A stretch of DNA of 64,000 nucleotides from Acidobacteriota bacterium. GTDB taxonomy: Bacteria; Acidobacteriota; Blastocatellia; UBA7656. The position numbers were made by a program, and so were the translations under genes. The stretch covers positions 1-64,000 of the forward strand of contig JACQDB010000138.1 in assembly GCA_016201275.1 (NCBI GenBank), written 5' to 3'. Numbering within the stretch: the first letter of the stretch is position 1; every line of letters starts with the position of its first letter. This document shows, one piece after another, positions 1 through 64,000 of this stretch. Under the pieces are notes generated by a model, which saw only the letters and a list, made by a program, of their open reading frames with translations, searched no databases and was not told where the DNA came from.

Positions 1-149
1 TCGCCACTGAGTCCGCGCAAGAAATCGCGCACTGCCGTAGCCTCAGTTTTGATGACCGCCTGGCTCATCAGTTTTCCACTCCCATCTAAAACGACAACCA
101 CAATAGTTGCCGTATGGACATCAAAAGCGACATACTTACGGTTAGTCAT
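1..149 (-). CDS. IS110-family transposase, N-terminal part (cut by window edge)
   Basis: Read on the minus strand from the ATG at 149, 49 codons are open to the window edge. The protein starts MTNRKYVAFDVHT, and the VAFDVH motif carries the first catalytic Asp of the RuvC-like DEDD domain of IS110 transposases. A strong ribosome binding site (AGGAGGAG, 155-162) precedes it. IS110 enzymes excise and insert their element without terminal inverted repeats. The rest of the gene lies outside, so intactness cannot be judged. The family call rests on the short N-terminus only. Confidence 0.75.
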   Translation of the reverse strand, partial: MTNRKYVAFDVHTATIVVVVLDGSGKLMSQAVIKTEATAVRDFLRGLSG

Positions 150-631
150 AGACGCTCCTCCTATAATTTGGTGTTTGAACGATTCCAAATTATCACAGAG
201 GGGCGTCCTTTCAATATAGCTGTTAGGCTTCTGCCTCAAGTGGCGAACCTTCCTCTCGTTATTTGCCTGCCGTCGCACACGCCTTACTTCTTACTTTCGC
301 CGTTAGCTCACTTTGAGTCACTGCGAAGCTCATTGACTCCGCTGCATATTCATTTCGAGTAACCGCGAAGCTCAAGGGCTTGTGCGGCAGATTCCTTTCG
401 AGTCACGGCACAAGGCATTTGCAGCACACCGATTTCGCCTTCCATCGCACCACCTCTCGCTGCACATTGATTTCGAGTGCCGCCGTGAAACTGGCTCCTG
501 TTGCCGCTTTCGTGCCACGGCGATTTCCCCTGCCTAACGCGGAGTTCAGGCGGCGCGTTGAATCAGCCAAACTCGCCGGAGCAAGTTACGTGAAACTAGC
601 GGCCTCGCGCTCGCCTGCAACGCAGAGTTCT
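150..631. other. No intact gene; degenerate sequence next to the IS
   Basis: Reading frames here give low-complexity, unrecognisable proteins. Short motifs recur (for example TTCGAGT about 354, 397 and 473). I see decayed intergenic or element-flank sequence, not a supported gene. Confidence 0.4.
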
Positions 632-871
632 ATGATTGCTTTTCACACCTTTATCGGAAGCATCAGCCTGGTTACCGGTCTGCTGATGATCGCTCTCAAA
701 AAAGGTACACTCTTGCACCGCCGAGTCGGCTGGATTTTAGCCGTGACTTTGATTCTCTTGCTGGACGTTCCTTTTCTGATCGGCAGTCTGTTGATCCCTC
801 GCCAAGTCAAGCGCTTCAAGCCGCGTTTTGAACCCCTTGCGCCAACTGCAACCCATCTGATAGAAGGATGA
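632..871 (+). pseudogene. Fragment of a small membrane protein (DUF2306-like)
   Basis: From the ATG at 632 the frame gives 79 residues starting MIAFHTFIGS, with a hydrophobic segment, a HRRVGW motif and a second hydrophobic stretch. The pattern of a helix followed by HRrxGW resembles DUF2306-type integral membrane proteins, which are normally longer with more helices. The open frame continues upstream to 380, but that part is low-complexity and not protein-like. I read it as a fragment or a very small membrane protein of unknown function. Confidence 0.35.
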
Positions 872-989
872 CGCACAGAGCGCCGCCTTGAACAAAAGGG
901 TCAAGGGACGGCGCAATTCCTGCGCTTGAAAAAAATTGCCTACAGCCTTTGCAAAGGTCTATAGACTCATCATGGAGGGAGAAAATATT

Positions 990-1143
990 ATGCTGTCACG
1001 ACTGCGAGTGTTAGCGCTATTGGTGATTCTACCAAACCCACTTGTCGCACAACATAAAGTATGTAGAGCAAGGAGCGGATAAACAGCGGCTCGAAAAAAT
1101 GCTTCAAAAACTGCTTGCGGAATCTACACCCGGCAGGAAATAA
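990..1143 (+). pseudogene. Remnant of a small secreted protein, frameshifted
   Basis: After a good SD (GGAGGGA, 974-980) the ATG at 990 opens a signal-peptide-like stretch (MLSRLRVLALLVILPNPLVA) that soon meets a stop. In another frame, just downstream, YVEQGADKQRLEKMLQKLL continues to a stop at 1143. An N-terminal signal peptide joined out of frame to a charged C-terminal tail suggests internal deletion of a once longer secreted protein. The family is unknown. Confidence 0.4.
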
Positions 1144-1153
1144 CTTCGCGGCA

Positions 1154-1185
1154 GATAGCCGTATCCACTTGGAGATACGGCTATC
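1154..1185. repeat. Perfect 12-bp inverted repeat
   Basis: GATAGCCGTATC (1154-1165) and GATACGGCTATC (1174-1185) pair perfectly around an 8-nt loop. It follows the remnant at 990-1143. There is no clear T-run, so it may be a palindromic repeat rather than a terminator. Confidence 0.6.
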
Positions 1186-1279
1186 GCTACGGCTTAACCG
1201 AAGGCTCCAGCACTATTGCCGCAGCCAATTTCTCAGCGCACCATTCAGGGTTCAATGGCAACCCGTTGAGCATAGCTGT

Positions 1280-1334
1280 CAGGTGTTGTAGATCAAGAAA
1301 AGAAGGCGATTCCCTTCCTGATCTACAACACCTG
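1280..1334. repeat. Long hairpin, 16-bp arms
   Basis: The arms 1280-1295 (CAGGTGTTGTAGATCA) and 1319-1334 are exact reverse complements. A small GAAGG/CCTTC stem sits inside. The element lies in the intergenic DNA before the SDR gene at 1421 and looks like a miniature palindromic repeat. Confidence 0.65.
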
Positions 1335-1420
1335 GTTCAAGGCGCGGAAGGCTACAGGTTCGTAAGTCCGCGCCGCCCAGAAAAAATGATGGCAAATCCA
1401 TTTGCGGAGTTGATCAGAAA

Positions 1421-2167
1421 ATGACTATGGCAAATCACACGCGAGTCGCTTTATTAACCGGCGGGGTGCGTGGCATCGGTCGGGCAATCGCTGTGCGGCT
1501 GGCTGAACGGGGCTGGACGATTGCCGCCTGTTATCGCCACAGTGAAAGCGATGCGGCTTCGTTGCAGGAAGAATTGCAGCGAAAAAATATCCCTGTGATG
1601 ATTGAGCGCGCCGATGTCTCTAGCGCTGAAGCAGCGGCAGCGCTTGTGCAAAAAGTCGAGGCGCAGTTCGGACGCCTAGACGCGCTCATCAATTGCGCCG
1701 GGCTATATCATCGCGTCGCTTTATTGGAAGAAAGTTTGGAAGGCTGGCACGAGATGTTTGACAACAATCTGCATCCGGTTTTTTATTTGAGCCGCGCCGT
1801 CGTCCCCGGCATGATAGAACGGCGCTGGGGGCGCATCATCAATTTCAGCATGGCTAATGCCGACCAGCAAATCGGCCAACCTTTCGTCACCGCGCACTAC
1901 ATCGCCAAAGCGGGCGTGTTGATTCTCACTCGTTCACTGGCGAAAGTTCTGGCGGCACACGGCATCACTGTCAACGCCATCTCGCCGGGCTTTATTGATA
2001 CGGGCAGCGCCCCTGCTGATGAGTTGGCGAAGATGGTGAAAAATATTCCCGCCGGTTATCTGGGCGATACCACTGACGCTGTCCATGCGGTCTGTTTTCT
2101 GCTGTCCGAAGAAGCCCGTTATATCAACGGCAGCAATCTGCATTTGAGTGGCGCATGGGGCGTGTAA
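1421..2167 (+). CDS. SDR-family NAD(P)-dependent oxidoreductase (FabG-like)
   Basis: A 248-residue classical short-chain dehydrogenase/reductase, the usual length for the family. The cofactor motif TGGVRGIG is at 13-20, NCAG near 90, a Ser in NFSMAN near 143, and the catalytic Tyr/Lys as YIAK near 158. NAISPGFIDT follows, as in FabG-like enzymes. It reduces or oxidises a carbonyl/hydroxyl in the cytoplasm; the substrate cannot be read from sequence. An in-frame ATG also exists at 1427. The gene stands alone between repeats, so context does not help. Confidence 0.85.
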   Translation: MTMANHTRVALLTGGVRGIGRAIAVRLAERGWTIAACYRHSESDAASLQEELQRKNIPVMIERADVSSAEAAAALVQKVEAQFGRLDALINCAGLYHRVALLEESLEGWHEMFDNNLHPVFYLSRAVVPGMIERRWGRIINFSMANADQQIGQPFVTAHYIAKAGVLILTRSLAKVLAAHGITVNAISPGFIDTGSAPADELAKMVKNIPAGYLGDTTDAVHAVCFLLSEEARYINGSNLHLSGAWGV

Positions 2168-2291
2168 CAAAGAGGCAACCTACAACTTGATAATTTCGCC
2201 GAGGCTTGAATACGGCTGACGCGACATAGACAAAATCTGCCTGGCCTGCGCCGCCGAACTCAAGCTCGTTGCGATGCTCCGGCCTTGCGGA

Positions 2292-2663
2292 TTAGTCCAT
2301 GCCAGCCGTCGTGTCACATTTCAAACATACCAGCGAGTAAGAGGTTGATGAGATGGTATAGGTTTTTCCGGTGGCATAAACCCGTAAGGCTGCCGTGCCG
2401 CGATTGGTGATGCGATCCACTTTCAAGATCATGTGGTGGTCGGATTGAGAATTTTCCAGAGTGATGATTCCACCTTTGACACTGACTTTACCGACGCCGG
2501 AAACCGATACACTGTCGCTGCATGAAGTGAAGGTATAGGCTCCGGTGGTTTCATCTATGGAAATGCGATTGCCGTTGCTGCGGTCGGTCAAACAGCAACC
2601 GACAATTGGCAGAGCGAGCAGAATGATGAACAAGAATTTGAACGTGCTTTTTACAAGCTGCAT
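2292..2663 (-). CDS. Small predicted lipoprotein, beta-rich
   Basis: A 123-residue protein with an N-terminal hydrophobic segment ending in a lipobox-like LPIVGC, so Cys near 23 is probably lipidated. The mature part is rich in Ser, Thr and Val in alternating patterns (VSVSGVGKVSVKGG), as in small beta-sheet proteins, and a CLKC pair sits near the C-terminus. I do not recognise a named family. It is probably anchored in the outer or inner membrane and transcribed alone. Confidence 0.6.
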   Translation of the reverse strand: MQLVKSTFKFLFIILLALPIVGCCLTDRSNGNRISIDETTGAYTFTSCSDSVSVSGVGKVSVKGGIITLENSQSDHHMILKVDRITNRGTAALRVYATGKTYTISSTSYSLVCLKCDTTAGMD

Positions 2664-2905
2664 TATAGAGATTCCTTTCCTGATGGTTGAAAAAATATTC
2701 GGATTCTCAAACGGCCTGCCCGGATAGAGAAAGCCTCAAGAAAACCACAAGAGACGGCTTATCGAAAAGGTCAGCCGATTTGAAAACAACTAACGTGAAC
2801 GGCGCTTATCTTAGTCGGACGAATCGGAACTGTCAATTTCAATAATTCTCTCACAGGATTTTGGCCATCAGAATTTGCAAAGCATCTGTACCTGATTTTA
2901 ACCCT

Positions 2906-3024
2906 ATGTACGGGCGACCCTCTGTGGTCGCCCCTTTTTGAAATGTGAAACTTGTGAAGGAATCACAGTTCTTGAGGAGTGATAATTTTGAAGAAGGGGC
3001 GACCACAGAGGGTCGCCCGTACAT
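2906..3024. repeat. MITE-like element with 31-bp perfect inverted repeats
   Basis: The arms 2906-2936 and 2994-3024 are exact reverse complements and include GTACGGGCGACC, with a 57-bp spacer. The same core recurs at 32422-32454. It lies just downstream of the peptidase gene ending at 3054 and could act as its terminator, but the length and dispersion suggest a REP/MITE family. Confidence 0.75.
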
Positions 3025-3053
3025 GAGGATCACAATTGTTATGTGGTGCGTTG

Positions 3054-5147
3054 CTACTTCACGCTGACGCCCAATTGCCAGGCCAGAAACGTCAGGTTGT
3101 CCGCCGTATCCTCTATCTGTTTGCTCACCGGCAAGCCGCCCGAATGTCCCGCCTTGGTGTCGTAATGCAACAGCACAGGCAAACCGGAAGCCGTTGCGGC
3201 CTGCATCAAAGCCGTCATCTTTCGGGCATGAAGCGGCGCTACGCGGGTATCGGAATCGCCCGTCGTAAACAATACCGCCGGATACTTCACGCCCTTCTTG
3301 ACGTTTTGATAGGGCGAATATTTCAGTAGGTATTTGAATTGTTCCGCGTCTTCTGCCGAACCATATTCGGGAACCCAGAAACGCGCCACCAGAAAATTCT
3401 GATAGCGAATCATGTCCAGCAAAGGCACGGCGCAAATCACCGCTTTGTATAACTCCGGGCGTTGCGTCAGTGCCGCGCCCACCAGCAAGCCGCCGTTCGA
3501 GCCGCCGGAAATCGCCAGCTTCGACGAGTTGGTGTATTTATTGGCGATCAACCATTCCGCCGCCGCTATGAAATCGTCAAAGACATTTTGTTTGTTGGCC
3601 AACATTCCAGCCTTGTGCCAGGTCTCGCCAAACTCGCCGCCGCCACGAAGATTGGCTATCGCGTAAACGCCGCCGAGTTCCGCCCAATACGCCGCTTGTG
3701 AAGAAAAACCCGGCGTCAAACTGACGTTGAAACCGCCGTAGCCGGTAAGCCAGGTCGGGTTGCTGCCATCCAGTTTCAAGCCTTTTTTATAAACCAGAAA
3801 CATGGGAATTTTGGTTTTGTCCTTTGACTCGTACCACACTTGTTTGACTTCGATCAGCGAGCTTTGCACGGGAACTTTGATTTGCGCGAAGACCGTTTGC
3901 TTCCCGGTCGCCACGTCGTAGCGATAAATCGTTGTCGGTTGGGCAAACGAATTGAAGGTGTAAAAAGCTTCGCTCTTGTCCCAATCGCCATTCATGCCGC
4001 TGGCGCTGCCGATGGTTGGAAATTTGATTTCGTTGAGAAATTTTCCGGTCGCCGAAAAGACCTTCAAATGCGAAGAGACATTCTCCAGATAATTGACAAA
4101 GACTTTGCCGCCGACCAGTGAAAAGCCGCTCATTACGGACTGCGCTTCGGGAATAATCGTCTGCCAATTTTGCCGCGCCGGATTTTTCAAATTCACTTCC
4201 AACAGGCGATAATTGGGCGCTTCCCAATTGGTCTGCATATACATTTTGTCACCGGCAAAGGCGGGGGAAAAATTTCCCGTCAGGTCTTTGACGATGGGCT
4301 TGAGGTCGCCTGATTCGGCGAGGTTCTGCACCCACACTTCCACTTTGTCGCCTGCCGAACCATAAACCACATTGACGATCAAATAACGCCCGTCATCGGA
4401 AAGCCCTACGCCGATGATGTAGCCGGGGCCGTACCCGTCGCCGAAAATTTTCACATCGTCGGAGTTTGCCGTGCCCATTTTGTGGTAATAGACACGCGGC
4501 CCTTCTTTGCCAAAATGCGAATAATAAAAGCCGCTCTTGTCGGCCTTGAGCGCTACGCCAAAGTAACGCGATTCCGGCAAACCGTCGGCGAGTTCTTGGC
4601 GCGTATCAACCTCCATAAGCTTGACCGTTACTTCATCTTTGCCGCCCTGACGTATGCCGTAAAGCAGCAGCTTGCCGTCATTCGAGATGTCCTGTAACGA
4701 ATAAGAAAGCGTGTTGTCGGCATTCGCGCCGTTGGGGTCAAGCAACACTTCATCTTTGCCGCTGAGGCCGTTGCGAAGATAGAGAACCGGTTGATTCTGG
4801 TCGGCGCGACGCTTGAAGAAAAAATAACGTCCGCTCTTTGCTATCGGCACGCTCTGAGTCTCTATCTTGAACAGCGATGCAAGACGCTGCTTGATGAGTT
4901 GACGCTCAGGCCGCGCCCCTAACAACGCCTGCGTGTAGTCGTTTTGCTCTTGAATCCAGGCTCGTGTAGCCGGACTGTTCTGCTCTTCAAGCCAACGATA
5001 AGGATCGGTGATGGTGACGCCGTGCAGGGTTTCGGTCACCGGTTCCACTTTGGTTTTCGGAGCCATCTTCATCTCTTGCGCGAACGCCGCGACATTCATT
5101 TGAATGCAGGAAGCGACGAGGAGAAACAGGGTAATTTTTTTTCGCAT
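3054..5147 (-). CDS. Prolyl oligopeptidase family protein (S9A), secreted
   Basis: About 697 residues from the ATG at 5147, chosen because MRKKITLFLL starts a good signal peptide; the open frame allows 12 more residues upstream. The N-terminal YRWLEEQNS motif and propeller repeats are followed by an alpha/beta hydrolase domain. The nucleophile motif is GGSNGG, with an Asp in GDSDTRVAP and a His in AGHSGG near the end, completing the Ser-Asp-His triad. The family cleaves short peptides after Pro; here it probably works outside the cytoplasm in peptide scavenging. A second S9A gene lies at 30087-32252. Confidence 0.93.
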   Translation of the reverse strand: MRKKITLFLLVASCIQMNVAAFAQEMKMAPKTKVEPVTETLHGVTITDPYRWLEEQNSPATRAWIQEQNDYTQALLGARPERQLIKQRLASLFKIETQSVPIAKSGRYFFFKRRADQNQPVLYLRNGLSGKDEVLLDPNGANADNTLSYSLQDISNDGKLLLYGIRQGGKDEVTVKLMEVDTRQELADGLPESRYFGVALKADKSGFYYSHFGKEGPRVYYHKMGTANSDDVKIFGDGYGPGYIIGVGLSDDGRYLIVNVVYGSAGDKVEVWVQNLAESGDLKPIVKDLTGNFSPAFAGDKMYMQTNWEAPNYRLLEVNLKNPARQNWQTIIPEAQSVMSGFSLVGGKVFVNYLENVSSHLKVFSATGKFLNEIKFPTIGSASGMNGDWDKSEAFYTFNSFAQPTTIYRYDVATGKQTVFAQIKVPVQSSLIEVKQVWYESKDKTKIPMFLVYKKGLKLDGSNPTWLTGYGGFNVSLTPGFSSQAAYWAELGGVYAIANLRGGGEFGETWHKAGMLANKQNVFDDFIAAAEWLIANKYTNSSKLAISGGSNGGLLVGAALTQRPELYKAVICAVPLLDMIRYQNFLVARFWVPEYGSAEDAEQFKYLLKYSPYQNVKKGVKYPAVLFTTGDSDTRVAPLHARKMTALMQAATASGLPVLLHYDTKAGHSGGLPVSKQIEDTADNLTFLAWQLGVSVK

Positions 5148-5186
5148 AGTGTTTTCAACCTCCATAACAGGCATGGGTTTCAATCA

Positions 5187-5726
5187 TTTTTTTTACCGCA
5201 GAGGACGCTGAGGAAACGCAGAGAATTACAGATTGTTCGCCATTCTCTTGATGCCGTCCCGCAGATGCGGCACATTGAAATTAATCAACAAGCCGAGTTT
5301 GATGCCGCTGAGTTTCAAGTAACAGAAAAGTTGTGCGTGATGAATAGGAGCCAGGGTTTCTACGGCTTTCAACTCTACGATCACAGATTGTTCGACCAGC
5401 TTATCTATTCGGTACGCAACCTCCATACTCTACGCTTTCATAAATCAGCGGCATCTTGATTTCAGTGGCAACCTCAATCCGCGTTTTCGCAATTCGTATG
5501 CGCGGCAATTCTTGTAGGCGTTTGCCAACAACCCCGGCCCTAAAGCCGTATGAATTTTCATTGCTGCATTGATAATCTCCCCGCTGATCTCATTAAGAAT
5601 TCTCATCTGCATGACCTCCAATCACAAACGAACCCTCAACCCATCCGGCTACGTTTGCCAATCAATCAACAACAAAACTCTCTGCGCTCCTCGGCGTTCC
5701 CTCTGTGTCCTCTGCGGTAAAAAAAA
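5187..5726. mobile_element. Cassette bounded by 20-bp inverted repeats (GxxExxY type)
   Basis: Eight T's plus ACCGCAGAGGAC (5187-5206) and its exact reverse complement (5707-5726) enclose a single decayed GxxExxY gene. Imperfect homology continues inward (AGGAAACGCAGAG against the complement of CTCTGCGCTCCT). The compact form suggests a small non-autonomous mobile cassette. Confidence 0.6.
5226..5613 (-). pseudogene. GxxExxY protein, frameshifted
   Basis: The minus strand from the ATG at about 5613 reads MQMRILNEISGEIINAAMKI, then GPGLLANAY and AYELRKRGLR, typical of the N-terminal half of GxxExxY proteins (PF13366). The frame then breaks. Pieces matching the middle ([11 protein letters not shown]) and the C-terminal half ([20 protein letters not shown]) lie in other frames. 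The family has a restriction-endonuclease-like fold, with IVELKAVE as the ExK-type core. At least two frameshifts make the copy non-functional. The intact family is usually about 120-130 residues. Confidence 0.75.
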
Positions 5727-5746
5727 GCTTTCGTCTTCACAGGCTC

Positions 5747-7918
5747 TCATTTGCCCTCAAGCAATCGCGTAGCCGCATCAAGCTGTGAAGCCAGCGACTG
5801 CAAAGCGGCGCTGACGTTTTTCATCTGCGGTTCGACCTCGTTCCAGTGCTTTTCTTCCAGCGCTTCGCGCACGCCGGGAATCGTCTTGACGCCGTAGCCG
5901 GTATAAAAACCCGGCGCGTACAATTGATGCTTGAACCACGGGCGACGCGGCAAGCCCTGCGCGTTGGTCAACTTTCTTTCCGATGTATAAAGCAATTCAT
6001 TCACCGTCTGCAATTTCTTAACCGACACGAAACCGGCTCCTGTAGCCTGTTTCAAGGCGACCTCATAACGTCTGGCGCTCACCGTCAACGCCGTCAACGC
6101 CGCTTTCAACGGTGCAAAGTTCACCGTCCTGGGCGCGTTATTTTTTGCCGCAAGTTTTTCCAACTCATTCGTGTAACGACTGACGGTATCCGCCAGATTG
6201 GTAAACTCGAAAGGCAAAACATCGGCGTCCGCCAGTCGCATGACAATAGTGCCGTTGACTTGTGACAAAGCGCGACCGTATTCAAAAGTGTGGTCGGAAA
6301 ATTTCATGTACCAATAGAACGAATCGTAAATCGAATGATAGATGCCGCCGCCAACTTCGCCACCGAATCCGGTGTTCATCGCCGCGATGCCCAGATGTTG
6401 AATGAACGGCGTGTAATCGGAACCTGAACCCAGAGCGCTGATTCGCAGGTCAGCGCGTTCGCGCAATTCCTGGCGTTCGTCATCGCTTCGCACCTGCGTC
6501 AGCCGCCGCTCTTTCAAAGCTTCCAGCACCGACTGTTCGCTCTTGGGTTGCTGCACATCACGCGCTACTTCGTTGAGCAAATGCTCCAGCGTATGCGAGC
6601 CGCCCGCCCCCAGATAGCCTTTGCTGGTCGAATCCGAATTCAAATAGACGACGCACTTTTTGCTCAACTCTTCGGCGTGGGTTTCGACCCATTCGGTCGA
6701 GCCTAGCAACGCTGGTTCTTCGCCGTCCCAGGCGCACAGCATAATCGTGCGTTTCGGCTTCCACCCTTGCTTGAGCAATTCGCCCAGCGCACGCCCGACT
6801 TCCAACACCGTCACCTGTCCGCTGATCGGGTCGTCCGCACCGTTCACCCAGGCATCGTGATGATTGCCATAGACAATCCATTGATCGGGATAGTCGCTGC
6901 CCTCTATGCGGGCGATGACGTTGTAGAGAGTTTTCAAAGACCAGTCGAATTTTACTTTGAGGTGAACCTGCGTGCCGCCCGGCCCTATGTGATAAGTGAT
7001 CGGCAACGCGCCGCGCCAGCTTTCGGGAGCGACCGGCCCGCTCAACGATTTCAACAACGGCAAGGCATCGCCATAAGAAATCGGCTGCACGGGAATTTTC
7101 ATGATGACATCGGATTCTTCGCGAGCGATGCGCCGTGCGCCTTTGACCGCGCCCCAACCCGGCGTCAGAGGGTCGCCGGGATGAATCGGCATATCCATTA
7201 CCGAGCCGCGCTGTACGCCTTGTTCGGGGCGATACGCGCCTTTCGGAAACACATCGCCCTGATAATAGCCATCGTCTCTGGGGTCGGAATAAATTAAACA
7301 ACCGATAGCGCCGTGTTCATAGGCGACTTTCGGTTTGATGCCGCGCCAACTGCCGCCGTATTTGGCAATGACGATTTTACCTTTCACCTCAACGCCCAGT
7401 TTCGCCAGTTCTTCATAATCGGCAGGCACGCCGTAATTGACAAAGACCAGTTGCCCGGTCACATCGCCATCCGCCGAATAAGCGTTGTAGGTCGGCAGTT
7501 GATTGGCATCTTTGGAATCGGGGTCTTCTGCCACCACAGGCTCTTTCAACTGCGCCGTGTAGCGCGTCGGCTCGAGCATCTCCAACAGACGTTCGGTAGG
7601 CGTGGGAAAGAGAACATCGAACTCTTCCAGTTCGGCTTTGAGTCCCCAAGAGCGATAGAGGTCGCGTATCCACTCGGCGTTTTGTTTGTCATAAGCCGAG
7701 CCGACGTGATGCGGCTCGGCAGATAAACGCTTCATATACTCGCGCAAATTGTCAGGCTTGGGGATGGCGCGCATTTTTTCTTCCCAATCGAATTGGGTTT
7801 TGGCGCTGGCTTGCGAATAGCCGCGCAGCGGACGCATAGCGGTTTGCGCGAGCGTCGAGAACGCGAAACCGTTGACGGCAATGAGGACAGACAAGAGTGT
7901 GACGACAAGTTTTTTCAT
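5747..7918 (-). CDS. M28-family zinc peptidase (glutamate carboxypeptidase II-like), secreted
   Basis: About 723 residues from the ATG at 7918, chosen because MKKLVVTLLSVLIA starts a signal peptide; the open frame runs 46 codons further upstream without protein-like sequence. A PA-type insertion (GKIVIAKYGG, then GCLIYSDPRDDG) is followed by the M28 catalytic domain with zinc ligands in GNHHDAW, DGEEPALLG (catalytic Glu and ligand) and IYHSIYDSF. The C-terminal helical part matches the transferrin-receptor-like dimerisation domain. It likely trims peptides outside the cytoplasm, complementing the S9A enzyme downstream. Confidence 0.93.
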   Translation of the reverse strand: MKKLVVTLLSVLIAVNGFAFSTLAQTAMRPLRGYSQASAKTQFDWEEKMRAIPKPDNLREYMKRLSAEPHHVGSAYDKQNAEWIRDLYRSWGLKAELEEFDVLFPTPTERLLEMLEPTRYTAQLKEPVVAEDPDSKDANQLPTYNAYSADGDVTGQLVFVNYGVPADYEELAKLGVEVKGKIVIAKYGGSWRGIKPKVAYEHGAIGCLIYSDPRDDGYYQGDVFPKGAYRPEQGVQRGSVMDMPIHPGDPLTPGWGAVKGARRIAREESDVIMKIPVQPISYGDALPLLKSLSGPVAPESWRGALPITYHIGPGGTQVHLKVKFDWSLKTLYNVIARIEGSDYPDQWIVYGNHHDAWVNGADDPISGQVTVLEVGRALGELLKQGWKPKRTIMLCAWDGEEPALLGSTEWVETHAEELSKKCVVYLNSDSTSKGYLGAGGSHTLEHLLNEVARDVQQPKSEQSVLEALKERRLTQVRSDDERQELRERADLRISALGSGSDYTPFIQHLGIAAMNTGFGGEVGGGIYHSIYDSFYWYMKFSDHTFEYGRALSQVNGTIVMRLADADVLPFEFTNLADTVSRYTNELEKLAAKNNAPRTVNFAPLKAALTALTVSARRYEVALKQATGAGFVSVKKLQTVNELLYTSERKLTNAQGLPRRPWFKHQLYAPGFYTGYGVKTIPGVREALEEKHWNEVEPQMKNVSAALQSLASQLDAATRLLEGK

Positions 7919-8126
7919 AAGCTGCTGGCTCCTGTTTTTTTCTTCATCGAACGGCTGGCAAGCGGTGAAGCGGTAAGTATAACAACAACTCTTGAGAAAA
8001 GAACAACGCGGACGAAATGGAATCAGTGTGAATTTTTCTCGCCACCAAGACATCAAAAACGCCTAGGCTCACCCAGTCATTCTCGCGTGATCCCCTTCGT
8101 GCTTTCAGGGCAAAAGCGCTGTCGCC

Positions 8127-8546
8127 TTAAAACGCAAAACCGGCTTTCATGAAATAGATGATGTACGAAATCTGCGCGATGACACTGATGCCGCCGATAA
8201 CCAGTCCCGCTGTCGCCGTGCCTTGACCTTCCACGACGCCTGCTTGTATCAACGCTTGGCGCGCCTTCATCCCCAGAATGATGGCCGCTACCGCCAGCAA
8301 AAAGCCGACGCCGGGGCAGATGAAACTGCCGAGCGCCAGGATCAAAGAGTTATTGGCGCGGCTGCGCGTTTTCTCCAGATCGTAAAACGGCGAAGCGGCT
8401 TTGTCGGCGCGTCGTTTTTTGGTGGGCAGTTCAACCGGACGCAGCGTTTCCGAAAACACTGTGCCGACTCGCGCTCCGCAATTCGGACAATTCGCAAGCC
8501 CCAGGTTCAAAGGATAGCCGCATGATGTGCATGACTTTGCTGACAT
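8127..8546 (-). CDS. Zinc-ribbon membrane protein (DUF4190-like)
   Basis: A 139-residue protein beginning MSAKSCTSCGYPL, with CTSCG and CPNCG pairs in the first 25 residues forming a zinc ribbon. A charged linker follows (residues 35-55), then two hydrophobic helices joined by a short GMKARQALIQ turn, as in DUF4190-type proteins of small Gram-positive and acidobacterial membrane proteins. The zinc ribbon should face the cytoplasm. The function is unknown; no operon partner is evident. Confidence 0.7.
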   Translation of the reverse strand: MSAKSCTSCGYPLNLGLANCPNCGARVGTVFSETLRPVELPTKKRRADKAASPFYDLEKTRSRANNSLILALGSFICPGVGFLLAVAAIILGMKARQALIQAGVVEGQGTATAGLVIGGISVIAQISYIIYFMKAGFAF

Positions 8547-8767
8547 AATTTATCCGCAAAAAACCGCTGTCAAAGCAGGCTCACGTTAGTAGCCCACGGC
8601 AAAGATAGTCGTCCAAAGTTGGCCTACGGTGTCGGCGTACAAACCTTCTGACCAGCAACGAAGATTTCATTATCAACGAAGACTTCGCCTTTTCTGTTTT
8701 TCCTGATTCGTCCATTTTCGAACGCTGAATTCAGAGCGCAAGATGCAGAACTACGCTAACCAGACGC
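8547..8767. other. Intergenic, no gene seen
   Basis: About 220 bp between the zinc-ribbon gene and ftsY with no supported reading frame. It should hold the promoter of the zinc-ribbon gene, which starts at 8546 on the minus strand, but I see no convincing elements. Confidence 0.4.
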
Positions 8768-9823
8768 TCATCTGAACAACCCGTTGATGTAGGCTTCGGA
8801 GGAAAACTCTATCAAGTCATTCATCTGTTCGCCGACGCCTACATAACGAATCGGTATGCCTAATTCTTTGGCGATGGCGATGACGATGCCGCCTTTGGCG
8901 GTGCCGTCGAGTTTCGTCAACACCAGTCCGGTTACCGGCATAGCTTTGGAAAATTGTTTCGCCTGTTCGAGGCCGTTTTGTCCGGTCACCGCGTCAATGA
9001 TTAATAAGACTTCGTGCGGCGCTTGTTGAATTTCGCGTCCCGCTATGCGGCGCATTTTTTCGAGTTCCTGCATCAGGTTCAATTTCGTATGCAGACGTCC
9101 GGCGGTATCCACGATCAAGACATCGGCGCTGCGCGCTTTGGCGGCGCTGATGGCATCGAACAACACCGCCGACGGATCGGTGCCGGGTTTTTGTTGAATC
9201 AACGGAACGCCGGAACGCTCCGCCCATATAGCCAGTTGATCGTTGGCGGCAGCGCGAAAAGTATCGGCAGCGCAAATCATCACTTGATTGCCTTCGCTCT
9301 TGATGCGGTGCGCCAGTTTGCCAATCGTCGTGGTTTTGCCGACGCCGTTGACGCCAACAATCATCAACACATAAGGCTTGATGTCGAGCGCGACTTCGGT
9401 TTCCGAAGCCACTGTGCCGCTCTGGCGATGGCGGTCGGCGTTATCGAGGATGGCGCGCAGTTCGTCTTTGATTAAGCGCTTCAATTCGTCAATGTCGTTG
9501 AGTTGCTGGCGCTGCACCTGCTTGCGGGCTTTTTCGATAATGTCCAGAGAGGTCTGCACGCCGATGTCCGCGCCGATCAAGGCTTCTTCGAGTTTGTCTA
9601 AAACGTCGGCGTCAATTTCGCGTTTACCGGCAAACACAGCATCGAGTTTATCGGCTATGGTTTCGCGTGTAGCGGCAACGGCGTCTTGAAACTTCTCCAG
9701 AAAATCACCCTCCGGGCCTTCGTCCCGGCGCTCGGCGATCTTCTTCTCTGCTTCGGTAGCTTCGCGGTGTAATCCTAGAGTGATGATGTCGTCTTGTTTT
9801 TTGCGTTTCCAGAATAATGGCAT
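8768..9823 (-). CDS. ftsY: Signal recognition particle receptor FtsY
   Basis: A 351-residue SRP-family GTPase with a short charged N-terminal A region, then the N domain helices (about 50-130) and the G domain. Motifs are GVNGVGKTT (157-165), DTAGR (239-243) and [10 protein letters not shown] (303-312). FtsY binds the SRP-ribosome complex at the membrane and hands nascent membrane proteins to SecYEG through paired GTP hydrolysis with Ffh. The A domain is much shorter than in E. coli, as in many other bacteria. It is a conserved chromosomal marker; the nearest neighbour on its strand is the exporter upstream. Confidence 0.97.
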
Positions 9824-9940
9824 TTGATAAACGGTTCTCCGCTGCGAGTCTTAAAATTAAGCTAGAAGGATAACGCGGCACGCGCCGCGCTCTGGTCATT
9901 GATGAATGAGCTTACCACCCCGCGAAAAACAGCGTCAACA

Positions 9941-11197
9941 TTACAAAATTTTGCGCGGCGGCATAATCACATTGGCGATCAACAAACCGGTGACCAAAGC
10001 CACCGCCACTAAAATCATACTGAAGGCAGTCTCGACCGCCGACACCACATCTTTTTCGATGAAGCTCGCCAGACTGCCAAAACCTATGCTGCCCGGCACC
10101 AGCAACATCATGCCCGGCACCATCGTAATCGCCGCCGGTTTGCGCGACAAACGCGAATAGAGATTGCTCCACGCGCCAATCAAAATGGCTCCCACACAGA
10201 CGCCCAGTTCCGGCCCCAGCCATAGCGCCCCCCAACGCGCACCGCTGAAACTCAACCAGCACGACAGCATAATCCAGATCAACTCACGCGGCATGGCGCG
10301 AAACAATACCGCAAAACAGAGCGGCGAAATCGTCAAGGCAATCCACAACGTCCAATACGGCAAGGCCAACGGTTTGCCTACCATTGAGGCCGCAGAAAAC
10401 AAACGCCCGATTTTCCAGCCCAAGGCCACGCCAAAGCCGATTTGAAAAAACAACAACAACGCCCCCATCAATCTAGCCGTGCCGGAAATCAGATTGCGGG
10501 TCACCAGTTCACGTATCGCCGTGGTGACAGTCAAGCCGGGAATCAATACAATCAAGCCCGACAGCGTGCCTATGTAAACCGAAAACGGCTGTAGGTATTG
10601 CGCGACCCACACGGCAACGAAGGCTGAGACCATCGCGCCGATGGGCTCAAAAACTCTGTCGGTATGTTTGAAGCGCCCCATCAACAACGCCAGTCCGCCC
10701 ACAATCAAACCGCTCACAGTCGTCACCAACACTTCACGCCAACCGCCGCCCAGAAATCTTGCCGACGACCCCGAAGCCAACGCAAAACAGATGGTCGTGA
10801 GCCAGGCTCCGTAACGCGGCGGCGAAGTCAACACGGTTTCGATTTCTACGGCTCCTTCGGCAACGCTGAGTTCGCCTTTGATGACTTGATTGACCAGCTT
10901 ATCCAACAACGCGAGTTTGCCTAAATCAACCTCCGTGCTTTCAACGCGAATCAAACTGGTGCGATGTTCTTCGGGCGACCCGAACGAAGCGAAGATGCCC
11001 GTAGGGGTGACAAAGAATTGCCCGTCGAGTCCGAGTTTTTGCAGCACCAAATTCATCATCTCTTCGAGCCTGTGGGTGGAAGTGCCAAAGCGATGCAGGG
11101 CTTGGCCGAGCTTAACAGCAAAAGCGATGCGCGGGTCTGTAGCGTTCGGCTCGGTGTCGGTGAGGATTAATTCTTCGCTGCTGATTTCGCTGTTCAT
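9941..11197 (-). CDS. Threonine/serine exporter family protein (ThrE-like)
   Basis: About 418 residues from the ATG at 11197 (MNSEISSEEL); upstream codons of the open frame are not protein-like. The cytoplasmic N-terminal half has the ThrE signature region, FGTSTHRLEE then GTPTGIF-like residues in FVTPTGIFASFG, followed by roughly ten hydrophobic segments that combine DUF1212 and DUF3815 type halves in one chain. The family exports threonine and serine using the proton motive force. Single-chain ThrE proteins are of similar length. It may be co-transcribed with ftsY about 120 bp downstream. Confidence 0.88.
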   Translation of the reverse strand: MNSEISSEELILTDTEPNATDPRIAFAVKLGQALHRFGTSTHRLEEMMNLVLQKLGLDGQFFVTPTGIFASFGSPEEHRTSLIRVESTEVDLGKLALLDKLVNQVIKGELSVAEGAVEIETVLTSPPRYGAWLTTICFALASGSSARFLGGGWREVLVTTVSGLIVGGLALLMGRFKHTDRVFEPIGAMVSAFVAVWVAQYLQPFSVYIGTLSGLIVLIPGLTVTTAIRELVTRNLISGTARLMGALLLFFQIGFGVALGWKIGRLFSAASMVGKPLALPYWTLWIALTISPLCFAVLFRAMPRELIWIMLSCWLSFSGARWGALWLGPELGVCVGAILIGAWSNLYSRLSRKPAAITMVPGMMLLVPGSIGFGSLASFIEKDVVSAVETAFSMILVAVALVTGLLIANVIMPPRKIL

Positions 11198-11499
11198 AGC
11201 TTTGAGTTCAAAATGACGACCCCGCAAAAATATTTCCGCGATAAACCAAATACAATAGTCCACACACCGAGGCCACACAAGCAAACGAAATTTTGACACG
11301 CCAGTAAGGAGCAAGGTCATGCCGTTGTCGGAGGCCGGGAAGCAATCACGGATGAACCCCAATAAACACCGCTGGAAAACAACCAGCAACTCTCCACAGG
11401 TCTTTTATCGGTGGTCATCAAGGTTCAGCGGTAATCATCGGTGGTTCCCTTCCTCTTCTTAGCTCGACTGTGTACATTTTTCAGAGGCGAACCGAGCTT
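11198..11499. other. Intergenic, no gene seen
   Basis: About 300 bp upstream of the thrE-like gene. It contains no supported gene; near 11380-11450 repeated GGTGGT-type words occur. The promoter of the exporter should lie here. Confidence 0.35.
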
Positions 11500-11890
11500 G
11501 CCGATCCCCCCGATGGCAATCAGGGGATGCTTAAAACCCAACCTACGAAACGCCGTGCAACCTCAACCAATCCTCCCAACGGCAGTTGGGGGATGCTTAA
11601 AGCCCAACCTACGAAACGCTGCCTACGAGAAACGAATCCCCCAACGGCAGTTGGGGGATAGTTAAAGTCCAACTTTGCCCGATGCTCAAGGCTGGACTTT
11701 AATCATCCCCCAACTGCCGTTGGGGGGATTGCAAAAAAACTTTGCTGGTTGGGTGTGTAGGCTGGACTTTAAGCATCCCCCAACTGCCGTTGGGGGGATT
11801 CAGATGAATGGCCTCACTGCCTCAGCTCTCCGTTGAGGGATTCAGATGAATTGCCTAACTGCCTCGGCTCTCCGTTGCTAGATTTTTTAG
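11500..11890. repeat. Array of palindromic REP-like elements
   Basis: Near-palindromic units of CCCCCAAC-GGCA-GTTGGGGG occur at about 11503-11528 (diverged), 11572-11592 and 11637-11660. The reverse-oriented units with CTGCCG follow at about 11704-11729 and 11775-11800, and decayed copies run to about 11880. GTTAAAGTCCAAC at 11660-11672 faces TGGACTTTAA at 11693-11702, so the block as a whole is also an inverted repeat. There are no unique spacers, so it is not a CRISPR array. Confidence 0.8.
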
Positions 11891-11932
11891 AGGCGCAGCA
11901 GCCTGATTTCATTGGCTTTTTCAGCACCTGGG

Positions 11933-11971
11933 ATGATTGAACCTCAGCTTGTTGAGGTGAGGTTCAATCAT
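11933..11971. repeat. 14-bp inverted repeat hairpin
   Basis: ATGATTGAACCTCA (11933-11946) pairs exactly with 11958-11971 around an 11-nt loop. It is followed by GGTTCAATTTG-type sequence and then by a motif (GATGGTGGATGAAAT, about 12042) that recurs at 32374. It is part of the repeat-rich gap. Confidence 0.6.
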
Positions 11972-12306
11972 TCCAGGCGCGAACCGCAACGTCAGCGCTT
12001 GATTGGTGTGGTTCAATTTGAAATTGTACAAAGTCGAGCTTAGGATGGTGGATGAAATCAAGTGCAACCTTGTACGGGAAAATCACGCAAGTCTTGCCGG
12101 TTATTTCAGCCACAGTCCTTATTGTAAGAAGGACGGCATGGCGGTGAGGTGATGCAAGGGTCGCTGATAAATGGTCAGCGCGGCTTGATGACAGTAATTA
12201 TCGGCGTGCTATAATGCGCGAGGTTTGTTTCTTCACCTGTCACGAATTGCAAATCCTCAACTTGACCCTTCGGAAACAAACCGCAGTATGTCGGCAAGGA
12301 GAGTTC

Positions 12307-13047
12307 ATGAAGAAGCCGTTTCGATTCCTGTATATTTCCGTCCTTATCGGTTGTTTATGGTGCGCCAGCGCGCCCTTTGCAGAAGCCAAAAAATCATCCT
12401 CAAGAAAATCTTCGCACGCCAGAGCCGCGCATGGTCGCGGTTCCCGACACGAGCGCGGCAGTCGTGTTGGGTCGCGGCGCGGACGCCATGAAATAGCTCG
12501 ACGCGGCGGCAAAAAATTATCGCGCCGGGAACGACTGGCGCTGGCCAGAGAAGGACGACGCGGACGCGGCAGACATTCCCGACGCGGGCGCTATTATGTG
12601 GCGCGCTCGTATGCAGCACCGTCGCGCCACGAAGAAGCCTTGCGCGTTGTCGAAGAACCGCCGCTGCACGTTGGCGACGAAGACCCGCAGCCCGTCAATA
12701 CGCAATACAGCGCGCCGGTGCAGATGCCTGCGCCTGCGCCGGTGCTACGCCTTTCCGGCATTCCTGCCGAGCGCGTCAGCGAAATTCAAAACGCTCTGCA
12801 CAAGGCCGGTTATTACGAAGGCGAAATTTCAGGAGTCTATGACGAAACCACGCGCCAGGCGATGAAGCAATTTCAACAGGCCAACAATCTGCAAGCTTCG
12901 GGATTGCTTTCGGCGCACGCTTTGAAAAAACTCGGTGTTGCCAAACGCAAGAACGATGATTACGCCGTACCGGTCAAAGGCGCGGTGGATAAAGGAAAAG
13001 ATAAGACTTCGGCCAACGACGACCAGAACCATCTCGACAAGCACTAA
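12307..13047 (+). CDS. Secreted peptidoglycan-binding domain protein
   Basis: About 246 residues from the ATG at 12307, preceded by AAGGAGAG. A signal peptide (KPFRFLYISVLIGCLW...) leads into a long Arg/His/Gly/Ser-rich basic stretch (about 30-105), a Pro-rich linker, and a C-terminal PG_binding_1 domain (about 155-215) with the pattern IQNALHKAGYYEGEISG and AMKQFQQANNL. The domain binds cell-wall glycan or peptide; no catalytic domain is attached. The basic region could bind wall polymers or nucleic acid. A strong bidirectional hairpin follows the gene. Confidence 0.85.
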   Translation: MKKPFRFLYISVLIGCLWCASAPFAEAKKSSSRKSSHARAAHGRGSRHERGSRVGSRRGRHEIARRGGKKLSRRERLALAREGRRGRGRHSRRGRYYVARSYAAPSRHEEALRVVEEPPLHVGDEDPQPVNTQYSAPVQMPAPAPVLRLSGIPAERVSEIQNALHKAGYYEGEISGVYDETTRQAMKQFQQANNLQASGLLSAHALKKLGVAKRKNDDYAVPVKGAVDKGKDKTSANDDQNHLDKH

Positions 13048-13070
13048 CGCAAAATCAGCGCCGTTCCGGC

Positions 13071-13133
13071 GAAGATAAAAAAGCGCGTGGGAAGAAGCTG
13101 CGAACACTTCTTCCCACGCGCTTTTTTATCTTC
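13071..13133. terminator. Bidirectional rho-independent terminator, 27-bp perfect stem
   Basis: The arms 13071-13097 and 13107-13133 are exact reverse complements with a 9-nt loop. The stem contains GCGCG followed by TTTTTT on the plus strand, and the same arrangement on the minus strand. It lies 24 bp after the peptidoglycan-binding gene. Confidence 0.85.
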
Positions 13134-13190
13134 GCCCACGCGCTTTTTTATCTTCGCCCACGCGCTTTTTTATCTTCGCCCACGCGCTTT
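13112..13190. repeat. Tandem 22-bp repeat derived from the terminator arm
   Basis: The unit GCCCACGCGC-TTTTTTATCTTC recurs directly after the terminator at 13134-13155 and 13156-13177, followed by a partial copy (GCCCACGCGCTTT) to about 13190. The first copy is the terminator's own right arm, so the array looks like slippage or recombination of that arm. Confidence 0.85.
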
Positions 13191-13935
13191 GCTGATACCG
13201 CACAGCGCAACCGCGTGAGAGGCGCGATTGCAAATCAATCACGAAATCCCTTCACGATAAAAACCCCCAGGCTCACGAAGTCAAAAATAAATCCATCACC
13301 TTCATAATCCCGGTGTGCTTGGTGGTGGGAAAACAAATTTTGTTCGTAACTACCTGATCAGTAATTGCGGCTGTGCCGCTTTGATGTGCGGAAAGGCTGC
13401 GCCTTTCCGTAAGCTATGCTCCCCACTCTCGCGGCTACGCCGCCCGTGGGCTTCTGCCTTCAAACCCTTCTGAGGCACAGCCTACGGTGCGGCGGAGCCG
13501 CGAAAAAGTAGTGCCAGCTTACCGGAGAGTCCGAGACTCTCCGCACCTCAAAGCGGCACAGCCGCACAGCAATGAAGTTCCTTCGCAGCAAGCTGCGAGG
13601 TATCGAGAGGGTACGGTAATGAAAAGGAGGCGCAGCAAGCTGCGCGGAATTGCCCAACCCTCTTCAGATTAGAGCGTGTCGCATAAAGGAATTTTCTGCC
13701 CAGATATTGTATGTGATGATGTAACTATCCACAACATATAGGCTGTTGCTGGAGTTTTGCGACCTGCTCTATATGGGCGCTACACCAAGATATGGATGCC
13801 AAAATCCCGATTGAGCTTTCAACAATGGCAGGGATTCAAGATTCACAATCCATATCTTGGTGTAGCGCTCATTATAGTTACTTTTATTTTCAATCCTGAG
13901 CGGCGATCAATGACCGCCGCTCAACGCCTCGCCTG
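13190..13935. repeat. Repeat-rich gap with several inverted repeats, no gene
   Basis: GCGGCTGTGCCGCTTTGA near 13363 faces its complement near 13551. CGGAGAGTC/GACTCTCCG near 13520 is a 9-bp hairpin. A 21-bp perfect inverted repeat (GCGCTACACCAAGATATGGAT) occupies 13777-13797 and 13848-13868. GAGCGGCGATCAATGACCGCCGCTC near 13900 belongs to a family also seen at 19485 and 41811. No frame looks coding. Confidence 0.7.
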
Positions 13936-13952
13936 CGATTGACATCTCGAAG

Positions 13953-16364
13953 TTAGCGGTCGCCGCCGATTCGCAGTCGCAAGCCCGCACGGAAATTCAA
14001 ACGATACGCCGGAAATCCCAAGACCTCTTGATAATCCTGGTTCAAAAGATTTTCAAGGCGCGCAAAAGCCGTAACTCTAGGGCTGAAATGATACGACCCG
14101 GCGGCGTTCAATTTCGCATAGCCGTCGTTGAAAATCGCCTGCTTCGCGGCGTTGAAACGCGCCCCGCTTACCGGGTCCAGGTCGCGCCGTCGGCCAACCA
14201 ACGACCCATCCAACGACACCTCGAAGCGATTATCTATCCAACCGATTTCAAAACTGCCGGAATGACGCGGCCTCCGCAACAACGGCAACCCGACTTCTTT
14301 GCTGGTCGCGTCGGCGCGTTCCAAGCGCGAACGTAAAAAAGTGTAGCTCGCCGCTACGCGCAATTTCAAAGCCGGGCGGGCGGCGGCGATCAACTCAAGG
14401 CCACGCGCCGTCGCTCTTTCGACATTGACGAAGTTGGTCAATTTGCCGTCCGCCAATTTCACCGGGCCAAAGGTCTTGGGGTCGTAGATAAAAATAATCT
14501 GATCGCGGAAGCGGTTGTCGAAATAGGTCGCTTCAACACTGCCCCGGCGATTGAAAAATTCCTGCGCCACGCCGACCTCAAAACTGATGGCGCGTTCCGG
14601 TTTCAAACCGGGATTGCCCAGAAAAAAGGTGCTGGGGCTGAAAGCTTCCGTCAACGACGGTTCTTTGATGCCGGTTCCGAAACTGGCTTTCAATCGCGTC
14701 GCGCCAAAGCCGCCTTCCTGATGTCGTCGCGCAAAATAAGCCAGCGCAACTTTCGGATTGGCTTTGCTGCCAAAGCCGATGTCGCCGATGGGCGCAGTGC
14801 TGCCCAGGCTCTGCAAAGCGGCGCGCAAATCGGCGGGAGTCCTGCCGGTGTTGCGTTCGACGCGAACTCCGGCGGTGACAAACAAACGCTCGCGCCAGGC
14901 GTGTTGGTCTTGCACGTACAAGCCTAAATTATTTCTCTTGGGCGAGACGCGGCTGAAATCGCCCGTAAAGACTGCCGATTCATGTTCAAAGTCCACGCCT
15001 GCGGTTAAGAGGTTGGCCGAAGACAAGGCAGCGATGGTTTGATACTGAAAGCCTGCGCGTTTTTGATGGTCTATAAAACTGAAAACGAAATCGTTGCCGA
15101 ACGAACCGGGCGCAAGCAAGGGCGTGTTGGGCTTGCTCAAATCCTCGGCTGCCGTGTCAAAACTATGAGTCTGGAATTCCGCCAGAATGAAGCGCGCCGT
15201 TTGTTCCCAACGCGCTGTTGTGCGATGACGAAACTGCGCCGCCAGAGAAAGATCATGATGCTTCTGTCTTTGCGTGGGGTCGGCAAAGAGGCGCGCCGTC
15301 GCGCCGGGAACGCCCAGCGTGTTGTTGTTCAAACGCGAAGTCACACGCAAATCGGCTTGCGGCGCAAGTTTGAATCCCAGATTGAGCGAGGCCGAGCGGT
15401 TGGTGTAATCGCTGTTGCGAAATCTGCCATCGGTGTGTTGATACGCATAGCTGCTTGAGTAATCAAACCACCGCGCCAAACCCGAAAAGATTGCCGTTTC
15501 TCGATGCGAAGCGAAGCTACCGCCATCGCCGGAAAGTTCCAGTTCAGGGGTTGCGGTGGCACCACGTCGGGTAAAAAGCTGGATCACGCTGGTCATCGCA
15601 TCCGAGCCGAAGAGGGCGCTTTGCGGACCGCGAGCGACTTCGACGCGCTCCAGATTTTCCGGCGTCAAAGTGGCGAAGTCGAACGCGCCTCCGGCGGCAT
15701 TGACCGGCACGCCGTCAATCAACACCTTGTTGTAATCGGATTCACCGCCTCTGGTGAAGATGGAGGTCAAGCCGCCGCGCCCACCGGTTTGCACCACTGC
15801 AAGGCCGGGAACCAGGCGCAAGGCTTCGGAGATTTGCGAATCGCTATTGCGTTTGAAATCGTCTTCGCTGATGACCGCAACTGCACCCGCCACTTCATTG
15901 GAAGAGGTAGCGGTGCGAGTTGCCGAAACGACGATTTGATCGCTGACCGCCGCCACCGCCATCTCGACATCGGCGCGCTTGGTTTCATTGGCGCGCACCT
16001 CTACGAAAAGTTTTTCAGTTTGCGAAAAGCCTTTCGCTTCGACGGTCAACAGGTAGCGGCCTTCACGAAGGCGGAAGGCAAAATGTCCTTGATGATCGGT
16101 TGACGATTGCGCCACCGCCGCGCCTACGGCATCGCGCAAGACCACGCGAGAGGCGGCGATACCCGCGCCGGTCTGGTCTGTGATCGTGCCTTCGATGCGC
16201 CCGAAATTATCGGCGGCAAAAGCAAGCGTGGAAGCGTTGCACGAAATGACGAGCAGCAGCACGAGGGCAGCCCGTAAAGCGACAGCCAAGCGACTGCCAG
16301 GGGGAGGGGATAAAAATTTGTTAAACACAGAAGTTCTCCTTTTCCGCGAAAGAGTGATCAACAC
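13953..16364 (-). CDS. btuB: TonB-dependent vitamin B12 receptor (BtuB-like)
   Basis: An 803-residue outer-membrane receptor. A signal peptide (about 1-50) is followed by a carboxypeptidase-regulatory-like domain (GRIEGTITDQTGAGI, about 55-135), a TonB plug (about 145-260, with SQISEALRLVPGL and LIDGVPVNA), and a 22-strand beta barrel ending in a terminal aromatic-type strand. The cobalamin riboswitch directly upstream identifies the substrate class, and the inner-membrane btuFCD genes lie nearby. The added N-terminal domain is common in Bacteroidota and Acidobacteriota receptors. Confidence 0.9.
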   Translation of the reverse strand: MLITLSRKRRTSVFNKFLSPPPGSRLAVALRAALVLLLVISCNASTLAFAADNFGRIEGTITDQTGAGIAASRVVLRDAVGAAVAQSSTDHQGHFAFRLREGRYLLTVEAKGFSQTEKLFVEVRANETKRADVEMAVAAVSDQIVVSATRTATSSNEVAGAVAVISEDDFKRNSDSQISEALRLVPGLAVVQTGGRGGLTSIFTRGGESDYNKVLIDGVPVNAAGGAFDFATLTPENLERVEVARGPQSALFGSDAMTSVIQLFTRRGATATPELELSGDGGSFASHRETAIFSGLARWFDYSSSYAYQHTDGRFRNSDYTNRSASLNLGFKLAPQADLRVTSRLNNNTLGVPGATARLFADPTQRQKHHDLSLAAQFRHRTTARWEQTARFILAEFQTHSFDTAAEDLSKPNTPLLAPGSFGNDFVFSFIDHQKRAGFQYQTIAALSSANLLTAGVDFEHESAVFTGDFSRVSPKRNNLGLYVQDQHAWRERLFVTAGVRVERNTGRTPADLRAALQSLGSTAPIGDIGFGSKANPKVALAYFARRHQEGGFGATRLKASFGTGIKEPSLTEAFSPSTFFLGNPGLKPERAISFEVGVAQEFFNRRGSVEATYFDNRFRDQIIFIYDPKTFGPVKLADGKLTNFVNVERATARGLELIAAARPALKLRVAASYTFLRSRLERADATSKEVGLPLLRRPRHSGSFEIGWIDNRFEVSLDGSLVGRRRDLDPVSGARFNAAKQAIFNDGYAKLNAAGSYHFSPRVTAFARLENLLNQDYQEVLGFPAYRLNFRAGLRLRIGGDR

Positions 16365-16374
16365 AGATTGTCGC

Positions 16375-16628
16375 GCAGGTCTCCTGACTTAGTGCCACGT
16401 CAACAGTCGCCCGTCTGTAGTCGGCAGTCAGTTTTTGACTTCGGTAATCAGCTATTCCCAAAAAATCGCTAATCGCAAAAGCGCAAACTCGACTACGGAC
16501 TACGGACTAGGGACTACGGACTCCTCAGCCAACGCCTTCCCGCAATTGCTCGCAGTGGCTTCGTGGTTGGCTTCGTTGCACATCACAGTTGCGGGACAGT
16601 GGCGCATTCGCAACGCCTTCCCCACAAC
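16375..16628 (-). promoter_or_regulatory. Cobalamin riboswitch upstream of btuB
   Basis: On the minus strand the RNA contains GCGCCACTGTCCCGCAACTG (about 16628-16580), a GCCACTG B12 box region near 16556, and the 3' segment AAGTCAGGAGACCTGC ending about 16375, all hallmarks of the cobalamin riboswitch. A long variable insertion with CTACGGACTACGGACTA-type repeats separates the halves. Adenosylcobalamin binding would shut down btuB, about 10 nt downstream. Confidence 0.88.
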
Positions 16629-16683
16629 GACAACCTCGAATTTGCACAGCACTATAAAAAATACCGGCGCACGCAAAAGCCTT

Positions 16684-16708
16684 GAAACCGGCTACACTAG
16701 CCGGTTTC
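16684..16708. terminator. Hairpin after the btu operon
   Basis: GAAACCGGCTA (16684-16694) and TAGCCGGTTTC (16698-16708) form an 11-bp stem with a 3-nt loop, 12 bp past the end of the DUF71 gene on the minus strand. A weak T-rich tail follows on that strand, so it probably ends the btu transcript. Confidence 0.65.
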
Positions 16709-16719
16709 GTGTCACCTGG

Positions 16720-17421
16720 TTATTTTCGCTCGCCAGTTGACAGGTCTTCGGGCAATAAATCACAGAAGGCAAAGCCGTCGCGGAAAACGGTTTCACCAAG
16801 GCGAAACATTACCGCCTCTTGAAAAATCGGCCCGTCAAAAACAAAGGTGTGAAACTCGCCGTTCTCGCCGCACGGATCAACCGTGGCCGGAAGCCTGGCG
16901 AGGAAATCCCGGTCAATCAATTGACCGGCAAACGCGCCATCCAGTGCCGCAGGGTTGACGCAGGTCACCACCGCTTTGAATCCCAAATCAATAAACCGCC
17001 GGATAAACTCAGCGGTGTTTTGTTGCCACACCGGAAACACGCAGCGCATATTCAGCGGCGCTAACAGTCGCTCTCTATACTCCTTGATGTCCTGCAAAAA
17101 CAGATCGCCAAACCCCACGGACGCAATTCCCTGCTGACGAAAAGTTGTGAGAGCGGCTTTCATCTGCGCTTCATACTCTTGATTGTCCGCGCCTTTCGAG
17201 ATCGCCACCTGATGCAGCGGCAGTCCCAAAGCCTCGGCCTGTTGCTCCAGCAATTCGCGCCGCACTCCGTGCATACTGATGCGGTCATAATCGCGGGTCA
17301 CGGTGGTCAACAAAGCCACCGCTTCATAATCCTGCGAGTGCAAAATTTCGTAGAGCGCCAGGCAGCTATCTTTGCCGCCGCTCCATGAGACCACCACTTT
17401 TTCTTTCCTCATCACCTTCAT
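16720..17421 (-). CDS. DUF71/COG2102 PP-loop ATP-binding protein (Dph6-related), B12-linked
   Basis: A 233-residue PP-loop protein with SGGKDS at 14-19, which binds ATP and activates a carboxyl or similar group by adenylation. Conserved features of the family are visible: ISMHGVRRELLEQQAEALGLP, GVGFGDL-like SVGFGDLFLQDIKEYRE and CGENGEFHTFVFDGP. Eukaryotic and archaeal members make diphthamide; bacteria lack diphthamide, and comparative genomics has linked bacterial DUF71 proteins to B12 salvage. Here it overlaps btuD by 4 nt (ATGA) and closes a riboswitch-controlled B12 locus, which supports that role. The exact reaction is unproven. Confidence 0.85.
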   Translation of the reverse strand: MKVMRKEKVVVSWSGGKDSCLALYEILHSQDYEAVALLTTVTRDYDRISMHGVRRELLEQQAEALGLPLHQVAISKGADNQEYEAQMKAALTTFRQQGIASVGFGDLFLQDIKEYRERLLAPLNMRCVFPVWQQNTAEFIRRFIDLGFKAVVTCVNPAALDGAFAGQLIDRDFLARLPATVDPCGENGEFHTFVFDGPIFQEAVMFRLGETVFRDGFAFCDLLPEDLSTGERK

Positions 17422-18221
17422 TTGCCGTTCCTGTTTTCCAGCGTCATCTGCGGCGGCGCGACAACCGTCACCCGTGGCGCGTGACTGACCGGATTCTGAT
17501 CAACCAAAAGTTTCGCCTCGAACAGCGCGCATAGATGGGCTTCGGTCATCACCTCGTCGGGCGTGCCGCAAGCCAACATCTCGCCCGCTTGCAACAACAG
17601 AACCCGCGAGGCAAACTCCGCCGCGAGGTTCAACTCGTGAGTCACTACGATGGCAGCTAACCCTTCTTCATGAGCCAGGCGTCGCGTCAGTTCCAACAGT
17701 TTCACTTGATGCGAAATATCGAGGTTGGCTATCGGTTCGTCCAACACCAGCAGGCGCGGACGCGAAGCCAACGCCCGCGCCAACGTCACGCGCTGACGTT
17801 CGCCGCCCGATAATTCATGCACCAGACGACAGGCGAACGCATAGGTTTCGGTCATCTCCATTGCGCGTTTCGCTTCGTGAAGATCATCGTCGGTTTCAAA
17901 ACCCAGCAAGCGACCTTGTGCGAAGCGACCTTGCAAAACAAACTCCATAGCCGTCAACGGAAACCGCACAATAGTTTCTTGCGCGACATAGCCAAGCCAT
18001 CGCGCCAGCAATTTTCGCGGCAGCGTCTTCAGATTTTTTCCATCCAACAAAACTTCGCCGCGACTCGGTGCCAGCAACCCGATGAGGATTTTCATCAGCG
18101 TGCTTTTGCCTGCACCATTTGGTCCCAACACGGCAAGCACCTCGCCGCGTTGCAGTGTGAACGAGATGCCTTTCAACACCGCCGCCTGATAATCAAATCG
18201 AATGTCTTTTACTTCCAGCAT
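17418..18221 (-). CDS. btuD: Cobalamin ABC transporter ATP-binding protein BtuD
   Basis: About 267 residues from MLEVKDIRF (ATG at 18221); the frame allows five more residues. Walker A GPNGAGKST near 33-41, signature LSGGERQRV near 137, Walker B LLVLDEPIANLD just after, and the switch His in VVTHEL. FecE/BtuD-type ATPases power cobalamin or siderophore import; the riboswitches and btuC/btuF neighbours argue for B12. It couples with the permease at 18377-19393. The C-terminal 30 residues extend beyond the core domain. Confidence 0.93.
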   Translation of the reverse strand: MLEVKDIRFDYQAAVLKGISFTLQRGEVLAVLGPNGAGKSTLMKILIGLLAPSRGEVLLDGKNLKTLPRKLLARWLGYVAQETIVRFPLTAMEFVLQGRFAQGRLLGFETDDDLHEAKRAMEMTETYAFACRLVHELSGGERQRVTLARALASRPRLLVLDEPIANLDISHQVKLLELTRRLAHEEGLAAIVVTHELNLAAEFASRVLLLQAGEMLACGTPDEVMTEAHLCALFEAKLLVDQNPVSHAPRVTVVAPPQMTLENRNGK

Positions 18222-18376
18222 AACGAAACGTCTCACCTCTTACGTCCAGCGTCCGACTGCAAAAGTAGCGCCCCTCATTCCAAGTTTTTGCGTTCACGCC
18301 GTTGCCGCTTTGCTGCGTACAACTTCGATGGAAGGCGGACAGCGGACAGCGGACACAAGACTCCCAGACTTGCCCT

Positions 18377-19393
18377 TCAACTCACGCGGCGCAACAGATA
18401 AACGAAGACCGGCGCGCCGATTAAAGCGGTGATGACACCGATGTGCAATTCGCTTGGCGCAATCACAGTGCGGGCGATGGTGTCGGCGAACAATAAAAAA
18501 ATTGCGCCGACGAACGCCGAAGCCGGAACCACCAAACGGTTATCGCTGCCGCCCACCAAGCGCACGGCGTGCGGAATAATCAAGCCTACGAAACCGATGA
18601 CTCCGCTCACCGCCACCGCCGCGCCGGTGATCAAAGAGGCCGATAAATACACGATGATTTGCACACGCCGCACCTCTACGCCGAGGGCGCGTGCTGGTTC
18701 TTCGCCGATCATCAACAAGTTCAAACTGCGCGCCTGAAAAAAAATAATGACCATGCCGACAACGATAAATCCTGCGATCAGCGGCAACAATTTCACATCG
18801 CCGCTGAAATCGCCGATCAACCATGAAAAGACGCTACGCAGATGCGACCCGGTGGCAACCGTCAACAGAAAAATCACCGCCGATGATAAAAAGCTGTTGG
18901 TAATCACACCCGCCAGAATCAAGCGTTCATTCGACGCGCCGCGTTGCGTCTGGCCTAAAAAATAGACCGTGGCGATGGTCAAAGTCGCGCCTATGAAAGC
19001 GGCCACGGGGCGGCCTATCGGCAGGCGTTCGGCAAACACCGTGGCGGCAATCGCGCCCAAAGCTGCGCCGGTCGAAACGCCCAGAATATACGGGTCGGCT
19101 AGAGGGTTTCTCAGCAACGCTTGATAAGCGGTTCCGGCAACCGACAAAGCCGCGCCCACGATGATGGCAAGCAACACGCGAGGCAAACGCACCTCGGCGA
19201 TGATGATTTGCTGTTCCGGCGACACCGCAGCCACTTGGCCGGTAAGCTTCGCCGCTAAAATTTTGACGATGGCAAGCACGCTGACGGATTCGCTGCCTAT
19301 GGCTATGGCTACGCAGGCCACTACCAGCAACACCGCACTCAACACCACCAGCGTTATCAGCAATCGTTTTTGGGTCAGTCGTTCGCGCATCAA
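18377..19393 (-). CDS. btuC: Cobalamin ABC transporter permease BtuC (FecCD family)
   Basis: A 338-residue membrane protein with about ten hydrophobic segments, the usual BtuC length. Family motifs include RLPRVLLAIIVGAALSVAG, NPLADPYILGVSTGAALGA and the cytoplasmic coupling helix region GFVGLIIPHAVRL. Two adjacent Met codons (19393, 19390) could start it. BtuC dimers form the membrane channel for B12 passing from BtuF. The 155 bp between btuC and btuD contain GGACAGC repeats and no gene. Confidence 0.93.
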   Translation of the reverse strand: MMRERLTQKRLLITLVVLSAVLLVVACVAIAIGSESVSVLAIVKILAAKLTGQVAAVSPEQQIIIAEVRLPRVLLAIIVGAALSVAGTAYQALLRNPLADPYILGVSTGAALGAIAATVFAERLPIGRPVAAFIGATLTIATVYFLGQTQRGASNERLILAGVITNSFLSSAVIFLLTVATGSHLRSVFSWLIGDFSGDVKLLPLIAGFIVVGMVIIFFQARSLNLLMIGEEPARALGVEVRRVQIIVYLSASLITGAAVAVSGVIGFVGLIIPHAVRLVGGSDNRLVVPASAFVGAIFLLFADTIARTVIAPSELHIGVITALIGAPVFVYLLRRVS

Positions 19394-19642
19394 TTATTAG
19401 TCCGTCGTCCGTTGTCCGTTGCCCGTTGCCCGTAGTTTGTGCCTCAAAATATGTTCCCTCATAGCGGCTTGCAGAGGTGTGCGATTTGTTGAGAGGCGGT
19501 CAGAGACTGCCGCACTGTGGTCACAGACCGCCTCTCAACAAAGTGTCATGGCCGTGGGCAAATGCAATTCGCTATCTTCCCTTTTCGTTTTCATCCTTCA
19601 AGCTTCGCTGCTCTTGTTTGCGGCAAACGGGTCGCCGTCAAA
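19394..19642. repeat. Gap between btuF and btuC with a 17-bp inverted repeat
   Basis: TTTGTTGAGAGGCGGTC (19485-19501) pairs exactly with 19526-19542. A related element with GTTGAGAAGCGGTC arms is at 41811-41863. CGTTGTCCGTTGCCC-type repeats lie near 19405-19430. No gene is visible. The insertion separates btuF from btuC, so the two may have separate transcripts. Confidence 0.7.
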
Positions 19643-20548
19643 CTACGGGCTACGCAGCGCCGCAGGGTGAATTTTTTCGGCGAGTTGTTCCAAGCCATCA
19701 ACAATGCGCGGGCCGGGGCGCAACAACACTTCATCGCTCAAATGATAGACGCGCCCGTTGATCGCGGCTGGCGTCTGGCGCAAGCGTGTGGGCAATTTGT
19801 CGTCGCCAGCCTGCAAAAAAATAATATCCGGTTTTCTAGCAATCACGGTTTCCAGACTGTATTGCGGATAATCGCTCGCTTCATCGGCAGAGATCGAACG
19901 CCCACCCGCTTGCGTGATTAAATCGCTGATGAAACTCCGACCGCCTACAGTAATCAACGGCTCCGCGCCGAGCATCATGAACACCGCAGGCTTCTCTAGC
20001 CTTGCCACCCGGCTATGCACCTGGGCGATGCGCGCCCGCAAGTTGTCGGTCAAGGCGCTGGCCGATTCGCTTGCGCCGGTGATTTCGCCCATGACTTCAA
20101 TGCTCTTCAAGGTCTCTTCAAGATTGCGCGGATTGCTGACATAAACCGCTATACCAGCGTTTTCCAGATTGCGAACGAAGGATTCAAGTTGACTGGAAGT
20201 CGAGGCAATCACGAGGTCGGGTTTGAGAGCGATGATTTTTTCGAGGCTCGGTTTGAGGGTATCGCCTATGCTGGTTTTGGTTTTCGCGGCGGGCGGATAA
20301 TCGCAATAGGAAGTGACGCCGACGATTTTTTCGCCCAGCCCTAAAGCAAACAAGGTTTCGGTGATGGAAGGCGCAAGCGAGACCAGACGTTGCGGTGCCG
20401 GGACAATATGAACGACGCGCCCCAGTTCATCGGTGACGGTTCGCAGGTTTTGCGGCGGCAGGGGTCGGGTTGAACAGGCCGCCAAAAAACCCAGCAGCAA
20501 GACGCCGATAAACCGGACAAAGGACTTTGAGTTGACGAGGGCGAACAA
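19643..20548 (-). CDS. btuF: Cobalamin ABC transporter substrate-binding lipoprotein BtuF
   Basis: A 301-residue periplasmic-binding protein of the helical-backbone type (FecB/BtuF). A signal sequence ends in the lipobox FLAACS, so the protein is a lipoprotein. Typical motifs are RLVSLAPSITETLFALGLG, VGVTSYCDYPP and ALKPDLVIAS, and the C-terminal half has VYHLSDEVLLRPGPRI. It captures B12 and delivers it to BtuCD. A cobalamin riboswitch lies about 120 nt upstream. Confidence 0.92.
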   Translation of the reverse strand: MFALVNSKSFVRFIGVLLLGFLAACSTRPLPPQNLRTVTDELGRVVHIVPAPQRLVSLAPSITETLFALGLGEKIVGVTSYCDYPPAAKTKTSIGDTLKPSLEKIIALKPDLVIASTSSQLESFVRNLENAGIAVYVSNPRNLEETLKSIEVMGEITGASESASALTDNLRARIAQVHSRVARLEKPAVFMMLGAEPLITVGGRSFISDLITQAGGRSISADEASDYPQYSLETVIARKPDIIFLQAGDDKLPTRLRQTPAAINGRVYHLSDEVLLRPGPRIVDGLEQLAEKIHPAALRSP

Positions 20549-20667
20549 AATAAAAAGCTCCTGCCGTTGCCCGCATGAGAAGGCGTCAGGCAGGAGCTTT
20601 GGAGATGTGCAGATAGAACAAGCGCCTGTAACTCTGACTCCTTCACGCGAAGAGCAACGAGTTGAAT

Positions 20668-20861
20668 AACAGCGGGCAGGTCTCCTGACTTAGCTCTGCG
20701 AAGCGGATGTTGACAGCAAATCCGTGCGCGTGGTGACGGCCTTCCCGGCTTCCGGCCAGTGGCGCAATGGTCACCTGTGAGTCATTACAGTTGCGGGACA
20801 GTGTGGGATTCGCACCCACTTCCCTATTCTCCCTTTTGCGAAGGGCACCCGTAGTTTATCG
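20668..20861 (-). promoter_or_regulatory. Cobalamin riboswitch upstream of btuF
   Basis: The minus strand carries GGGTGCCCTTCGC, GTGCGAATCCCACACTGTCC, CGCAACTGTAATGACTCACAGG, then GCGCCACTGGCCGGAAGCCG (the B12 box) and finally CTAAGTCAGGAGACCTGCCC. These are the diagnostic segments of the cobalamin riboswitch in order and at normal spacing. It should repress btuF when adenosylcobalamin is abundant. Confidence 0.95.
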
Positions 20862-21065
20862 AATCCTCAAACAGCAATTTGCGAACAGGCAACATAGCAC
20901 GCCCTTTTACGGCGCGTCAAATTCCGCCAACGACGAATTGCCCGGTGTCCTGCAAGATTCCGAAGTGCGCCGCACAAGCTTTGACCGCCGCGCAAGCTTC
21001 GCGTAAGTTATGACGGTCAGCGCTTGACAATGTAGCGCGACGCCTCAGCACAGGAGCGTGAATTT

Positions 21066-21920
21066 ATGTTAGACCGATTCGCCCGTGTCAACGGCATCGA
21101 GTTGCATTATGTGGAGTATGAAAAAAACGGCCCGACCCTGCTGTTGTTTCCGGGCCTGACGGCCAACGCGCATTGCTTTGACGGTTTGCTGCAAGCCGGG
21201 CTGGACAAACATTTTCACATTCTGGCGCTCGATCTGCGCGGACGCGGCTTGAGCGATAAACCGGCAAGCGGCTACGGGCTTGCCGCTCACGCCACCGATG
21301 TCATCGGTCTGCTGGATGCCTTGCCACTCGAACGCGCTCTGCTCGGCGGCCATTCTTTCGGCGGCTTGTTGACGCTGTATGTGGCAGCGCATTATCCCGA
21401 CCGCGTAGAAAAAATCGTCATCATGGATGCGGCGGCACGCTTGGTCACGCCTACCGTTATCGAGTTAATCAAACCGTCGCTGGAACGCCTGGGCAAGCGC
21501 GTGAAATCGTGGGAGGTTTATCTTGACACGATCAAGCGCGCTCCGTTTTACGAGGGCTGGTGGGACCCTACGATTGAAAGTTATTTCCGCGCCGATGTGC
21601 AGACCCACGCAGACGGTTCGGTGCAGGCGCGGTCGCGTCCCGAAAATATTATGGAAGTGTTGGAGCAGGCCAGCGCAGAAGATTGGTTGTCGCATCTGGC
21701 GAAGATTCCTCATCCGGCGATTTTATTGCGCGGCACGGACGGCTTTGGTTTGACCGGCGCGCCGCCTGTGGTGCCGGTCGAAAACGCGCAACAGACGGTG
21801 GCACGACTGGCCGATTGTCGCTATGCGGAAATTCCCGGCAATCACATGACCATGCTGTATGGCGAAGGGGCGCGCTGCATGGTAACGGCCATAGAGGATT
21901 TTCTGCTCAACCATTCCTGA
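21066..21920 (+). CDS. Alpha/beta hydrolase
   Basis: A 284-residue alpha/beta-fold hydrolase starting after AGGAGCG. The oxyanion region FPGLTANAHCFDG is near 29-41, LRGRGLSDKP near 58, the nucleophile elbow GGHSFGGLL near 95, and the likely catalytic His in PGNHMTMLYGEGA near the C-terminus. These enzymes cleave esters, amides or C-C bonds; the substrate is not predictable. The acyl-CoA synthetase follows 77 bp later on the same strand, so the pair may share a transcript and act on acyl compounds. Confidence 0.88.
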   Translation: MLDRFARVNGIELHYVEYEKNGPTLLLFPGLTANAHCFDGLLQAGLDKHFHILALDLRGRGLSDKPASGYGLAAHATDVIGLLDALPLERALLGGHSFGGLLTLYVAAHYPDRVEKIVIMDAAARLVTPTVIELIKPSLERLGKRVKSWEVYLDTIKRAPFYEGWWDPTIESYFRADVQTHADGSVQARSRPENIMEVLEQASAEDWLSHLAKIPHPAILLRGTDGFGLTGAPPVVPVENAQQTVARLADCRYAEIPGNHMTMLYGEGARCMVTAIEDFLLNHS

Positions 21921-21997
21921 AGGTCGTGGCCAGTGCCGGATAATATTTTCTTGCGGTTCAGTGGACGGCTTCCGCAGGGTCAAAGTCGGCGACAATA

Positions 21998-23833
21998 ATG
22001 ATCCCGTCGCACGACCCTGCAAGGCGACCGCTGGCGAGTCACCTTATGCGCTACGCCAATCTTTTTACGCTGCTGACCGAACAAGTCGAGCGCTTCACCG
22101 AGCGCGAGATTTTTTTTGTGCGTCAAGGAGATCAATGGCTGGGCATATCTTGGCAGACCTTTTACCAAGAGGTGATGGACTTCGCTTGCGCTTTGAAGAC
22201 TTGCGCTTTTACTCCGGGCAAAGCGGTCTGCATACAAGCGGGCAATACTCCACTGTGGCCGGTCAGCGACCTCGGCACGATTGCCGCCGCCGGACTCAGC
22301 ACCGGCATTTATCCGAGCGCTTCACCGCAGCAATGCCAATACCTCCTCCATCACGCCGAGGCCGAATTTGTCATCGTGGATAGCGCCGAGCGCTTAGAAA
22401 AAATCCTTTCCATCAAGCCGCACTTGCCGCAACTGAAAACCATCCTGGTCGCCGACGAGGCGTTGGCCGACGAAGCGCATGGCGTGATTGGCTTTCAGAA
22501 TTTTTTACAGAGAGGCCGCGCCAATCGTCAACGCTTCGCAGAGGAAATTCATCATCAGGCATTGCAGGCGTCAAGCGCTGCCATCACCATGCTGGTTTAT
22601 ACTTCCGGCACGACGGGAGTACCCAAAGGCGCTTGCCTGAGCCATCAATATGTTCTCAACAGCGCCGCCTCTGTGGTCGAAGCGCTGCGGCTTGAGGAAA
22701 GCGACACCGCGCTTTCCTATCTGCCATTTTGTCACGTAGCCGAGCGCATAGCCGGTTTTTACACGCGCCTCTATGCCGGGATGACCACCTATTTTATTGA
22801 GGATTTACGCCATCTGTGGGCGCATATGATAGACGCGAAGCCGACCATATTCGGCAGCCTGCCATACTTTTTCGAGAAGATTCATGCGCGCATCATGGCC
22901 GACCTGGAAGCGGCTTCCGAAACCGAGCGGCAGTCGTTCAACGACGCTTTAACGACAGGCCGCGCCATCAGTCGCCTGCAACAAAGCGGCGCGCCCATCC
23001 CCGCCGCCTTGCAGCAACAACACGAACGGACGGCGCATCATTTGTCGCGCAAAGTCGAACAGTACACCGGCGGCAAGCTTCGCCTGATGACGTCGGGCGG
23101 CGCGCCTCTGCCGCTGGAGATCGGCGAATTTTTTGATGCGGCGGGCATAGCGATTCTGGAGGCTTACGGGTTGACGGAAAATGTCTGCGTCGCCTTCAAT
23201 CGTCCGCAGCGGCGAAAATTCGGCACCGTGGGAACGGCGATGCCGGGGTGCGAAATTGCGCTTGCCGAGGACGGCGAAATTTTGGTACGCAGCGCAATGA
23301 GATTCAGCGGTTATCATAAAGAGCCGCTGAAATCTGCGGCGATGTTTCGCGAGGGCTGGTTGTTGACCGGCGATTTGGGCGAGTTGGACGACGACGGCTT
23401 TTTGAAAATCACCGGGCGCAAAAAAGAATTGCTGGTGACTTCGACAGGCAAGAACATCGCGCCGCTGGCGTTGGAAAATTATCTCAAAGAGCATCCGCTG
23501 ATTTCGCACGCCATGATCTACGGCGACGGCAAAAGTTACCTCGTCGCCCTTATCACCTTGAATCAAAGAGAGCTGGAAGAAAAGGCGCGAACACGCCAAC
23601 TGGCTGATGCAAACTACGCCGCCTTGACCCGCAATGAAGAGATCGTGCAGTTGGTGCAGCAGCACATAGAGCGCGTCAACCGCCGGGTGTCGTCAACCGA
23701 GGCGATCAGAAAATTTGTCATCCTCGAACATGATTTGAGCTTGGAAGCCGACGAAATTACGCCGACCATGAAAGTCAAACGCGAGGTCGTGACGGCGCGC
23801 TACAAAAATTTGCTGGAGAAACTTTATCGCTGA
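21998..23833 (+). CDS. AMP-dependent long-chain acyl-CoA synthetase
   Basis: A 611-residue ANL-superfamily ligase. The P-loop-like motif VYTSGTTGVPKG, LEAYGLTEN, TGDLGELDDDG and ITGRKKELLVTSTGKNIAP occur in order. The last motif (STGKNI) is typical of the long-chain fatty-acid group (FadD15/FAA-like), which activates fatty acids to acyl-CoA through an acyl-adenylate. An alternative start at 22046 (MRYANLFTLL) removes 16 residues that do not look conserved. It probably acts at the inner membrane face. Confidence 0.9.
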   Translation: MIPSHDPARRPLASHLMRYANLFTLLTEQVERFTEREIFFVRQGDQWLGISWQTFYQEVMDFACALKTCAFTPGKAVCIQAGNTPLWPVSDLGTIAAAGLSTGIYPSASPQQCQYLLHHAEAEFVIVDSAERLEKILSIKPHLPQLKTILVADEALADEAHGVIGFQNFLQRGRANRQRFAEEIHHQALQASSAAITMLVYTSGTTGVPKGACLSHQYVLNSAASVVEALRLEESDTALSYLPFCHVAERIAGFYTRLYAGMTTYFIEDLRHLWAHMIDAKPTIFGSLPYFFEKIHARIMADLEAASETERQSFNDALTTGRAISRLQQSGAPIPAALQQQHERTAHHLSRKVEQYTGGKLRLMTSGGAPLPLEIGEFFDAAGIAILEAYGLTENVCVAFNRPQRRKFGTVGTAMPGCEIALAEDGEILVRSAMRFSGYHKEPLKSAAMFREGWLLTGDLGELDDDGFLKITGRKKELLVTSTGKNIAPLALENYLKEHPLISHAMIYGDGKSYLVALITLNQRELEEKARTRQLADANYAALTRNEEIVQLVQQHIERVNRRVSSTEAIRKFVILEHDLSLEADEITPTMKVKREVVTARYKNLLEKLYR

Positions 23834-24102
23834 AAGCGCCTTGCCAGTGACCACCGCAAGGGTGTCCGTACCAGCACGCGCACCGAGATTTAGCGCTCTT
23901 CGAATCGCGTTGGCAACCCCTTCGACTCGTCTGCCTGACCACCTCATAAGCCTGCCTTCGACCACCAAACCGCGCCCCAAGAGGTGTGCGACCGCCTTTG
24001 ACAACCACCAGATTTAGGGGTTATGCTTGCGTTTCTACCCCATTAACGCCGCCGCAGAAATTCCCAAGCTCTGCGGCGAATTTATTATAGAGGTGTGTTG
24101 AC
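23834..24102. other. Intergenic, no gene seen
   Basis: About 270 bp with no supported gene. CTCTGCGGCG near 24067 partly repeats GCCGCCGCAG near 24048 as a weak hairpin just before the amidotransferase. Confidence 0.35.
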
Positions 24103-24867
24103 GTGAGCGATATTTTCAGGCCGATTGTCGGGATTCCCTGCCGCTACAATTGGAATACCAATTATTATGAAGTGCGGGAAACCTATCCCGAAGCCATCTA
24201 TGCCGCCGGCGGCACGCCCGTCATGTTGCCGCTGATTCCCGAACCCGATTACGTCAACGCGATCATGGAAAAGATTGACGCCCTCTGTCTGTCCGGCTCC
24301 ATCAATGACATAGACCCGCTGCGCTACGGCCAGGAACCCAAACCGAAACTTGGCCCGGTGGTGCCAAAACGCGACGAGACCGATGCCCTGTTGATCGAGT
24401 ACGCCGAAGCCCACGACCTGCCAATTCTGGCTATCTGTTTCGGCATTCAATCGCTGAATGTCTATCGCGGCGGCACCCTCATACAGGATGTCGAATCGGA
24501 AGTCACCGGCTCGCTCAAACATATGCAGGGCGATCTGTTTTATCGGCGCTCGCATTCCATCAACATCACCGAAGGGTCGTTGCTTGCGGAGTTGGCGGCC
24601 TCGAATCGCGCCCTCGTCAACAGCCATCATCATCAGGCCATAGACATCGTCGGGCGCAATCTGGAACCCATCGCCTGGGCTGCCGATGGCGTCATCGAAG
24701 CGGTCATTGACACGCGCCGTGAGCGCTCGGTGCTGGGCGTGCAATGGCACCCGGAGGTCGGCTGGCAAAGCGACGAACTATCGCAAGCCATCTTCGCTTG
24801 GTTCATCGAAAAATCGCGCCAACGCCATTTCAGCCGCGACGATGAAATGGCAACCGCTCTACGGTAA
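24103..24867 (+). CDS. Class I glutamine amidotransferase-like hydrolase (PuuD-type)
   Basis: A 254-residue protein from a GTG start. The catalytic Cys lies in LAICFGIQSLN near 113, and the His/Glu dyad in GVQWHPEVGW near 210. The RGGTLIQDV motif after the Cys is typical of gamma-glutamyl-gamma-aminobutyrate hydrolases (PF07722). Those enzymes cleave gamma-glutamyl amides in putrescine breakdown; the rest of that pathway is not nearby. The elbow reads ICFG rather than the common ICRG. The MFS gene follows 43 bp later. Confidence 0.87.
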   Translation: MSDIFRPIVGIPCRYNWNTNYYEVRETYPEAIYAAGGTPVMLPLIPEPDYVNAIMEKIDALCLSGSINDIDPLRYGQEPKPKLGPVVPKRDETDALLIEYAEAHDLPILAICFGIQSLNVYRGGTLIQDVESEVTGSLKHMQGDLFYRRSHSINITEGSLLAELAASNRALVNSHHHQAIDIVGRNLEPIAWAADGVIEAVIDTRRERSVLGVQWHPEVGWQSDELSQAIFAWFIEKSRQRHFSRDDEMATALR

Positions 24868-24910
24868 ATCATCAACCGCCGCACCGTTTTTTTGTCCGCC
24901 GCAAAACGCT

Positions 24911-26188
24911 ATGACCAAACAGAACAAGCTTACCTTGGCGTTGTTGTGCGCCGGGCATTTCGTCAACGATGCTTATTCCAGCGCCATCTATCCGCTGTTG
25001 CCGGTGTTGGGTGAAAAGCTGGCGCTGACGACCGCGCAACTCTTCTGGCTTGCGCCGCTCTATGCTATCTCTTCGTCGCTGCTGCAACCGCTTTACGGCA
25101 TCATTTCCGACCGTTACGCCAGACGCTTCTTCGCCGTCTTTGCGCCGACCATCACCGCCGTCTTTGTGTCGCTGATTGGTCTGGCACCCTCTTACGGCAT
25201 CTTGATCGTGTTGTTGCTTGGCGGCGGCATCGGCATCGGTTCGTTTCACCCGCAAGGCGCGGCCATTGCGGCCAACGCGGTCCGCGAACGACGGCGAATC
25301 GGCATGGCCATCTTTTCGGCAGTCGGCACCCTGGGATTCGCCTTCGGCCCCTTCGCCATCACTCGCCTGGTGGCGGCTTTCGGTTTAGGCAAATCGTATT
25401 ACGCCATGTTTGTGGGTCTATTGATGTCCGCCGTATTGTTCAAATATTGTCCGCCGCTGGAACGCAAAGCCGAACCGGCAGAAAAAAATATTGACGCGGC
25501 AAACGCTGCCGAAATTTCGCTTGCGCCGCTTACCTCAAAACCAGAGCGCGTCTCGCAAAAGGGTTTGAACTCCGCCTTGCTGACCGCCTTGCATAAAGCC
25601 TGGCAGCCGTTGTTGATGCTGTATTTGATTACCGTGATTCGTTCGGGATTGCAGATGACGACCAACAATTATCTGCCCTTCATGTTAAAAGAGCAGGGCT
25701 TTTCGTTGACCGGCACAGGCAACGCGCTGACGGTATTTTTGTTGTTGGGTGGCATCGGCGGCTTGGTTGGCGGAGCGATGGCGGAAAAGATTTCCGGTCG
25801 CACCGTCACCCTGGTATCGGGGATTTTCGCAGCCCCTTTGATGATCGGCGCATTTATGACCACAGGCATTTTGAGCCTGATTTTATTGGGTTTTGGTGGC
25901 TTTATGTTGCTCGCTACGCTGCCGGTCAACGTCGCTATGGCGCAAGAGTTAGTGCCGGAACAGACCAGCACCGTATCGGCTTTGATGATGGGCGCGGCGT
26001 GGGGCGTGGGAGCGCTTGCGCCGCAGGCGCTCAGTGGTCTGGCGCGCAGCCACGGCTTTCGCTATGCGCTGATCTGCGCTTCGGCGGCAACCCTGTTGAG
26101 CGCCGTGTGCGCTTACTTTTTGCCGCGTGAAGAAAAATCTCGGCGCGAAATTATTGACCCCGAAATGGCCACAGCCGCAGGCGATTGA
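24911..26188 (+). CDS. MFS transporter (fosmidomycin-resistance Fsr-like)
   Basis: About 425 residues from the ATG at 24911, chosen because MTKQNKLTLALLCAGHFVND is the normal N-terminus of the Fsr group and the open frame upstream overlaps the previous gene out of frame. Twelve hydrophobic segments are visible, with the MFS loop motif YGIISDRYARR near 60 and a cytoplasmic linker about 180-215. Fsr-like exporters pump fosmidomycin and related compounds; substrate specificity is inferred only from family likeness. It may be co-transcribed with the amidotransferase. Confidence 0.88.
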   Translation: MTKQNKLTLALLCAGHFVNDAYSSAIYPLLPVLGEKLALTTAQLFWLAPLYAISSSLLQPLYGIISDRYARRFFAVFAPTITAVFVSLIGLAPSYGILIVLLLGGGIGIGSFHPQGAAIAANAVRERRRIGMAIFSAVGTLGFAFGPFAITRLVAAFGLGKSYYAMFVGLLMSAVLFKYCPPLERKAEPAEKNIDAANAAEISLAPLTSKPERVSQKGLNSALLTALHKAWQPLLMLYLITVIRSGLQMTTNNYLPFMLKEQGFSLTGTGNALTVFLLLGGIGGLVGGAMAEKISGRTVTLVSGIFAAPLMIGAFMTTGILSLILLGFGGFMLLATLPVNVAMAQELVPEQTSTVSALMMGAAWGVGALAPQALSGLARSHGFRYALICASAATLLSAVCAYFLPREEKSRREIIDPEMATAAGD

Positions 26189-26454
26189 GCGGAAGAAAGC
26201 TTTTGGATTAGCAAAAGCCGAAGACGTGATCGCCATCGTACAAAGCGTCATCAACGATATGGCGAAGTAACTGCTATGAAGCGAGCCATATGATAACCTT
26301 CCGCAGCGATGTCGCCGCGCCATGCCAAGAAGCAGATGCAAAAGTTCTCACGATTCACGCTAATGTTTATTGGGCAGTTGCACTCAAGAAGACGTTTCTA
26401 CTTCACCAATATCTGTTAAAATCACGCCTTAATAATTTCCATTGGTTGAATGAC
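26189..26454. other. Intergenic with a short coding relic
   Basis: The frame ending at the TAA at 26268-26270 reads KAFGLAKAEDVIAIVQSVIN just before it, which looks like the C-terminal tail of a lost protein. The rest is without a gene. The base composition becomes more A+T-rich towards the methyltransferase. Confidence 0.3.
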
Positions 26455-27678
26455 ATGACCACTAAAGATGCGCTTACAGTCGTTGATTTATTTGCTGGTG
26501 CAGGAGGCTTCGGATTGGGCTTTCAACTTGCCGGTTACCATGTCGCTTTGTCGCTGGAGCTTGATGAATGGGCAGCGCAAACTCTCCGCTATAACAATCC
26601 TGAAATGAAAATCGTGCAAGCTGACATTCGGCATTTTCAATCGCTAGGTGAAATTCTTGAGGTTTGCTCTCTGTCGCCTGACATCATTATCGGCGGTCCG
26701 CCTTGTCAGGGTTTCAGCATTGCGGGTCCCGCGCAAAAAGACCCGAAAGACCCGCGCAACAGTTTATTCAAGGATTTTGCGCGCTGGGTAGAGACTCTTT
26801 CTCCGCAAGCATTTGTTATGGAAAATGTGAAAGGGCTTTTAACCCAACACACTTCTACCGGCGAACCCGTTATAGATATTATTCATAAAACCTTCGTCCG
26901 ACTTGGATATGCTGTTGAGGTGTGGTTGCTCAATGCGGCAGAGTACGGGGTGCCGCAGGTTCGTGAAAGAATTTTTATTGTGGGGAATCGCTTGGGGTTG
27001 AAAGCCTTGGGCGTGCCGCCCAAAATACGCGCCTTATCCAATGCTCAAGCAAATGGCTCGCAAATGAATCTGCTTGGTCAGGACATAAATCTACCAAAAG
27101 CCATTTCCCTCTTGGAGGCAATTTCAGATTGCCCTGTTCTTGAAGCAGGAGAAGGCGAAGAAGTGCAGCCTTACAAAAAGGAACCGCAAAATGACTATCA
27201 GCGTTTGCTGCGCGGCAAGCAGAGCGTGCTTTATAATCACGTCGCCATGGAGCATTCTGCCAGATTAGTTGAACGCTTCAAACATATAGGTTGGGGGGAA
27301 TCGAGCGCCGATGTGCCGGAAGAACATCAAGCGCGAAGACGCAACGGCAACGGCGCGCTTTCGGGCGTTGTCTATGACCAAAACAATCGCCGTCTTCATC
27401 CTCACAAACCTTCTCATACTATAGCGGCGTCCTTCTACGCCAACTTCATTCACCCCTTTCAGCATCGCAATCTGACTGCGCGTGAAGGAGCGCGGGTTCA
27501 ATCTTTCCCTGACCACTATCGGTTTATGGGGAAAAAAACCACGCCCTCGCACAGTTTGTTGCAGCGTGAGGGACGGCTTGCAGAAAAACATCTTTGCCAG
27601 TACAACCAGATTGGTAACGCAGTGCCACCACTACTGGCAAAGGCTATAGCGGAACATATCAAAAAGGCGATTCAATAA
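26455..27678 (+). CDS. DNA (cytosine-5-)-methyltransferase, type II R-M
   Basis: A 407-residue C5-cytosine methyltransferase from the ATG at 26455. Motif I DLFAGAGGFG at 11-20, motif IV GGPPCQGFS with the catalytic Cys at 84, motif VI ENVKG at 123-127, motif VIII QVRERIFIVG, and motif X QIGNAVPPLLA at the end, in canonical order. The target recognition region lies between VIII and IX (about 190-340). It methylates C5 of cytosine in a specific site and protects from the nuclease encoded 2 bp downstream. The pair is more A+T-rich than its neighbours, which fits acquisition. Confidence 0.95.
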   Translation: MTTKDALTVVDLFAGAGGFGLGFQLAGYHVALSLELDEWAAQTLRYNNPEMKIVQADIRHFQSLGEILEVCSLSPDIIIGGPPCQGFSIAGPAQKDPKDPRNSLFKDFARWVETLSPQAFVMENVKGLLTQHTSTGEPVIDIIHKTFVRLGYAVEVWLLNAAEYGVPQVRERIFIVGNRLGLKALGVPPKIRALSNAQANGSQMNLLGQDINLPKAISLLEAISDCPVLEAGEGEEVQPYKKEPQNDYQRLLRGKQSVLYNHVAMEHSARLVERFKHIGWGESSADVPEEHQARRRNGNGALSGVVYDQNNRRLHPHKPSHTIAASFYANFIHPFQHRNLTAREGARVQSFPDHYRFMGKKTTPSHSLLQREGRLAEKHLCQYNQIGNAVPPLLAKAIAEHIKKAIQ

Positions 27679-27680
27679 TC

Positions 27681-28607
27681 ATGCTTGTTCACGGCGCGAA
27701 CCTTCATCAAAAAGAGCAGCACCGCACGAAGTATCAGGACAAAAGAAGCCGTGCATATTTGACTGAGATTCGCGCTGCATACGATAGCTGGCATACTGCC
27801 AATATGGCATTGCTTGGCCCCTACGCAACGCCGGACAACCTTGATGAAGAAATCCTAGCTCGGCGAGTCGCCCTATTGGAAGCGTACAAAAACTTCTTAG
27901 ATCAACAAAAGTATGCGGAATGCTTCGACTCTCGTTCCAATTTACACTCAACCGTATTAGAAGAATTTTTGTACTACCTGTTTCAGACTCTGGTATCAGA
28001 GTTTGGCAACCTTGCGCTCATAGGGAAATCGCACACCTTCAAAGATCTCTTCTTCGCGCCGCCTAACTATAAAGCCATGCTGAAACAACCTCATGCCAGT
28101 ATAGAGCGCAAAGATCATGATTTCGTTATCGGTGTAACTATCGAAGCTCGCCTGCAAACTAAGCAACATAGTGAACGAGGCGCTACGGAACAACAAGAAG
28201 CTTCAGCAGACAAAACTCCGATTATCTCGCAACAAGAATGCCACAGTTTCGACATCCCCGCAGTTGCGATTGAGTGCAAAACCTACCTAGACAAAACTAT
28301 GCTTGAAGGTTCATCGAGAGCAGCGGAAGAACTGAAAGCCAGAAATCCGAATAGCATTTACATAGTGGTAATGGAATGGCTCAAACTTACTGAAGCCATC
28401 AATCTGCGGAAGTATAAAGTTGATCAAATCTATGTTCTTCGCAAACAGAAGAACACCGACAGAGAATTTCGCTTCGAGTCGAATTATGTAAAAAACCCCT
28501 TTGACGTGAAGGTGGTATCACATTTATTTGAGGCGGTGAGAAGGTATTTGACTGCCGATTGGGAAGGCGGCATCAAATACGGGCTTGAGCGCGGCTGGCT
28601 TCTATAA
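27681..28607 (+). CDS. Restriction endonuclease, Bpu10I-like
   Basis: A 308-residue protein 2 bp after the methyltransferase. Charged helical N-terminus, then DHDFVIGVTIEA near 145 and FDIPAVAIECKTYLDKTMLE near 190; the D...(E/A)xK arrangement (AIECK) is a PD-(D/E)XK catalytic core. The layout matches Bpu10I-type enzymes, whose archetype cuts an asymmetric CCTNAGC site as two subunits. Only one nuclease and one methyltransferase are present here, so the site may be palindromic or the enzyme may act as a homodimer. Assignment rests on motif recall and context. Confidence 0.72.
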   Translation: MLVHGANLHQKEQHRTKYQDKRSRAYLTEIRAAYDSWHTANMALLGPYATPDNLDEEILARRVALLEAYKNFLDQQKYAECFDSRSNLHSTVLEEFLYYLFQTLVSEFGNLALIGKSHTFKDLFFAPPNYKAMLKQPHASIERKDHDFVIGVTIEARLQTKQHSERGATEQQEASADKTPIISQQECHSFDIPAVAIECKTYLDKTMLEGSSRAAEELKARNPNSIYIVVMEWLKLTEAINLRKYKVDQIYVLRKQKNTDREFRFESNYVKNPFDVKVVSHLFEAVRRYLTADWEGGIKYGLERGWLL

Positions 28608-28612
28608 ATTTC

Positions 28613-29374
28613 ATGATTAATCTCAACGAAAAAATCGCCATCATCACCGGAGCCTCGCGTGGCATAGGCGCGGCGACGGCCACCCTGTTCGCCAAAGCCG
28701 GAGCGCGTGGCCTGGTCATCAATTATCACAAGGATAAAACCGCTGCCGAAAATGTCGCCTCGCGCTGCAAAGACTTGGGCGCGGAGGTGCTGCTGGTGCG
28801 CGCCGATGTCGCCATTCCCGCATCGGTTAAAAAGATGTTCGATAAAACTCTCGAACGCTTCGGCGCAGTTGATATACTCGTAGCCAACGCTGGCATATGG
28901 AAAGAGGCGGCTATCGAAACCATGACCGAACAGGAGTGGTGCGAAACCATAGACATCAATCTGAAATCCATCTATGCCTGTTGCCAGTGCGCCGCTCGCG
29001 TGATGACGGCACAACAGCGCGGCACGATGATTTTAATCTCTTCGACCGCAGGCCAACGCGGCGAAGCCTTGCACTCGCATTATGCTGCCTCGAAGGGAGC
29101 GATTATTTCGCTGACCAAATCGCTGGCGGCAGAGTTAGGCGCACGCGGCATCACGGTCAATTGCGTAGCGCCGGGTTGGGTGGCAACCGACATGGCAGGC
29201 GCGGCGTTGAACGATAAAAAGACGCTGCGAAAGATTCGTGACTTGATACCGCTTGGCCGCATTGCCACGCCGGAAGAGATCGCCGGGCCAATTCTCTTTC
29301 TAGCTTCCGACCTCGCCGCGCACATCAATGGCGAAATCCTCAACGTCAACGGCGGCATGGTATTGTGCGGTTGA
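28613..29374 (+). CDS. SDR-family oxidoreductase (FabG-like)
   Basis: A 253-residue short-chain dehydrogenase/reductase with TGASRGIGAAT at 13-23, NAGIW near 91, a catalytic Ser in LISSTAGQRG near 142 and YAASKGAI near 158. NCVAPGWVATDM and the C-terminal GEILNVNGGMVL are typical of 3-oxoacyl-ACP reductase-like enzymes. It starts 5 bp after the endonuclease stop, which probably reflects insertion of the R-M pair upstream rather than shared function. The substrate is unknown; another FabG-like protein is at 1421-2167. Confidence 0.9.
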   Translation: MINLNEKIAIITGASRGIGAATATLFAKAGARGLVINYHKDKTAAENVASRCKDLGAEVLLVRADVAIPASVKKMFDKTLERFGAVDILVANAGIWKEAAIETMTEQEWCETIDINLKSIYACCQCAARVMTAQQRGTMILISSTAGQRGEALHSHYAASKGAIISLTKSLAAELGARGITVNCVAPGWVATDMAGAALNDKKTLRKIRDLIPLGRIATPEEIAGPILFLASDLAAHINGEILNVNGGMVLCG

Positions 29375-29475
29375 TCTTGAAAGGAAAAAACGCGGCTATG
29401 CGATACTCAACGCGGAGTCACAGGCATGGCAAGTTTGAACCTTGACGTAAAAGACCAATCAAACCGGCGCGATGA

Positions 29476-29523
29476 GCAATCAAGCAATCAAGCAATCAAG
29501 CAATCAAGCAATCAAGCAATCAA
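29476..29523 (+). repeat. Six tandem copies of GCAATCAA
   Basis: Six perfect 8-bp units run from 29476 to 29523, immediately before the antitoxin-like frame. Because 8 is not a multiple of 3, each gain or loss shifts the reading frame. Confidence 0.95.
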
Positions 29524-29526
29524 ACG

Positions 29527-29664
29527 GTGAACGCGCAAGCCGTCATTCGCTTGCTTGATGAATGGCTGGCTGATGCGTCGGGGTATGATGAACAGAATTG
29601 GCCGGCCATAAAAAAATTACGGGAAGAAAACCGCACCGCTGATTGGTCTAACTTCGATGAATAA
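29527..29664 (+). pseudogene. Antitoxin-like small protein, N-terminus disrupted by repeats
   Basis: The frame reads AQAVIRLLDEWLADASGYDE followed by QNWPAIKKLREENR and WSNFDE, the pattern of small antitoxin-like proteins that precede PIN-domain toxins. The only in-frame start is a GTG at 29527; the good ATG at 29426 is out of frame by two and runs into the repeat and a stop. Removing one 8-bp unit would put that ATG in frame. It overlaps the PIN remnant by 8 nt (ATGAATAA), as in intact pairs. Confidence 0.55.
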
Positions 29665-29824
29665 GTCTATCGTTTTAGATTCAAGTCCGCTTGGCAGAAT
29701 CGTCCACCCACGCCTACCCCTCGCTTATAACACCGGCTCGCTTTGGCGCGTCAGAACAAACTGCCAGAAGCCCTCCACTGGGTATTATTGGCGGGGCAAA
29801 GCGGTCTTGACCAAACCGACCTGA
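29657..29824 (+). pseudogene. PIN-domain toxin remnant (VapC-like)
   Basis: The ATG at 29657 opens MNKSIVLDSSPLGRIVHPR, the first beta strand and catalytic Asp motif of a PIN-domain ribonuclease (IVLDSSPLG). After about 20 residues the similarity ends and a stop comes at 29824. A different frame over 29735-29920 reads LARQNKLPEALHWVLLAG and SDIAALRDLPEFDQV, which looks like a TPR-type tail of an unrelated protein. The toxin has lost most of its domain and is fused to foreign sequence. Confidence 0.6.
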
Positions 29825-30086
29825 TTGACCACGACTCGGACATCGCGGCATTACGAGACCTTCCCGAATTTGACCAGGTACGTCGGGCCGTTAGCGACAG
29901 AGACTTGGCAACCACCTGAGCCAGCCAACAGGTAATTCCGTGCGCTCTGACGCGCAAAATCATTGGCATAAACCCCAAACTTGAATCACAATACTTCTAC
30001 CCAGACCACGATTCTATTTGTATAAACGAAGTTGTGTCGGCTGTCGCAAAACGGCTTTGCGGCAGTTTGAAGTTTGAGAGGTATTT

Positions 30087-32252
30087 ATGAAAAAAGTCTT
30101 TACCATTGTGCTGCTGCACATCGCTTTGCTGATTACCACGCTTGCGCCGCTGGCTGAGGCGCAGACTGGCGCTACGGGCAATCCACCGCTGGCCAAAAAA
30201 GTTGAGAAGGTCACAGAAATTCACGGCTACAAATTGACCGACGATTATTTCTGGCTGCGCGAAAAATCGAACCCTGAAGTAATCAAGTATCTCGAAGCGG
30301 AAAACGCCTACACCACAGCGGTCATGAAACCGACCGAAGCTTTGCAGGAGACGCTTTACCAAGAGATGCTCGCGCGCATCAAGCAAACCGATTTGAGTGT
30401 GCCATATAAAAAGGGCGACTATTTTTATTACACGCGCACCGAAGCAGGAAAACAGTATCCGTACTTTTGTCGCAAGCGCGGCTCGCTCAAGGCCAAAGAA
30501 GAATTGCTGCTTGACCAAAACCAACTCGCTGAAGGCCATTCCTATTCCGGCATCGGCGCGTTCACCATCAGCGATGATGCTAACTGGCTGGCCTATTCGC
30601 TCGACACCAACGGCTATCGTCAATACACGCTCTATGTGAAGAATTTGAAAACCGGCGAGTTGTCGAATGAAAAGATCGAGCGCACCACCTCGGTGGTTTG
30701 GGCGGCGGATAATCGAACGCTCTTTTATGTCACCGAAGACGCGGTCTCCAAACGCAATGACAAGTTCTGGCGTCACACCGTCGGGGCGGATAAAAACGAA
30801 ATGCTCTATGAAGAAAAAGACGAACTCTTTGACATCGGCGTGGGGCGTTCGGACGACGAAAAGATCATTTTTCTCGGCGCGAATTCTAAAACCTCTGATG
30901 AATTTCGTTATCTACCCGCCGATCAACCCAATGGCGAATTCAAAATGATTCTGGCGCGTCAGCCCGATCACGAATATTCGGTCGAGCATTACGGCAATAA
31001 CTTTTACATACGCACCAAGAAGGACGCCAAAAATTTTCGCGTCGTCACTGCGCCGGTCAATGATCCTGCGGAAAAGAACTGGAAGACTTTTATCCCACAT
31101 AATCCAAATGTGAAGATTGATGGCATCAACTTTTTCGCCCATCACTGCGTGGTCTCGGAAAAAGAGAACGGCTTGAATCATCTTCGCATCATTGATTTGA
31201 AAACCAACCAGTCGCATCGCATCACCACGCCGGAGCCGGATTACACGATGTTTTTGAGCAACAATGCCGAATTCAACACCACGACCTTGCGCTTCAGTTA
31301 TCAATCTATGGTGACGCCGCCTTCGACCTTTGATTACGATATGACAACGCGCCAGCGGGTGTTGTTGAAACAACAGGAAGTGCTGGGCGGTTACAACGCG
31401 AAGCAGTATGTCGCCGAGCGTATATGGGCAATAGCGCGTGACCACACCAAAGTGCCGATTTCCATTATGCGCCGCAAGGATGTGAAGCTCGACGGCAAAG
31501 CGCCGCTGTTGTTGTATGCCTATGGGTCTTACGGCGCTTCTATGTATCCGACGTTTTCCTCCAATCGCTTGAGCTTGCTTGATAGAGGCGCAATTTACGC
31601 TCTGGCGTATATACGCGGCGGCGGCGAACTCGGCGAAGAGTGGCGCGAGCAGGGGCGAATGTTTAAGAAGTTAAACACCTTTTACGACTTCATAGACTGC
31701 GCCGAATACTTGGTCAAACAGAAGTACACGGCCACAGACCGGCTGGTTATTCAAGGCGGCAGCGCCGGTGGTTTGTTGATGGGCGCGGTCGTCAATATGC
31801 GACCCGATTTATTCAAAGCCGTAGTCGCACAAGTGCCGTTTGTTGACGTGATGAACACCATGATGGATGCGTCATTGCCGTTGACGACCAGCGAGTACAT
31901 CGAATGGGGCAACCCGAATAACAAAGCCGAATTCGATTATATGTACAAGTATTCGCCGTATGACAACATCGCCAGAAAGACTTACCCGGCGCTGCTGGTT
32001 CACGTTTCGTTGAACGACAGTCAAGTGCCGTATTGGGAAGGCACGAAGTTCGTCGCCAAATTGCGGGTGATGAAGACAGACCACAATCCGCTGTTGCTGA
32101 AAGTGAACATGGGCGCAGGACACGGGGGCGCATCGGGGCGCTACGATGCCTTGCGCGAAGCCGCTTTCACCTATGCCTTCATGCTCTGGCAAATGGGCAT
32201 AGCGGAAGAAAAAGCGATGTCGAAAACCGCTATGCCCAAGCTGTCACAATAA
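30087..32252 (+). CDS. Prolyl oligopeptidase family protein (S9A, oligopeptidase B-like)
   Basis: A 721-residue secreted serine peptidase. Signal peptide about 1-25, the N-terminal YFWLREKSNPEV motif, a beta-propeller about 75-415 and a C-terminal hydrolase domain. The nucleophile is in GGSAGGLLMGAV near 558, the Asp in LNDSQVPYWE near 643 and the His in GAGHGGASGR near 680. PtrB-type residues (GGELGEEWREQG) suggest an oligopeptidase B-like enzyme cleaving after basic or Pro residues in short peptides. It is distinct in sequence from the S9A enzyme at 3054-5147. Confidence 0.94.
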   Translation: MKKVFTIVLLHIALLITTLAPLAEAQTGATGNPPLAKKVEKVTEIHGYKLTDDYFWLREKSNPEVIKYLEAENAYTTAVMKPTEALQETLYQEMLARIKQTDLSVPYKKGDYFYYTRTEAGKQYPYFCRKRGSLKAKEELLLDQNQLAEGHSYSGIGAFTISDDANWLAYSLDTNGYRQYTLYVKNLKTGELSNEKIERTTSVVWAADNRTLFYVTEDAVSKRNDKFWRHTVGADKNEMLYEEKDELFDIGVGRSDDEKIIFLGANSKTSDEFRYLPADQPNGEFKMILARQPDHEYSVEHYGNNFYIRTKKDAKNFRVVTAPVNDPAEKNWKTFIPHNPNVKIDGINFFAHHCVVSEKENGLNHLRIIDLKTNQSHRITTPEPDYTMFLSNNAEFNTTTLRFSYQSMVTPPSTFDYDMTTRQRVLLKQQEVLGGYNAKQYVAERIWAIARDHTKVPISIMRRKDVKLDGKAPLLLYAYGSYGASMYPTFSSNRLSLLDRGAIYALAYIRGGGELGEEWREQGRMFKKLNTFYDFIDCAEYLVKQKYTATDRLVIQGGSAGGLLMGAVVNMRPDLFKAVVAQVPFVDVMNTMMDASLPLTTSEYIEWGNPNNKAEFDYMYKYSPYDNIARKTYPALLVHVSLNDSQVPYWEGTKFVAKLRVMKTDHNPLLLKVNMGAGHGGASGRYDALREAAFTYAFMLWQMGIAEEKAMSKTAMPKLSQ

Positions 32253-33133
32253 CGCCGAAGCGGCGGCACAAATTTATTCCATCGGCAATGCTAAAAGGTA
32301 ATGCCGAAGGATTAATGCTTGAGCCTTTTTCAGTTTTTGTGGCGCTCTGGTATGTTGCGTGAAGGCTCCTAATGATGGTGGATGAAATAACCTGCAAAAC
32401 TTGAGAAATTTTCCAATGCCTTGTACGGGCGACCACCGCAGGGTCGCCCGTACAGGGTTGCACATTATGTAATCCACCATCCTAAGATGTTGTATGCCAT
32501 TGCGATGGACAGCACAACATATTGATACTTTTCACGGGAACTACGGGGAGTCGCTTTTGTTTAACTCCGTAGGAGCGACCTGTCTATAGTAATGGAAAGC
32601 AAAAAATTCTCTAGCTCCGTAGGAGCGACCCGTATTTGCAACGCCACTACGGGTCGCTCCTACGGAGCTACAAAATCCAGTTTGTGCTACGTGCTATAGA
32701 CAGGTCGCTCTTATGGAGCTAAGGCGGCGCAATTAATCTTTCGTCGAACCTTACTTTTTTCGCCTTACCCGCACACTAAAATTTTTCCCGCCTTCAAGGT
32801 GGCGTTGAGCAACACTTCGCGCCAGCCTCGCTGGTACTCAGTGGCACAAACCTTGGCCTCGCGTGCAGCAAAAAGCGCTGTCGCTGTGCGCGACTTGATT
32901 GACTTCCCCGGCGTCTCGGTCGCATCATACCAAGCGATTAGCAACAGCAAAAATAAAGCGATGCGGGTGAATGAACGCATAACCATTGCTCTTGTGAGGT
33001 AGGAATCTGAGTGATTTTTTTTCGGCACGGATGGAGAGCAACGGGATTGCAGCACCACTATCAATCGGAAGATTTTTTTTGCGCTCGTAGCTAACCGACG
33101 ATGCAAGTTTGAAAAAGGAATTGCAAAGCGACA
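32253..33133. repeat. Repeat-rich gap with REP-like and nested inverted repeats
   Basis: TGTACGGGCGACC (32422-32434) faces its complement at 32442-32454, the same core as the element at 2906. A 25-bp pair with CTCCGTAGGAGCGACCTG arms (32565-32589 and 32694-32718, two mismatches) encloses a perfect 23-bp pair (32612-32634 and 32648-32670). On the minus strand a frame from 32980 to 32765 gives a 71-residue signal-peptide-like protein (MRSFTRIALFLLLL) that I cannot support as a gene. Confidence 0.75.
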
Positions 33134-34309
33134 ATGGCAAAAACGAAAACCGGTCTAGAGGTGTTACTGGAAGCCAACATAGAATTGCTGGAAGGCTTGC
33201 GCGTCGGGCTGATCGTGAATCCGGCGTCTATCAATTCGCGGTTTGAACACGCGGCGGATTTATTTCACCAACACCCACGCATTCAACTCACGGCGCTCTT
33301 TGGTCCGCAACACGGCATACGCGGCGAAACCCAGGACAATATGATCGAGTGGCAGAGCTTCACCGATTCGCGTACCGGCTTGCCCGCTTATTCGCTTTAC
33401 GGCGAAACCCGCAAGCCGACGCCGGAAATGCTCAAGGACGTGGAGGCGCTGGTCTTCGATGTTCAAGACGTAGGCACTCGCGTCTATACCTTTATCTACA
33501 CGATGGCGCTGGCCATGCAAGCGGCGCGTGAACAGCGCAAAAAGTTCATCGTTCTTGATCGCCCCAATCCCATCAACGGCCTTGACCTCGAAGGCAACCT
33601 GCACGAAGCGGAGTTCTATTCTTTCGTCGGTATGTATCCGATTCCCATGCGTCACGGCTTGACGGTTGGCGAACTGGCGTTGCTGTTTAATCAGGAGTAC
33701 GGCATCGCTTGTGATCTGGAAGTGGTGAAGATGGAAAACTGGCAACGCTCGATGTACTACGAAGCGACCGAACTTCCTTGGGTGATGCCGTCACCGAATA
33801 TGCCTACGGTGGAGACGGCAGTGGTCTATCCCGGCGCGGTGCTGTTTGAAGGCACGCAGCTATCGGAAGGGCGCGGCACGACGCGCCCGTTTGAAATCAT
33901 CGGCGCGCCTTATCTCAAGCCGTATGAGTTGCTCGCCGCGTTAGAGCGCGAGTCACTGCCCGGCGTCAGCTTTCGTCCGCTGCATTTTCAACCCACCTTT
34001 CACAAATTCGCCGGAGAGATTTGCGGCGGCCTACAGATGCACGTCCGCGACAGGCAAACGTTCAAGCCGGTCATCACCAGCATCGCCATTATCAGCGCCA
34101 TTCACCGACTTTATCCCAATCACTTCGACTGGAAACAACCGCCTTACGAATATGTGTTTGATAAACTGCCCTTCGATGTGATCAACGGCAGCGCCAGCGT
34201 CTGTGAGCAAATCATGTCCGGCACGCCAGTGGCCGACATCGAAGCAAGCTGGCGCGAACCGTTGCGCCGCTTTGCCGAAATCAGAAAAAGCTATTTGCTC
34301 TACAAATGA
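33134..34309 (+). CDS. DUF1343 protein, exo-beta-N-acetylmuramidase NamZ-like
   Basis: A 391-residue member of PF07075 (DUF1343). Diagnostic motifs are [11 protein letters not shown] near 25, [11 protein letters not shown] near 55, [12 protein letters not shown] near 110, [11 protein letters not shown] near 140 and [12 protein letters not shown] near 245. Characterised NamZ enzymes release N-acetylmuramic acid from the non-reducing end of peptidoglycan fragments. No signal peptide is visible at this start, although the family is usually exported, so either it acts in the cytoplasm or the true start is upstream. It recycles or scavenges cell wall. Confidence 0.92.
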
Positions 34310-34408
34310 GAAACCTTCCCGCATTAGCAAAAATACGCCAGACCGATACCGTCTGCCTTGGTCATCCGCATACGGTATTCCAGAGTGCCGCCAAGCAGAC
34401 GCGGCGTT

Positions 34409-35656
34409 TTAGTGTATGGAGGTCGTTGGCGTGACGAGGATTTTCAGGGATTCGGAAAAGATCGCACCGTCTTCGACGGAAAGATTCAGCTTCTTCAATT
34501 CAAATTCAATCAGGCGACGATTATCGCTCACCAGTGAATCAGAGACGCCTAGCAAATCGGCGATCTCCAGTTGCGAAGGATTGGCCGGATTGTAAAAGCA
34601 GTGCCACAAGGTCGCCAGCAAACGCGCATAACGCCGCTCGTTGTGGTTGACCGAACGTCGCAAGCGGTGTAAAAAATCGCTCGCCAAATCGGCGGCCAAT
34701 TGATGCTGTTCGCGGCGCAGCAAGCTGTCTTCCGCCGTGTCACGGGTATCGGCGGGGTCGCGCCGCAAAGTCGAGCCGTTACTGCCGGACTTCAATTCTT
34801 CATCCAGCGAAGCGATGTTGTAATCCTGCAAAGGAATCTTTGACAACACCAGTTGTCGAAGGGTTCGCACATCGGCTGGCGAATCAATCGCGGTAAAAAT
34901 TTCCACCATCAACTCTTCCAGTTCAGGGTTCGACAAAATCAATTGCGAAGCGCCGGAACGCCCGACGATGCGAGTGTCACGTTTGCGCGTCGGCACGCTC
35001 TGAATCAATTCGACGAAATGGCCGGAATCGCCTACCGGCTTTGAGTTTCTCCAACGCTTCAAGCCATAAACTCGATTGACCATGCGTTTGTGTCTGCCGG
35101 TCGTATGGCCGTTGGGCTTGATCGGCAAGAGGTCGTCATCCAAATCATCAAGCGCCTCGTGGTCGTCCTCTTCGTCGGCAAGGGTAAAGCCAGCGACCGT
35201 TGGCGCAGTAGATTTGACGGCTTTCGCCGGACGCCCACGGCGTTTATTCGTTGGCGCGGTGCCGGCGTTCGCGGTTTCCTCGACAAGACAAAAGAGCGAA
35301 CTGGTTTTCAACAAGGCGCTGACCCGTCGCGCCATGCGAAACGATTCGGGATAACGCTTTCGCAAACGCGCTCCGACCAGATTCGGCACTTCGATGTGGG
35401 CGATTTCATTTTCGATTTCCGTACTGCTGTAGCCGCTTTCCAGGTAGTAATCGAAGCGTTGTTTTTGAAATAACTCCAAGAAAAGTTCCTGGGTCAGATC
35501 GGCGTTGATTTCCACCGGCGAAGCGTCGGCAGCACCATCCGTGGCAAAGTGCAAAGGGCGCACCGCCGGATGGCGTGCGATGATTTGATAGAGGCCGCTC
35601 CATAAGCCTTCGACATCTTCGCCATGCAAAAGGCCAGGCCAATTAATCTCACTCAT
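34409..35656 (-). CDS. Hypothetical protein with C-terminal HTH
   Basis: A 415-residue protein of unrecognised family. The first 130 residues are acidic and helical. A basic, low-complexity linker with KRRGRPAKAVK (an AT-hook-like patch) lies near 150, followed by acidic runs (DEEDDHEALDDLDDD). The C-terminal quarter contains a sigma-region-4-like HTH (QLEIADLLGVSDSLVSDNRR, near 365-385). It looks like a cytoplasmic DNA-binding regulator or an unusual sigma-like factor. The gene stands alone. Confidence 0.6.
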   Translation of the reverse strand: MSEINWPGLLHGEDVEGLWSGLYQIIARHPAVRPLHFATDGAADASPVEINADLTQELFLELFQKQRFDYYLESGYSSTEIENEIAHIEVPNLVGARLRKRYPESFRMARRVSALLKTSSLFCLVEETANAGTAPTNKRRGRPAKAVKSTAPTVAGFTLADEEDDHEALDDLDDDLLPIKPNGHTTGRHKRMVNRVYGLKRWRNSKPVGDSGHFVELIQSVPTRKRDTRIVGRSGASQLILSNPELEELMVEIFTAIDSPADVRTLRQLVLSKIPLQDYNIASLDEELKSGSNGSTLRRDPADTRDTAEDSLLRREQHQLAADLASDFLHRLRRSVNHNERRYARLLATLWHCFYNPANPSQLEIADLLGVSDSLVSDNRRLIEFELKKLNLSVEDGAIFSESLKILVTPTTSIH

Positions 35657-36067
35657 TCCTGTTCTCCCACGTAACCCACAAAAGCTCGATGAGATACCAC
35701 TAACCGATGCTTACTTTTTTTACTGGTTATGGAGGCAAGTAGTTCCACTACGGCTACCAACCCGATTTTTGCATCAGTGAAGACCGGCAAAACTCTGCGG
35801 CGGTCAAAAGAGAGGGGGATCAAAATCTATACAGCCGTCATTCCTTGCCTAGTGTGACAAAGATGCCAGACCGATGTCAAGAGTTCTAAAAAAGCGGGAA
35901 GAAATTGGTTTTGGATTACGCCGACGAGGCCATCTTGCCCAATTTATCAGGATGACTTCCGCCGGTATTTTTATCGGTTAGTGAATCGCCATTGGATTCA
36001 ACTCAAAGACTCTGCTCTACGAGGCCGCGTCCTGAAATTTTCAAGAATGGCGCATTGAGGTTATGGT
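35657..36067. other. Intergenic, no gene seen
   Basis: About 410 bp without a supported gene. It should include the promoter of the gene at 34409-35656 (minus strand). No strong repeats or terminators were recognised. Confidence 0.4.
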
Positions 36068-36568
36068 TCAAATCGGCGGAAATAAAATCTGGCGCAAACG
36101 CTCGCGTAAACGCTCAAGTTCGTCAGCCTTGTGTTTCAGGAGATGATGTTCCCATCCTGAAGTAGTGTAGGTTTGTTCGCGGCATTCCTTCGCCAACTGG
36201 CCGCCGATAGTATCGTAAGAGCCGAGATTCGCCCTCTTGAGGTCTTCGGGTTCGCGCCCTGCGCCGAGAATCGAAACTCACTCCTGCAAATCCTCTGGAA
36301 CGACTTCCCGCGCCTTGCCGAGCCGATCTTCCTGACCATCAAAATCAATCAGCAGCACCATAAATCGCCGATGATAACGCTCCATCTCCATAACGTGTAC
36401 GGCCTTGAAAAGACTCAATACCTCTTGCCAACCTCCGGCTACCGGAAGCACCTGCATCTGCCGCTGCCGTGCCCCGTCAACCTCCTTGAGAAAACCATTG
36501 GCCAATTGGCGATTGGCATCGTCTTCGGGAAGCAGCAGAAGGTGGGGTTGATTCTTGTTGACACTCAT
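36068..36568 (-). pseudogene. TOPRIM-like partner protein with an in-frame TGA
   Basis: Read from the ATG at 36568, 96 codons end at TGA (36280-36278). The same frame then continues for 69 sensible codons (VSILGAGREPEDLKRANLGS, GGQLAKECREQ, ELERLRERLRQILF) to a natural stop at 36068. The N-terminal part has PEDDANR and LLIDFDGQED, the Glu and DxD motifs of a TOPRIM fold. One C-to-T change (CGA to TGA) explains the stop. It overlaps the ATPase by 4 nt, forming an ATPase-TOPRIM pair as in defence modules. Confidence 0.7.
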
Positions 36569-37645
36569 AGTTCTACATCACCACGAATCAGTGCGTTGAT
36601 GAGATCACCGGAAATTTGCAATTCATTGATTGCCCGAATGAGAGTGGGTCCGAGGTGGTCTCTCCTATAAAGAAGAAGGGTGTTCTCATCGGAAAAACTA
36701 CGGATGGCTTCGGGATTGTGCGAGGTCGCAATGAATTGACCACCGCTGGATTGGAAAGCTTTGCGAAGCGCCAACACAAAGTGGCTGACCTCGTCCAGAG
36801 CCAGATAATTGTCCGGTTCATCCCAGAAACATAGCACCGGGCCATAGGCATTGTTCGCGGCAAGTACCAGGGCGCATATCATAAAACCCTTCTCGCCATC
36901 CGACAGATCTTCAAAGGGAAGATGCAGGCTTCCCTGAGAGTTGGAGAATTGGACGATCAGGCTTCGATAGTCTTTGCCAATCAGAGGATTCTTGATGTCT
37001 TTCAAATCGGGCATCACTTGCCTGAGATAAGCATCCATTTCGGTATATGCCGCTGGTGCATAAGCCAGCAGGCCTGCGAACCACGCGCCAAATTCAGTAA
37101 CCTGAGTATCGGGTTGCAGGGTCTCCTTTTTGGAGTCTCCTGAAATCAAACTGGGTAGCGGTCGAAGAATCAGCAGACGGGCGAGCCACTGCTTAAAAAT
37201 AGACAAAGGGTCCTTCGGCGACTGTTCCTGTACTATCGGCAGAGCTACCAGGTGCCAGTCTATAAGGAATTTCGCCTCTTTCTCATGCCCCGTTTTTGCC
37301 AGATGAACTTGCGCTCGTTCTCGGCTATAGACGGGCTTGCCGTCAACCGCGAGGCTCTCTTCAAGTACGCGCAGTTCTTTGAACCCCTTGGGCAACTCAA
37401 ACGCAATGACGTACTGGTAAATCTGGTTGCCCAGCTCAACCTCGATTTCAAATCGCATCGCCACATCCAGTCGCCCGCGAGTGAAATCCTTTGACGTCAC
37501 CAGGTCATCTATCCGATTCGTACCTCTGGCGATCTTCTGCAAAATTTCCAAGGCAAGCCCCACGGCGGTCTTGCCAGCACCGTTTTTCCCAATTAGCAGG
37601 ACCGACGAGTGACCTGAAATTGGCAACATAAAGTCGCCGTATCAT
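36565..37645 (-). pseudogene. ABC/AAA-type ATPase of a two-gene module, N-terminus damaged
   Basis: The main frame (37629-36565) has Walker A GKNGAGKT, signature LSDGEKGF, Walker B VLCFWDEPDNYL and the switch motif ATSHNPEA, as in AAA_15/AAA_21 ATPases of anti-phage systems. It starts directly at MLPISGHSSV, without the usual first strand. The missing start appears in another frame from the ATG at 37645 as MIRRLYVANFRSL, and the two frames overlap. A short deletion therefore broke the N-terminus. Paired with the TOPRIM-like gene downstream, it resembles PARIS- or OLD-type modules; the exact system is unresolved. Confidence 0.7.
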
Positions 37646-37858
37646 AGAGGGATGATACTGTGCTTCCGAGATCGGCTCAACCGGAATGCAGTATTTTCAT
37701 GGATGAATAACCGTCTCAATAAACTGCGCCGCGCAAGAACGTATGGCCGATAAGCTTCCTTCACCGAATAGCGCTCGGCTTCTACTTTACAGAAAGCCCG
37801 GCAAAAGTTACCATCACACCGACCGAGACGTTAATACCCAAAACCATGTGGTACGCCG

Positions 37859-39673
37859 ATGAATTGTCCGCGCTGCAATCAAACAATCCCCAACGAGGCA
37901 AAGTTCTGCAATCAATGCGGACTATCAATCTCTGCGGCCATGCAGGCGGCTACCCTTATTGCCACCAGTCCACCGGCCAACGCAACTGGCGACGCGCATT
38001 TACAACAGACGCAGACGGCAGCCGTACCCGCCGCCGCGCACCCCCGCACCGGCAGCATCATCGAAGCCAAATACGAACTCATGGAACTGCTGGGCGAAGG
38101 CGGCATGGGGTCGGTCTATCGCGCTCGTCGCTTACGCATAGGCGATCACGTCGCCATCAAAATTCTGCATCAGAAATTCGTCACCGAAGATTCCGCCATC
38201 GAGCGCTTTCGCCGCGAGGCACAGGCCGCCGCTGTTCTGCATCATCCGAACGTCGTCAATATTTATGATTTCGGTGAAGAACCCACGCAAGGCATACCGG
38301 CTTTCATCGTGATGGAACTGGTCGCCGGAGAACCGCTGCGAAATATTTTAGACCGCGAAAAACGCCTCACCTGTCAACGCGCTGTCGCCTTGATGCAAAC
38401 GGCCTGCGCCGGTGTGGGCGCAGCGCATCGCCGCAATATCGTCCATCGTGACATCAAGCCAGATAATTTCATGGTGCTGCCGTCCGAAGCTGAAGGCGAA
38501 CCGGAAACCATCAAGGTGGTGGATTTCGGCATCGCCAAACTGCGCGACCTGAGCAGCAATAACCATCTGACGCAGACCGGCATCGTTATGGGAACGCCGT
38601 ATTATATGTCGCCCGAACAATGTCGCGGCGAAAGTCTGGATGCGCGCTCCGATGTTTATAGCTTGGCGGCGACACTGTATGAAATGATTGCTGGCAATCC
38701 GCCGTTCACAGCACCTACGGCAACCGGCGTGGTGGCGAAACATTTGACCGAACAGCCGCCGATGCTGGCTCCACAACTGAATGTACCGGCGGCGCTTGAA
38801 GCCACTATACGTCGCGCTCTGACCAAAGACCGCAACGCCAGACCGCCGGACGCCGTGGCCTTCGCAAAAGAGTTGCAGTCGGCTTTAGCGAATGCGGCGA
38901 CCGTGCCGATGATGTCCACGGCAACCGCACCCAATCAACCGCTCACCCAGCCCGAAGGCTGGGGCGGCTCGACCAATCAAGCGCCACTTTATCCGCCGCC
39001 AACCCAAGCAGGTGCGCCGTATCCAACTCACGGGCAGCATTATCCGCAGACCCAACAGACTATGCTGGCGCAGAAAAGACCGTTCAAAGGAATGTTGTTC
39101 ATCAACATCATCGCCGGAACGGTGATTGTCGCGGCGCTGGGCGGCGGCCTCTGGTGGGCGATGCAAGCGAATCGTTCAACCGACAGCGCATCATCGGCAA
39201 CCAATTATCCCGCGCCGACCACCAGCACCGGCAATATCCCAACGCCTGCGAATCAAAATTCGGCAAGCGCCACAACGCCGTCCGCCAACGCCAATAAAAA
39301 TAACCGCAACGAATCGCCGAATCCCACGCCAAATCCCACACCGAGTACAACGCCTACGCCTATGCCTGTGCCGCCAGACACAGCGACGACCAGACCTGCG
39401 CCAGTAGCCGACCCCGCTTATGTCGAGCAGAAAATTTTAGCAGGCGAGCGCGTCACCGCTGCCGACCTGACGAGGCTGGAAAAACCGCGCCTGCGTGTGC
39501 TTCGCAACACGGTCTATGCGCGCCACGGTCGCATCTTCGAGTCGCCCGATTTGCGCGCCTATTTCAACCGCCAATCGTGGTATCAGGCGCGCACCGATTA
39601 CCGCGACGCGATGTTGACGCCAACCGATAAAGCGAATATCGCCGTTATACAGGCTGAAGAAAATCACCGTTGA
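37859..39673 (+). CDS. Serine/threonine protein kinase with zinc ribbon and YARHG domain
   Basis: A 604-residue membrane kinase. An N-terminal zinc ribbon (CPRC...CNQCG, 3-20) precedes a kinase domain (about 72-340) with GEGGMGSVYRA, VAIKIL, HRDIKPDN and DFGIAKL, followed by YYMSPEQC. A Pro/Gln-rich linker, one transmembrane helix (FINIIAGTVIVAALGGGLWW, about 420-440) and a Thr/Pro/Asn-rich stretch lead to an extracytoplasmic YARHG domain (about 535-600, TVYARHGRIF). PknB-type kinases sense external signals and phosphorylate cytoplasmic proteins. All catalytic residues are present. Confidence 0.94.
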   Translation: MNCPRCNQTIPNEAKFCNQCGLSISAAMQAATLIATSPPANATGDAHLQQTQTAAVPAAAHPRTGSIIEAKYELMELLGEGGMGSVYRARRLRIGDHVAIKILHQKFVTEDSAIERFRREAQAAAVLHHPNVVNIYDFGEEPTQGIPAFIVMELVAGEPLRNILDREKRLTCQRAVALMQTACAGVGAAHRRNIVHRDIKPDNFMVLPSEAEGEPETIKVVDFGIAKLRDLSSNNHLTQTGIVMGTPYYMSPEQCRGESLDARSDVYSLAATLYEMIAGNPPFTAPTATGVVAKHLTEQPPMLAPQLNVPAALEATIRRALTKDRNARPPDAVAFAKELQSALANAATVPMMSTATAPNQPLTQPEGWGGSTNQAPLYPPPTQAGAPYPTHGQHYPQTQQTMLAQKRPFKGMLFINIIAGTVIVAALGGGLWWAMQANRSTDSASSATNYPAPTTSTGNIPTPANQNSASATTPSANANKNNRNESPNPTPNPTPSTTPTPMPVPPDTATTRPAPVADPAYVEQKILAGERVTAADLTRLEKPRLRVLRNTVYARHGRIFESPDLRAYFNRQSWYQARTDYRDAMLTPTDKANIAVIQAEENHR

Positions 39674-39758
39674 TAATTCCCCAGCCATGACGCATCATAA
39701 CGATTCGCAAAACTTCAATTCATCAAACTCATCATCATAAAATTGGAGACGTGAAAAC

Positions 39759-41006
39759 ATGATTTCTAAAAAGCGGCTCGGAGTCGGTTTCATCGGCAGT
39801 GGGTTCATCACGCGGTTTCATATTCAATCATTTCTGGCGGTACGCGATGCCGATGTGCTGGGCGTATGGAGTCCAAATTCGCAACACGCTGAAGAAGCCG
39901 CCGCCCTCGCCCGTCAATTGCGCGTCGGCGATGCCAAAGCGTTTGCCTCCATCGAAGCGCTGGTTGCCGCGCCGGAAATTGACTGCCTGTGGATTTGCAG
40001 CCCCAATCACACGCGCCTCGAAAATATGGAAGCCATCGGTCACGCCTTGCAATCGGGCCAAGGCGAACTGCGCGGCATTGCCTGCGAAAAACCTTTGGCG
40101 CGCAACGTCAGAGAAGCCAAACGCATGGTCGAGATGGTCGAACAAACCGAACTTCTGCACGGCTATCTTGAAGACCAGTTGTATTCGCCGGGCCTTGTCA
40201 GAGGCCGCGAAATCATCTGGGCCAGAGGCGCGGCTTTGACCGGCAGACCGTATCTGGCACGCGCCGCCGAAGAACACAGCGGCCCGCATATGCCGTGGTT
40301 CTGGCAAGGCGATTTGCAGGGCGGCGGCGTGTTGAACGATATGATGTGTCATTCGGTTGAAGTGTCGCGTTTCATGTTGACCAAACCTGGCGCACCGCGT
40401 TCCAGCATTCGCCCAAAAAAAATCTCGGCGCAAATCGCTTCCTTGAAATGGTCGCGCCCCGAATATGCCGAACAGTTGAAAGAGACGATGGGCGCGGCGG
40501 TGGATTACCGCGTGCGTCCTTCGGAAGATTTCGCCCGTGCGACGATTCAATACGAAGACGAACAGGGCGCGCCGTTGATTGCCGAAGTGACGACTTCTTG
40601 GAGCTACGTGGGCGCGGGATTGCGTCTGAGCATGGAATTATTAGGGCCGGAATATTCGCTTTCGATGAGTTCGCTCGATAGCGGCTTGAAGGTATTTTTT
40701 AGCCGCAAGGTCAAAGGCGACAGCGGCGAAGACCTGGTTGAAAAACAGAACGCCGAGCAAGGCTTGATGCCTGTGGTCGGCAATGAAGCAGCGGAGTACG
40801 GCTATGAAAACGAGAACCGCTATTTTGTGCAATGCTTTCTGGATGGCCGTATGCCGGAAGAAAATTTTTACGATGGTCTGGCGGTCACAGAGCTGTTGAT
40901 GACCGCTTACCTGAGCGCCGAACAGGAGCGCACCATCGAATTTCGTCCGCCGGATTTAGACAGCTACATTCCGCCGGTGGCGCGTGGTGACTGGAATCCT
41001 CGATAA
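39759..41006 (+). CDS. Gfo/Idh/MocA family oxidoreductase
   Basis: A 415-residue NAD(P)-dependent oxidoreductase. The Rossmann motif VGFIGSGFI is at 8-16, the GRxIACEKPLA-like GIACEKPLARN near 108 contributes the conserved Lys, and GGGVLNDMMCHSVEV near 188 supplies the His region. The C-terminal alpha/beta domain runs to the end. Family members oxidise sugars, inositols or related polyols; the substrate is unknown. It starts behind AATTGGAGACG and stands 14-20 bp before the secreted protein gene, so the two are probably co-transcribed. Confidence 0.9.
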   Translation: MISKKRLGVGFIGSGFITRFHIQSFLAVRDADVLGVWSPNSQHAEEAAALARQLRVGDAKAFASIEALVAAPEIDCLWICSPNHTRLENMEAIGHALQSGQGELRGIACEKPLARNVREAKRMVEMVEQTELLHGYLEDQLYSPGLVRGREIIWARGAALTGRPYLARAAEEHSGPHMPWFWQGDLQGGGVLNDMMCHSVEVSRFMLTKPGAPRSSIRPKKISAQIASLKWSRPEYAEQLKETMGAAVDYRVRPSEDFARATIQYEDEQGAPLIAEVTTSWSYVGAGLRLSMELLGPEYSLSMSSLDSGLKVFFSRKVKGDSGEDLVEKQNAEQGLMPVVGNEAAEYGYENENRYFVQCFLDGRMPEENFYDGLAVTELLMTAYLSAEQERTIEFRPPDLDSYIPPVARGDWNPR

Positions 41007-41019
41007 AGGTAAAGGGTAA

Positions 41020-41778
41020 ATGATTATGAAACGCATTTGTAAAAGCTTGCTTCTGATTTCAATAGTGAACGTGCTGGGATTTTCCCTCAATGCTTTCGCG
41101 GCACAAGATGAACGCGAATTTACCGGTACGATCAACAACACGATTCACATACGTATGAAACTCACGCAGAGCGGCAAAGTAATTGGCGGCACCTATCTGT
41201 ATGAAAAAATCGGCAAAGACATTCACTTAAATGGCACTATCAACGGGCAGCAGGTCACCTTGAAGGAGAGCGACAACAGTGGCACTACAACCGGCGTTTT
41301 CAAAGGCCGCTTCGTCACTGCCGATACCCTCGAAGGCACTTGGTCGAACGCCGATGGTTCGAAAACCTTTCCCTTTCGCGTCAGCGCCGCTGCCGCAGCC
41401 AACGCCCCGGCGACCTCAGCGGCTGACGGCATCAGCGGCGAATACGCTCGTGTAGATATGAAAGGTCGCCTGGAAAAATCGAGCGGCGCAAGCATCAATG
41501 TTCGCGTCTTGGCCGACGGCATGGTGGAGATTCAAGGCGAAGCAACGCTGGTGGTCAATGCCAAAACCGGCAATGTTCGCACCGGCAATGTAGATGGCAC
41601 TTACGAATTGAGCGGCAACAAATTGCTGGTCAAAGGCGAAGCCGAATACGATTGCGCGCTGACCATCACCTTCGGTAAAGGCACACTGGAAGTCACCGAT
41701 GACAACGGCAACTGCGGCGGCCTCGCTGTCAGTTTTAACGGCTCGTATAAACGCATCGGCGCGGCGAAATTTCAATAA
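41020..41778 (+). CDS. Secreted protein of unknown function
   Basis: A 252-residue protein with a signal peptide (MKRICKSLLLISIVNVLGF..., cleaved near AFA). Residues about 30-120 form a beta-rich domain (REFTGTINNTIHIRMKLTQ, GTYLYEKIGKDI, LEGTWSNADG) resembling lipocalin-like secreted proteins, and an Ala-rich linker separates a second beta domain (about 145-245). A Cys pair (YDC, NCGG) could form a disulfide. ATG codons at 41020 and 41026 are both possible. It likely acts in the periplasm; no function is assigned. Confidence 0.7.
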   Translation: MIMKRICKSLLLISIVNVLGFSLNAFAAQDEREFTGTINNTIHIRMKLTQSGKVIGGTYLYEKIGKDIHLNGTINGQQVTLKESDNSGTTTGVFKGRFVTADTLEGTWSNADGSKTFPFRVSAAAAANAPATSAADGISGEYARVDMKGRLEKSSGASINVRVLADGMVEIQGEATLVVNAKTGNVRTGNVDGTYELSGNKLLVKGEAEYDCALTITFGKGTLEVTDDNGNCGGLAVSFNGSYKRIGAAKFQ

Positions 41779-41810
41779 GGGAAGGAAGAAAATATACTCC
41801 CATCATTGCC

Positions 41811-41863
41811 GTTGAGAAGCGGTCTGTGACCGCCAGTCCAGCGATCATAGACCGCTTCTCAAC
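41811..41863. repeat. Inverted repeat of the GTTGAGAAGCGGTC family
   Basis: GTTGAGAAGCGGTC (41811-41824) pairs exactly with 41850-41863. Its core resembles the element at 19485-19542 and CGCCGCTCAAC near 41941. It sits at the junction before the integrase remnant. Confidence 0.7.
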
Positions 41864-41989
41864 CGTATGCTATTTCTTGCCGCTGCCCTAGAGCGGTTTG
41901 CATATGGGTGTGCGGTCTTCGACGGCGCGAAGGTCTTCGACCGCCGCTCAACGGGTTTGAGGTTTCCGTAATCTCAAACCAAAACGCTC

Positions 41990-42415
41990 TAGAGATGAAA
42001 GATCGCGCCGCATTATTGGGAGAAGTTTTGCCCTTGCATTATGTTTTTGCCAGTCATAAAGTCGCTTCTACTTTTAATGGAAATGAAATAGTCGAAACCA
42101 CACAATTTCACTTCACGCCGACAAAGCCAATCAGAAGTTGGCGGACAGCTTGGCGCAGTTTAACCAAAGAGGCGAAATTGCCGGGACTGAGATTTCACGA
42201 TTTACGCCATACAGTAGTGACAAAACTTCTTGGGTAGTGGAGCAATGAGGAGAGAGTTTGGCGCACCGCCTTCCGACGGTTTTATGGTTTGCGGCAGCCG
42301 CCGCCTGAAGTGGGTGATTATGGCGATTGTCGGTCATGTGGATAGAAGGATGCTTGATCGCTATGGGCATAAGAGCGGCTATAGAAGTTCTATCTCAAAA
42401 CAATATTCCGAATGA
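41990..42415 (+). pseudogene. Tyrosine recombinase (phage integrase) C-terminal remnant
   Basis: The first frame ends in WRSLTKEAKLPGLRFHDLRH followed by TVVTKLLG, the conserved HxLR box of tyrosine recombinases, and stops at 42237. A second frame soon after (42230-42415) reads IMAIVGHVDRRMLDRYGHKS, the GH and catalytic Tyr region. Between them is a frameshift, and the N-terminal DNA-binding domain is absent. It is therefore a dead integrase relic, lying about 110 bp from a tRNA fragment. Confidence 0.78.
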
Positions 42416-42527
42416 TACAGGTCACAGTGAAGGCAAATTCGAGGGTTACGACACAGTTTACAGCACAGTCAAGCCCACGATTCCGGTCTATTCTGACTTA
42501 ACTGTTGAGATGACTGGAAAGGAAAGA

Positions 42528-42574
<47 letters not shown>

Positions 42575-42671
42575 AGCCAAACACCTCCTACCATCACGTA
42601 AACAATAAAACCGAATTACTTAATACCCCGGAGCGGTCGGAGATTACCAGCCTGCGGGGTATAAAGGCGAT

Positions 42672-43130
42672 ATGGACTTTAGCAAAAGTCGAGCAAGTAA
42701 TGGAACAACAATGCCTACCCAAAAAACTGTACCGTTGTCTGCCCCGGTTCAAGACTACGAATGGACGTTGATCTGGGCGAGCCTGCGCTATTTCTGCGGC
42801 GCGCAGACTATTGCCAGCGCCACCTTCCCGGCAATGATCATCAAGCACTTCTACCACAGGTTGTCACCGGATCAACGTAGAAGCCTGGCGATTGAGGTCG
42901 AAGACTGTTTTCGTAGGCACGGATCAATAGCTCATCCGCAGATTGACCAACCGACCTGGCGGAAGTTCACCACCGCGATGGATAGCAGGCAACATTTTGA
43001 AGTGAAATTGATGAATGGTCAGGCGGTGAAAGCGTTTCGCGCAAACGGTAAGATCTACCCGCTGGAGAAATATCTTCAAGAGCCTTACCAGGAGATTTAT
43101 ATCCCTGAAACGAGCATTGCCAATGAGTAG
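42672..43130 (+). CDS. Hypothetical protein of the mobile segment
   Basis: A 152-residue protein (or 139 from the ATG at 42711) that I do not recognise. It has a pattern seen in small plasmid and phage proteins, WASLRYFCGAQTIASATFPA then LSPDQRRSLAIEVEDCF and IDQPTWRKFTTAMD. It overlaps the start of the nuclease gene by 8 nt, so the two are translationally linked. It may be an accessory factor of that nuclease, but this is inference. Confidence 0.55.
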   Translation: MDFSKSRASNGTTMPTQKTVPLSAPVQDYEWTLIWASLRYFCGAQTIASATFPAMIIKHFYHRLSPDQRRSLAIEVEDCFRRHGSIAHPQIDQPTWRKFTTAMDSRQHFEVKLMNGQAVKAFRANGKIYPLEKYLQEPYQEIYIPETSIANE

Positions 43131-43614
43131 CCTGACCGAAAGACAAATCCAACAAGCGCTCTACGTCTGGCGCTTCCGCAAGGGCGATTTACTTTGGGTG
43201 CCCAATAGCTGTTGCTTTGGCTGGGAAGCGGATTTCATTTCGCTCAGCAGGGCGATGTATGCTACCGAGTACGAGATTAAAATCTCGGTCGCGGATTTCA
43301 AAGCTGAATTCAAGAAAAAGCCTGACAAGCATAACCACCTACTCAACGAGAAAAAGTCTCGTCCAAATTATTTCTATTTTGTTGCGCCGACGGGATTGAT
43401 CGGCGTCGAGGACGTACCGGAATACGCTGGACTGATTCTCATCGCTAAAAACGGGCTGTTCCCCTACAACGCCATACAGGTGGTTAAGAAAGCTCGGTTG
43501 CTACACAAACGAAAATTGAGCGAGCAGTCATTGATGCAGCTCGCGAAGTCGCTTTGCTACCGCTTCTGGCGGATGAGAGGACTGCAAAAAGGAATAGACG
43601 ATAAAACGTCATAA
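43123..43614 (+). CDS. MmcB-like PD-(D/E)XK DNA repair nuclease
   Basis: About 163 residues from the ATG at 43123; a TTG at 43117 is the only earlier alternative. The core EADFISL...YATEYEIKISVADFKAEFKKK has the D-x(n)-ExK catalytic arrangement with the SxxDFxxD-like helix of MmcB. FYFVAPTGLIGVEDVPEYAG follows, also a family feature. MmcB proteins are small nucleases linked to DNA damage repair in alphaproteobacteria, and similar proteins occur in phages. The gene may process phage or host DNA. Confidence 0.72.
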   Translation: MSSLTERQIQQALYVWRFRKGDLLWVPNSCCFGWEADFISLSRAMYATEYEIKISVADFKAEFKKKPDKHNHLLNEKKSRPNYFYFVAPTGLIGVEDVPEYAGLILIAKNGLFPYNAIQVVKKARLLHKRKLSEQSLMQLAKSLCYRFWRMRGLQKGIDDKTS

Positions 43615-43617
43615 TTA

Positions 43618-43758
43618 TTTTGTGGTATAGAATTTTGCTTGACCGGTTATTTATTTTTGTGGTATAAAATTAGACAGCGGATTGAAAAAAATAAGAACAG
43701 GCGTTCAGTGCTAGTGAACGCCTGAAACCACAACTCAACAGTAAAGGACAGGTGAGTC
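43618..43758 (+). promoter_or_regulatory. Promoter and operator-like hairpin before the SNF2 operon
   Basis: TTGACC (43639-43644), 18 bp, TATAAA (43663-43668) makes a plausible sigma70 promoter. TTTTGTGGTATA-AATT occurs twice, before and over it. CAGGCGTTCA (43698-43707) and TGAACGCCTG (43715-43724) form a perfect 10-bp hairpin in the leader, followed by the SD AGGACAGG and the ATG at 43759. Confidence 0.6.
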
Positions 43759-45720
43759 ATGGCAACAACAAGTTATCAAATTATCACAGCAAAATACAAA
43801 GGCAATTGCGCGGTTTGCGGCAACACCATCAAACCGGGTGAGAAAATTCAGTACGCCAAGGGCGAGCCGGTTATTCACGCTGGCTGCGAGATGCCGGAAA
43901 TTCCGGCTAATGCGATCCACATCAGCGGCGGCAGCGGTTATGGGTACGAAGATTGGCGACCGGGCGAGGTAATCGTCAATCCGAATCGTTCGCGAAGACC
44001 AGAGATTCGTTGCCCACAGTGCAGGCTGAAGGTTTTTCGCGGAATATGCAGCAATTGTGGCACGCCGGGCGAAGCGGTTGATCCGGGCGCGGAATTTCTC
44101 TATGTGCTGACCGCCAGTCAGCAATACTACCGAGAGGACGGGATGTCTTTTAACGTCGGCGATGAACAGGGCTATGTTTATTACGCAACCTGCCGCCCGG
44201 CGACTGACGAAGAAAGCGCGCCATTGCGCGCCCGTATCGCAGAACAGCAGAAACTTCGCGAGGCCGAAGTCCGCCGCAAAGCGTTCGCTAAACAGATCAG
44301 CGAAACCGGTATCTTCCCTGAGCAAGCCGACCCGCAGGGTGATCGCATCACCGACCGCCAGAATATCTATGGTGGTGGCGATTGGTTTGTGCTGGGCGAA
44401 GACCGAATCTGGTATGTACGCAACAACGGGCATGATGGCGACGATTGGAGCCGGAACAATATCGGCACCGGCGGCGCGGGCGCATTAGGCTGGTATGTTG
44501 AGCGCACGGACGCGCTTGCGAACGAGTTGCTCACCATCGAGCAAGCGCTTGATCCCAAGAATGCCGAAAAGCGTGAACAACGTCGCGCTAACGCGATGAC
44601 CGGCCTAGTATATCAGAAACACTTTGAGGGTCGTATTGATGCAATCCTGTGGGGAGTTCCGGCCTCTGCGCCATCTGTGCCGCCGCGCCTTGCTTTTGTT
44701 ACGCTCTCTCCTGCGAAACAGGAAGAGGTGCCGGCTCCGGCAATCCTCGCCGGAGCGGACGCCGATGGCGTCTGGCTGGCGATGCACTATGCGAATGCGA
44801 ATGAGGATTACGATGTTTATGGTTTCCTCGCAGGTCAATATGCGTTTGCTGTGCGCTATGACCCAACCCCCGAACGCCTGGCAGAGATCGAAAACCGATT
44901 GCCCGACTGGTGCCCACCACAATTAATTCAAACTTATTACGACGCACAGGAAGCTGCTCGAGCGGCCAAAAAGCGATTCGATGTCCGGCAATGGCATATA
45001 GCCAATCCCAAACCCGTCTGGCGAGACGAGTTTACGCAAGAACAGCGCCGTGAATGGAGCGTCGCTAACAAAGCCAACGAAGAGGCTTCGATGCAGAACT
45101 TTCGGCAAGGGGAAGCGGCTGCCAAAGAAGCGACTGAGGCAGTTTGGGCGCAGTATGAGGCAATCAAGCCAGGCAGGTATCGAATGCCCGGTAGTTGGTC
45201 ATCGGAAGGCTGGGCGGCAGATAATCGTTCGGCGCTCGAACACTGCATTCGGGAGGGGATATCACTCTCAGCCGTAACGGTGACTGATGCTACGCTAATC
45301 CATAAACATGGTCAGACCTGGTATCAAGGAAAAAAGAACCCCTGGCAATTGTGGAGCGACGGGCGCGCGACAACCGGCTCATGCTACGGCGGTGAAGGGG
45401 TATCGCAACTCAGCGCCGTGGCTGCGGAATTGATCGGAGTCGCCATTCGCCAATCCTTTTGGCAGCAAGACGGGCGGTGGAAGAACCTGCTCGGTGTTGA
45501 GCAGGTCGAGGCAAAAGAGCTTGATAAATCGAAAGATGGCGGACGCGGTAGCGGTGAAGAGCGAGTGCTGGAGCGACTGACCTTGCGCGGCGGTGAGGTC
45601 TCAACCCTATACCGGGCGACGGTCAATTGGTGGTGTATGGGCGAAGACGGCGACGCCGGTACGGATATTACGTTGTTTGAAACCGAATCTGAGGCGCGGG
45701 CTGAATTTCAAAAGAGGTGA
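43759..45720 (+). CDS. Large zinc-finger protein of unknown function
   Basis: A 653-residue protein that I cannot assign. Residues about 10-45 (CAVCGNTIKPGEKIQYAKGE followed by HAGC) form a PARP/LIM-like zinc finger, and about 75-100 hold a zinc ribbon (CPQC...CSNCG). The rest is soluble, aromatic-rich, with Gly-rich loops (RNNGHDGDDW, GTGGAGALGW) and a helical, Gln/Glu/Ala-rich middle (residues about 395-460). It is first in a tightly overlapped operon leading to a SNF2-like helicase, so a role in DNA recognition is plausible. It overlaps the next frame by 4 nt if a GTG is used. Confidence 0.6.
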   Translation: MATTSYQIITAKYKGNCAVCGNTIKPGEKIQYAKGEPVIHAGCEMPEIPANAIHISGGSGYGYEDWRPGEVIVNPNRSRRPEIRCPQCRLKVFRGICSNCGTPGEAVDPGAEFLYVLTASQQYYREDGMSFNVGDEQGYVYYATCRPATDEESAPLRARIAEQQKLREAEVRRKAFAKQISETGIFPEQADPQGDRITDRQNIYGGGDWFVLGEDRIWYVRNNGHDGDDWSRNNIGTGGAGALGWYVERTDALANELLTIEQALDPKNAEKREQRRANAMTGLVYQKHFEGRIDAILWGVPASAPSVPPRLAFVTLSPAKQEEVPAPAILAGADADGVWLAMHYANANEDYDVYGFLAGQYAFAVRYDPTPERLAEIENRLPDWCPPQLIQTYYDAQEAARAAKKRFDVRQWHIANPKPVWRDEFTQEQRREWSVANKANEEASMQNFRQGEAAAKEATEAVWAQYEAIKPGRYRMPGSWSSEGWAADNRSALEHCIREGISLSAVTVTDATLIHKHGQTWYQGKKNPWQLWSDGRATTGSCYGGEGVSQLSAVAAELIGVAIRQSFWQQDGRWKNLLGVEQVEAKELDKSKDGGRGSGEERVLERLTLRGGEVSTLYRATVNWWCMGEDGDAGTDITLFETESEARAEFQKR

Positions 45721-45722
45721 TT

Positions 45723-46121
45723 ATGACCAAAGTTGAAGCACACGAGCGACGAAAAATCAATTATATCCATCACGGCGAACTAACCGTAGTGGAGTTGCGA
45801 AACGTCGGCAACAACAACCCGTGGGGCAGGTTCTTCACCGAAGCCGCGATTGATGAGGCTTTGCAATCCGGCACGCTTGAAGATGTTTGGAACCTGACGA
45901 GCAATTCGCAGGCAACGCATCGCTCATCGTGGGATCATCCCTACACGCCGATGCACCTGCGGTTGATGTGCCAAAATGTCGAGTTCCTCGAACGCGGCGA
46001 ACCCCTCTGGCGCTTTTATCGCTATCGCACCTCTCCGCGCTGGCAGTCGTGGGGCATCTGCCGAATCGTTGACGGCGTTGCCCATTATCCGGGCGGCAGA
46101 ACCGAGGAGCTATATGTATAA
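45723..46121 (+). CDS. Hypothetical protein, SNF2 operon
   Basis: About 132 residues from the ATG at 45723 behind AGAGGTG; an in-frame GTG at 45717 overlaps the previous stop. No family recognised. It contains NNPWGRFFTEAAIDEALQ and PMHLRLMCQNVEF, and aromatic residues are frequent. It overlaps the following gene by 8 nt (ATGTATAA), so the two are co-translated. Cytoplasmic by lack of signal or membrane segments. Confidence 0.55.
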   Translation: MTKVEAHERRKINYIHHGELTVVELRNVGNNNPWGRFFTEAAIDEALQSGTLEDVWNLTSNSQATHRSSWDHPYTPMHLRLMCQNVEFLERGEPLWRFYRYRTSPRWQSWGICRIVDGVAHYPGGRTEELYV

Positions 46122-46653
46122 ATACGAAGTCGGCAAACTCTATCATCCGGCGCGCACCCAATGGCCGGAAGTCACGCAATACAATTTTCGCGCTGGTCAA
46201 CATGAACTGGTGTTGTTTTTAAACAACCCGACGCCGCGAGAGCGCGAGGCGTTGCGGCGTCTGCCCTGCGAGTTCGGGTTACGGGTAGAGCAGGATGTGA
46301 TTTTCCTGCTCTACCGTTTCGGGGGCGATGTTCCGTGGAGCGATGCCCCGTACTCGATTCACCTGGTGCCGGAGTCTGAGCGCCAGATCCCCGCCCCTGA
46401 GCTATCGGCAGAAACGCGGACGTTGCTACAGGTGGTCTTGGTTGACGCCCGCACTGGCCTTATTGTGGCGATGCGGGCCGTCACATTGTCTCCTGAATTC
46501 ACGGCGGCCTTGCAGCACGCGATCTACGAGCAGCATGAACGTCCCTGGATAGGGGCGTCCGCTTACGATGCACAGATTCAACAGGCGTACGAGAAATATC
46601 CGACATCGGAAGCGATGACGCGGCAGGCGATCAAGACTAAAGGAGGCGCGTAG
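46114..46653 (+). CDS. Hypothetical protein, SNF2 operon
   Basis: About 179 residues from the ATG at 46114, preceded by GAGGAGC. A longer open frame extends to 45976 but lies over the previous gene and is low-complexity, so I reject that start. Features: KYEVGKLYHPARTQWPEVTQ at the N-terminus, ELVLFLNNPTPREREALRRL and DVIFLLYRFGGDVPWSDAPY. This is similar to small phage proteins that track a substrate surface, but I recognise no domain. It is followed by a gene whose GTG overlaps its TAG. Confidence 0.6.
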   Translation: MYKYEVGKLYHPARTQWPEVTQYNFRAGQHELVLFLNNPTPREREALRRLPCEFGLRVEQDVIFLLYRFGGDVPWSDAPYSIHLVPESERQIPAPELSAETRTLLQVVLVDARTGLIVAMRAVTLSPEFTAALQHAIYEQHERPWIGASAYDAQIQQAYEKYPTSEAMTRQAIKTKGGA

Positions 46654-46910
46654 TGGCGAGCAAGCAGCCCAAAAAGAACAAGCGCGGCAGGCCCTCGCAA
46701 GGACTGCACCCGGAGAAAAGCAATGTCCGGCTCTTTCAGGGACAGCCGGAGCGAATCGAGAAACTGGCTCGGCGACTGAAAACCGACTCCTCGGTTATTC
46801 ACCGGATTGCGCTGGAGCTTGGGCTGGTAGAGATGGAGCAGTCAGACGTTGTTGGCAACATCAGCGATCTGGTGAAGGCCGGTATTGTCAGGATTGACGA
46901 GGAGAAGTAG
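46653..46910 (+). CDS. Small basic protein, possible DNA-binding
   Basis: An 85-residue protein starting at a GTG that overlaps the previous stop (TAGTG), with the SD AAAGGAGG ahead. The N-terminus is very basic (KQPKKNKRGRPSQG, an AT-hook-like RGRP), and the middle reads VRLFQGQPERIEKLARRLKT then SSVIHRIALELGL, suggestive of a ribbon-helix-helix or short HTH. It could regulate the operon or serve as a DNA tether for the helicase. Confidence 0.55.
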   Translation: MASKQPKKNKRGRPSQGLHPEKSNVRLFQGQPERIEKLARRLKTDSSVIHRIALELGLVEMEQSDVVGNISDLVKAGIVRIDEEK

Positions 46911-47561
46911 ATGATCACGGTTATCCTACGCCCGCCGTCACCAGTAACCGAAACCGTGGCCTGCATCACGATTGCGGGCGCGACCTTGCGTCTGCGATTA
47001 CCAGAATACGTTGAAGAATTTCGGTTGCTGGCGCGGCGTCTTGGCTACGAATGGCAGCGCCCGTACTGGACGCGACAGATCAATGGGTTCAACGGCTCGC
47101 TTGAAGATCGACTGATCGAGGCTGGTTATAAAATTCTCGCCGCCGGATTCATAGTTGAGTTGCCTGATGAACGGTTAAAGGATCGGGTGGTTGCGGGCGA
47201 CTACGAAGATGAGCGTACACGCTGGATATATGCCCGGACATCGGGCAAGTACGTTGGCTGGTTTGCCATCAACTGGGGGCGTGATGAGGATTATTATAAC
47301 GAAGCGCGAAGACTGCGCGGCAGTCGCTACAGCAAACCATCTGTAGTTGTGCCCGCCGATCAGTTTGAGGAGGTGCTGGATTTTGCGGAGGTGCTGGGAT
47401 TCCGCCTGAGCCCGGGAGCCGGGCGATTGGTTGAGCAGGCACAGGCGAAACGAGCGCAGGAGATACGGGTTGAGCTTCGCCCGCGCGCGCAAAAAATGGC
47501 GCAAACGATAATGGAAACGATAACAGGCGAGATCGCCGAGGAACTACGCGATGACGGATAG
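46911..47561 (+). CDS. Hypothetical protein preceding the SNF2-like helicase
   Basis: A 216-residue protein beginning directly after the previous stop. It has MITVILRPPSPVTETVACIT, RLPEYVEEFRLLARRLGYEW then QRPYWTR and a C-terminal helix rich in Gln, Glu and Arg. The N-terminal layout resembles the accessory domain found before some phage SNF2 or helicase proteins, but I cannot name it. It overlaps the next gene by 11 nt, so translation is coupled. Confidence 0.55.
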   Translation: MITVILRPPSPVTETVACITIAGATLRLRLPEYVEEFRLLARRLGYEWQRPYWTRQINGFNGSLEDRLIEAGYKILAAGFIVELPDERLKDRVVAGDYEDERTRWIYARTSGKYVGWFAINWGRDEDYYNEARRLRGSRYSKPSVVVPADQFEEVLDFAEVLGFRLSPGAGRLVEQAQAKRAQEIRVELRPRAQKMAQTIMETITGEIAEELRDDG

Positions 47562-47787
47562 AATAATTACGCAATTAGATGAAGCCGAACGAAAAGTCGC
47601 GCAACAGGTATATCGGCGGGCGAAAAAGCAATTCGATTCCGCTTCCTACTTTTACCAAAATTTTCCAATAGCGTTAGGACTACAAACCGGCAATTATGAA
47701 TTTGTTGGTTGGACGGAGCGCGAGGCTTTCGCGCTTCAACTTGATTTAGCAAACGCTGCCCGAATGACACAAGCTGAAGACGCATGA
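47551..47787 (+). CDS. Small hypothetical protein, SNF2 operon
   Basis: A 78-residue acidic helical protein (LDEAERKVAQQVYRRAKKQF, FPIALGLQTGNYEFVGWTER). It overlaps the upstream gene by 11 nt and the helicase by 4 nt, which argues that it is real despite its size. No family recognised. Confidence 0.5.
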   Translation: MTDRIITQLDEAERKVAQQVYRRAKKQFDSASYFYQNFPIALGLQTGNYEFVGWTEREAFALQLDLANAARMTQAEDA

Positions 47788-49208
47788 ATTTTACGGTTAC
47801 AACAGATGCTATGTCCCATCAACGCGAAGCCGTGGCCAAGATGTTGCCTAGTCGCGTGGGCGGGCTGTTTATGGGCATGGGAACCGGCAAGAGCTTCACC
47901 TCGATTGAACTAGCGCGCATTCGGCGGCAAAAAATAGATAAGGTGCTGTGGTTCTGCCCGGTGAGCCTCAAGCGCACGGTGCGCGATGAAATCCTGAAGC
48001 ACACCGATTGCGACCCTGATTCCATTTGCGTTTTCGACGAACGCACGAGCGTTCGTCGGCTGCCCGATGCCTGGTGGTACATCTGCGGGATTGAGACGAT
48101 CAGCGCCAGTGACCGAACGGTGCTGGCGGTCAATCAACTGATCACTGACCGGACATTCGTGGTCTGTGACGAAGGCAGTTATATCAAGGGGCATCGCAGC
48201 AAGCGCACTTGCCGCTTAACCGATTATGCGGCGGCGGCGCGCTACCGGTTGCTGCTCAATGGCACGCCACTCACACAGGGCGTCATTGACCTCTACGCCC
48301 AGATGCGGTTCCTCAGTCCGAAAATTTTAGGCTACCGCTCGTTTTACAGCTTCGCCCGCAATCATCTGGAATATCATCCGAAATACCCGCGTCTGATTGT
48401 GCGCTCGCTTGACACCGAGGTACTGGCGGCAAAAATCGCGCCTTACGTTTATCAGGTGACGAAGGACGAATGCCTTGACCTGCCGCCAAAGATTTTTAAG
48501 AGCCGATATTTTTATATGACTGACGAGCAGCGACAGGCATACCGGCAGGCAAAAGAAGAGATACTCGGCAGTCTGCTGGACAGCAGTGAGTTTGAACTGA
48601 TGTACGCCATCTTCCGACTCTTCACCGCCTTGCAACAAATCGTCTGCGGCTTCTGGTCGCGGCGCGATGACCCGGACGAGGCGCTCCATCGCGAGGAACT
48701 GAAGCATCGGCGACTTGAGACGTTAGTGGAAGCCTTGCGAGATATACCGCCGCATGAAAAGGTTGTCATCTGGGCGCGCTGGCATTATGACATCGAGGGC
48801 ATCCATCAGGTGTTGACGGAGAAATTTCCTGACCAGGGAGTGGCGGAATTTCATGGCAAAAACGCGGCGACTCGCGACCGCGAGGTACAGGCATTTGTGG
48901 CCGGTCGCCGCTTTTTCGTCGCCACGCCGGCGAGCGGCGGGCATGGGCTGAATGACTTGGTCTGCGCCTCCTACGTGGTGTTTTATAACAACGGCTTCAA
49001 ATACTCGGAGCGATTGCAGGCCGAAGATCGCAACAGTCGCATCGGGCAGACGCGCCCGGTGGTCTACACGGATATCGTGTGCGCCGATACGATTGACGAG
49101 CGCATTCAGCGGGCGCTATCGAAGAAAGAAGACGTAGTGGAGAGCTTCCGGCGTGAGGTCGAGAAGGTGAAGCGCGAACACCTGCGCGAGAGGTTACTGG
49201 CGTTATGA
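47784..49208 (+). CDS. SNF2/DEAD-like DNA helicase
   Basis: A 474-residue superfamily 2 ATPase. Walker A GMGTGKS at 31-37, motif II as CDEGSYI (an unusual DEGS in place of DEAH/DEAD), LLLNGTPLTQGVIDLYAQM as motif III, then the second domain with KVVIWARWHYDIEGI, ATPASGGHGLNDL (motif V) and AEDRNSRIGQTR (motif VI). The R-x-x-R-x-G-Q box marks SNF2-type translocases. Compact phage SNF2 proteins of this size occur near replication or modification genes. It overlaps the next gene by 4 nt. It likely moves on DNA and remodels bound proteins. Confidence 0.9.
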   Translation: MNFTVTTDAMSHQREAVAKMLPSRVGGLFMGMGTGKSFTSIELARIRRQKIDKVLWFCPVSLKRTVRDEILKHTDCDPDSICVFDERTSVRRLPDAWWYICGIETISASDRTVLAVNQLITDRTFVVCDEGSYIKGHRSKRTCRLTDYAAAARYRLLLNGTPLTQGVIDLYAQMRFLSPKILGYRSFYSFARNHLEYHPKYPRLIVRSLDTEVLAAKIAPYVYQVTKDECLDLPPKIFKSRYFYMTDEQRQAYRQAKEEILGSLLDSSEFELMYAIFRLFTALQQIVCGFWSRRDDPDEALHREELKHRRLETLVEALRDIPPHEKVVIWARWHYDIEGIHQVLTEKFPDQGVAEFHGKNAATRDREVQAFVAGRRFFVATPASGGHGLNDLVCASYVVFYNNGFKYSERLQAEDRNSRIGQTRPVVYTDIVCADTIDERIQRALSKKEDVVESFRREVEKVKREHLRERLLAL

Positions 49209-50116
49209 TCTATCTCGGACTCAACAACGAAGAGAAAGACCAGCGCATCGTCAACTATTGTGCGGCGGCGAACCTTGACAAGGTGTTCGTGCTGTCGCCC
49301 GCGAAGTTCCGCTTCGGCTGCTCGTTTGCCAACCATGAGCACATCGAATGGGCGGAGATCATTCTGTATAAATTCTTCTACCGCCTGCTCCAGGAGATCA
49401 ACAGCCGGACGCTGCTGGTCATCAACGAATGCCTACGGACGCAGAACCGCTATGACCTGACCTATAACTGCATCCGCCATTTCCTGAACCAGACGGAGCA
49501 TCAATTGATTTTCCAGTATTTGCCGATGATTGAAGAAGCGGAGGATTTCATGATCCTCTTCGATTTTGACACTCGCAGTCGCTGGAAGCGCGAGAAATTT
49601 AATGTCGAGTTATTGGCGGAAAGTCAGATTCAGATGAAGCCGGTGACGATTTCTTTCCACCCTTATTTGATTGAAACGGACAGCGAGACGAAGGGTGCTT
49701 ATCAGAAAGAGAAAGAGCGACTCATCTCTACCATCGGCTTGAAAGACCCGCACACGATTCCTCGCAATCTCTATTTGATGAGTGGCAAGACCAAGCTTTT
49801 CCACGTCGGCATAGACTCGCTCTTTGGCGATGAATCTTATTATATTGGGCGAAACAATCGCTTCAAATTATCAAACCTGCAAATCTACAAAGAGATGGCG
49901 TATCCGCATACGCCCTACACGGTGTTTGAGTTTTGTCACAACTTTATTGACTTCGCGGACTTCCTGACGCTATCGGGGCAGACAAGCTTGACGGTGCTAA
50001 CAACGGATTTGAAGGTCGATAACTGGTACCTTGAGCGGTACCAGAAATGGACGGAGAGACTGGCGGATGTTACGACAGGTTTACAACAACAAGAGCGTGT
50101 TGGTTGCGGCGCGTGA
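49205..50116 (+). CDS. Hypothetical protein between helicase and PP-loop gene
   Basis: A 303-residue protein that I do not recognise. It starts MIYLGLNNEEKDQRIVNYCA and contains RTLLVINECLRTQNRYDLTY, which resembles a Walker-B-like strand followed by an Asn-Glu, but no Walker A is visible. Later LISTIGLKDPHTIPRNLYLM and YIGRNNRFKLSN suggest a nucleotide-binding or nucleic-acid-binding fold. It overlaps the helicase by 4 nt and the PP-loop gene by 50 nt. Its place between the helicase and IbrA-like gene suggests a shared complex. Confidence 0.55.
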   Translation: MIYLGLNNEEKDQRIVNYCAAANLDKVFVLSPAKFRFGCSFANHEHIEWAEIILYKFFYRLLQEINSRTLLVINECLRTQNRYDLTYNCIRHFLNQTEHQLIFQYLPMIEEAEDFMILFDFDTRSRWKREKFNVELLAESQIQMKPVTISFHPYLIETDSETKGAYQKEKERLISTIGLKDPHTIPRNLYLMSGKTKLFHVGIDSLFGDESYYIGRNNRFKLSNLQIYKEMAYPHTPYTVFEFCHNFIDFADFLTLSGQTSLTVLTTDLKVDNWYLERYQKWTERLADVTTGLQQQERVGCGA

Positions 50117-51191
50117 GCGCATCTCGTTCGTGTTCGACAACTTTGAGAATATCATTGTGTCGATCAGCGGGGGCAAGGACAGCACGGTGCTGGCTCATTT
50201 GGCGCTACAGGAAGCGCGACGCCGTAGTCGCAAAATCAACCTATTCTTTCTCGACGAAGAGGTGGTCTATCAAAGCACAATTGATCAGATCGAGTACCTG
50301 ATGGCTCTCTATCCTGAGAACACGAATCGCCTGTGGTTGCAGATCGAGTTCCGGCTAACGAATGCCACATCGGTTGAAGAAGGGCAACTCATTTGCTGGG
50401 AGGCGGGCCGGCACAAAGACTGGATGCGCCCGAAAAAGTCCTGGGCGATCCAGCATCGGATGTGGGCGCTCGAAGAGCAAACGGTGCGCGACAAAAACAA
50501 GGGCTTCGGTTTCTATGATGTGATCGAAAACTTCGAGCGTTGCTATCAAAACACGGCCTTCCTGGTCGGTGAACGCGCCACCGAGAGCCCGAATCGCTGG
50601 CGCTCGGTCGCAAAGAACCCGGTCAATATCAACGGGCAGCAAATCTACTGGGGCACCCGGAGGGGCGCAAACTGGTTACTCAAACCGATTTGTGACTGGA
50701 ACTTTCATGATGTTTGGCGTTACATCTGGGACGAGAAGCTGCGTTACTCCAAAATCTATGATTACCAGTTCAAGAAGGGGTATTCGATAAATGAAATGCG
50801 CGTCAGTAGCCTGATTCACGAACGCTCCTTCAAGTCCATTTGCGACCTGCCAGAGTTTGAACCGAAGACCTACGCGAAGTTATGTAAACGGATCAAGGGT
50901 ATTCAATTCGCCCAGGAGACCGGCAAGAACGCCAAGATGTTTCGGGCGCGCAAGCTGCCGAAGAACTATAAATCCTGGGTTACCTATCGCGATTTTTTAC
51001 TTGATACCTATCCAGACGCAAGTAAGAAACCGATCTTCGTACGGCGCTTTGCCCGGCATCTGACAAACGAGTTCGTGGCGCGGCAGCAGTGCCGGCAACT
51101 GATCCTCAACGACTACGAGAACAACCTGCCGGTCGAGAACGTGCCGGACCCTCGCGAGGCGACGATCCGGTATTACATGGAGGTATTATAA
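50067..51191 (+). CDS. PAPS-reductase-fold PP-loop protein (IbrA/DUF3440-like)
   Basis: About 374 residues from the ATG at 50067 with GGAGAG ahead; a TTG at 50031 would add 12 unlikely residues. SGGKDS at 34-39 is the PP-loop. The DUF3440 signature follows: ICDWNFHDVWRYIWDE, MRVSSLIHERSFKSI, LPEFEPKTYAKLCKRIKGI and KLPKNYKSWVTYRDFLLDT. Family members (IbrA) travel with a ParB-like IbrB partner, here at 51192. The fold suggests ATP-dependent activation as in sulfur transfer (DndC is related), but the reaction is unknown. It is directly adjacent to the ParB-like gene. Confidence 0.85.
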   Translation: MLRQVYNNKSVLVAARERISFVFDNFENIIVSISGGKDSTVLAHLALQEARRRSRKINLFFLDEEVVYQSTIDQIEYLMALYPENTNRLWLQIEFRLTNATSVEEGQLICWEAGRHKDWMRPKKSWAIQHRMWALEEQTVRDKNKGFGFYDVIENFERCYQNTAFLVGERATESPNRWRSVAKNPVNINGQQIYWGTRRGANWLLKPICDWNFHDVWRYIWDEKLRYSKIYDYQFKKGYSINEMRVSSLIHERSFKSICDLPEFEPKTYAKLCKRIKGIQFAQETGKNAKMFRARKLPKNYKSWVTYRDFLLDTYPDASKKPIFVRRFARHLTNEFVARQQCRQLILNDYENNLPVENVPDPREATIRYYMEVL

Positions 51192-51791
51192 GTGGCGATT
51201 TTTATTGACACGATTGAGCAATTTTATAAGGTGCGAGCGACATTGACGCCGGTTTACATCACGTCCCGCAAGCACGGCAAAATCGAAGTGCCGTGCGCCA
51301 ACATGCTGCTTGTCGCGCGCGAGTTGATCGTTGCCAATTTGTACAATCCAAATTCCGTGTCACCCGATAAGCTTGACCTCCTCCGCCAATCCATTCTCGA
51401 TAACGGCTTCTGTTTTCCTATTGTCACCATCTGGGATGATGAGGTTGAGCGATTCATCATCATTGACGGCTTCCACCGCGACACGATGGGAGACCCAGAC
51501 TGGCTTGACCTCGACTACATTCCGCTGGTGTTGCTCAAGCACGACATCACGCGGCGCATGACCGCCACCGTGCAGTTCAACAAAGCGCGCGGCGTCCACC
51601 AGGTTGACCTCGATGCTGATGTGATTCGGGCGCTCATCGAGCAGGGGATGAGCGAGGACGCGATTGCGGTGCATCTCGGTATAGACCTTGAAACCATCCA
51701 TCGGTATAAGCAATTAACTGGCGTTGCGGAGTTGTTTAAGAACGCCAGTTATTCAATGTCGTGGGATGTTGTGGAGGTTGGCGACCAATGA
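51192..51791 (+). CDS. ParB/sulfiredoxin-fold protein (IbrB-like)
   Basis: A 199-residue protein from a GTG start directly after the IbrA-like stop. The ParB N-terminal motif FPIVTIWDDEVERFIIIDGF-HR (with the G-F-H-R catalytic-type box) and YIPLVLL are present, then a helical tail with a degenerate HTH (AVHLGIDLETIHRYKQLTGV). IbrB-like proteins pair with IbrA-like PP-loop proteins in mobile elements; ParB-fold proteins can bind nucleotides or DNA. It overlaps the methyltransferase by 4 nt. Confidence 0.82.
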   Translation: MAIFIDTIEQFYKVRATLTPVYITSRKHGKIEVPCANMLLVARELIVANLYNPNSVSPDKLDLLRQSILDNGFCFPIVTIWDDEVERFIIIDGFHRDTMGDPDWLDLDYIPLVLLKHDITRRMTATVQFNKARGVHQVDLDADVIRALIEQGMSEDAIAVHLGIDLETIHRYKQLTGVAELFKNASYSMSWDVVEVGDQ

Positions 51792-52423
51792 AATGGGAAT
51801 ATGGCGGCATCTACAAAGCCTATGACATGACGGGCGTGATTGCCTTGCCCGGCGGCTCACTGGTTGAAGTCTGCGACTGGACGGCGCGGTTGCCGGAGTT
51901 TATGAAGCAAGCCGACACATTGTTCGTTGACCCGCCTTGGAATATGGGCAATGCCCGCACGTTTTATACGAAAGCCGAGTTGCCGCATCCCGAATTTGAT
52001 TTCCTTGAATTTTCCCGACGGCTCTTCGAACGTATTGATCAAATCGCGCCGCGCACGTTGTTCATCGAGATGGGCAAGCAATATCTCGGTTGGTATCTAC
52101 AAGCTTGCTCCGCTCGCTATTCCCATCTGACGTTCTATAACTCCACCTATTTTCACAAACAGCAGAATAAATGCTATGTGATACACGCCAGTCAGAAACG
52201 AGAGCGTTACAAATCGTTAGAAGACCTTGACGAAGAGGACATTATCAAATGGATTTGCGCCAATCACGGGTATGAGTGCATCGGCGATCTATGCATGGGG
52301 CGTGGCTTGGTCGGCAAGCACGCATACCTTAATGGCCGGCGATTTGTCGGCACAGAATTGAATAAAAAACGACTGGCGGTGCTGGTAAATTTTATTCTTG
52401 CCACACAAATTACTTCCGCCTGA
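51788..52423 (+). CDS. DNA methyltransferase-like protein (DPPW, N6A/N4C class)
   Basis: About 211 residues from the ATG at 51788, which overlaps the previous stop (ATGA); an upstream in-frame start at 51761 sits inside the ParB gene. Motif IV is LFVDPPWNMGN near 47, and motif I-like GDLCMGRGLVGKHAYLNG lies near the C-terminus, an order (IV before I) typical of beta-class amino-methyltransferases. The C-terminal FVGTELNKKRLAVL fits the SAM-binding end. It probably methylates adenine N6 or cytosine N4 in DNA, perhaps guided by the IbrB-like protein. Confidence 0.8.
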   Translation: MKWEYGGIYKAYDMTGVIALPGGSLVEVCDWTARLPEFMKQADTLFVDPPWNMGNARTFYTKAELPHPEFDFLEFSRRLFERIDQIAPRTLFIEMGKQYLGWYLQACSARYSHLTFYNSTYFHKQQNKCYVIHASQKRERYKSLEDLDEEDIIKWICANHGYECIGDLCMGRGLVGKHAYLNGRRFVGTELNKKRLAVLVNFILATQITSA

Positions 52424-52458
52424 TACAACCCTTCTTTAATTACAAGAAATATTTTCGC

Positions 52459-52557
52459 AAAATTCACATAATGTAAAAATAACGCTTGACTCTCAATTTC
52501 ACATAATGTTATAAACAGTCATCCCGCGAGGGAAATAAAAACCGAGGAGAAAAGATA
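52459..52557 (+). promoter_or_regulatory. Promoter with direct operator repeats
   Basis: TTGACT (52486-52491), 17 bp, TTATAA (52509-52514). TTCACATAATGT occurs at 52463-52474 and 52498-52509, 35 bp apart, each containing the palindrome ACAT-A-ATGT; the second covers the -10. A repressor, perhaps the XRE protein at 53745, could bind both. The SD ACCGAGGAGA lies just before the ATG at 52558. Confidence 0.7.
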
Positions 52558-52779
52558 ATGAAATACCAAATCGTAACAAAAATTAACGGCGACGGTGACG
52601 AATACGTTGAAATATTTAACAACATCGCTGACGACAACTCCCCAGTGTGGGAGTTGAACGGAGCGGAAATTTCTATCGAAACGAGCGACGCTGACGAAAT
52701 TATAAGCGTCGAGGTTCTGGACTCGGAAAACTCCGAGGACTTGGCCAGCATTCAATACTATGGCCTTGGCCTTTCCTGA
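52558..52779 (+). CDS. Small acidic protein, hairpin-rich gene
   Basis: A 73-residue acidic protein (MKYQIVTKINGDGDEYVEIF, then WELNGAEISIETSDADEI). It follows an excellent SD (GAGGAGA). The coding DNA holds several perfect stems: CAACTCCC/GGGAGTTG (52635-52656), CGACGCT/AGCGTCG (52686-52711) and CTCGGA/TCCGAG (52722-52737). No family recognised. It may be a small DNA-mimic-like acidic protein, but its RNA could matter as much as its protein. Confidence 0.6.
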   Translation: MKYQIVTKINGDGDEYVEIFNNIADDNSPVWELNGAEISIETSDADEIISVEVLDSENSEDLASIQYYGLGLS

Positions 52780-52822
52780 CCACATCAACCCCCGCTCTAT
52801 AATAGCCAATCAGGTTGCGAGA

Positions 52823-52915
52823 CCCTGCCAAAACTCGCTTGAATCGAACCAATGTGGAATGCCTTACCCGTAGCCTTAGGGCTAAATCCAGCGGGTGAGG
52901 GGTGGAGGTGAGGAA
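52823..52915 (+). ncRNA. Structured leader RNA, copy A
   Basis: ACCCG (52866-52870) pairs with CGGGT (52892-52896), and TAGCC/GGCTA (52871-52875 and 52880-52884) closes a TTAG tetraloop. The sequence AATCCAG is a one-sided bulge, and TGAGGGGTGGAGG follows with a ribosome binding site. Copy B has the same layout with compensatory base changes. Confidence 0.65.
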
Positions 52916-53200
52916 ATGTATCAAGAAATAGAAGAAGATTTTATGCCGCTAACGAACGGCTTGCCCCTAGCGCGATTACTACCAGTCGTGCTGGCGGGCG
53001 GCGTCGAAACCGTGGCGCTAGTGCGCCGCGAGGGGTGCAAAATAGATGGATGGGAGACGGTAGAAACTGTCTCCCGCGTCGAGGTCTGGAGCGGCGACTG
53101 GAGGGAGTTGCCGTTCCCGTACCTAGAAGCCCTCTACCCATCAGGGTTGGAGGTGTGGGCGCGGTTAAAACCCGCGATCCGCAAACTGGCGGTGGCTTAG
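52916..53200 (+). CDS. Small hypothetical protein, hairpin-rich gene
   Basis: About 94 residues from the ATG at 52916, behind GGAGGTGAGG. The protein (MYQEIEEDFMPLTNGLPLAR, LPVVLAGGVETVALVRREGC, WSGDWRELPFPYLEALYPSG) is unrecognised. The DNA contains GGGAGACGG/CTGTCTCCC (53052-53075), GGCGC/GCGCC with tetraloop TAGT (53014-53027) and CCAG/CTGG (52982-52994). It lies under the structured leader A. Confidence 0.55.
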   Translation: MYQEIEEDFMPLTNGLPLARLLPVVLAGGVETVALVRREGCKIDGWETVETVSRVEVWSGDWRELPFPYLEALYPSGLEVWARLKPAIRKLAVA

Positions 53201-53228
53201 TCAATAAAATGTGAATCTAACCCCCCCA

Positions 53229-53330
53229 CCCTGCATCGCATTAGGCGTGGCCGCGAAGGTAATGCAGGGCCTTGAGCAGTGAACCCTCCCCGTAGGCGCA
53301 AGCTTAAATCCAGCGGGTGAGGGGTGGAGG
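53229..53330 (+). ncRNA. Structured leader RNA, copy B
   Basis: CCCTGCAT (53229-53236) pairs with ATGCAGGG (53262-53269). Downstream CCCG (53289-53292) pairs with CGGG (53314-53317), and TAGGC/GCTTA (53293-53297, 53302-53306) closes a GCAA tetraloop. AATCCAG and TGAGGGGTGGAGG are identical to copy A. CCCT (53284-53287) can also pair with AGGG (53320-53323) next to the SD. Confidence 0.7.
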
Positions 53331-53336
53331 ATTGTG

Positions 53337-53621
53337 ATGATCCAGATAAACAAGCTAGAAGAAGATTTTGACGGTATAACCGTCAAAATCTCACCAGAAA
53401 GGGAAAAAATAGTTGTGTGGGTTGAAGGAAAACCTACACTTTTCACCAGTTCGGATGAACTGGTGAATTCACGCAAGACAAGTAGGTTAAAAGCGCACAT
53501 CCTACGAGATGTGCATGGGAACGAAACGGATGACCACGTTTCTACTCTCTGGAAACGGAGAAAATTGTACGTAATAACGGACAAAACAAGTCCGTACTAT
53601 GGGGAAGTACGGGCTTACTAA
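53337..53621 (+). CDS. Small hypothetical protein in hairpin-dense DNA
   Basis: About 94 residues from the ATG at 53337, six nt after GGAGG; a GTG at 53334 is too close. Nearly the whole gene folds into perfect stems: a 13-bp stem (53363-53391), an 11-bp stem with GGAT loop (53442-53467) nested in AACCTAC/GTAGGTT (53431-53437, 53482-53488), GCACATC/GATGTGC (53495-53514), GAAACG/CGTTTC (53523-53542), TCTCTG-GAAA-CGGAGA (53546-53561) and two alternative stems at 53577-53614. The protein itself is unrecognised. It could also be a structured RNA. Confidence 0.5.
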   Translation: MIQINKLEEDFDGITVKISPEREKIVVWVEGKPTLFTSSDELVNSRKTSRLKAHILRDVHGNETDDHVSTLWKRRKLYVITDKTSPYYGEVRAY

Positions 53622-53683
53622 ATATACGCCTGACCTTTACCACTTCCGGGCGCAAAGTGGACTGGATTACATGATGCGCCCCC

Positions 53684-53742
53684 GCCCTGCATACGGTCAG
53701 TATGGACGTAGGTGCAAAACCAATGCGGGGCCTTAGGAGGCC
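53684..53742 (+). ncRNA. Structured leader RNA, copy C
   Basis: GCCCTGCAT (53684-53692) pairs with ATGCGGGGC (53723-53731, one G-U). GGCCT/AGGCC (53729-53733 and 53738-53742) can form an alternative hairpin that sequesters AGGAGG, the SD of the XRE gene. The first stem shares its sequence with copy B. Confidence 0.6.
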
Positions 53743-53744
53743 AA

Positions 53745-54395
53745 ATGACACCGGGAAAATTAAAACAACGCCGCGCCGCTCTCGGCTTCAACCAGACCCA
53801 ATTGGGCGAACGCTGGGGAATGAAGCCCTCAGCAATCGCCCGATTGGAAGCAAACGGCATCGGCTCCGTCAGCGCCCGGCCCCTGTTGTACGACTGCGCT
53901 CTGGCCGGGCTTGAATGGCGAAGTGAAATCGTCGGGCTGATTCGCTTCACGGTTGAGGTCAAGCCCGGACTCGAATTCGCCGTCGTTGTAGCGCGATTCA
54001 ACGACGCAGGTAGAGCGATTGAAACGAGCGAGGGCGAACCGGTTGCATCGTTTCATACCGCGCTGACGGAGCTTCGCGGCGCGGTGCTGGATGCGCGGTT
54101 AGAGCAGCACAACTCAATGCACCCTGCCCGTGTGGAATGCGCGCTTGAAACCAAGTCAATCCTGAAGCGTCGCGCCTTTGAGATGCTGGTCAGCGGCGCA
54201 AGCGAAATCGAAACGGCGTCGGCAGAGTATGCCTATGCGACTCTGTGCGACAATTTCGGCGTTGAATATGAGCGCCATGATTATTTCGATAACAGTTTTT
54301 GCGCCACGTTCCGGCGCGACGATGGCCGGTTAATTTGCGTGGGCAGCAGTGAGCCGCGCAAGAGCGCGAAGGAATTTTTTGTAGTTGAGTTGTAG
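53745..54395 (+). CDS. XRE-family transcriptional regulator
   Basis: About 216 residues from the ATG at 53745 behind TAGGAGG. The N-terminal HTH (LKQRRAALGFNQTQLGERWG, SAIARLEANG) is of the XRE/Cro type. The larger C-terminal part is not recognised (FAVVVARFNDAGRAIETSEG, FEMLVSGASEIETASAEYAY). Phage-type regulators with this plan act as repressors. A structured leader that can hide its ribosome binding site suggests extra control at translation. The TTCACATAATGT repeats at 52463 and 52498 are candidate operators. Confidence 0.78.
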   Translation: MTPGKLKQRRAALGFNQTQLGERWGMKPSAIARLEANGIGSVSARPLLYDCALAGLEWRSEIVGLIRFTVEVKPGLEFAVVVARFNDAGRAIETSEGEPVASFHTALTELRGAVLDARLEQHNSMHPARVECALETKSILKRRAFEMLVSGASEIETASAEYAYATLCDNFGVEYERHDYFDNSFCATFRRDDGRLICVGSSEPRKSAKEFFVVEL

Positions 54396-54445
54396 CAACC
54401 TTGCCAGCGTCAGGATTGATACGACGCTGGCGTTACAATAACGTA

Positions 54446-54479
54446 GCCCTGCCCGGTGCTGGTAACACCGAGGCAGGGC
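54446..54479 (+). terminator. Strong hairpin after the XRE gene
   Basis: GCCCTGCC (54446-54453) and GGCAGGGC (54472-54479) with an inner CGGTG/CACCG stem form a long stem with one bulged A. CCCG and CGGG segments follow (about 54484-54511). It has no T-run, so it may be a leader structure rather than a terminator. Confidence 0.5.
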
Positions 54480-54573
54480 GTAACCCGAAGCGATGGGGTA
54501 AGCACCGCAACGGGCAGATGTTTTTATCACATCCTCTGCCATTGTGCCTACCCCGTCGCGTTGCGAGTGAGCA

Positions 54574-54984
54574 ATGCGAATCCAGACCCAACAACTTACA
54601 CCTGAACAGCTTGAGGCTTTGCCGCGCACGACGCGCTGGCGGGCTGCGAAAAGAGGGTGGGTGGCGTTCGCTTATCACGAAAAACTGGTTATTCGAAATG
54701 ACGTTGTTTTTCAGTTCTTCGCGTCGGACGTTTTCCGCGAAGCGCGAATGGTCGTGGCGATAGAGCGACGCAAGGGCGTTTGTTTTCCAAGCCACCTTGA
54801 AAATGACGACTTGATTCAGGAGTGTGTCATTGAGGCATGGCGGAAGAGTGGACGCGCTGAATTTTTTAATGCTGGTTACCGCGTGAGCGTGATGCGCGGC
54901 AGGCTGTGGGATTTGCGGAAGTCACGCCGGTGGGAATTTAGCTTAGAGGAGGAACCATGTTCGGACTTGGAGTACCAGAACTGA
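54574..54984 (+). CDS. Sigma-factor-like small protein
   Basis: A 136-residue protein. Residues about 65-115 (SHLENDDLIQECVIEAWRKS, AEFFNAGYRVSVMRGRLWDL then RKSRRW) resemble region 2 of sigma70-family factors, with a DDLxQE motif. The N-terminus (MRIQTQQLTPEQLEALPRTT) and the absence of region 4 make it a truncated or divergent member. It may redirect RNA polymerase to element promoters. It overlaps the tatA-like gene by 28 nt. Confidence 0.6.
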   Translation: MRIQTQQLTPEQLEALPRTTRWRAAKRGWVAFAYHEKLVIRNDVVFQFFASDVFREARMVVAIERRKGVCFPSHLENDDLIQECVIEAWRKSGRAEFFNAGYRVSVMRGRLWDLRKSRRWEFSLEEEPCSDLEYQN

Positions 54985-55130
54985 TAGCAATCCTTGCACT
55001 CGCCATCCTCCTGTTTGGCAGTGCATTCGTGAAACGAATGTCGCGCACTCTGATTGATACGGTGCGCGAGGCCAAGAATATCAAAACCGAAGTCCAGCGC
55101 GGACTTCTTGAGGAGAAAAACGATGAATAG
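54957..55130 (+). CDS. tatA: TatA-like translocase component, 57 residues
   Basis: Too short for most gene finders. From the ATG at 54957 (SD GGAGGAACC region) it reads MFGLGVPELIAILALAILLF then GSAFVKRMSRTLIDTVREAK, the TatA pattern of a short amphipathic N-terminus, one transmembrane helix and an amphipathic helix. The tail is short and charged (EVQRGLLEEKNDE). Its stop overlaps the start of a twin-arginine signal protein by 8 nt. TatA forms the pore of the Tat system, which exports folded proteins. tatC is not seen here. Confidence 0.8.
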   Translation: MFGLGVPELIAILALAILLFGSAFVKRMSRTLIDTVREAKNIKTEVQRGLLEEKNDE

Positions 55131-55791
55131 ACGTGAGATGTTGAAACAGAGCCTCTTTGGTGGAGCCTTCCTGACAGGCTCTACCACGATGATTGACCAG
55201 ATTGCTTTTTCCAATAGTGCGATTGAAGATAGCCCGAATCAAGAGGGGTGCATAGCCCCTCGACAAGCGAAAGCGGGTGCCGTCGCCATCGCCTACGGCA
55301 CGATTCACGGCGGCAAAGATTTCCCACTGCGTTGCAGAGGCATTGATAACCCCGTTGCCACAGACGGCAGCCTGATTTACTTCGTGTGGCCCTCCGAGCG
55401 CGGGGATGCTCGCGGCTACATCAAGCCGCTTGGCGACACTGACGCGAACAAAATTGTTTTTCGCCTCCGCATGGGCCGCCCGGAACCGCCTTACTATCTC
55501 AGGTGGCGCAAGGGTGACTATTATCTCTACACCCCGCCAGGTGCGCTGATTAAACGGGCCTCTGCCTTGATTGCTGTTCGCGATGAAGACGAAAGCGCCG
55601 AACTCTCGCATATCCAAGCCCTCTCCGATATGCGAATGGCGGTGCTGATTAATCTCACCTTCAGCGGCAACGGCCAGGATGTCTTAGACAGACTCGCAGA
55701 GTTGGACACCCGCATCCGGCAAGACACGAGCGGGATTCGCCGATACTGGAATGAGTACAGGGAATTGTTGAGCGAGACGAAAAAAAGCTGA
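55123..55791 (+). CDS. Tat-signal secreted protein of unknown function
   Basis: About 222 residues from the ATG at 55123, overlapping the tatA stop. The N-terminus MNRREMLKQSLFGGAFLTGS has a twin-arginine motif (RREMLK) followed by a hydrophobic stretch, typical of Tat substrates. The mature part is unrecognised (AGAVAIAYGTIHGGKDFPLR, LIYFVWPSERGDARGYIKPL) and ends in a helical tail with Asp/Arg-rich repeats. Its tight link to TatA suggests the element brings its own export helper. Confidence 0.7.
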   Translation: MNRREMLKQSLFGGAFLTGSTTMIDQIAFSNSAIEDSPNQEGCIAPRQAKAGAVAIAYGTIHGGKDFPLRCRGIDNPVATDGSLIYFVWPSERGDARGYIKPLGDTDANKIVFRLRMGRPEPPYYLRWRKGDYYLYTPPGALIKRASALIAVRDEDESAELSHIQALSDMRMAVLINLTFSGNGQDVLDRLAELDTRIRQDTSGIRRYWNEYRELLSETKKS

Positions 55792-55891
55792 TCACCTCGC
55801 GCCCGCTGGCCGCGCGACCATCAAGCTGCGCGGCCTTCTCAATTCCTGCCTTTCACCAAAGCCCTGTAAATCTGACCACAGGCACCCTATA

Positions 55892-56587
55892 CTAAGGACA
55901 ATTCCTGGCTTTTCGATACCCCGCCTTCTGCGCCTCATCTTCGCTTTTGAAGGGAACGCGATTTTGCGGCGATACATCGTTATAATTTGGGCAATTCGGC
56001 AGATGATAAATCATGCTTCTGCGATTGCCGATGACCGATCCGTCAGGGACAGAAGGCACAGTCGTTGTCGGCACACTGCCTGTCTCTTTGCTCGGATGCC
56101 GGTAATCCCAGGGTGGTTGTGGGTTGGCATCTTGCCAAAGCCCGCGTTTTGCTTTTTTCGCTTCCGCTTCAGCGGCGTCGTAAGCCTTGCGATCCGCCTC
56201 GCCTAATTCATTTTGATAGTGCCGATAGAACCAGGCGAGTCCGGCTTTTAATTGTTCGAGATTTATATCTTTGCCATCGAGCAGTACCTTGCCGAGTGTG
56301 CGCCCATACCTGTCAGTCTTTTCAAATTCGACCGTAACCGTTTTGCCAAACACTAAATCGGAGAGATTCTGTTTTGACCGCTGGCCGAATGCCTGGCGGC
56401 TCTCCGGCGCGTCAATGCCTTGAAAGCGAATCTTGAATTGTTTGTTGCCAGGGTCAAGTAGAGTGATGGTGTCGCCATCGGCAACGCCCACGACCTTGCC
56501 GGTGATGGTTTTGGTTTGTGCGCTGCCATAGGCACTAAGGCAGACCATCGCGATTGCAGCAATCAGAACGGTTCTGAATCTACCCAT
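55892..56587 (-). CDS. Secreted thermonuclease-family nuclease
   Basis: About 231 residues from the ATG at 56587 (MGRFRTVLIAAIAMVCLSAY, a signal peptide); the frame upstream is not protein-like. The SNase domain (about 28-140) shows GVADGDTITLLD, RFQGIDAPESRQAFG and EFEKTDRYGRTLGKVLLD, with the catalytic Asp, Glu and Arg pattern of staphylococcal nuclease. The C-terminus (SMIYHLPNCPNYNDVSPQNR, KARNCP) matches an Ada-like metal-binding tail found in similar secreted nucleases. It cleaves DNA or RNA outside the cytoplasm. Confidence 0.88.
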   Translation of the reverse strand: MGRFRTVLIAAIAMVCLSAYGSAQTKTITGKVVGVADGDTITLLDPGNKQFKIRFQGIDAPESRQAFGQRSKQNLSDLVFGKTVTVEFEKTDRYGRTLGKVLLDGKDINLEQLKAGLAWFYRHYQNELGEADRKAYDAAEAEAKKAKRGLWQDANPQPPWDYRHPSKETGSVPTTTVPSVPDGSVIGNRRSMIYHLPNCPNYNDVSPQNRVPFKSEDEAQKAGYRKARNCP

Positions 56588-56651
56588 TGGTTCACCTCTC
56601 CCTGATTTAAGAATTGCAAATGGAGCCAAGCGGTTTTTTTGACAACCCCTT

Positions 56652-57377
56652 TTAAGGCTTTCTTCTAGGCGCGCTTCGGGTGTGTGGCCGCACATAGGTA
56701 CCATCTTTGCGATAGTAGCCTTTTACTTCAACCTCTTTACCGGGCGTAGAATTGGTAGAAGGTGAGTCAGATGTAGATGAACTAACAGAGGGTGCGGGCG
56801 ATGTCGAAAAGCGAGCTAAATCGTACCTTGCATCACTCGCCGCAATCGCAAGGCCATTTTTTACCATTTCAGTGTTCAGGCTTTGCCCGGAACGGTCTCC
56901 ATAAATATACACCTGATTACACAGTGCATCAGCGCATCGAACATACACAGCTTTTTTGACCAGCTTCTTTCTGAATACTTTAACGATCTCGGTTTCTTTT
57001 GAGCTTTCAATATACAAGCCATGCGAGGTAACCAAGCGCCTGTTTCCGTTGAAGTCAATTAGAAATGTTTTCGAGTTTGTGACTTCTACAATTGTCCTGG
57101 CTGGGCTCTCCAAAAAATCCACTTCTTCAGCCTCAACCGCAATTTCACCTTTGAGACTATCTACAGTTTTTTCCTGCGCCGCAATTATAGAATTTAATCG
57201 TTTAATCTCTGCTTCCAGCTCTACAACTCTGTTTCTATTGACAGTTATGGAAGGCTCAAGAAGCGATAGTTGCTTTTTCTTGGCTTCCAGTGACTCACGA
57301 GTTGGCTGTTGAGCGTAGCCTTGACCGCAAGTCATAGCGAGTAAAAACAGGGGCAAAAATATGGTTAATTTTCTCAT
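56652..57377 (-). CDS. Secreted coiled-coil protein with SNase-like domain
   Basis: About 241 residues from the ATG at 57377 (signal peptide MRKLTIFLPLFLLAM). Residues about 30-90 are coiled coil (RVVELEAEIKRLNSIIAAQE). About 95-185 a degenerate SNase-like fold (FLIDFNGNRRLVTSHGLYIE, VYVRCADALCNQVYIYGDRS, SLNTEMVKNGLAIA) lacks clear catalytic acids. A Ser/Thr-rich linker and the tail KGYYRKDGTYVRPHTRSAP follow. The gene is downstream of the Cys-rich peptide and upstream of the thermonuclease, probably in one operon. Confidence 0.65.
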   Translation of the reverse strand: MRKLTIFLPLFLLAMTCGQGYAQQPTRESLEAKKKQLSLLEPSITVNRNRVVELEAEIKRLNSIIAAQEKTVDSLKGEIAVEAEEVDFLESPARTIVEVTNSKTFLIDFNGNRRLVTSHGLYIESSKETEIVKVFRKKLVKKAVYVRCADALCNQVYIYGDRSGQSLNTEMVKNGLAIAASDARYDLARFSTSPAPSVSSSTSDSPSTNSTPGKEVEVKGYYRKDGTYVRPHTRSAPRRKP

Positions 57378-57440
57378 AACGTGAGGTCTCCTTACGTAAA
57401 TTTTCCCGGTTGTATAGGGCAAGGTTCACAGAATATTTTT

Positions 57441-57662
57441 TTACTCACCTGGCTTCTTCGGCTTTGGCGGCCTACAGACTCCACAAGTTCCGCCGCCGGC
57501 GTTGCAATGTTTACAGTAATTGCAATTTTTACAGGCATTGCAGGGCGTTCGTCCGTAGCACTTGGCAAAAGCTGGGGCAGACTCGCTATGGGCATTCAGA
57601 TTGTGCGGCAACGAAATCAGACAAACAACCGTAATGATGGAAACGGCAAATAGTTTCTTCAT
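57441..57662 (-). CDS. Cys-rich secreted small protein
   Basis: About 73 residues from the ATG at 57662. A signal peptide (KKLFAVSIITVVCLISLPHN) precedes a Cys-rich mature part with CYGRTPCNACKNCNYCKHCN and CGVCRPP. The spacing of CxxC pairs suggests metal binding or disulfide packing. It leads the minus-strand secreted nuclease group. Function unknown. Confidence 0.6.
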   Translation of the reverse strand: MKKLFAVSIITVVCLISLPHNLNAHSESAPAFAKCYGRTPCNACKNCNYCKHCNAGGGTCGVCRPPKPKKPGE

Positions 57663-57888
57663 GGTTATCTCCTTCGTTGAAATAACAAAATCGCTTTGAG
57701 ATAGCTCTTGCGGAGAAAGCACAAGAGTAATGGACATAGAGAACGACTGAATTCGTTTGTGAATAGGACGGCGGGAAAATATCAGATGTTCGTTTCGTTT
57801 TCAAGCCTTATAAGGAAAAATCATCAAACGCCCTTTGAGAGCAGCAACGCCGAAACAGGTGATAAATGCGTGGTTTGCCATTCGCTTA

Positions 57889-58905
57889 TCATTTGACCTC
57901 CCGAAACACAACCGGTAACTCCTCATCGTCCACGTTTACCGCAATCGGCGGGAGCCACTTCAGGATAATGTTTCGATCAGTCGAATCTCGTTTGCCAATC
58001 CAGTAGCTATGCCAGTGGGCGCGGCGTACGTGCGTGCGCGGGCTGGCGTGAGTGCCGTTGGCGGATTCGCCACGCTCCTGCTCGTGGGCGTGTCGGATGG
58101 CCGCGCCCAGCCGAAACCCCACATCCCAGATTGTCGGAGATTGAGCCGGGATCAATTTTTTGCCGCGCCTGGTTTTCGTCAGACCGGGATTGCGAGGCCG
58201 ACGGTCTGTCCCCTTTTCGTCTCGAATTTCCGAGTTGAGAGAGCACAGGTAAAGGAGAAGCGAGACCAGGGGCGCGAGAACCCCGGCTTGCTCTTTGGCG
58301 TGATCCTCAATCGGCACATCGAACGCAGCACCGTGTTTACGCGCCTGGTGTCGCGCTTCAATCAACGAGGCTTCGACCCCTTCCCGCAGGGTTCCGTGCG
58401 TGAGGTGCACGAAAAATGGCAGCAGGCCGACGTCCAGATCGGCGACGATCCGCAGCTCCTCAGCGCCGGTATTGGCATCCTCATCCAGATACGCGAAGAA
58501 GCCGCGAAGCGAAAATGCTGCGTTGACCCGTGAGGGCGTTTCGATATAGACGCACCATTCGGGCAGCCGGTAGAGAACCTCAACCGGAATTGTTGAATCA
58601 ATCGGCGTATCCCAGAGTGCCTGAAAAATTGTTTCGTCAAACCGGTAGATGCCGCGAGTCATCCGCCAGGCAGCGAGCGCGGCGATAATTGAAACATCCA
58701 TCACTTTGTCGGATTCTGCTGGAGACAATTCTTGACCGCTACCGACAATTGCGTACGCACCGGCCACCGGCAGGTAAACATAGTCCGCCCAATTTTTCAG
58801 AGTCTTGCCTTTTGAAGCGCGGAACATTGCTGCCTGTTCCCACGCCCGGGGATACAGGCGACTGTAATGCTGTAAAATTTCCAGAGGTCTTGGAGTCAAG
58901 AGCAA
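57889..58905 (-). CDS. AcrVA2-family anti-CRISPR-like protein
   Basis: A 338-residue protein matching AcrVA2 in several places: AAWRMTRGIYRFDETIF near 95, LYRLPEWCVYIET near 130, LLLYLCSLN near 225 and HVRRAHWHSYWIGK plus LKWLPPIAVN near the C-terminus. AcrVA2 of Moraxella binds nascent Cas12a and drives decay of its mRNA; the length (322 in the type protein) agrees. Homologues occur in many phages and plasmids, some in hosts without Cas12a, so activity cannot be assumed. It is on the minus strand with its promoter near 58906-59050. Confidence 0.82.
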   Translation of the reverse strand: MLLTPRPLEILQHYSRLYPRAWEQAAMFRASKGKTLKNWADYVYLPVAGAYAIVGSGQELSPAESDKVMDVSIIAALAAWRMTRGIYRFDETIFQALWDTPIDSTIPVEVLYRLPEWCVYIETPSRVNAAFSLRGFFAYLDEDANTGAEELRIVADLDVGLLPFFVHLTHGTLREGVEASLIEARHQARKHGAAFDVPIEDHAKEQAGVLAPLVSLLLYLCSLNSEIRDEKGTDRRPRNPGLTKTRRGKKLIPAQSPTIWDVGFRLGAAIRHAHEQERGESANGTHASPRTHVRRAHWHSYWIGKRDSTDRNIILKWLPPIAVNVDDEELPVVFREVK

Positions 58906-59269
58906 TTCCTCCTCGGTGTCGGGTCAGTAACCAGATCAAGTCCCGTGCTTACACTAGCGGAATAAGTTTCGGCAAGACATTGGAAAGATGCAAGAACTTT
59001 TCATCTGAGAGAAGGCAGCAAGCCTTTCTTTCATTAGAAACTCAAAAAGTTTGCGCGTGATTCGGACAGAAGTTATTGTCTGTTTTTTTGCATTACAAAA
59101 ACCCTTGACGAAAAATCTCTTCCCGTGTAGAGTTCCCGCAACGATATTCGGCGCTCACCGCGCCACATAAGCAGGCAAAATTGAATAATACTTTTTTGAA
59201 CCCGTAGATCCTGACCTACAGTCAGTCGCATTTTAAGGGCGACGAAGATAACTTTTCTCTAAAATCAAT
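58906..59269 (+). promoter_or_regulatory. Divergent region; promoter for the 7-deazaguanine operon
   Basis: TTGACG (59105-59110), 17 bp, TAGAGT (59128-59133) fits a sigma70 promoter facing right. No gene is seen between the AcrVA2-like gene and the operon start at 59270. GATAACTTTTCTC upstream of the ATG has no strong SD. Confidence 0.6.
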
Positions 59270-59641
59270 ATGGCAAGACATCTCAGTGCTGCAAAGCGCA
59301 AGAGCATCGTGGCGCGCAAAATGCCCCAGGATGAGCGAGCCCAGCGGTTTGCAAATTCAATAAAAAGCTCCCCAGAATTGCGATTATTGCAGGGGCCGAA
59401 TCCCAGAATATATCGAAACGAATTTTTCAACGGCGAGATTTTAGGCGCTTCAAAAATCCGCTTCTATCGCTTCGAAGGTGTGCTAATCAAAGATGGCATG
59501 ATGGTAAGCGACGTACCGGAGCGCTGGCCGTTGATTGATCAATTACAGGAACTCCTCGACAAACTCAAATATCTGCAAAGTCGCGGACAGAAGGGCAAGC
59601 CGGTGCAGCGTCGCATTGAGCAACTGGCGGTACAGATTTAA
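59270..59641 (+). CDS. Hypothetical protein, first in the dpd operon
   Basis: A 123-residue basic protein (MARHLSAAKRKSIVARKMPQ, DERAQRFANSIKSSPELRLL, then RFYRFEGVLIKDG). No family recognised. It ends 2 bp before the ParB-like gene, and its place at the head of the modification operon suggests a DNA-related role. It may help guide the modification enzymes to phage DNA, but that is speculation. Confidence 0.5.
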   Translation: MARHLSAAKRKSIVARKMPQDERAQRFANSIKSSPELRLLQGPNPRIYRNEFFNGEILGASKIRFYRFEGVLIKDGMMVSDVPERWPLIDQLQELLDKLKYLQSRGQKGKPVQRRIEQLAVQI

Positions 59642-59643
59642 CT

Positions 59644-60276
59644 ATGTCCACAGTCTTCAGTTTGAAAGACCTCACACGGCGCATCAAGCTCGAAGCGATC
59701 AAGCTCGATCCCCAAAACGCACGTTCGCATAATGAACGCAACCTGGAATCCATCAAGAACTCTCTAATTGAGCATGGACAGGTCGAGCCGCTGATTATTC
59801 GCAAGGCAAACAACCGGCTGATCGGTGGTGAGGGTAGGTGGCGCGCCATGCGCGAACTCGGATGGACGGAAGCCGAGGCGGTGGTTCTCGACATACCGGC
59901 GAAGGCCGCGCGCAAGCTCGCCATCCGGCTCAACCGCACGGCGGAACTCGCCGAATGGAACTTCGAGCATCTGGTGGACAACTTTCGCGAAATCGGCGAA
60001 TCGTTCGATTTCTCGCTGCTCGGCTTCGAACCGCATGAGGTGGAGCCGCTGCTGAAAGCCAGTTGGACGCCGCCTGAGATCGTTGATCTGCCGACCAAAA
60101 AAGGGCAGAAGCATTCGCCAATTGCGCTTTCGGATGAGGAGCGACAGGCAATTGACAAGGCGATTGGCAAATGTCAGACGCTTCAAGGTGTGAAGTTGGG
60201 CGATGGCGCGGCCTTAAAAATCATCTGTGAGTTCTATCTGAATAATGTCAGGGCAGGCAAAGGGAAAAAAGCATAA
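59644..60276 (+). CDS. ParB-like nuclease-domain protein
   Basis: A 210-residue protein with a ParB N-terminal domain: LDPQNARSHNERNLESIKNS, HGQVEPLIIR, LIGGEGRWRAMRELGW and EAVVLDIPA in order (about 22-85). The C-terminal part is helical and basic at the end (AGKGKKA). ParB-like genes often accompany phage modification genes; here it precedes the DpdA-like gene and overlaps it by 32 nt. It may bind DNA or act as an endonuclease; the catalytic status is unclear. Confidence 0.82.
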   Translation: MSTVFSLKDLTRRIKLEAIKLDPQNARSHNERNLESIKNSLIEHGQVEPLIIRKANNRLIGGEGRWRAMRELGWTEAEAVVLDIPAKAARKLAIRLNRTAELAEWNFEHLVDNFREIGESFDFSLLGFEPHEVEPLLKASWTPPEIVDLPTKKGQKHSPIALSDEERQAIDKAIGKCQTLQGVKLGDGAALKIICEFYLNNVRAGKGKKA

Positions 60277-60994
60277 ACCGGCGCTGCTCGTCTCCTTTGT
60301 TTATGTACGCAACTTCCTGCGTTTTCAGGATCGGCTCGAATATCGGGATTGGGTTCTGGACTCAGGGGCTTATTCGGCCTTCAATAGCGGCATTGAAATC
60401 AGGCTATCTGAATATATTCAATTTGCGAAGTCGCAGAGGGCAAAAGACGGTACGCTGAAAGAGATTTTTTCGCTCGACGTGATTGGCGATTACCGCGCCG
60501 GACTTCGCAATACCGAGCAGATGTGGAGCGCCGGAGTCGAGGCAATTCCCTGCTATCACTACGGCGAGCCGGAGTGGTTATTAACGGAACTGGCTTCCAG
60601 TTTCCCAAAGATTGCGCTCGGCGGTTGTGCCAATGTAACGGTTGAGCAAAAAATAAAATGGGCGGCGCAGTGTTTTGCCCGCGTCTGGCCGAAGCAGATT
60701 CATGGTTTTGGCTTTGGCAGCGACCGGTTTATTAAAGAGCTTCCGTTTCACTCGGTGGATTCAACCAGTTGGTGTATAGCCCCCCTGGGTTTCGGCAAGT
60801 GGCGAGCCTTCAATTACAACGCGCTTCGCAGTAAAAGCGTAACCATACGCGCAGAGATTGACTGGTACATGAAACTCGAAAGAGAGATGCAGGCGCGATG
60901 GAAGAATGCGATGCGCGAGATCAATGCCTCGCTTCCGGCCATTCGTCTTGCGGTAAGCGGCACAACCCAGATCAAGTATTTTCGGAATGCATGA
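60245..60994 (+). CDS. dpdA: DpdA-like 7-deazaguanine DNA transglycosylase
   Basis: A 249-residue TIM-barrel-like protein resembling the short phage DpdA/TGT-related group. The key strand is VLDSGAYSAF (37-46, Asp39 as candidate nucleophile or general acid), followed by SLDVIGD (76-82), AIPCYHYGEPEW, IALGGCANVTVEQK and HGFGFGSDRF. TGT enzymes exchange guanine for a 7-deazaguanine in tRNA; DpdA does so in DNA. The queC-queD-queE-folE genes immediately downstream make preQ0, which supports the call. TGT zinc Cys residues are not obvious. Family call by motif and context. Confidence 0.75.
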   Translation: MSGQAKGKKHKPALLVSFVYVRNFLRFQDRLEYRDWVLDSGAYSAFNSGIEIRLSEYIQFAKSQRAKDGTLKEIFSLDVIGDYRAGLRNTEQMWSAGVEAIPCYHYGEPEWLLTELASSFPKIALGGCANVTVEQKIKWAAQCFARVWPKQIHGFGFGSDRFIKELPFHSVDSTSWCIAPLGFGKWRAFNYNALRSKSVTIRAEIDWYMKLEREMQARWKNAMREINASLPAIRLAVSGTTQIKYFRNA

Positions 60995-61674
60995 TGGCAG
61001 AGCGCACGGGCAAAGTTTTACTCTATTCGGGCGGCATGGACAGCTTCGCGCTGCGCCACATCTGGAAGCCGGACGTTACGCTCTATGTCAACCTGCATAC
61101 GGCGTACAGTGAACGAGAAATTTCACGCCTTGACGATGGGGTAACGGTCGTGGATTGTCCGCTGCTGAGAGAGTTCGAGCGCCCGAACAAGATTATCCCG
61201 CTACGCAATCTCTTTCTGACCTGCATCGCCGCCCAATTCGGCAATGTGATCGCCATTGGCGCAACCGCTGGCGACCGGGTGCGCGACAAAGATTTTGAAT
61301 TTGCCAGCCGCACCAGCGATCTGTTGTCCTACATCTGGCGCCCCGATCACTGGACGGAAGGTAAGCACATTTGGATTGAATTGCCGTTCAAGCATCTTAC
61401 GAAAGCGCAGATAGTCGGCGAATTCATTCGGGCTGGCGGCGACGCTTCAGCCCTCGCAACCCAGTCTTTCAGTTGTTACGCGCCAGTAGATGGCAATGCC
61501 TGCGGCGAGTGCAAGCCCTGTTTTCGGAAATGGGTGGCCTTCAAGCTGAACGGCGTTGATATCCAGCCTTCGTCAGGTGATTACATCAGGCGTGTCATCC
61601 TGCCGCAGATCGAAAGCGGCATCTACGGAAGAAAAGAGGAAGAGCAGGAAATCCTCGCAGCAATTGCATTATGA
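60991..61674 (+). CDS. queC: 7-cyano-7-deazaguanine synthase QueC
   Basis: About 227 residues from the ATG pair at 60991, overlapping the dpdA stop by 4 nt; the open frame before it lies within dpdA. PP-loop SGGMDS at 13-18, GATAGDRVRDKDFEF, and a zinc-binding CYAPVDGNACGECKPCFRKW near the C-terminus, as in QueC. QueC converts 7-carboxy-7-deazaguanine to preQ0 using ATP and ammonia. The order dpdA-queC-queD-queE-folE makes a complete route to preQ0. Confidence 0.93.
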   Translation: MMAERTGKVLLYSGGMDSFALRHIWKPDVTLYVNLHTAYSEREISRLDDGVTVVDCPLLREFERPNKIIPLRNLFLTCIAAQFGNVIAIGATAGDRVRDKDFEFASRTSDLLSYIWRPDHWTEGKHIWIELPFKHLTKAQIVGEFIRAGGDASALATQSFSCYAPVDGNACGECKPCFRKWVAFKLNGVDIQPSSGDYIRRVILPQIESGIYGRKEEEQEILAAIAL

Positions 61675-62057
61675 GCTTCAGCTTGGAAAAAGAGTTTCGC
61701 TTTGAAGCCGCGCATCGGCTCGTCCATCACGACGGGCATTGCGCCCGATTGCATGGCCATAGTTGGCGCGGTCGCATCATCTGCGAAGGCAACCGGCTAT
61801 ATGAGGAAGGCCCAAAGAGGGGTATGCTCATTGACTACGCTGATATGAGCGCGGCACTGAGGCCAGTACTTGAAACGTATCTCGACCATCACTTTTTGAA
61901 CGAGACGCTGCAAACCGACAGCCCGACGAGCGAGGTGATTGCAGCAAAGCTTTTTTTCATGCTCGTCCAGGAGCTCCCGAACCTGACTGCGGTGGTGATC
62001 GAAGAGACGTGCACAAGCCGTTGCACGTTCCGCCCAGATCAATCATCTATCGTCTAA
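61671..62057 (+). CDS. queD: 6-carboxytetrahydropterin synthase QueD
   Basis: A 128-residue member of the 6-pyruvoyl-tetrahydropterin synthase family. Zinc ligands are His15 (AAHRL), His28 and His30 (LHGHSW), with the catalytic Cys24 between them, and DYADMSAALRP and YLDHHFLNET lie later. It converts dihydroneopterin triphosphate to carboxytetrahydropterin. It overlaps queC by 4 nt (ATGA) and shares one base with queE (TAATG). Length is normal. Confidence 0.94.
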   Translation: MSFSLEKEFRFEAAHRLVHHDGHCARLHGHSWRGRIICEGNRLYEEGPKRGMLIDYADMSAALRPVLETYLDHHFLNETLQTDSPTSEVIAAKLFFMLVQELPNLTAVVIEETCTSRCTFRPDQSSIV

Positions 62058-62671
62058 TGAGCGAAAAGCAATATTTTGTAAACGAAATCTTCGCATCCAT
62101 TCAGGGCGAAGGAGCGAGAGCAGGAACCGCAAATGTCTTCATCAGATTTGCGGCCTGTAATCTGGCCTGCAACGGCGAAGTAATTGACGGCGTATTGCAG
62201 CCGGTATGCGATACGCAATTCACCGGAGGCCGCAGGCTCACGGCGCAGCAGATCGTTGCAGAGGCGGCGGAAGTTGGTGGCAAGTGCAATTATGTAATCC
62301 TGACCGGCGGCGAACCGGCATTACAGATTGACGAAGAATTGATCGAAGCCCTGCACACCGCCGGATACCAAATCGCCATTGAGACCAACGGCACGAAGCC
62401 CCTGCCCAAAGGACTCGATTGGATCTGCGTCAGTCCAAAGACCGCCGACCACACGATTCAGGTTCTCGATTGCGACGAAGTGAAATTCGTTATCGGTGAC
62501 CGCCAGGCGCTGCCGAAAACCCAGATCCGCGCCACGCACTATTTCCTGTCGCCCGCCTGGGACGCCGACGGGTTGAAGCGGCAGACGCTCGACTGGTGTA
62601 TCGGTCTCGTTCGCCAAAATCCACGCTGGCGCTTGAGTCTGCAAATTCACAAATTGCTCAACGTCAGATGA
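62057..62671 (+). CDS. queE: 7-carboxy-7-deazaguanine synthase QueE
   Basis: About 204 residues from the ATG at 62057; a start at 62009 would lie inside queD. The N-terminus NEIFASIQGEGARAGTANVF is the usual QueE opening. The cluster-binding region FAACNLACNGEVIDGVLQPV-CDTQF has C-x3-C and a third Cys after a 12-residue insertion, a variant seen in QueE relatives. GGEPAL and ETNGTKPLP match radical-SAM motifs. The enzyme contracts the pterin ring to carboxy-deazaguanine using SAM and an iron-sulfur cluster. Confidence 0.9.
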   Translation: MSEKQYFVNEIFASIQGEGARAGTANVFIRFAACNLACNGEVIDGVLQPVCDTQFTGGRRLTAQQIVAEAAEVGGKCNYVILTGGEPALQIDEELIEALHTAGYQIAIETNGTKPLPKGLDWICVSPKTADHTIQVLDCDEVKFVIGDRQALPKTQIRATHYFLSPAWDADGLKRQTLDWCIGLVRQNPRWRLSLQIHKLLNVR

Positions 62672-62708
62672 GCAAGCTGCATTCGCGCAAAACCAGGAGA
62701 GCCGTAAA

Positions 62709-63275
62709 GTGGAGGAACTACAACAACGTCTGATCGCCGACTCGGTGAAAACCATTCTCGTCGCCCTCGGCCAGGAGCCAGAACGTGACGATCTCCAGCG
62801 CACGCCGGAGCGAGTCGCCAAAGCCCTGGGGGAATTGACTTCAGGTTATGCTCAGGATCCCGCTCTGATTCTCAGCACTACGTTTGAGAGCCGGGATTAT
62901 GATGAGATGATTATTGTTAAAGACATCGCCTTCACTTCGCTTTGCGAACATCATCTTCTAGTCTTCGAAGGCACGGCAACCATCGCCTACATTCCATCGC
63001 AGCAGCGTATTGTCGGGCTATCGAAATTCGCCCGCCTCGTCGAGTGTTTTGCCCGTCGGCTCCAAGTGCAGGAACGTCTGACGACCCAGATCGCCCGGGC
63101 CATTCAACAGCATTTGCAGCCGCAGGGCGTTGGGGTACTGCTTAAAGCCAGTCATTCCTGCATGGCGATTCGCGGCATCCGTAAGTCAGGGCTGACTGTA
63201 ACGAACTGCTTGCTTGGCGCAATGCGCGATGACGATAAGACGCGCGCCGAGTTCATGGCGCTGGTTAACCATTGA
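62709..63275 (+). CDS. folE: GTP cyclohydrolase I FolE
   Basis: A 188-residue GTP cyclohydrolase I from a GTG start. LQRTPERVAKAL is at 29-40, the zinc-ligand box SLCEHHLLVF at 77-86 (Cys79, His82), IVGLSKFARLVECFARRLQV, ERLTTQIARAIQ and ASHSCMAIRGIRKSG with the second zinc Cys. It makes dihydroneopterin triphosphate from GTP, the first step toward preQ0 as well as folate. Being last in the operon, it feeds queD. The element thus carries its own full precursor supply. Confidence 0.95.
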   Translation: MEELQQRLIADSVKTILVALGQEPERDDLQRTPERVAKALGELTSGYAQDPALILSTTFESRDYDEMIIVKDIAFTSLCEHHLLVFEGTATIAYIPSQQRIVGLSKFARLVECFARRLQVQERLTTQIARAIQQHLQPQGVGVLLKASHSCMAIRGIRKSGLTVTNCLLGAMRDDDKTRAEFMALVNH

Positions 63276-63285
63276 TTTTTTTTAT

Positions 63286-63361
63286 CGCGGGATAGCTCAG
63301 ATAGTAGAGCGGCGGACTCATAATCCGCAGGCCACAGGTGCAATTCCTGTTCCCGCTACCA
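63286..63361 (+). tRNA. tRNA with anticodon CAU, unusual features, CCA encoded
   Basis: Acceptor 63286-63292 (CGCGGGA) pairs with TCCCGCT except for C1-U72, D stem GCTC/GAGC, anticodon stem GCGGA/TCCGC with loop CTCATAA, T arm ACAGG-TGCAATT-CCTGT, and ACCA at 63358-63361. CAU reads Met, or Ile if the C is modified to lysidine. The D loop lacks the GG pair, and the T loop reads TGC rather than TTC. The 1-72 mismatch recalls initiator tRNAs, but the three G-C pairs of initiators are missing from the anticodon stem. Confidence 0.85.
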
Positions 63362-63392
63362 GTTTGGCTGCTGAGGTTGAACTCCTGAATTC

Positions 63393-63428
63393 GGGCAGGT
63401 TGAACCGCTCTTCTCCTGCCCTTTTTTT
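63393..63428 (+). terminator. Rho-independent terminator after the tRNA
   Basis: GGGCAGG (63393-63399) and CCTGCCC (63415-63421) form a 7-bp stem with a 15-nt loop, followed by seven T's. It ends the tRNA and, probably, the dpd operon transcript. Confidence 0.8.
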
Positions 63429-63460
63429 AGAGGTCAGTGACAGGATTTTTTGACAACCCC

Positions 63461-64000
63461 ATGCAAAGAGGTCAACCCCATGCGGAGAAAGCAAAATTAA
63501 AAACCGGGAAACCGAAACGCAATCGCTCAAAAGTTGACAAGTACGTCCTCGATGGCAAACTTCGCTGCGGCGCTCGTATACAGACTTGCCGCAATTGCGA
63601 ACATGAATACACCAAAGAAGAATATGAATTGCTTGCCTGTCCGGTCTGCAAAACGGATCGCCGTTGCACAAGCGATAAGTTGATGGCGAACCGGCGCTGC
63701 AACGCGCACGGCGGCGGCACCCCATCGGGAGTCGCCTCGCCGAATTATAAGCACGGGCGCTATGCGACGTTCTTCGAGCAGCTTGGTCTTGGTGATTTGC
63801 ATCAAGCCGCTTTATTAGGTGACCTTCACTCTTCGGACGATGCGTTGGCATCCATGCAGACCCGCGTCTTTTCCTTGATGCGGGGTGGCCAGGGCGTTGA
63901 CTTATTTCGCACGCTGAAAGAAACCTGGTCAAATTTTAAGAAAGCCGGTCGCGATAAAGATGCAGAAGGGCAGAAAACATTCTATATCGCGCTCGACAAT
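63461..64000 (+). CDS. Phage zinc protein, probable packaging-region gene (cut by edge)
   Basis: From the ATG at 63461 the frame is open for 180 codons to the window end. It has a basic N-terminus, a zinc-type C-x2-C/C-x2-C part (CRNCEH, CPVCKT) and the motif HGGGTPSGVASPNYKHGRYA, which in my recollection occurs in phage proteins next to terminase genes. A helical region follows (LASMQTRVFSLMRGGQGVDL, ETWSNFKKAG). It could be a small terminase-like or morphogenesis protein. The full length and neighbours are outside. Confidence 0.55.
   Translation, partial: MQRGQPHAEKAKLKTGKPKRNRSKVDKYVLDGKLRCGARIQTCRNCEHEYTKEEYELLACPVCKTDRRCTSDKLMANRRCNAHGGGTPSGVASPNYKHGRYATFFEQLGLGDLHQAALLGDLHSSDDALASMQTRVFSLMRGGQGVDLFRTLKETWSNFKKAGRDKDAEGQKTFYIALDN

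Follow-up and report, generated by a model that had tools for sequence, protein, structure and literature searches.

RNA folding may control the use of three small orphan genes in a candidate prophage operon

GOLLD and ROOL are large ornate RNAs of phages. Operons of the acr-aca type consist of small genes with a gene for a helix-turn-helix (HTH) protein placed last, and carry an inverted repeat in the promoter, often with a second copy (PMC9410906). An HTH repressor that binds both RNA and DNA in anti-CRISPR control is what Birkholz et al. 2024 announce in their title (cited as reference 76 in PMC12456014).

The window analysed here, the whole stretch of 64,000 nucleotides, contains at 52459-54395 a locus with features of each of these systems. 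As in acr-aca operons, an HTH gene follows small unrelated genes (P1-P3) on the same strand and would be co-transcribed with them, and TTCACATAATGT is located within the core promoter, as read by eye, with a further copy upstream. The setting is a prophage and a relative of AcrVA2 is encoded nearby. The locus is unlike an acr-aca operon in that its intergenic gaps of about 120-140 nt contain structured leaders and in that P1-P3 have no match to a known Acr in the libraries used. The HTH gene (53745-54395, plus strand, ATG start) encodes a 216-residue XRE/Cro-like regulator, which matches Pfam HTH_3 (E 1e-4, just below the cut-off) and PHROG repressors, is also HTH_31-like and resembles phage 434 Cro at E 0.14. 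In the libraries searched, from which dedicated Aca profiles were absent, it gave generic HTH matches and, as a further difference from acr-aca operons, none to a named Aca.

The protein described by Birkholz and colleagues, reportedly in Nature 631:670, is said to be Aca2 and to bind leader stem-loops. The present locus shares with that system hairpins at ribosome-binding sites, a putative operon ending in an HTH gene and operator-like DNA repeats at the promoter. It differs in that the leader hairpin lacks a TTCACAT operator, in that two leader copies are accompanied by extensive coding-region stems, and in that binding of RNA by the HTH protein is putative. With GOLLD and ROOL it has in common a long, highly folded stretch of prophage; it is unlike them in its overlap with coding frames, its serial local hairpins and its lack of an Rfam match, a scan of the region having returned nothing at gathering score and three meaningless matches at E up to 5.

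Our preferred reading, held tentatively and at somewhat less than an even chance, is that 52459-54395 forms one self-regulated prophage operon of the early or counter-defence kind, with an mRNA selected to fold and leaders that gate translation. In an acr-aca-like order, a promoter with two operators would serve three small orphan genes and a terminal Cro/XRE-type repressor. The operon mRNA would be under selection for local folding, with short stems filling the P2 and P3 coding sequences, a duplicated hairpin leader placed directly at the ribosome-binding site of each of these two genes, and another kind of Shine-Dalgarno hairpin before the HTH gene. Folding would most likely keep translation low, ordered and reliant on ribosomes or a regulator; RNA decay may be slowed as well. 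By analogy, the foremost candidate for binding the leader hairpins as well as the DNA operators would be the HTH protein that the operon itself encodes. The analysis suggests that RNA folding controls the virus's use of the three small orphan genes, to which we assign a putative counter-defence role.

The two copies of the operator-like repeat lie upstream of the promoter, at 52463, and inside its core, at 52498. The former, IR2 (TTCACATAATGTAAA, 52463-52477, plus strand), is a dyad and the only exact match to the pattern in the window. The latter, IR1 (TTCACATAATGTTAT, 52498-52512, plus strand; direct repeat D3), sits between the -35 and -10 elements, is an imperfect dyad and departs from the pattern at one position. 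When up to three mismatches are allowed the pattern matches six times in the window, against 1.67 expected. The sigma-70-like promoter TTGACT-18-TATAAA (52486-52515, plus strand) was read by eye; our promoter scan accepts only -10 elements whose sixth base is T, and this site is therefore missing from the scan list. Three sites in the region were returned by the scan, where chance would give 1.7; among them is a second promoter-like site, CTGACC-16-TATAAT (52776-52803, plus strand), which heads the E1 region and agrees with the consensus at 10 of 12 positions. A 5' hairpin, TCCCGCGAGGGA (52522-52533, plus strand), is predicted close to where the transcript is expected to start, in the fold of 52521-53745.

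The three small ORFs are each preceded by a Shine-Dalgarno ribosome-binding site, and for each the codon usage of frame 1 ranks top among the six. P1 (52558-52779, plus strand; coding score z 4.2) encodes a strongly acidic protein of 73 residues (pI 4.1). P2 (52916-53200, plus strand; z 3.5) encodes 94 residues and contains about seven consecutive RNA hairpins; P3 (53337-53621, plus strand), likewise of 94 residues, contains a string of perfect hairpins and has a weak coding score. The codon usage of the HTH gene is coding-like, as for P1 and P2. P2 and P3 are both exactly 285 nt long and have a common in-frame start, TAGAAGAAGATTTT, in which 14 identical nucleotides give (I/L)EEDF. No family match to P1-P3 was obtained in Pfam, PHROGs, NCBIfam or PADLOC, libraries that cover only part of the Acrs, and single-sequence AlphaFold predictions were uninformative (pLDDT 47 for P3 and 53 for P2).

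Leader E1 (52862-52908, plus strand; repeat D1) precedes P2, folds at -21.3 kcal/mol and scores 84.1 bits with model R1. It is 83% identical to the second copy, E2 (53284-53330, plus strand; repeat D1; -20.6 kcal/mol), which precedes P3 at a spacing of 422 nt. E1 consists of a 9-10 bp stem, an AAATCCA internal loop and a 4-5 bp apical hairpin, with the Shine-Dalgarno GGAGG directly after. A stretch of 25 nt that includes AAATCCAGCGGG and the Shine-Dalgarno is unchanged between the copies; neither the AAATCCAG loop nor the Shine-Dalgarno side varies. In the apical stem, TAGCC/GGCTA of E1 becomes TAGGC/GCTTA in E2 with pairing maintained; in this comparison of two leader copies one change is two-sided (C-G to G-C) and one is one-sided (G-C to G-U). 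Pattern search identified a hairpin upstream of E2 (CCCTGCAT...ATGCAGGG, 53229-53269, plus strand) and a similar one, E3, before the HTH gene (CCCTGCAT...AATGCGGGG, 53685-53730, plus strand; both in alignment A1). The Shine-Dalgarno of the HTH gene is within GGCCTTAGGAGGCC, just downstream of the E3 hairpin. In the predicted full-transcript ensemble the Shine-Dalgarnos of P2 and the HTH gene are mostly paired; that of P3 is predicted to be partly open, which counts against our preferred reading.

The locus drew attention through the hairpins within its small genes. In P3 the 13-bp stem with a 3-nt loop (53363-53391) is present as described, as is the 11-bp stem with a GGAT loop (53442-53467), nested in a 7-bp stem (53431-53489). 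Two further stems, at 53577-53614, had been proposed to be mutually exclusive and thus able to switch. Mutual exclusion is confirmed, with ACGGAC/GTCCGT (-8.2 kcal/mol) excluding GTCCGTACT/AGTACGGGC (-12.2 kcal/mol); since one stem is better by about 4 kcal/mol, a switch is possible rather than indicated. A second exclusive pair involves AACCTAC (about 53431-53437), for which the upstream GTGTGGGTT arm and GTAGGTT near 53483-53489 are alternative partners.

Folding was expected to exceed that of dinucleotide-shuffled controls, and this is so for 53300-53760, which folds at -164.3 kcal/mol where its shuffles average -120.7 (z = -7.7, 0/100). Because the protein sequence itself can impose folding on coding DNA, our main control was to shuffle synonymous codons so that neither the protein nor the codon usage changed. 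This gave z of -6.0 for P2, -8.0 for P3 and -3.0 for P1; values across runs ranged from -6.0 to -6.5 for P2 and from -6.7 to -8.0 for P3, and in a separate run none of 200 shuffles was as stable as either gene. Shuffles that also kept codon-junction dinucleotides left z at -5.5 for P2 and -4.0 for P3 (0/200 each) and at -1.8 for P1. Control segments of 285 nt, 75 in all and taken from other coding DNA of the window, have a mean z of -0.26 (sd 0.84, minimum -2.49). P2 and P3 are thus true outliers in folding and P1 is marginal, so that of the three genes originally singled out as structured, P1 is only mildly so.

The statement that such stems are denser here than elsewhere holds among coding DNA and within the prophage, but not against stronger inverted repeats between genes of the chromosome. 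A z-scan of the 204-kb contig showed stronger spots at about 2.9, 11.6, 13.1-13.5 and 32.5 kb. In the chromosomal part very strong intergenic inverted repeats are found at 2877-3045, 11585-11785, 13060-13144, 13367-13566 and 32369-32731, some with a GTACGGGCGACC core; these are long, lie outside the main ORFs and fold with near-equal strength on either strand. In the prophage part of the window 53.0-54.6 kb is the clear folding maximum. Unusual folding extends beyond the cluster first noted to an intergenic stretch 3' of the HTH gene (54395-54565, plus strand; z -7.2, -87.9 kcal/mol), which forms a long nested stem, has a z of -7.8 on the minus strand and is not followed by a T-run.

Comparison of the strands bears on whether selection acts on RNA or DNA. 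P2 folds at -140.7 kcal/mol on the plus strand and -105.0 kcal/mol on the minus strand, and the transcribed strand forms 18 G-U pairs to the five of the other; this asymmetry points to selection at the RNA level. For P3 the two strands give -98.0 and -90.6 kcal/mol with four and six G-U pairs, and neither P1 nor P3 has a G-U strand asymmetry. Since P1 and P3 are symmetric between strands, hairpin formation at the DNA level remains a candidate for these two genes. An explanation at that level, by template switching in phage replication or repair within fast-evolving orphan genes and with no role for RNA, appears rather unlikely to us. It would account for stems in P3 and P1 that are nearly all Watson-Crick and near-equal on both strands, for P2 and P3 bodies without detectable similarity despite near-identical leaders, and for a surrounding host chromosome rich in intergenic inverted repeats. 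It fits poorly with the G-U pairs of P2 and with the back-to-back stems of the small genes, a packing that the 75 other coding segments do not have; moreover, template switching would be expected beyond these genes too, and the skew switch that would mark a replication origin is absent at the cluster.

The original prediction offered a choice between mRNAs under structural control and a large structured RNA. The former is better supported because the P1 and P2 frames are coding-like, no ORF lacks a ribosome-binding site and structure remains in excess under the synonymous controls; the latter is still viable for P3, where codon usage is weakly coding (z 1.4). That the region as such yields one or more large structured RNAs, made for their folded form and with ORFs (P3 at the least) of secondary importance, is in our judgement improbable. 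The fold of 52521-53745 is a continuous stem array (-476.8 kcal/mol) and the leaders define two tandem units, but all three ORFs carry a start codon as well as a Shine-Dalgarno, and the hairpins are local and serial, have no conserved core and are not recognised by Rfam. More doubtful is a combined form, in which the strings of hairpins would be dual-coded functional RNA: besides specifying counter-defence proteins, the mRNA would offer a multi-hairpin decoy or scaffold to some host factor of defence or RNA processing. It is very unlikely that the leaders work without any link to the HTH protein, as riboswitches that sense a ligand or as simple attenuators. Each leader does have pyrimidine-rich sequence upstream of it (e.g. 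ACCCCCCCACCC) that complements the Shine-Dalgarno region and would allow alternative folds, but near-identical copies precede unrelated orphan genes, no metabolic gene is under their control and the region has no Rfam riboswitch match. Chance or base composition is scarcely credible; single windows of other phage DNA do reach z of -5 to -8, yet none of 200 synonymous shuffles was as stable for either P2 or P3 and no control segment is comparable.

The operon model with gated translation accounts for the leaders better than for the coding-region stems. The precedent for RNA binding by an HTH protein concerns leaders and not whole coding sequences, so that the model alone leaves the hairpins of the coding regions unexplained; slowing of translation, protection of the mRNA or a direct RNA function are possible roles for these stems. 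Phage counter-defence genes need fast expression and then shutdown. If the coding sequence itself, beyond the leader, is shaped to fold, this would constitute an additional layer of control, one that to our knowledge has rarely been documented in DNA phages. Synonymous-controlled folding in small prophage genes provides a search criterion free of homology, and the operon offers a concrete test of whether Aca-like HTH repressors other than Aca2 bind RNA.

Our conclusion rests on one genome. Protein, DNA, pattern and covariance-model searches found no relatives of P1-P3, the HTH protein or the leader, and searches with P2, P3 and the HTH protein across the phylum gave no credible match. The leader pattern had 11 exact matches in genome contigs and three in viral contigs, none with the upstream stem, and all scores of the leader covariance model against 396 genomes and 25 loci were at noise level. 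Viral matches to P3 (L003-L005) were rejected as a chance match to NKLEEDFD in a 314-residue phage protein, and DNA matches in relatives (L007 and L008) as chance matches, judged by eye, to an SBBP-type repeat gene and a dnaK-like gene. Phages that share the methyltransferase gene showed no such cluster at the equivalent position, and in phages with AcrVA2 or methyltransferase relatives structured spots are scattered. Two of these loci were examined closely and discarded: the spot in L038 is an intergenic repeat, and that in L025 is inside a likely terminase small-subunit gene.

The element hosting the operon is, by its gene content, an integrated tailed-phage genome. Terminase, portal, tail-sheath and tape-measure genes are found downstream of the cluster, and upstream or around it are genes for a phage helicase, a PAPS-reductase-like protein, ParB-like proteins, a methyltransferase-like protein and queuosine/7-deazaguanine synthesis. 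The last of these, phage TGT-like, QueC and QueE genes at 60245-62671, suggest DNA modification. The PAPS-reductase-like protein, encoded in the prophage early region (50031-51191), has weak similarity to DndC. About 4 kb from the cluster, 57889-58905 on the minus strand encodes the relative of AcrVA2 (E 1.4e-19 to PDB 7ci1, 253 residues), for which 26 relatives on viral contigs were retrieved. The likeness to AcrVA2 (PDB 7CI1) is a sequence relationship of the encoded protein, and the gene is a neighbour only, on the opposite strand and outside the operon.

The host has a type I-E-like CRISPR-Cas locus with cas1 on another contig of the same genome (C41, about 4500-18000; L076), with repeat CGGTTCACCTCCGCGTGTGCGGAGACCAT and an array broken by a coding stretch of about 0.9 kb. 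None of its readable spacers matches the contig with fewer than nine mismatches; these spacers do not target the prophage, and an argument from self-targeting is therefore absent. In the E1 region, 52836-52860 has a 25-nt exact match on a further contig of the genome (C22:1244-1268; L002). The match is situated between two 28-nt repeats 65 nt apart, an arrangement resembling a one-spacer CRISPR array, and this repeat has no other copy in the genome. Two cobalamin riboswitches, at 16357-16664 and at 20658-20867 on the minus strand, are located in the chromosomal part of the window.
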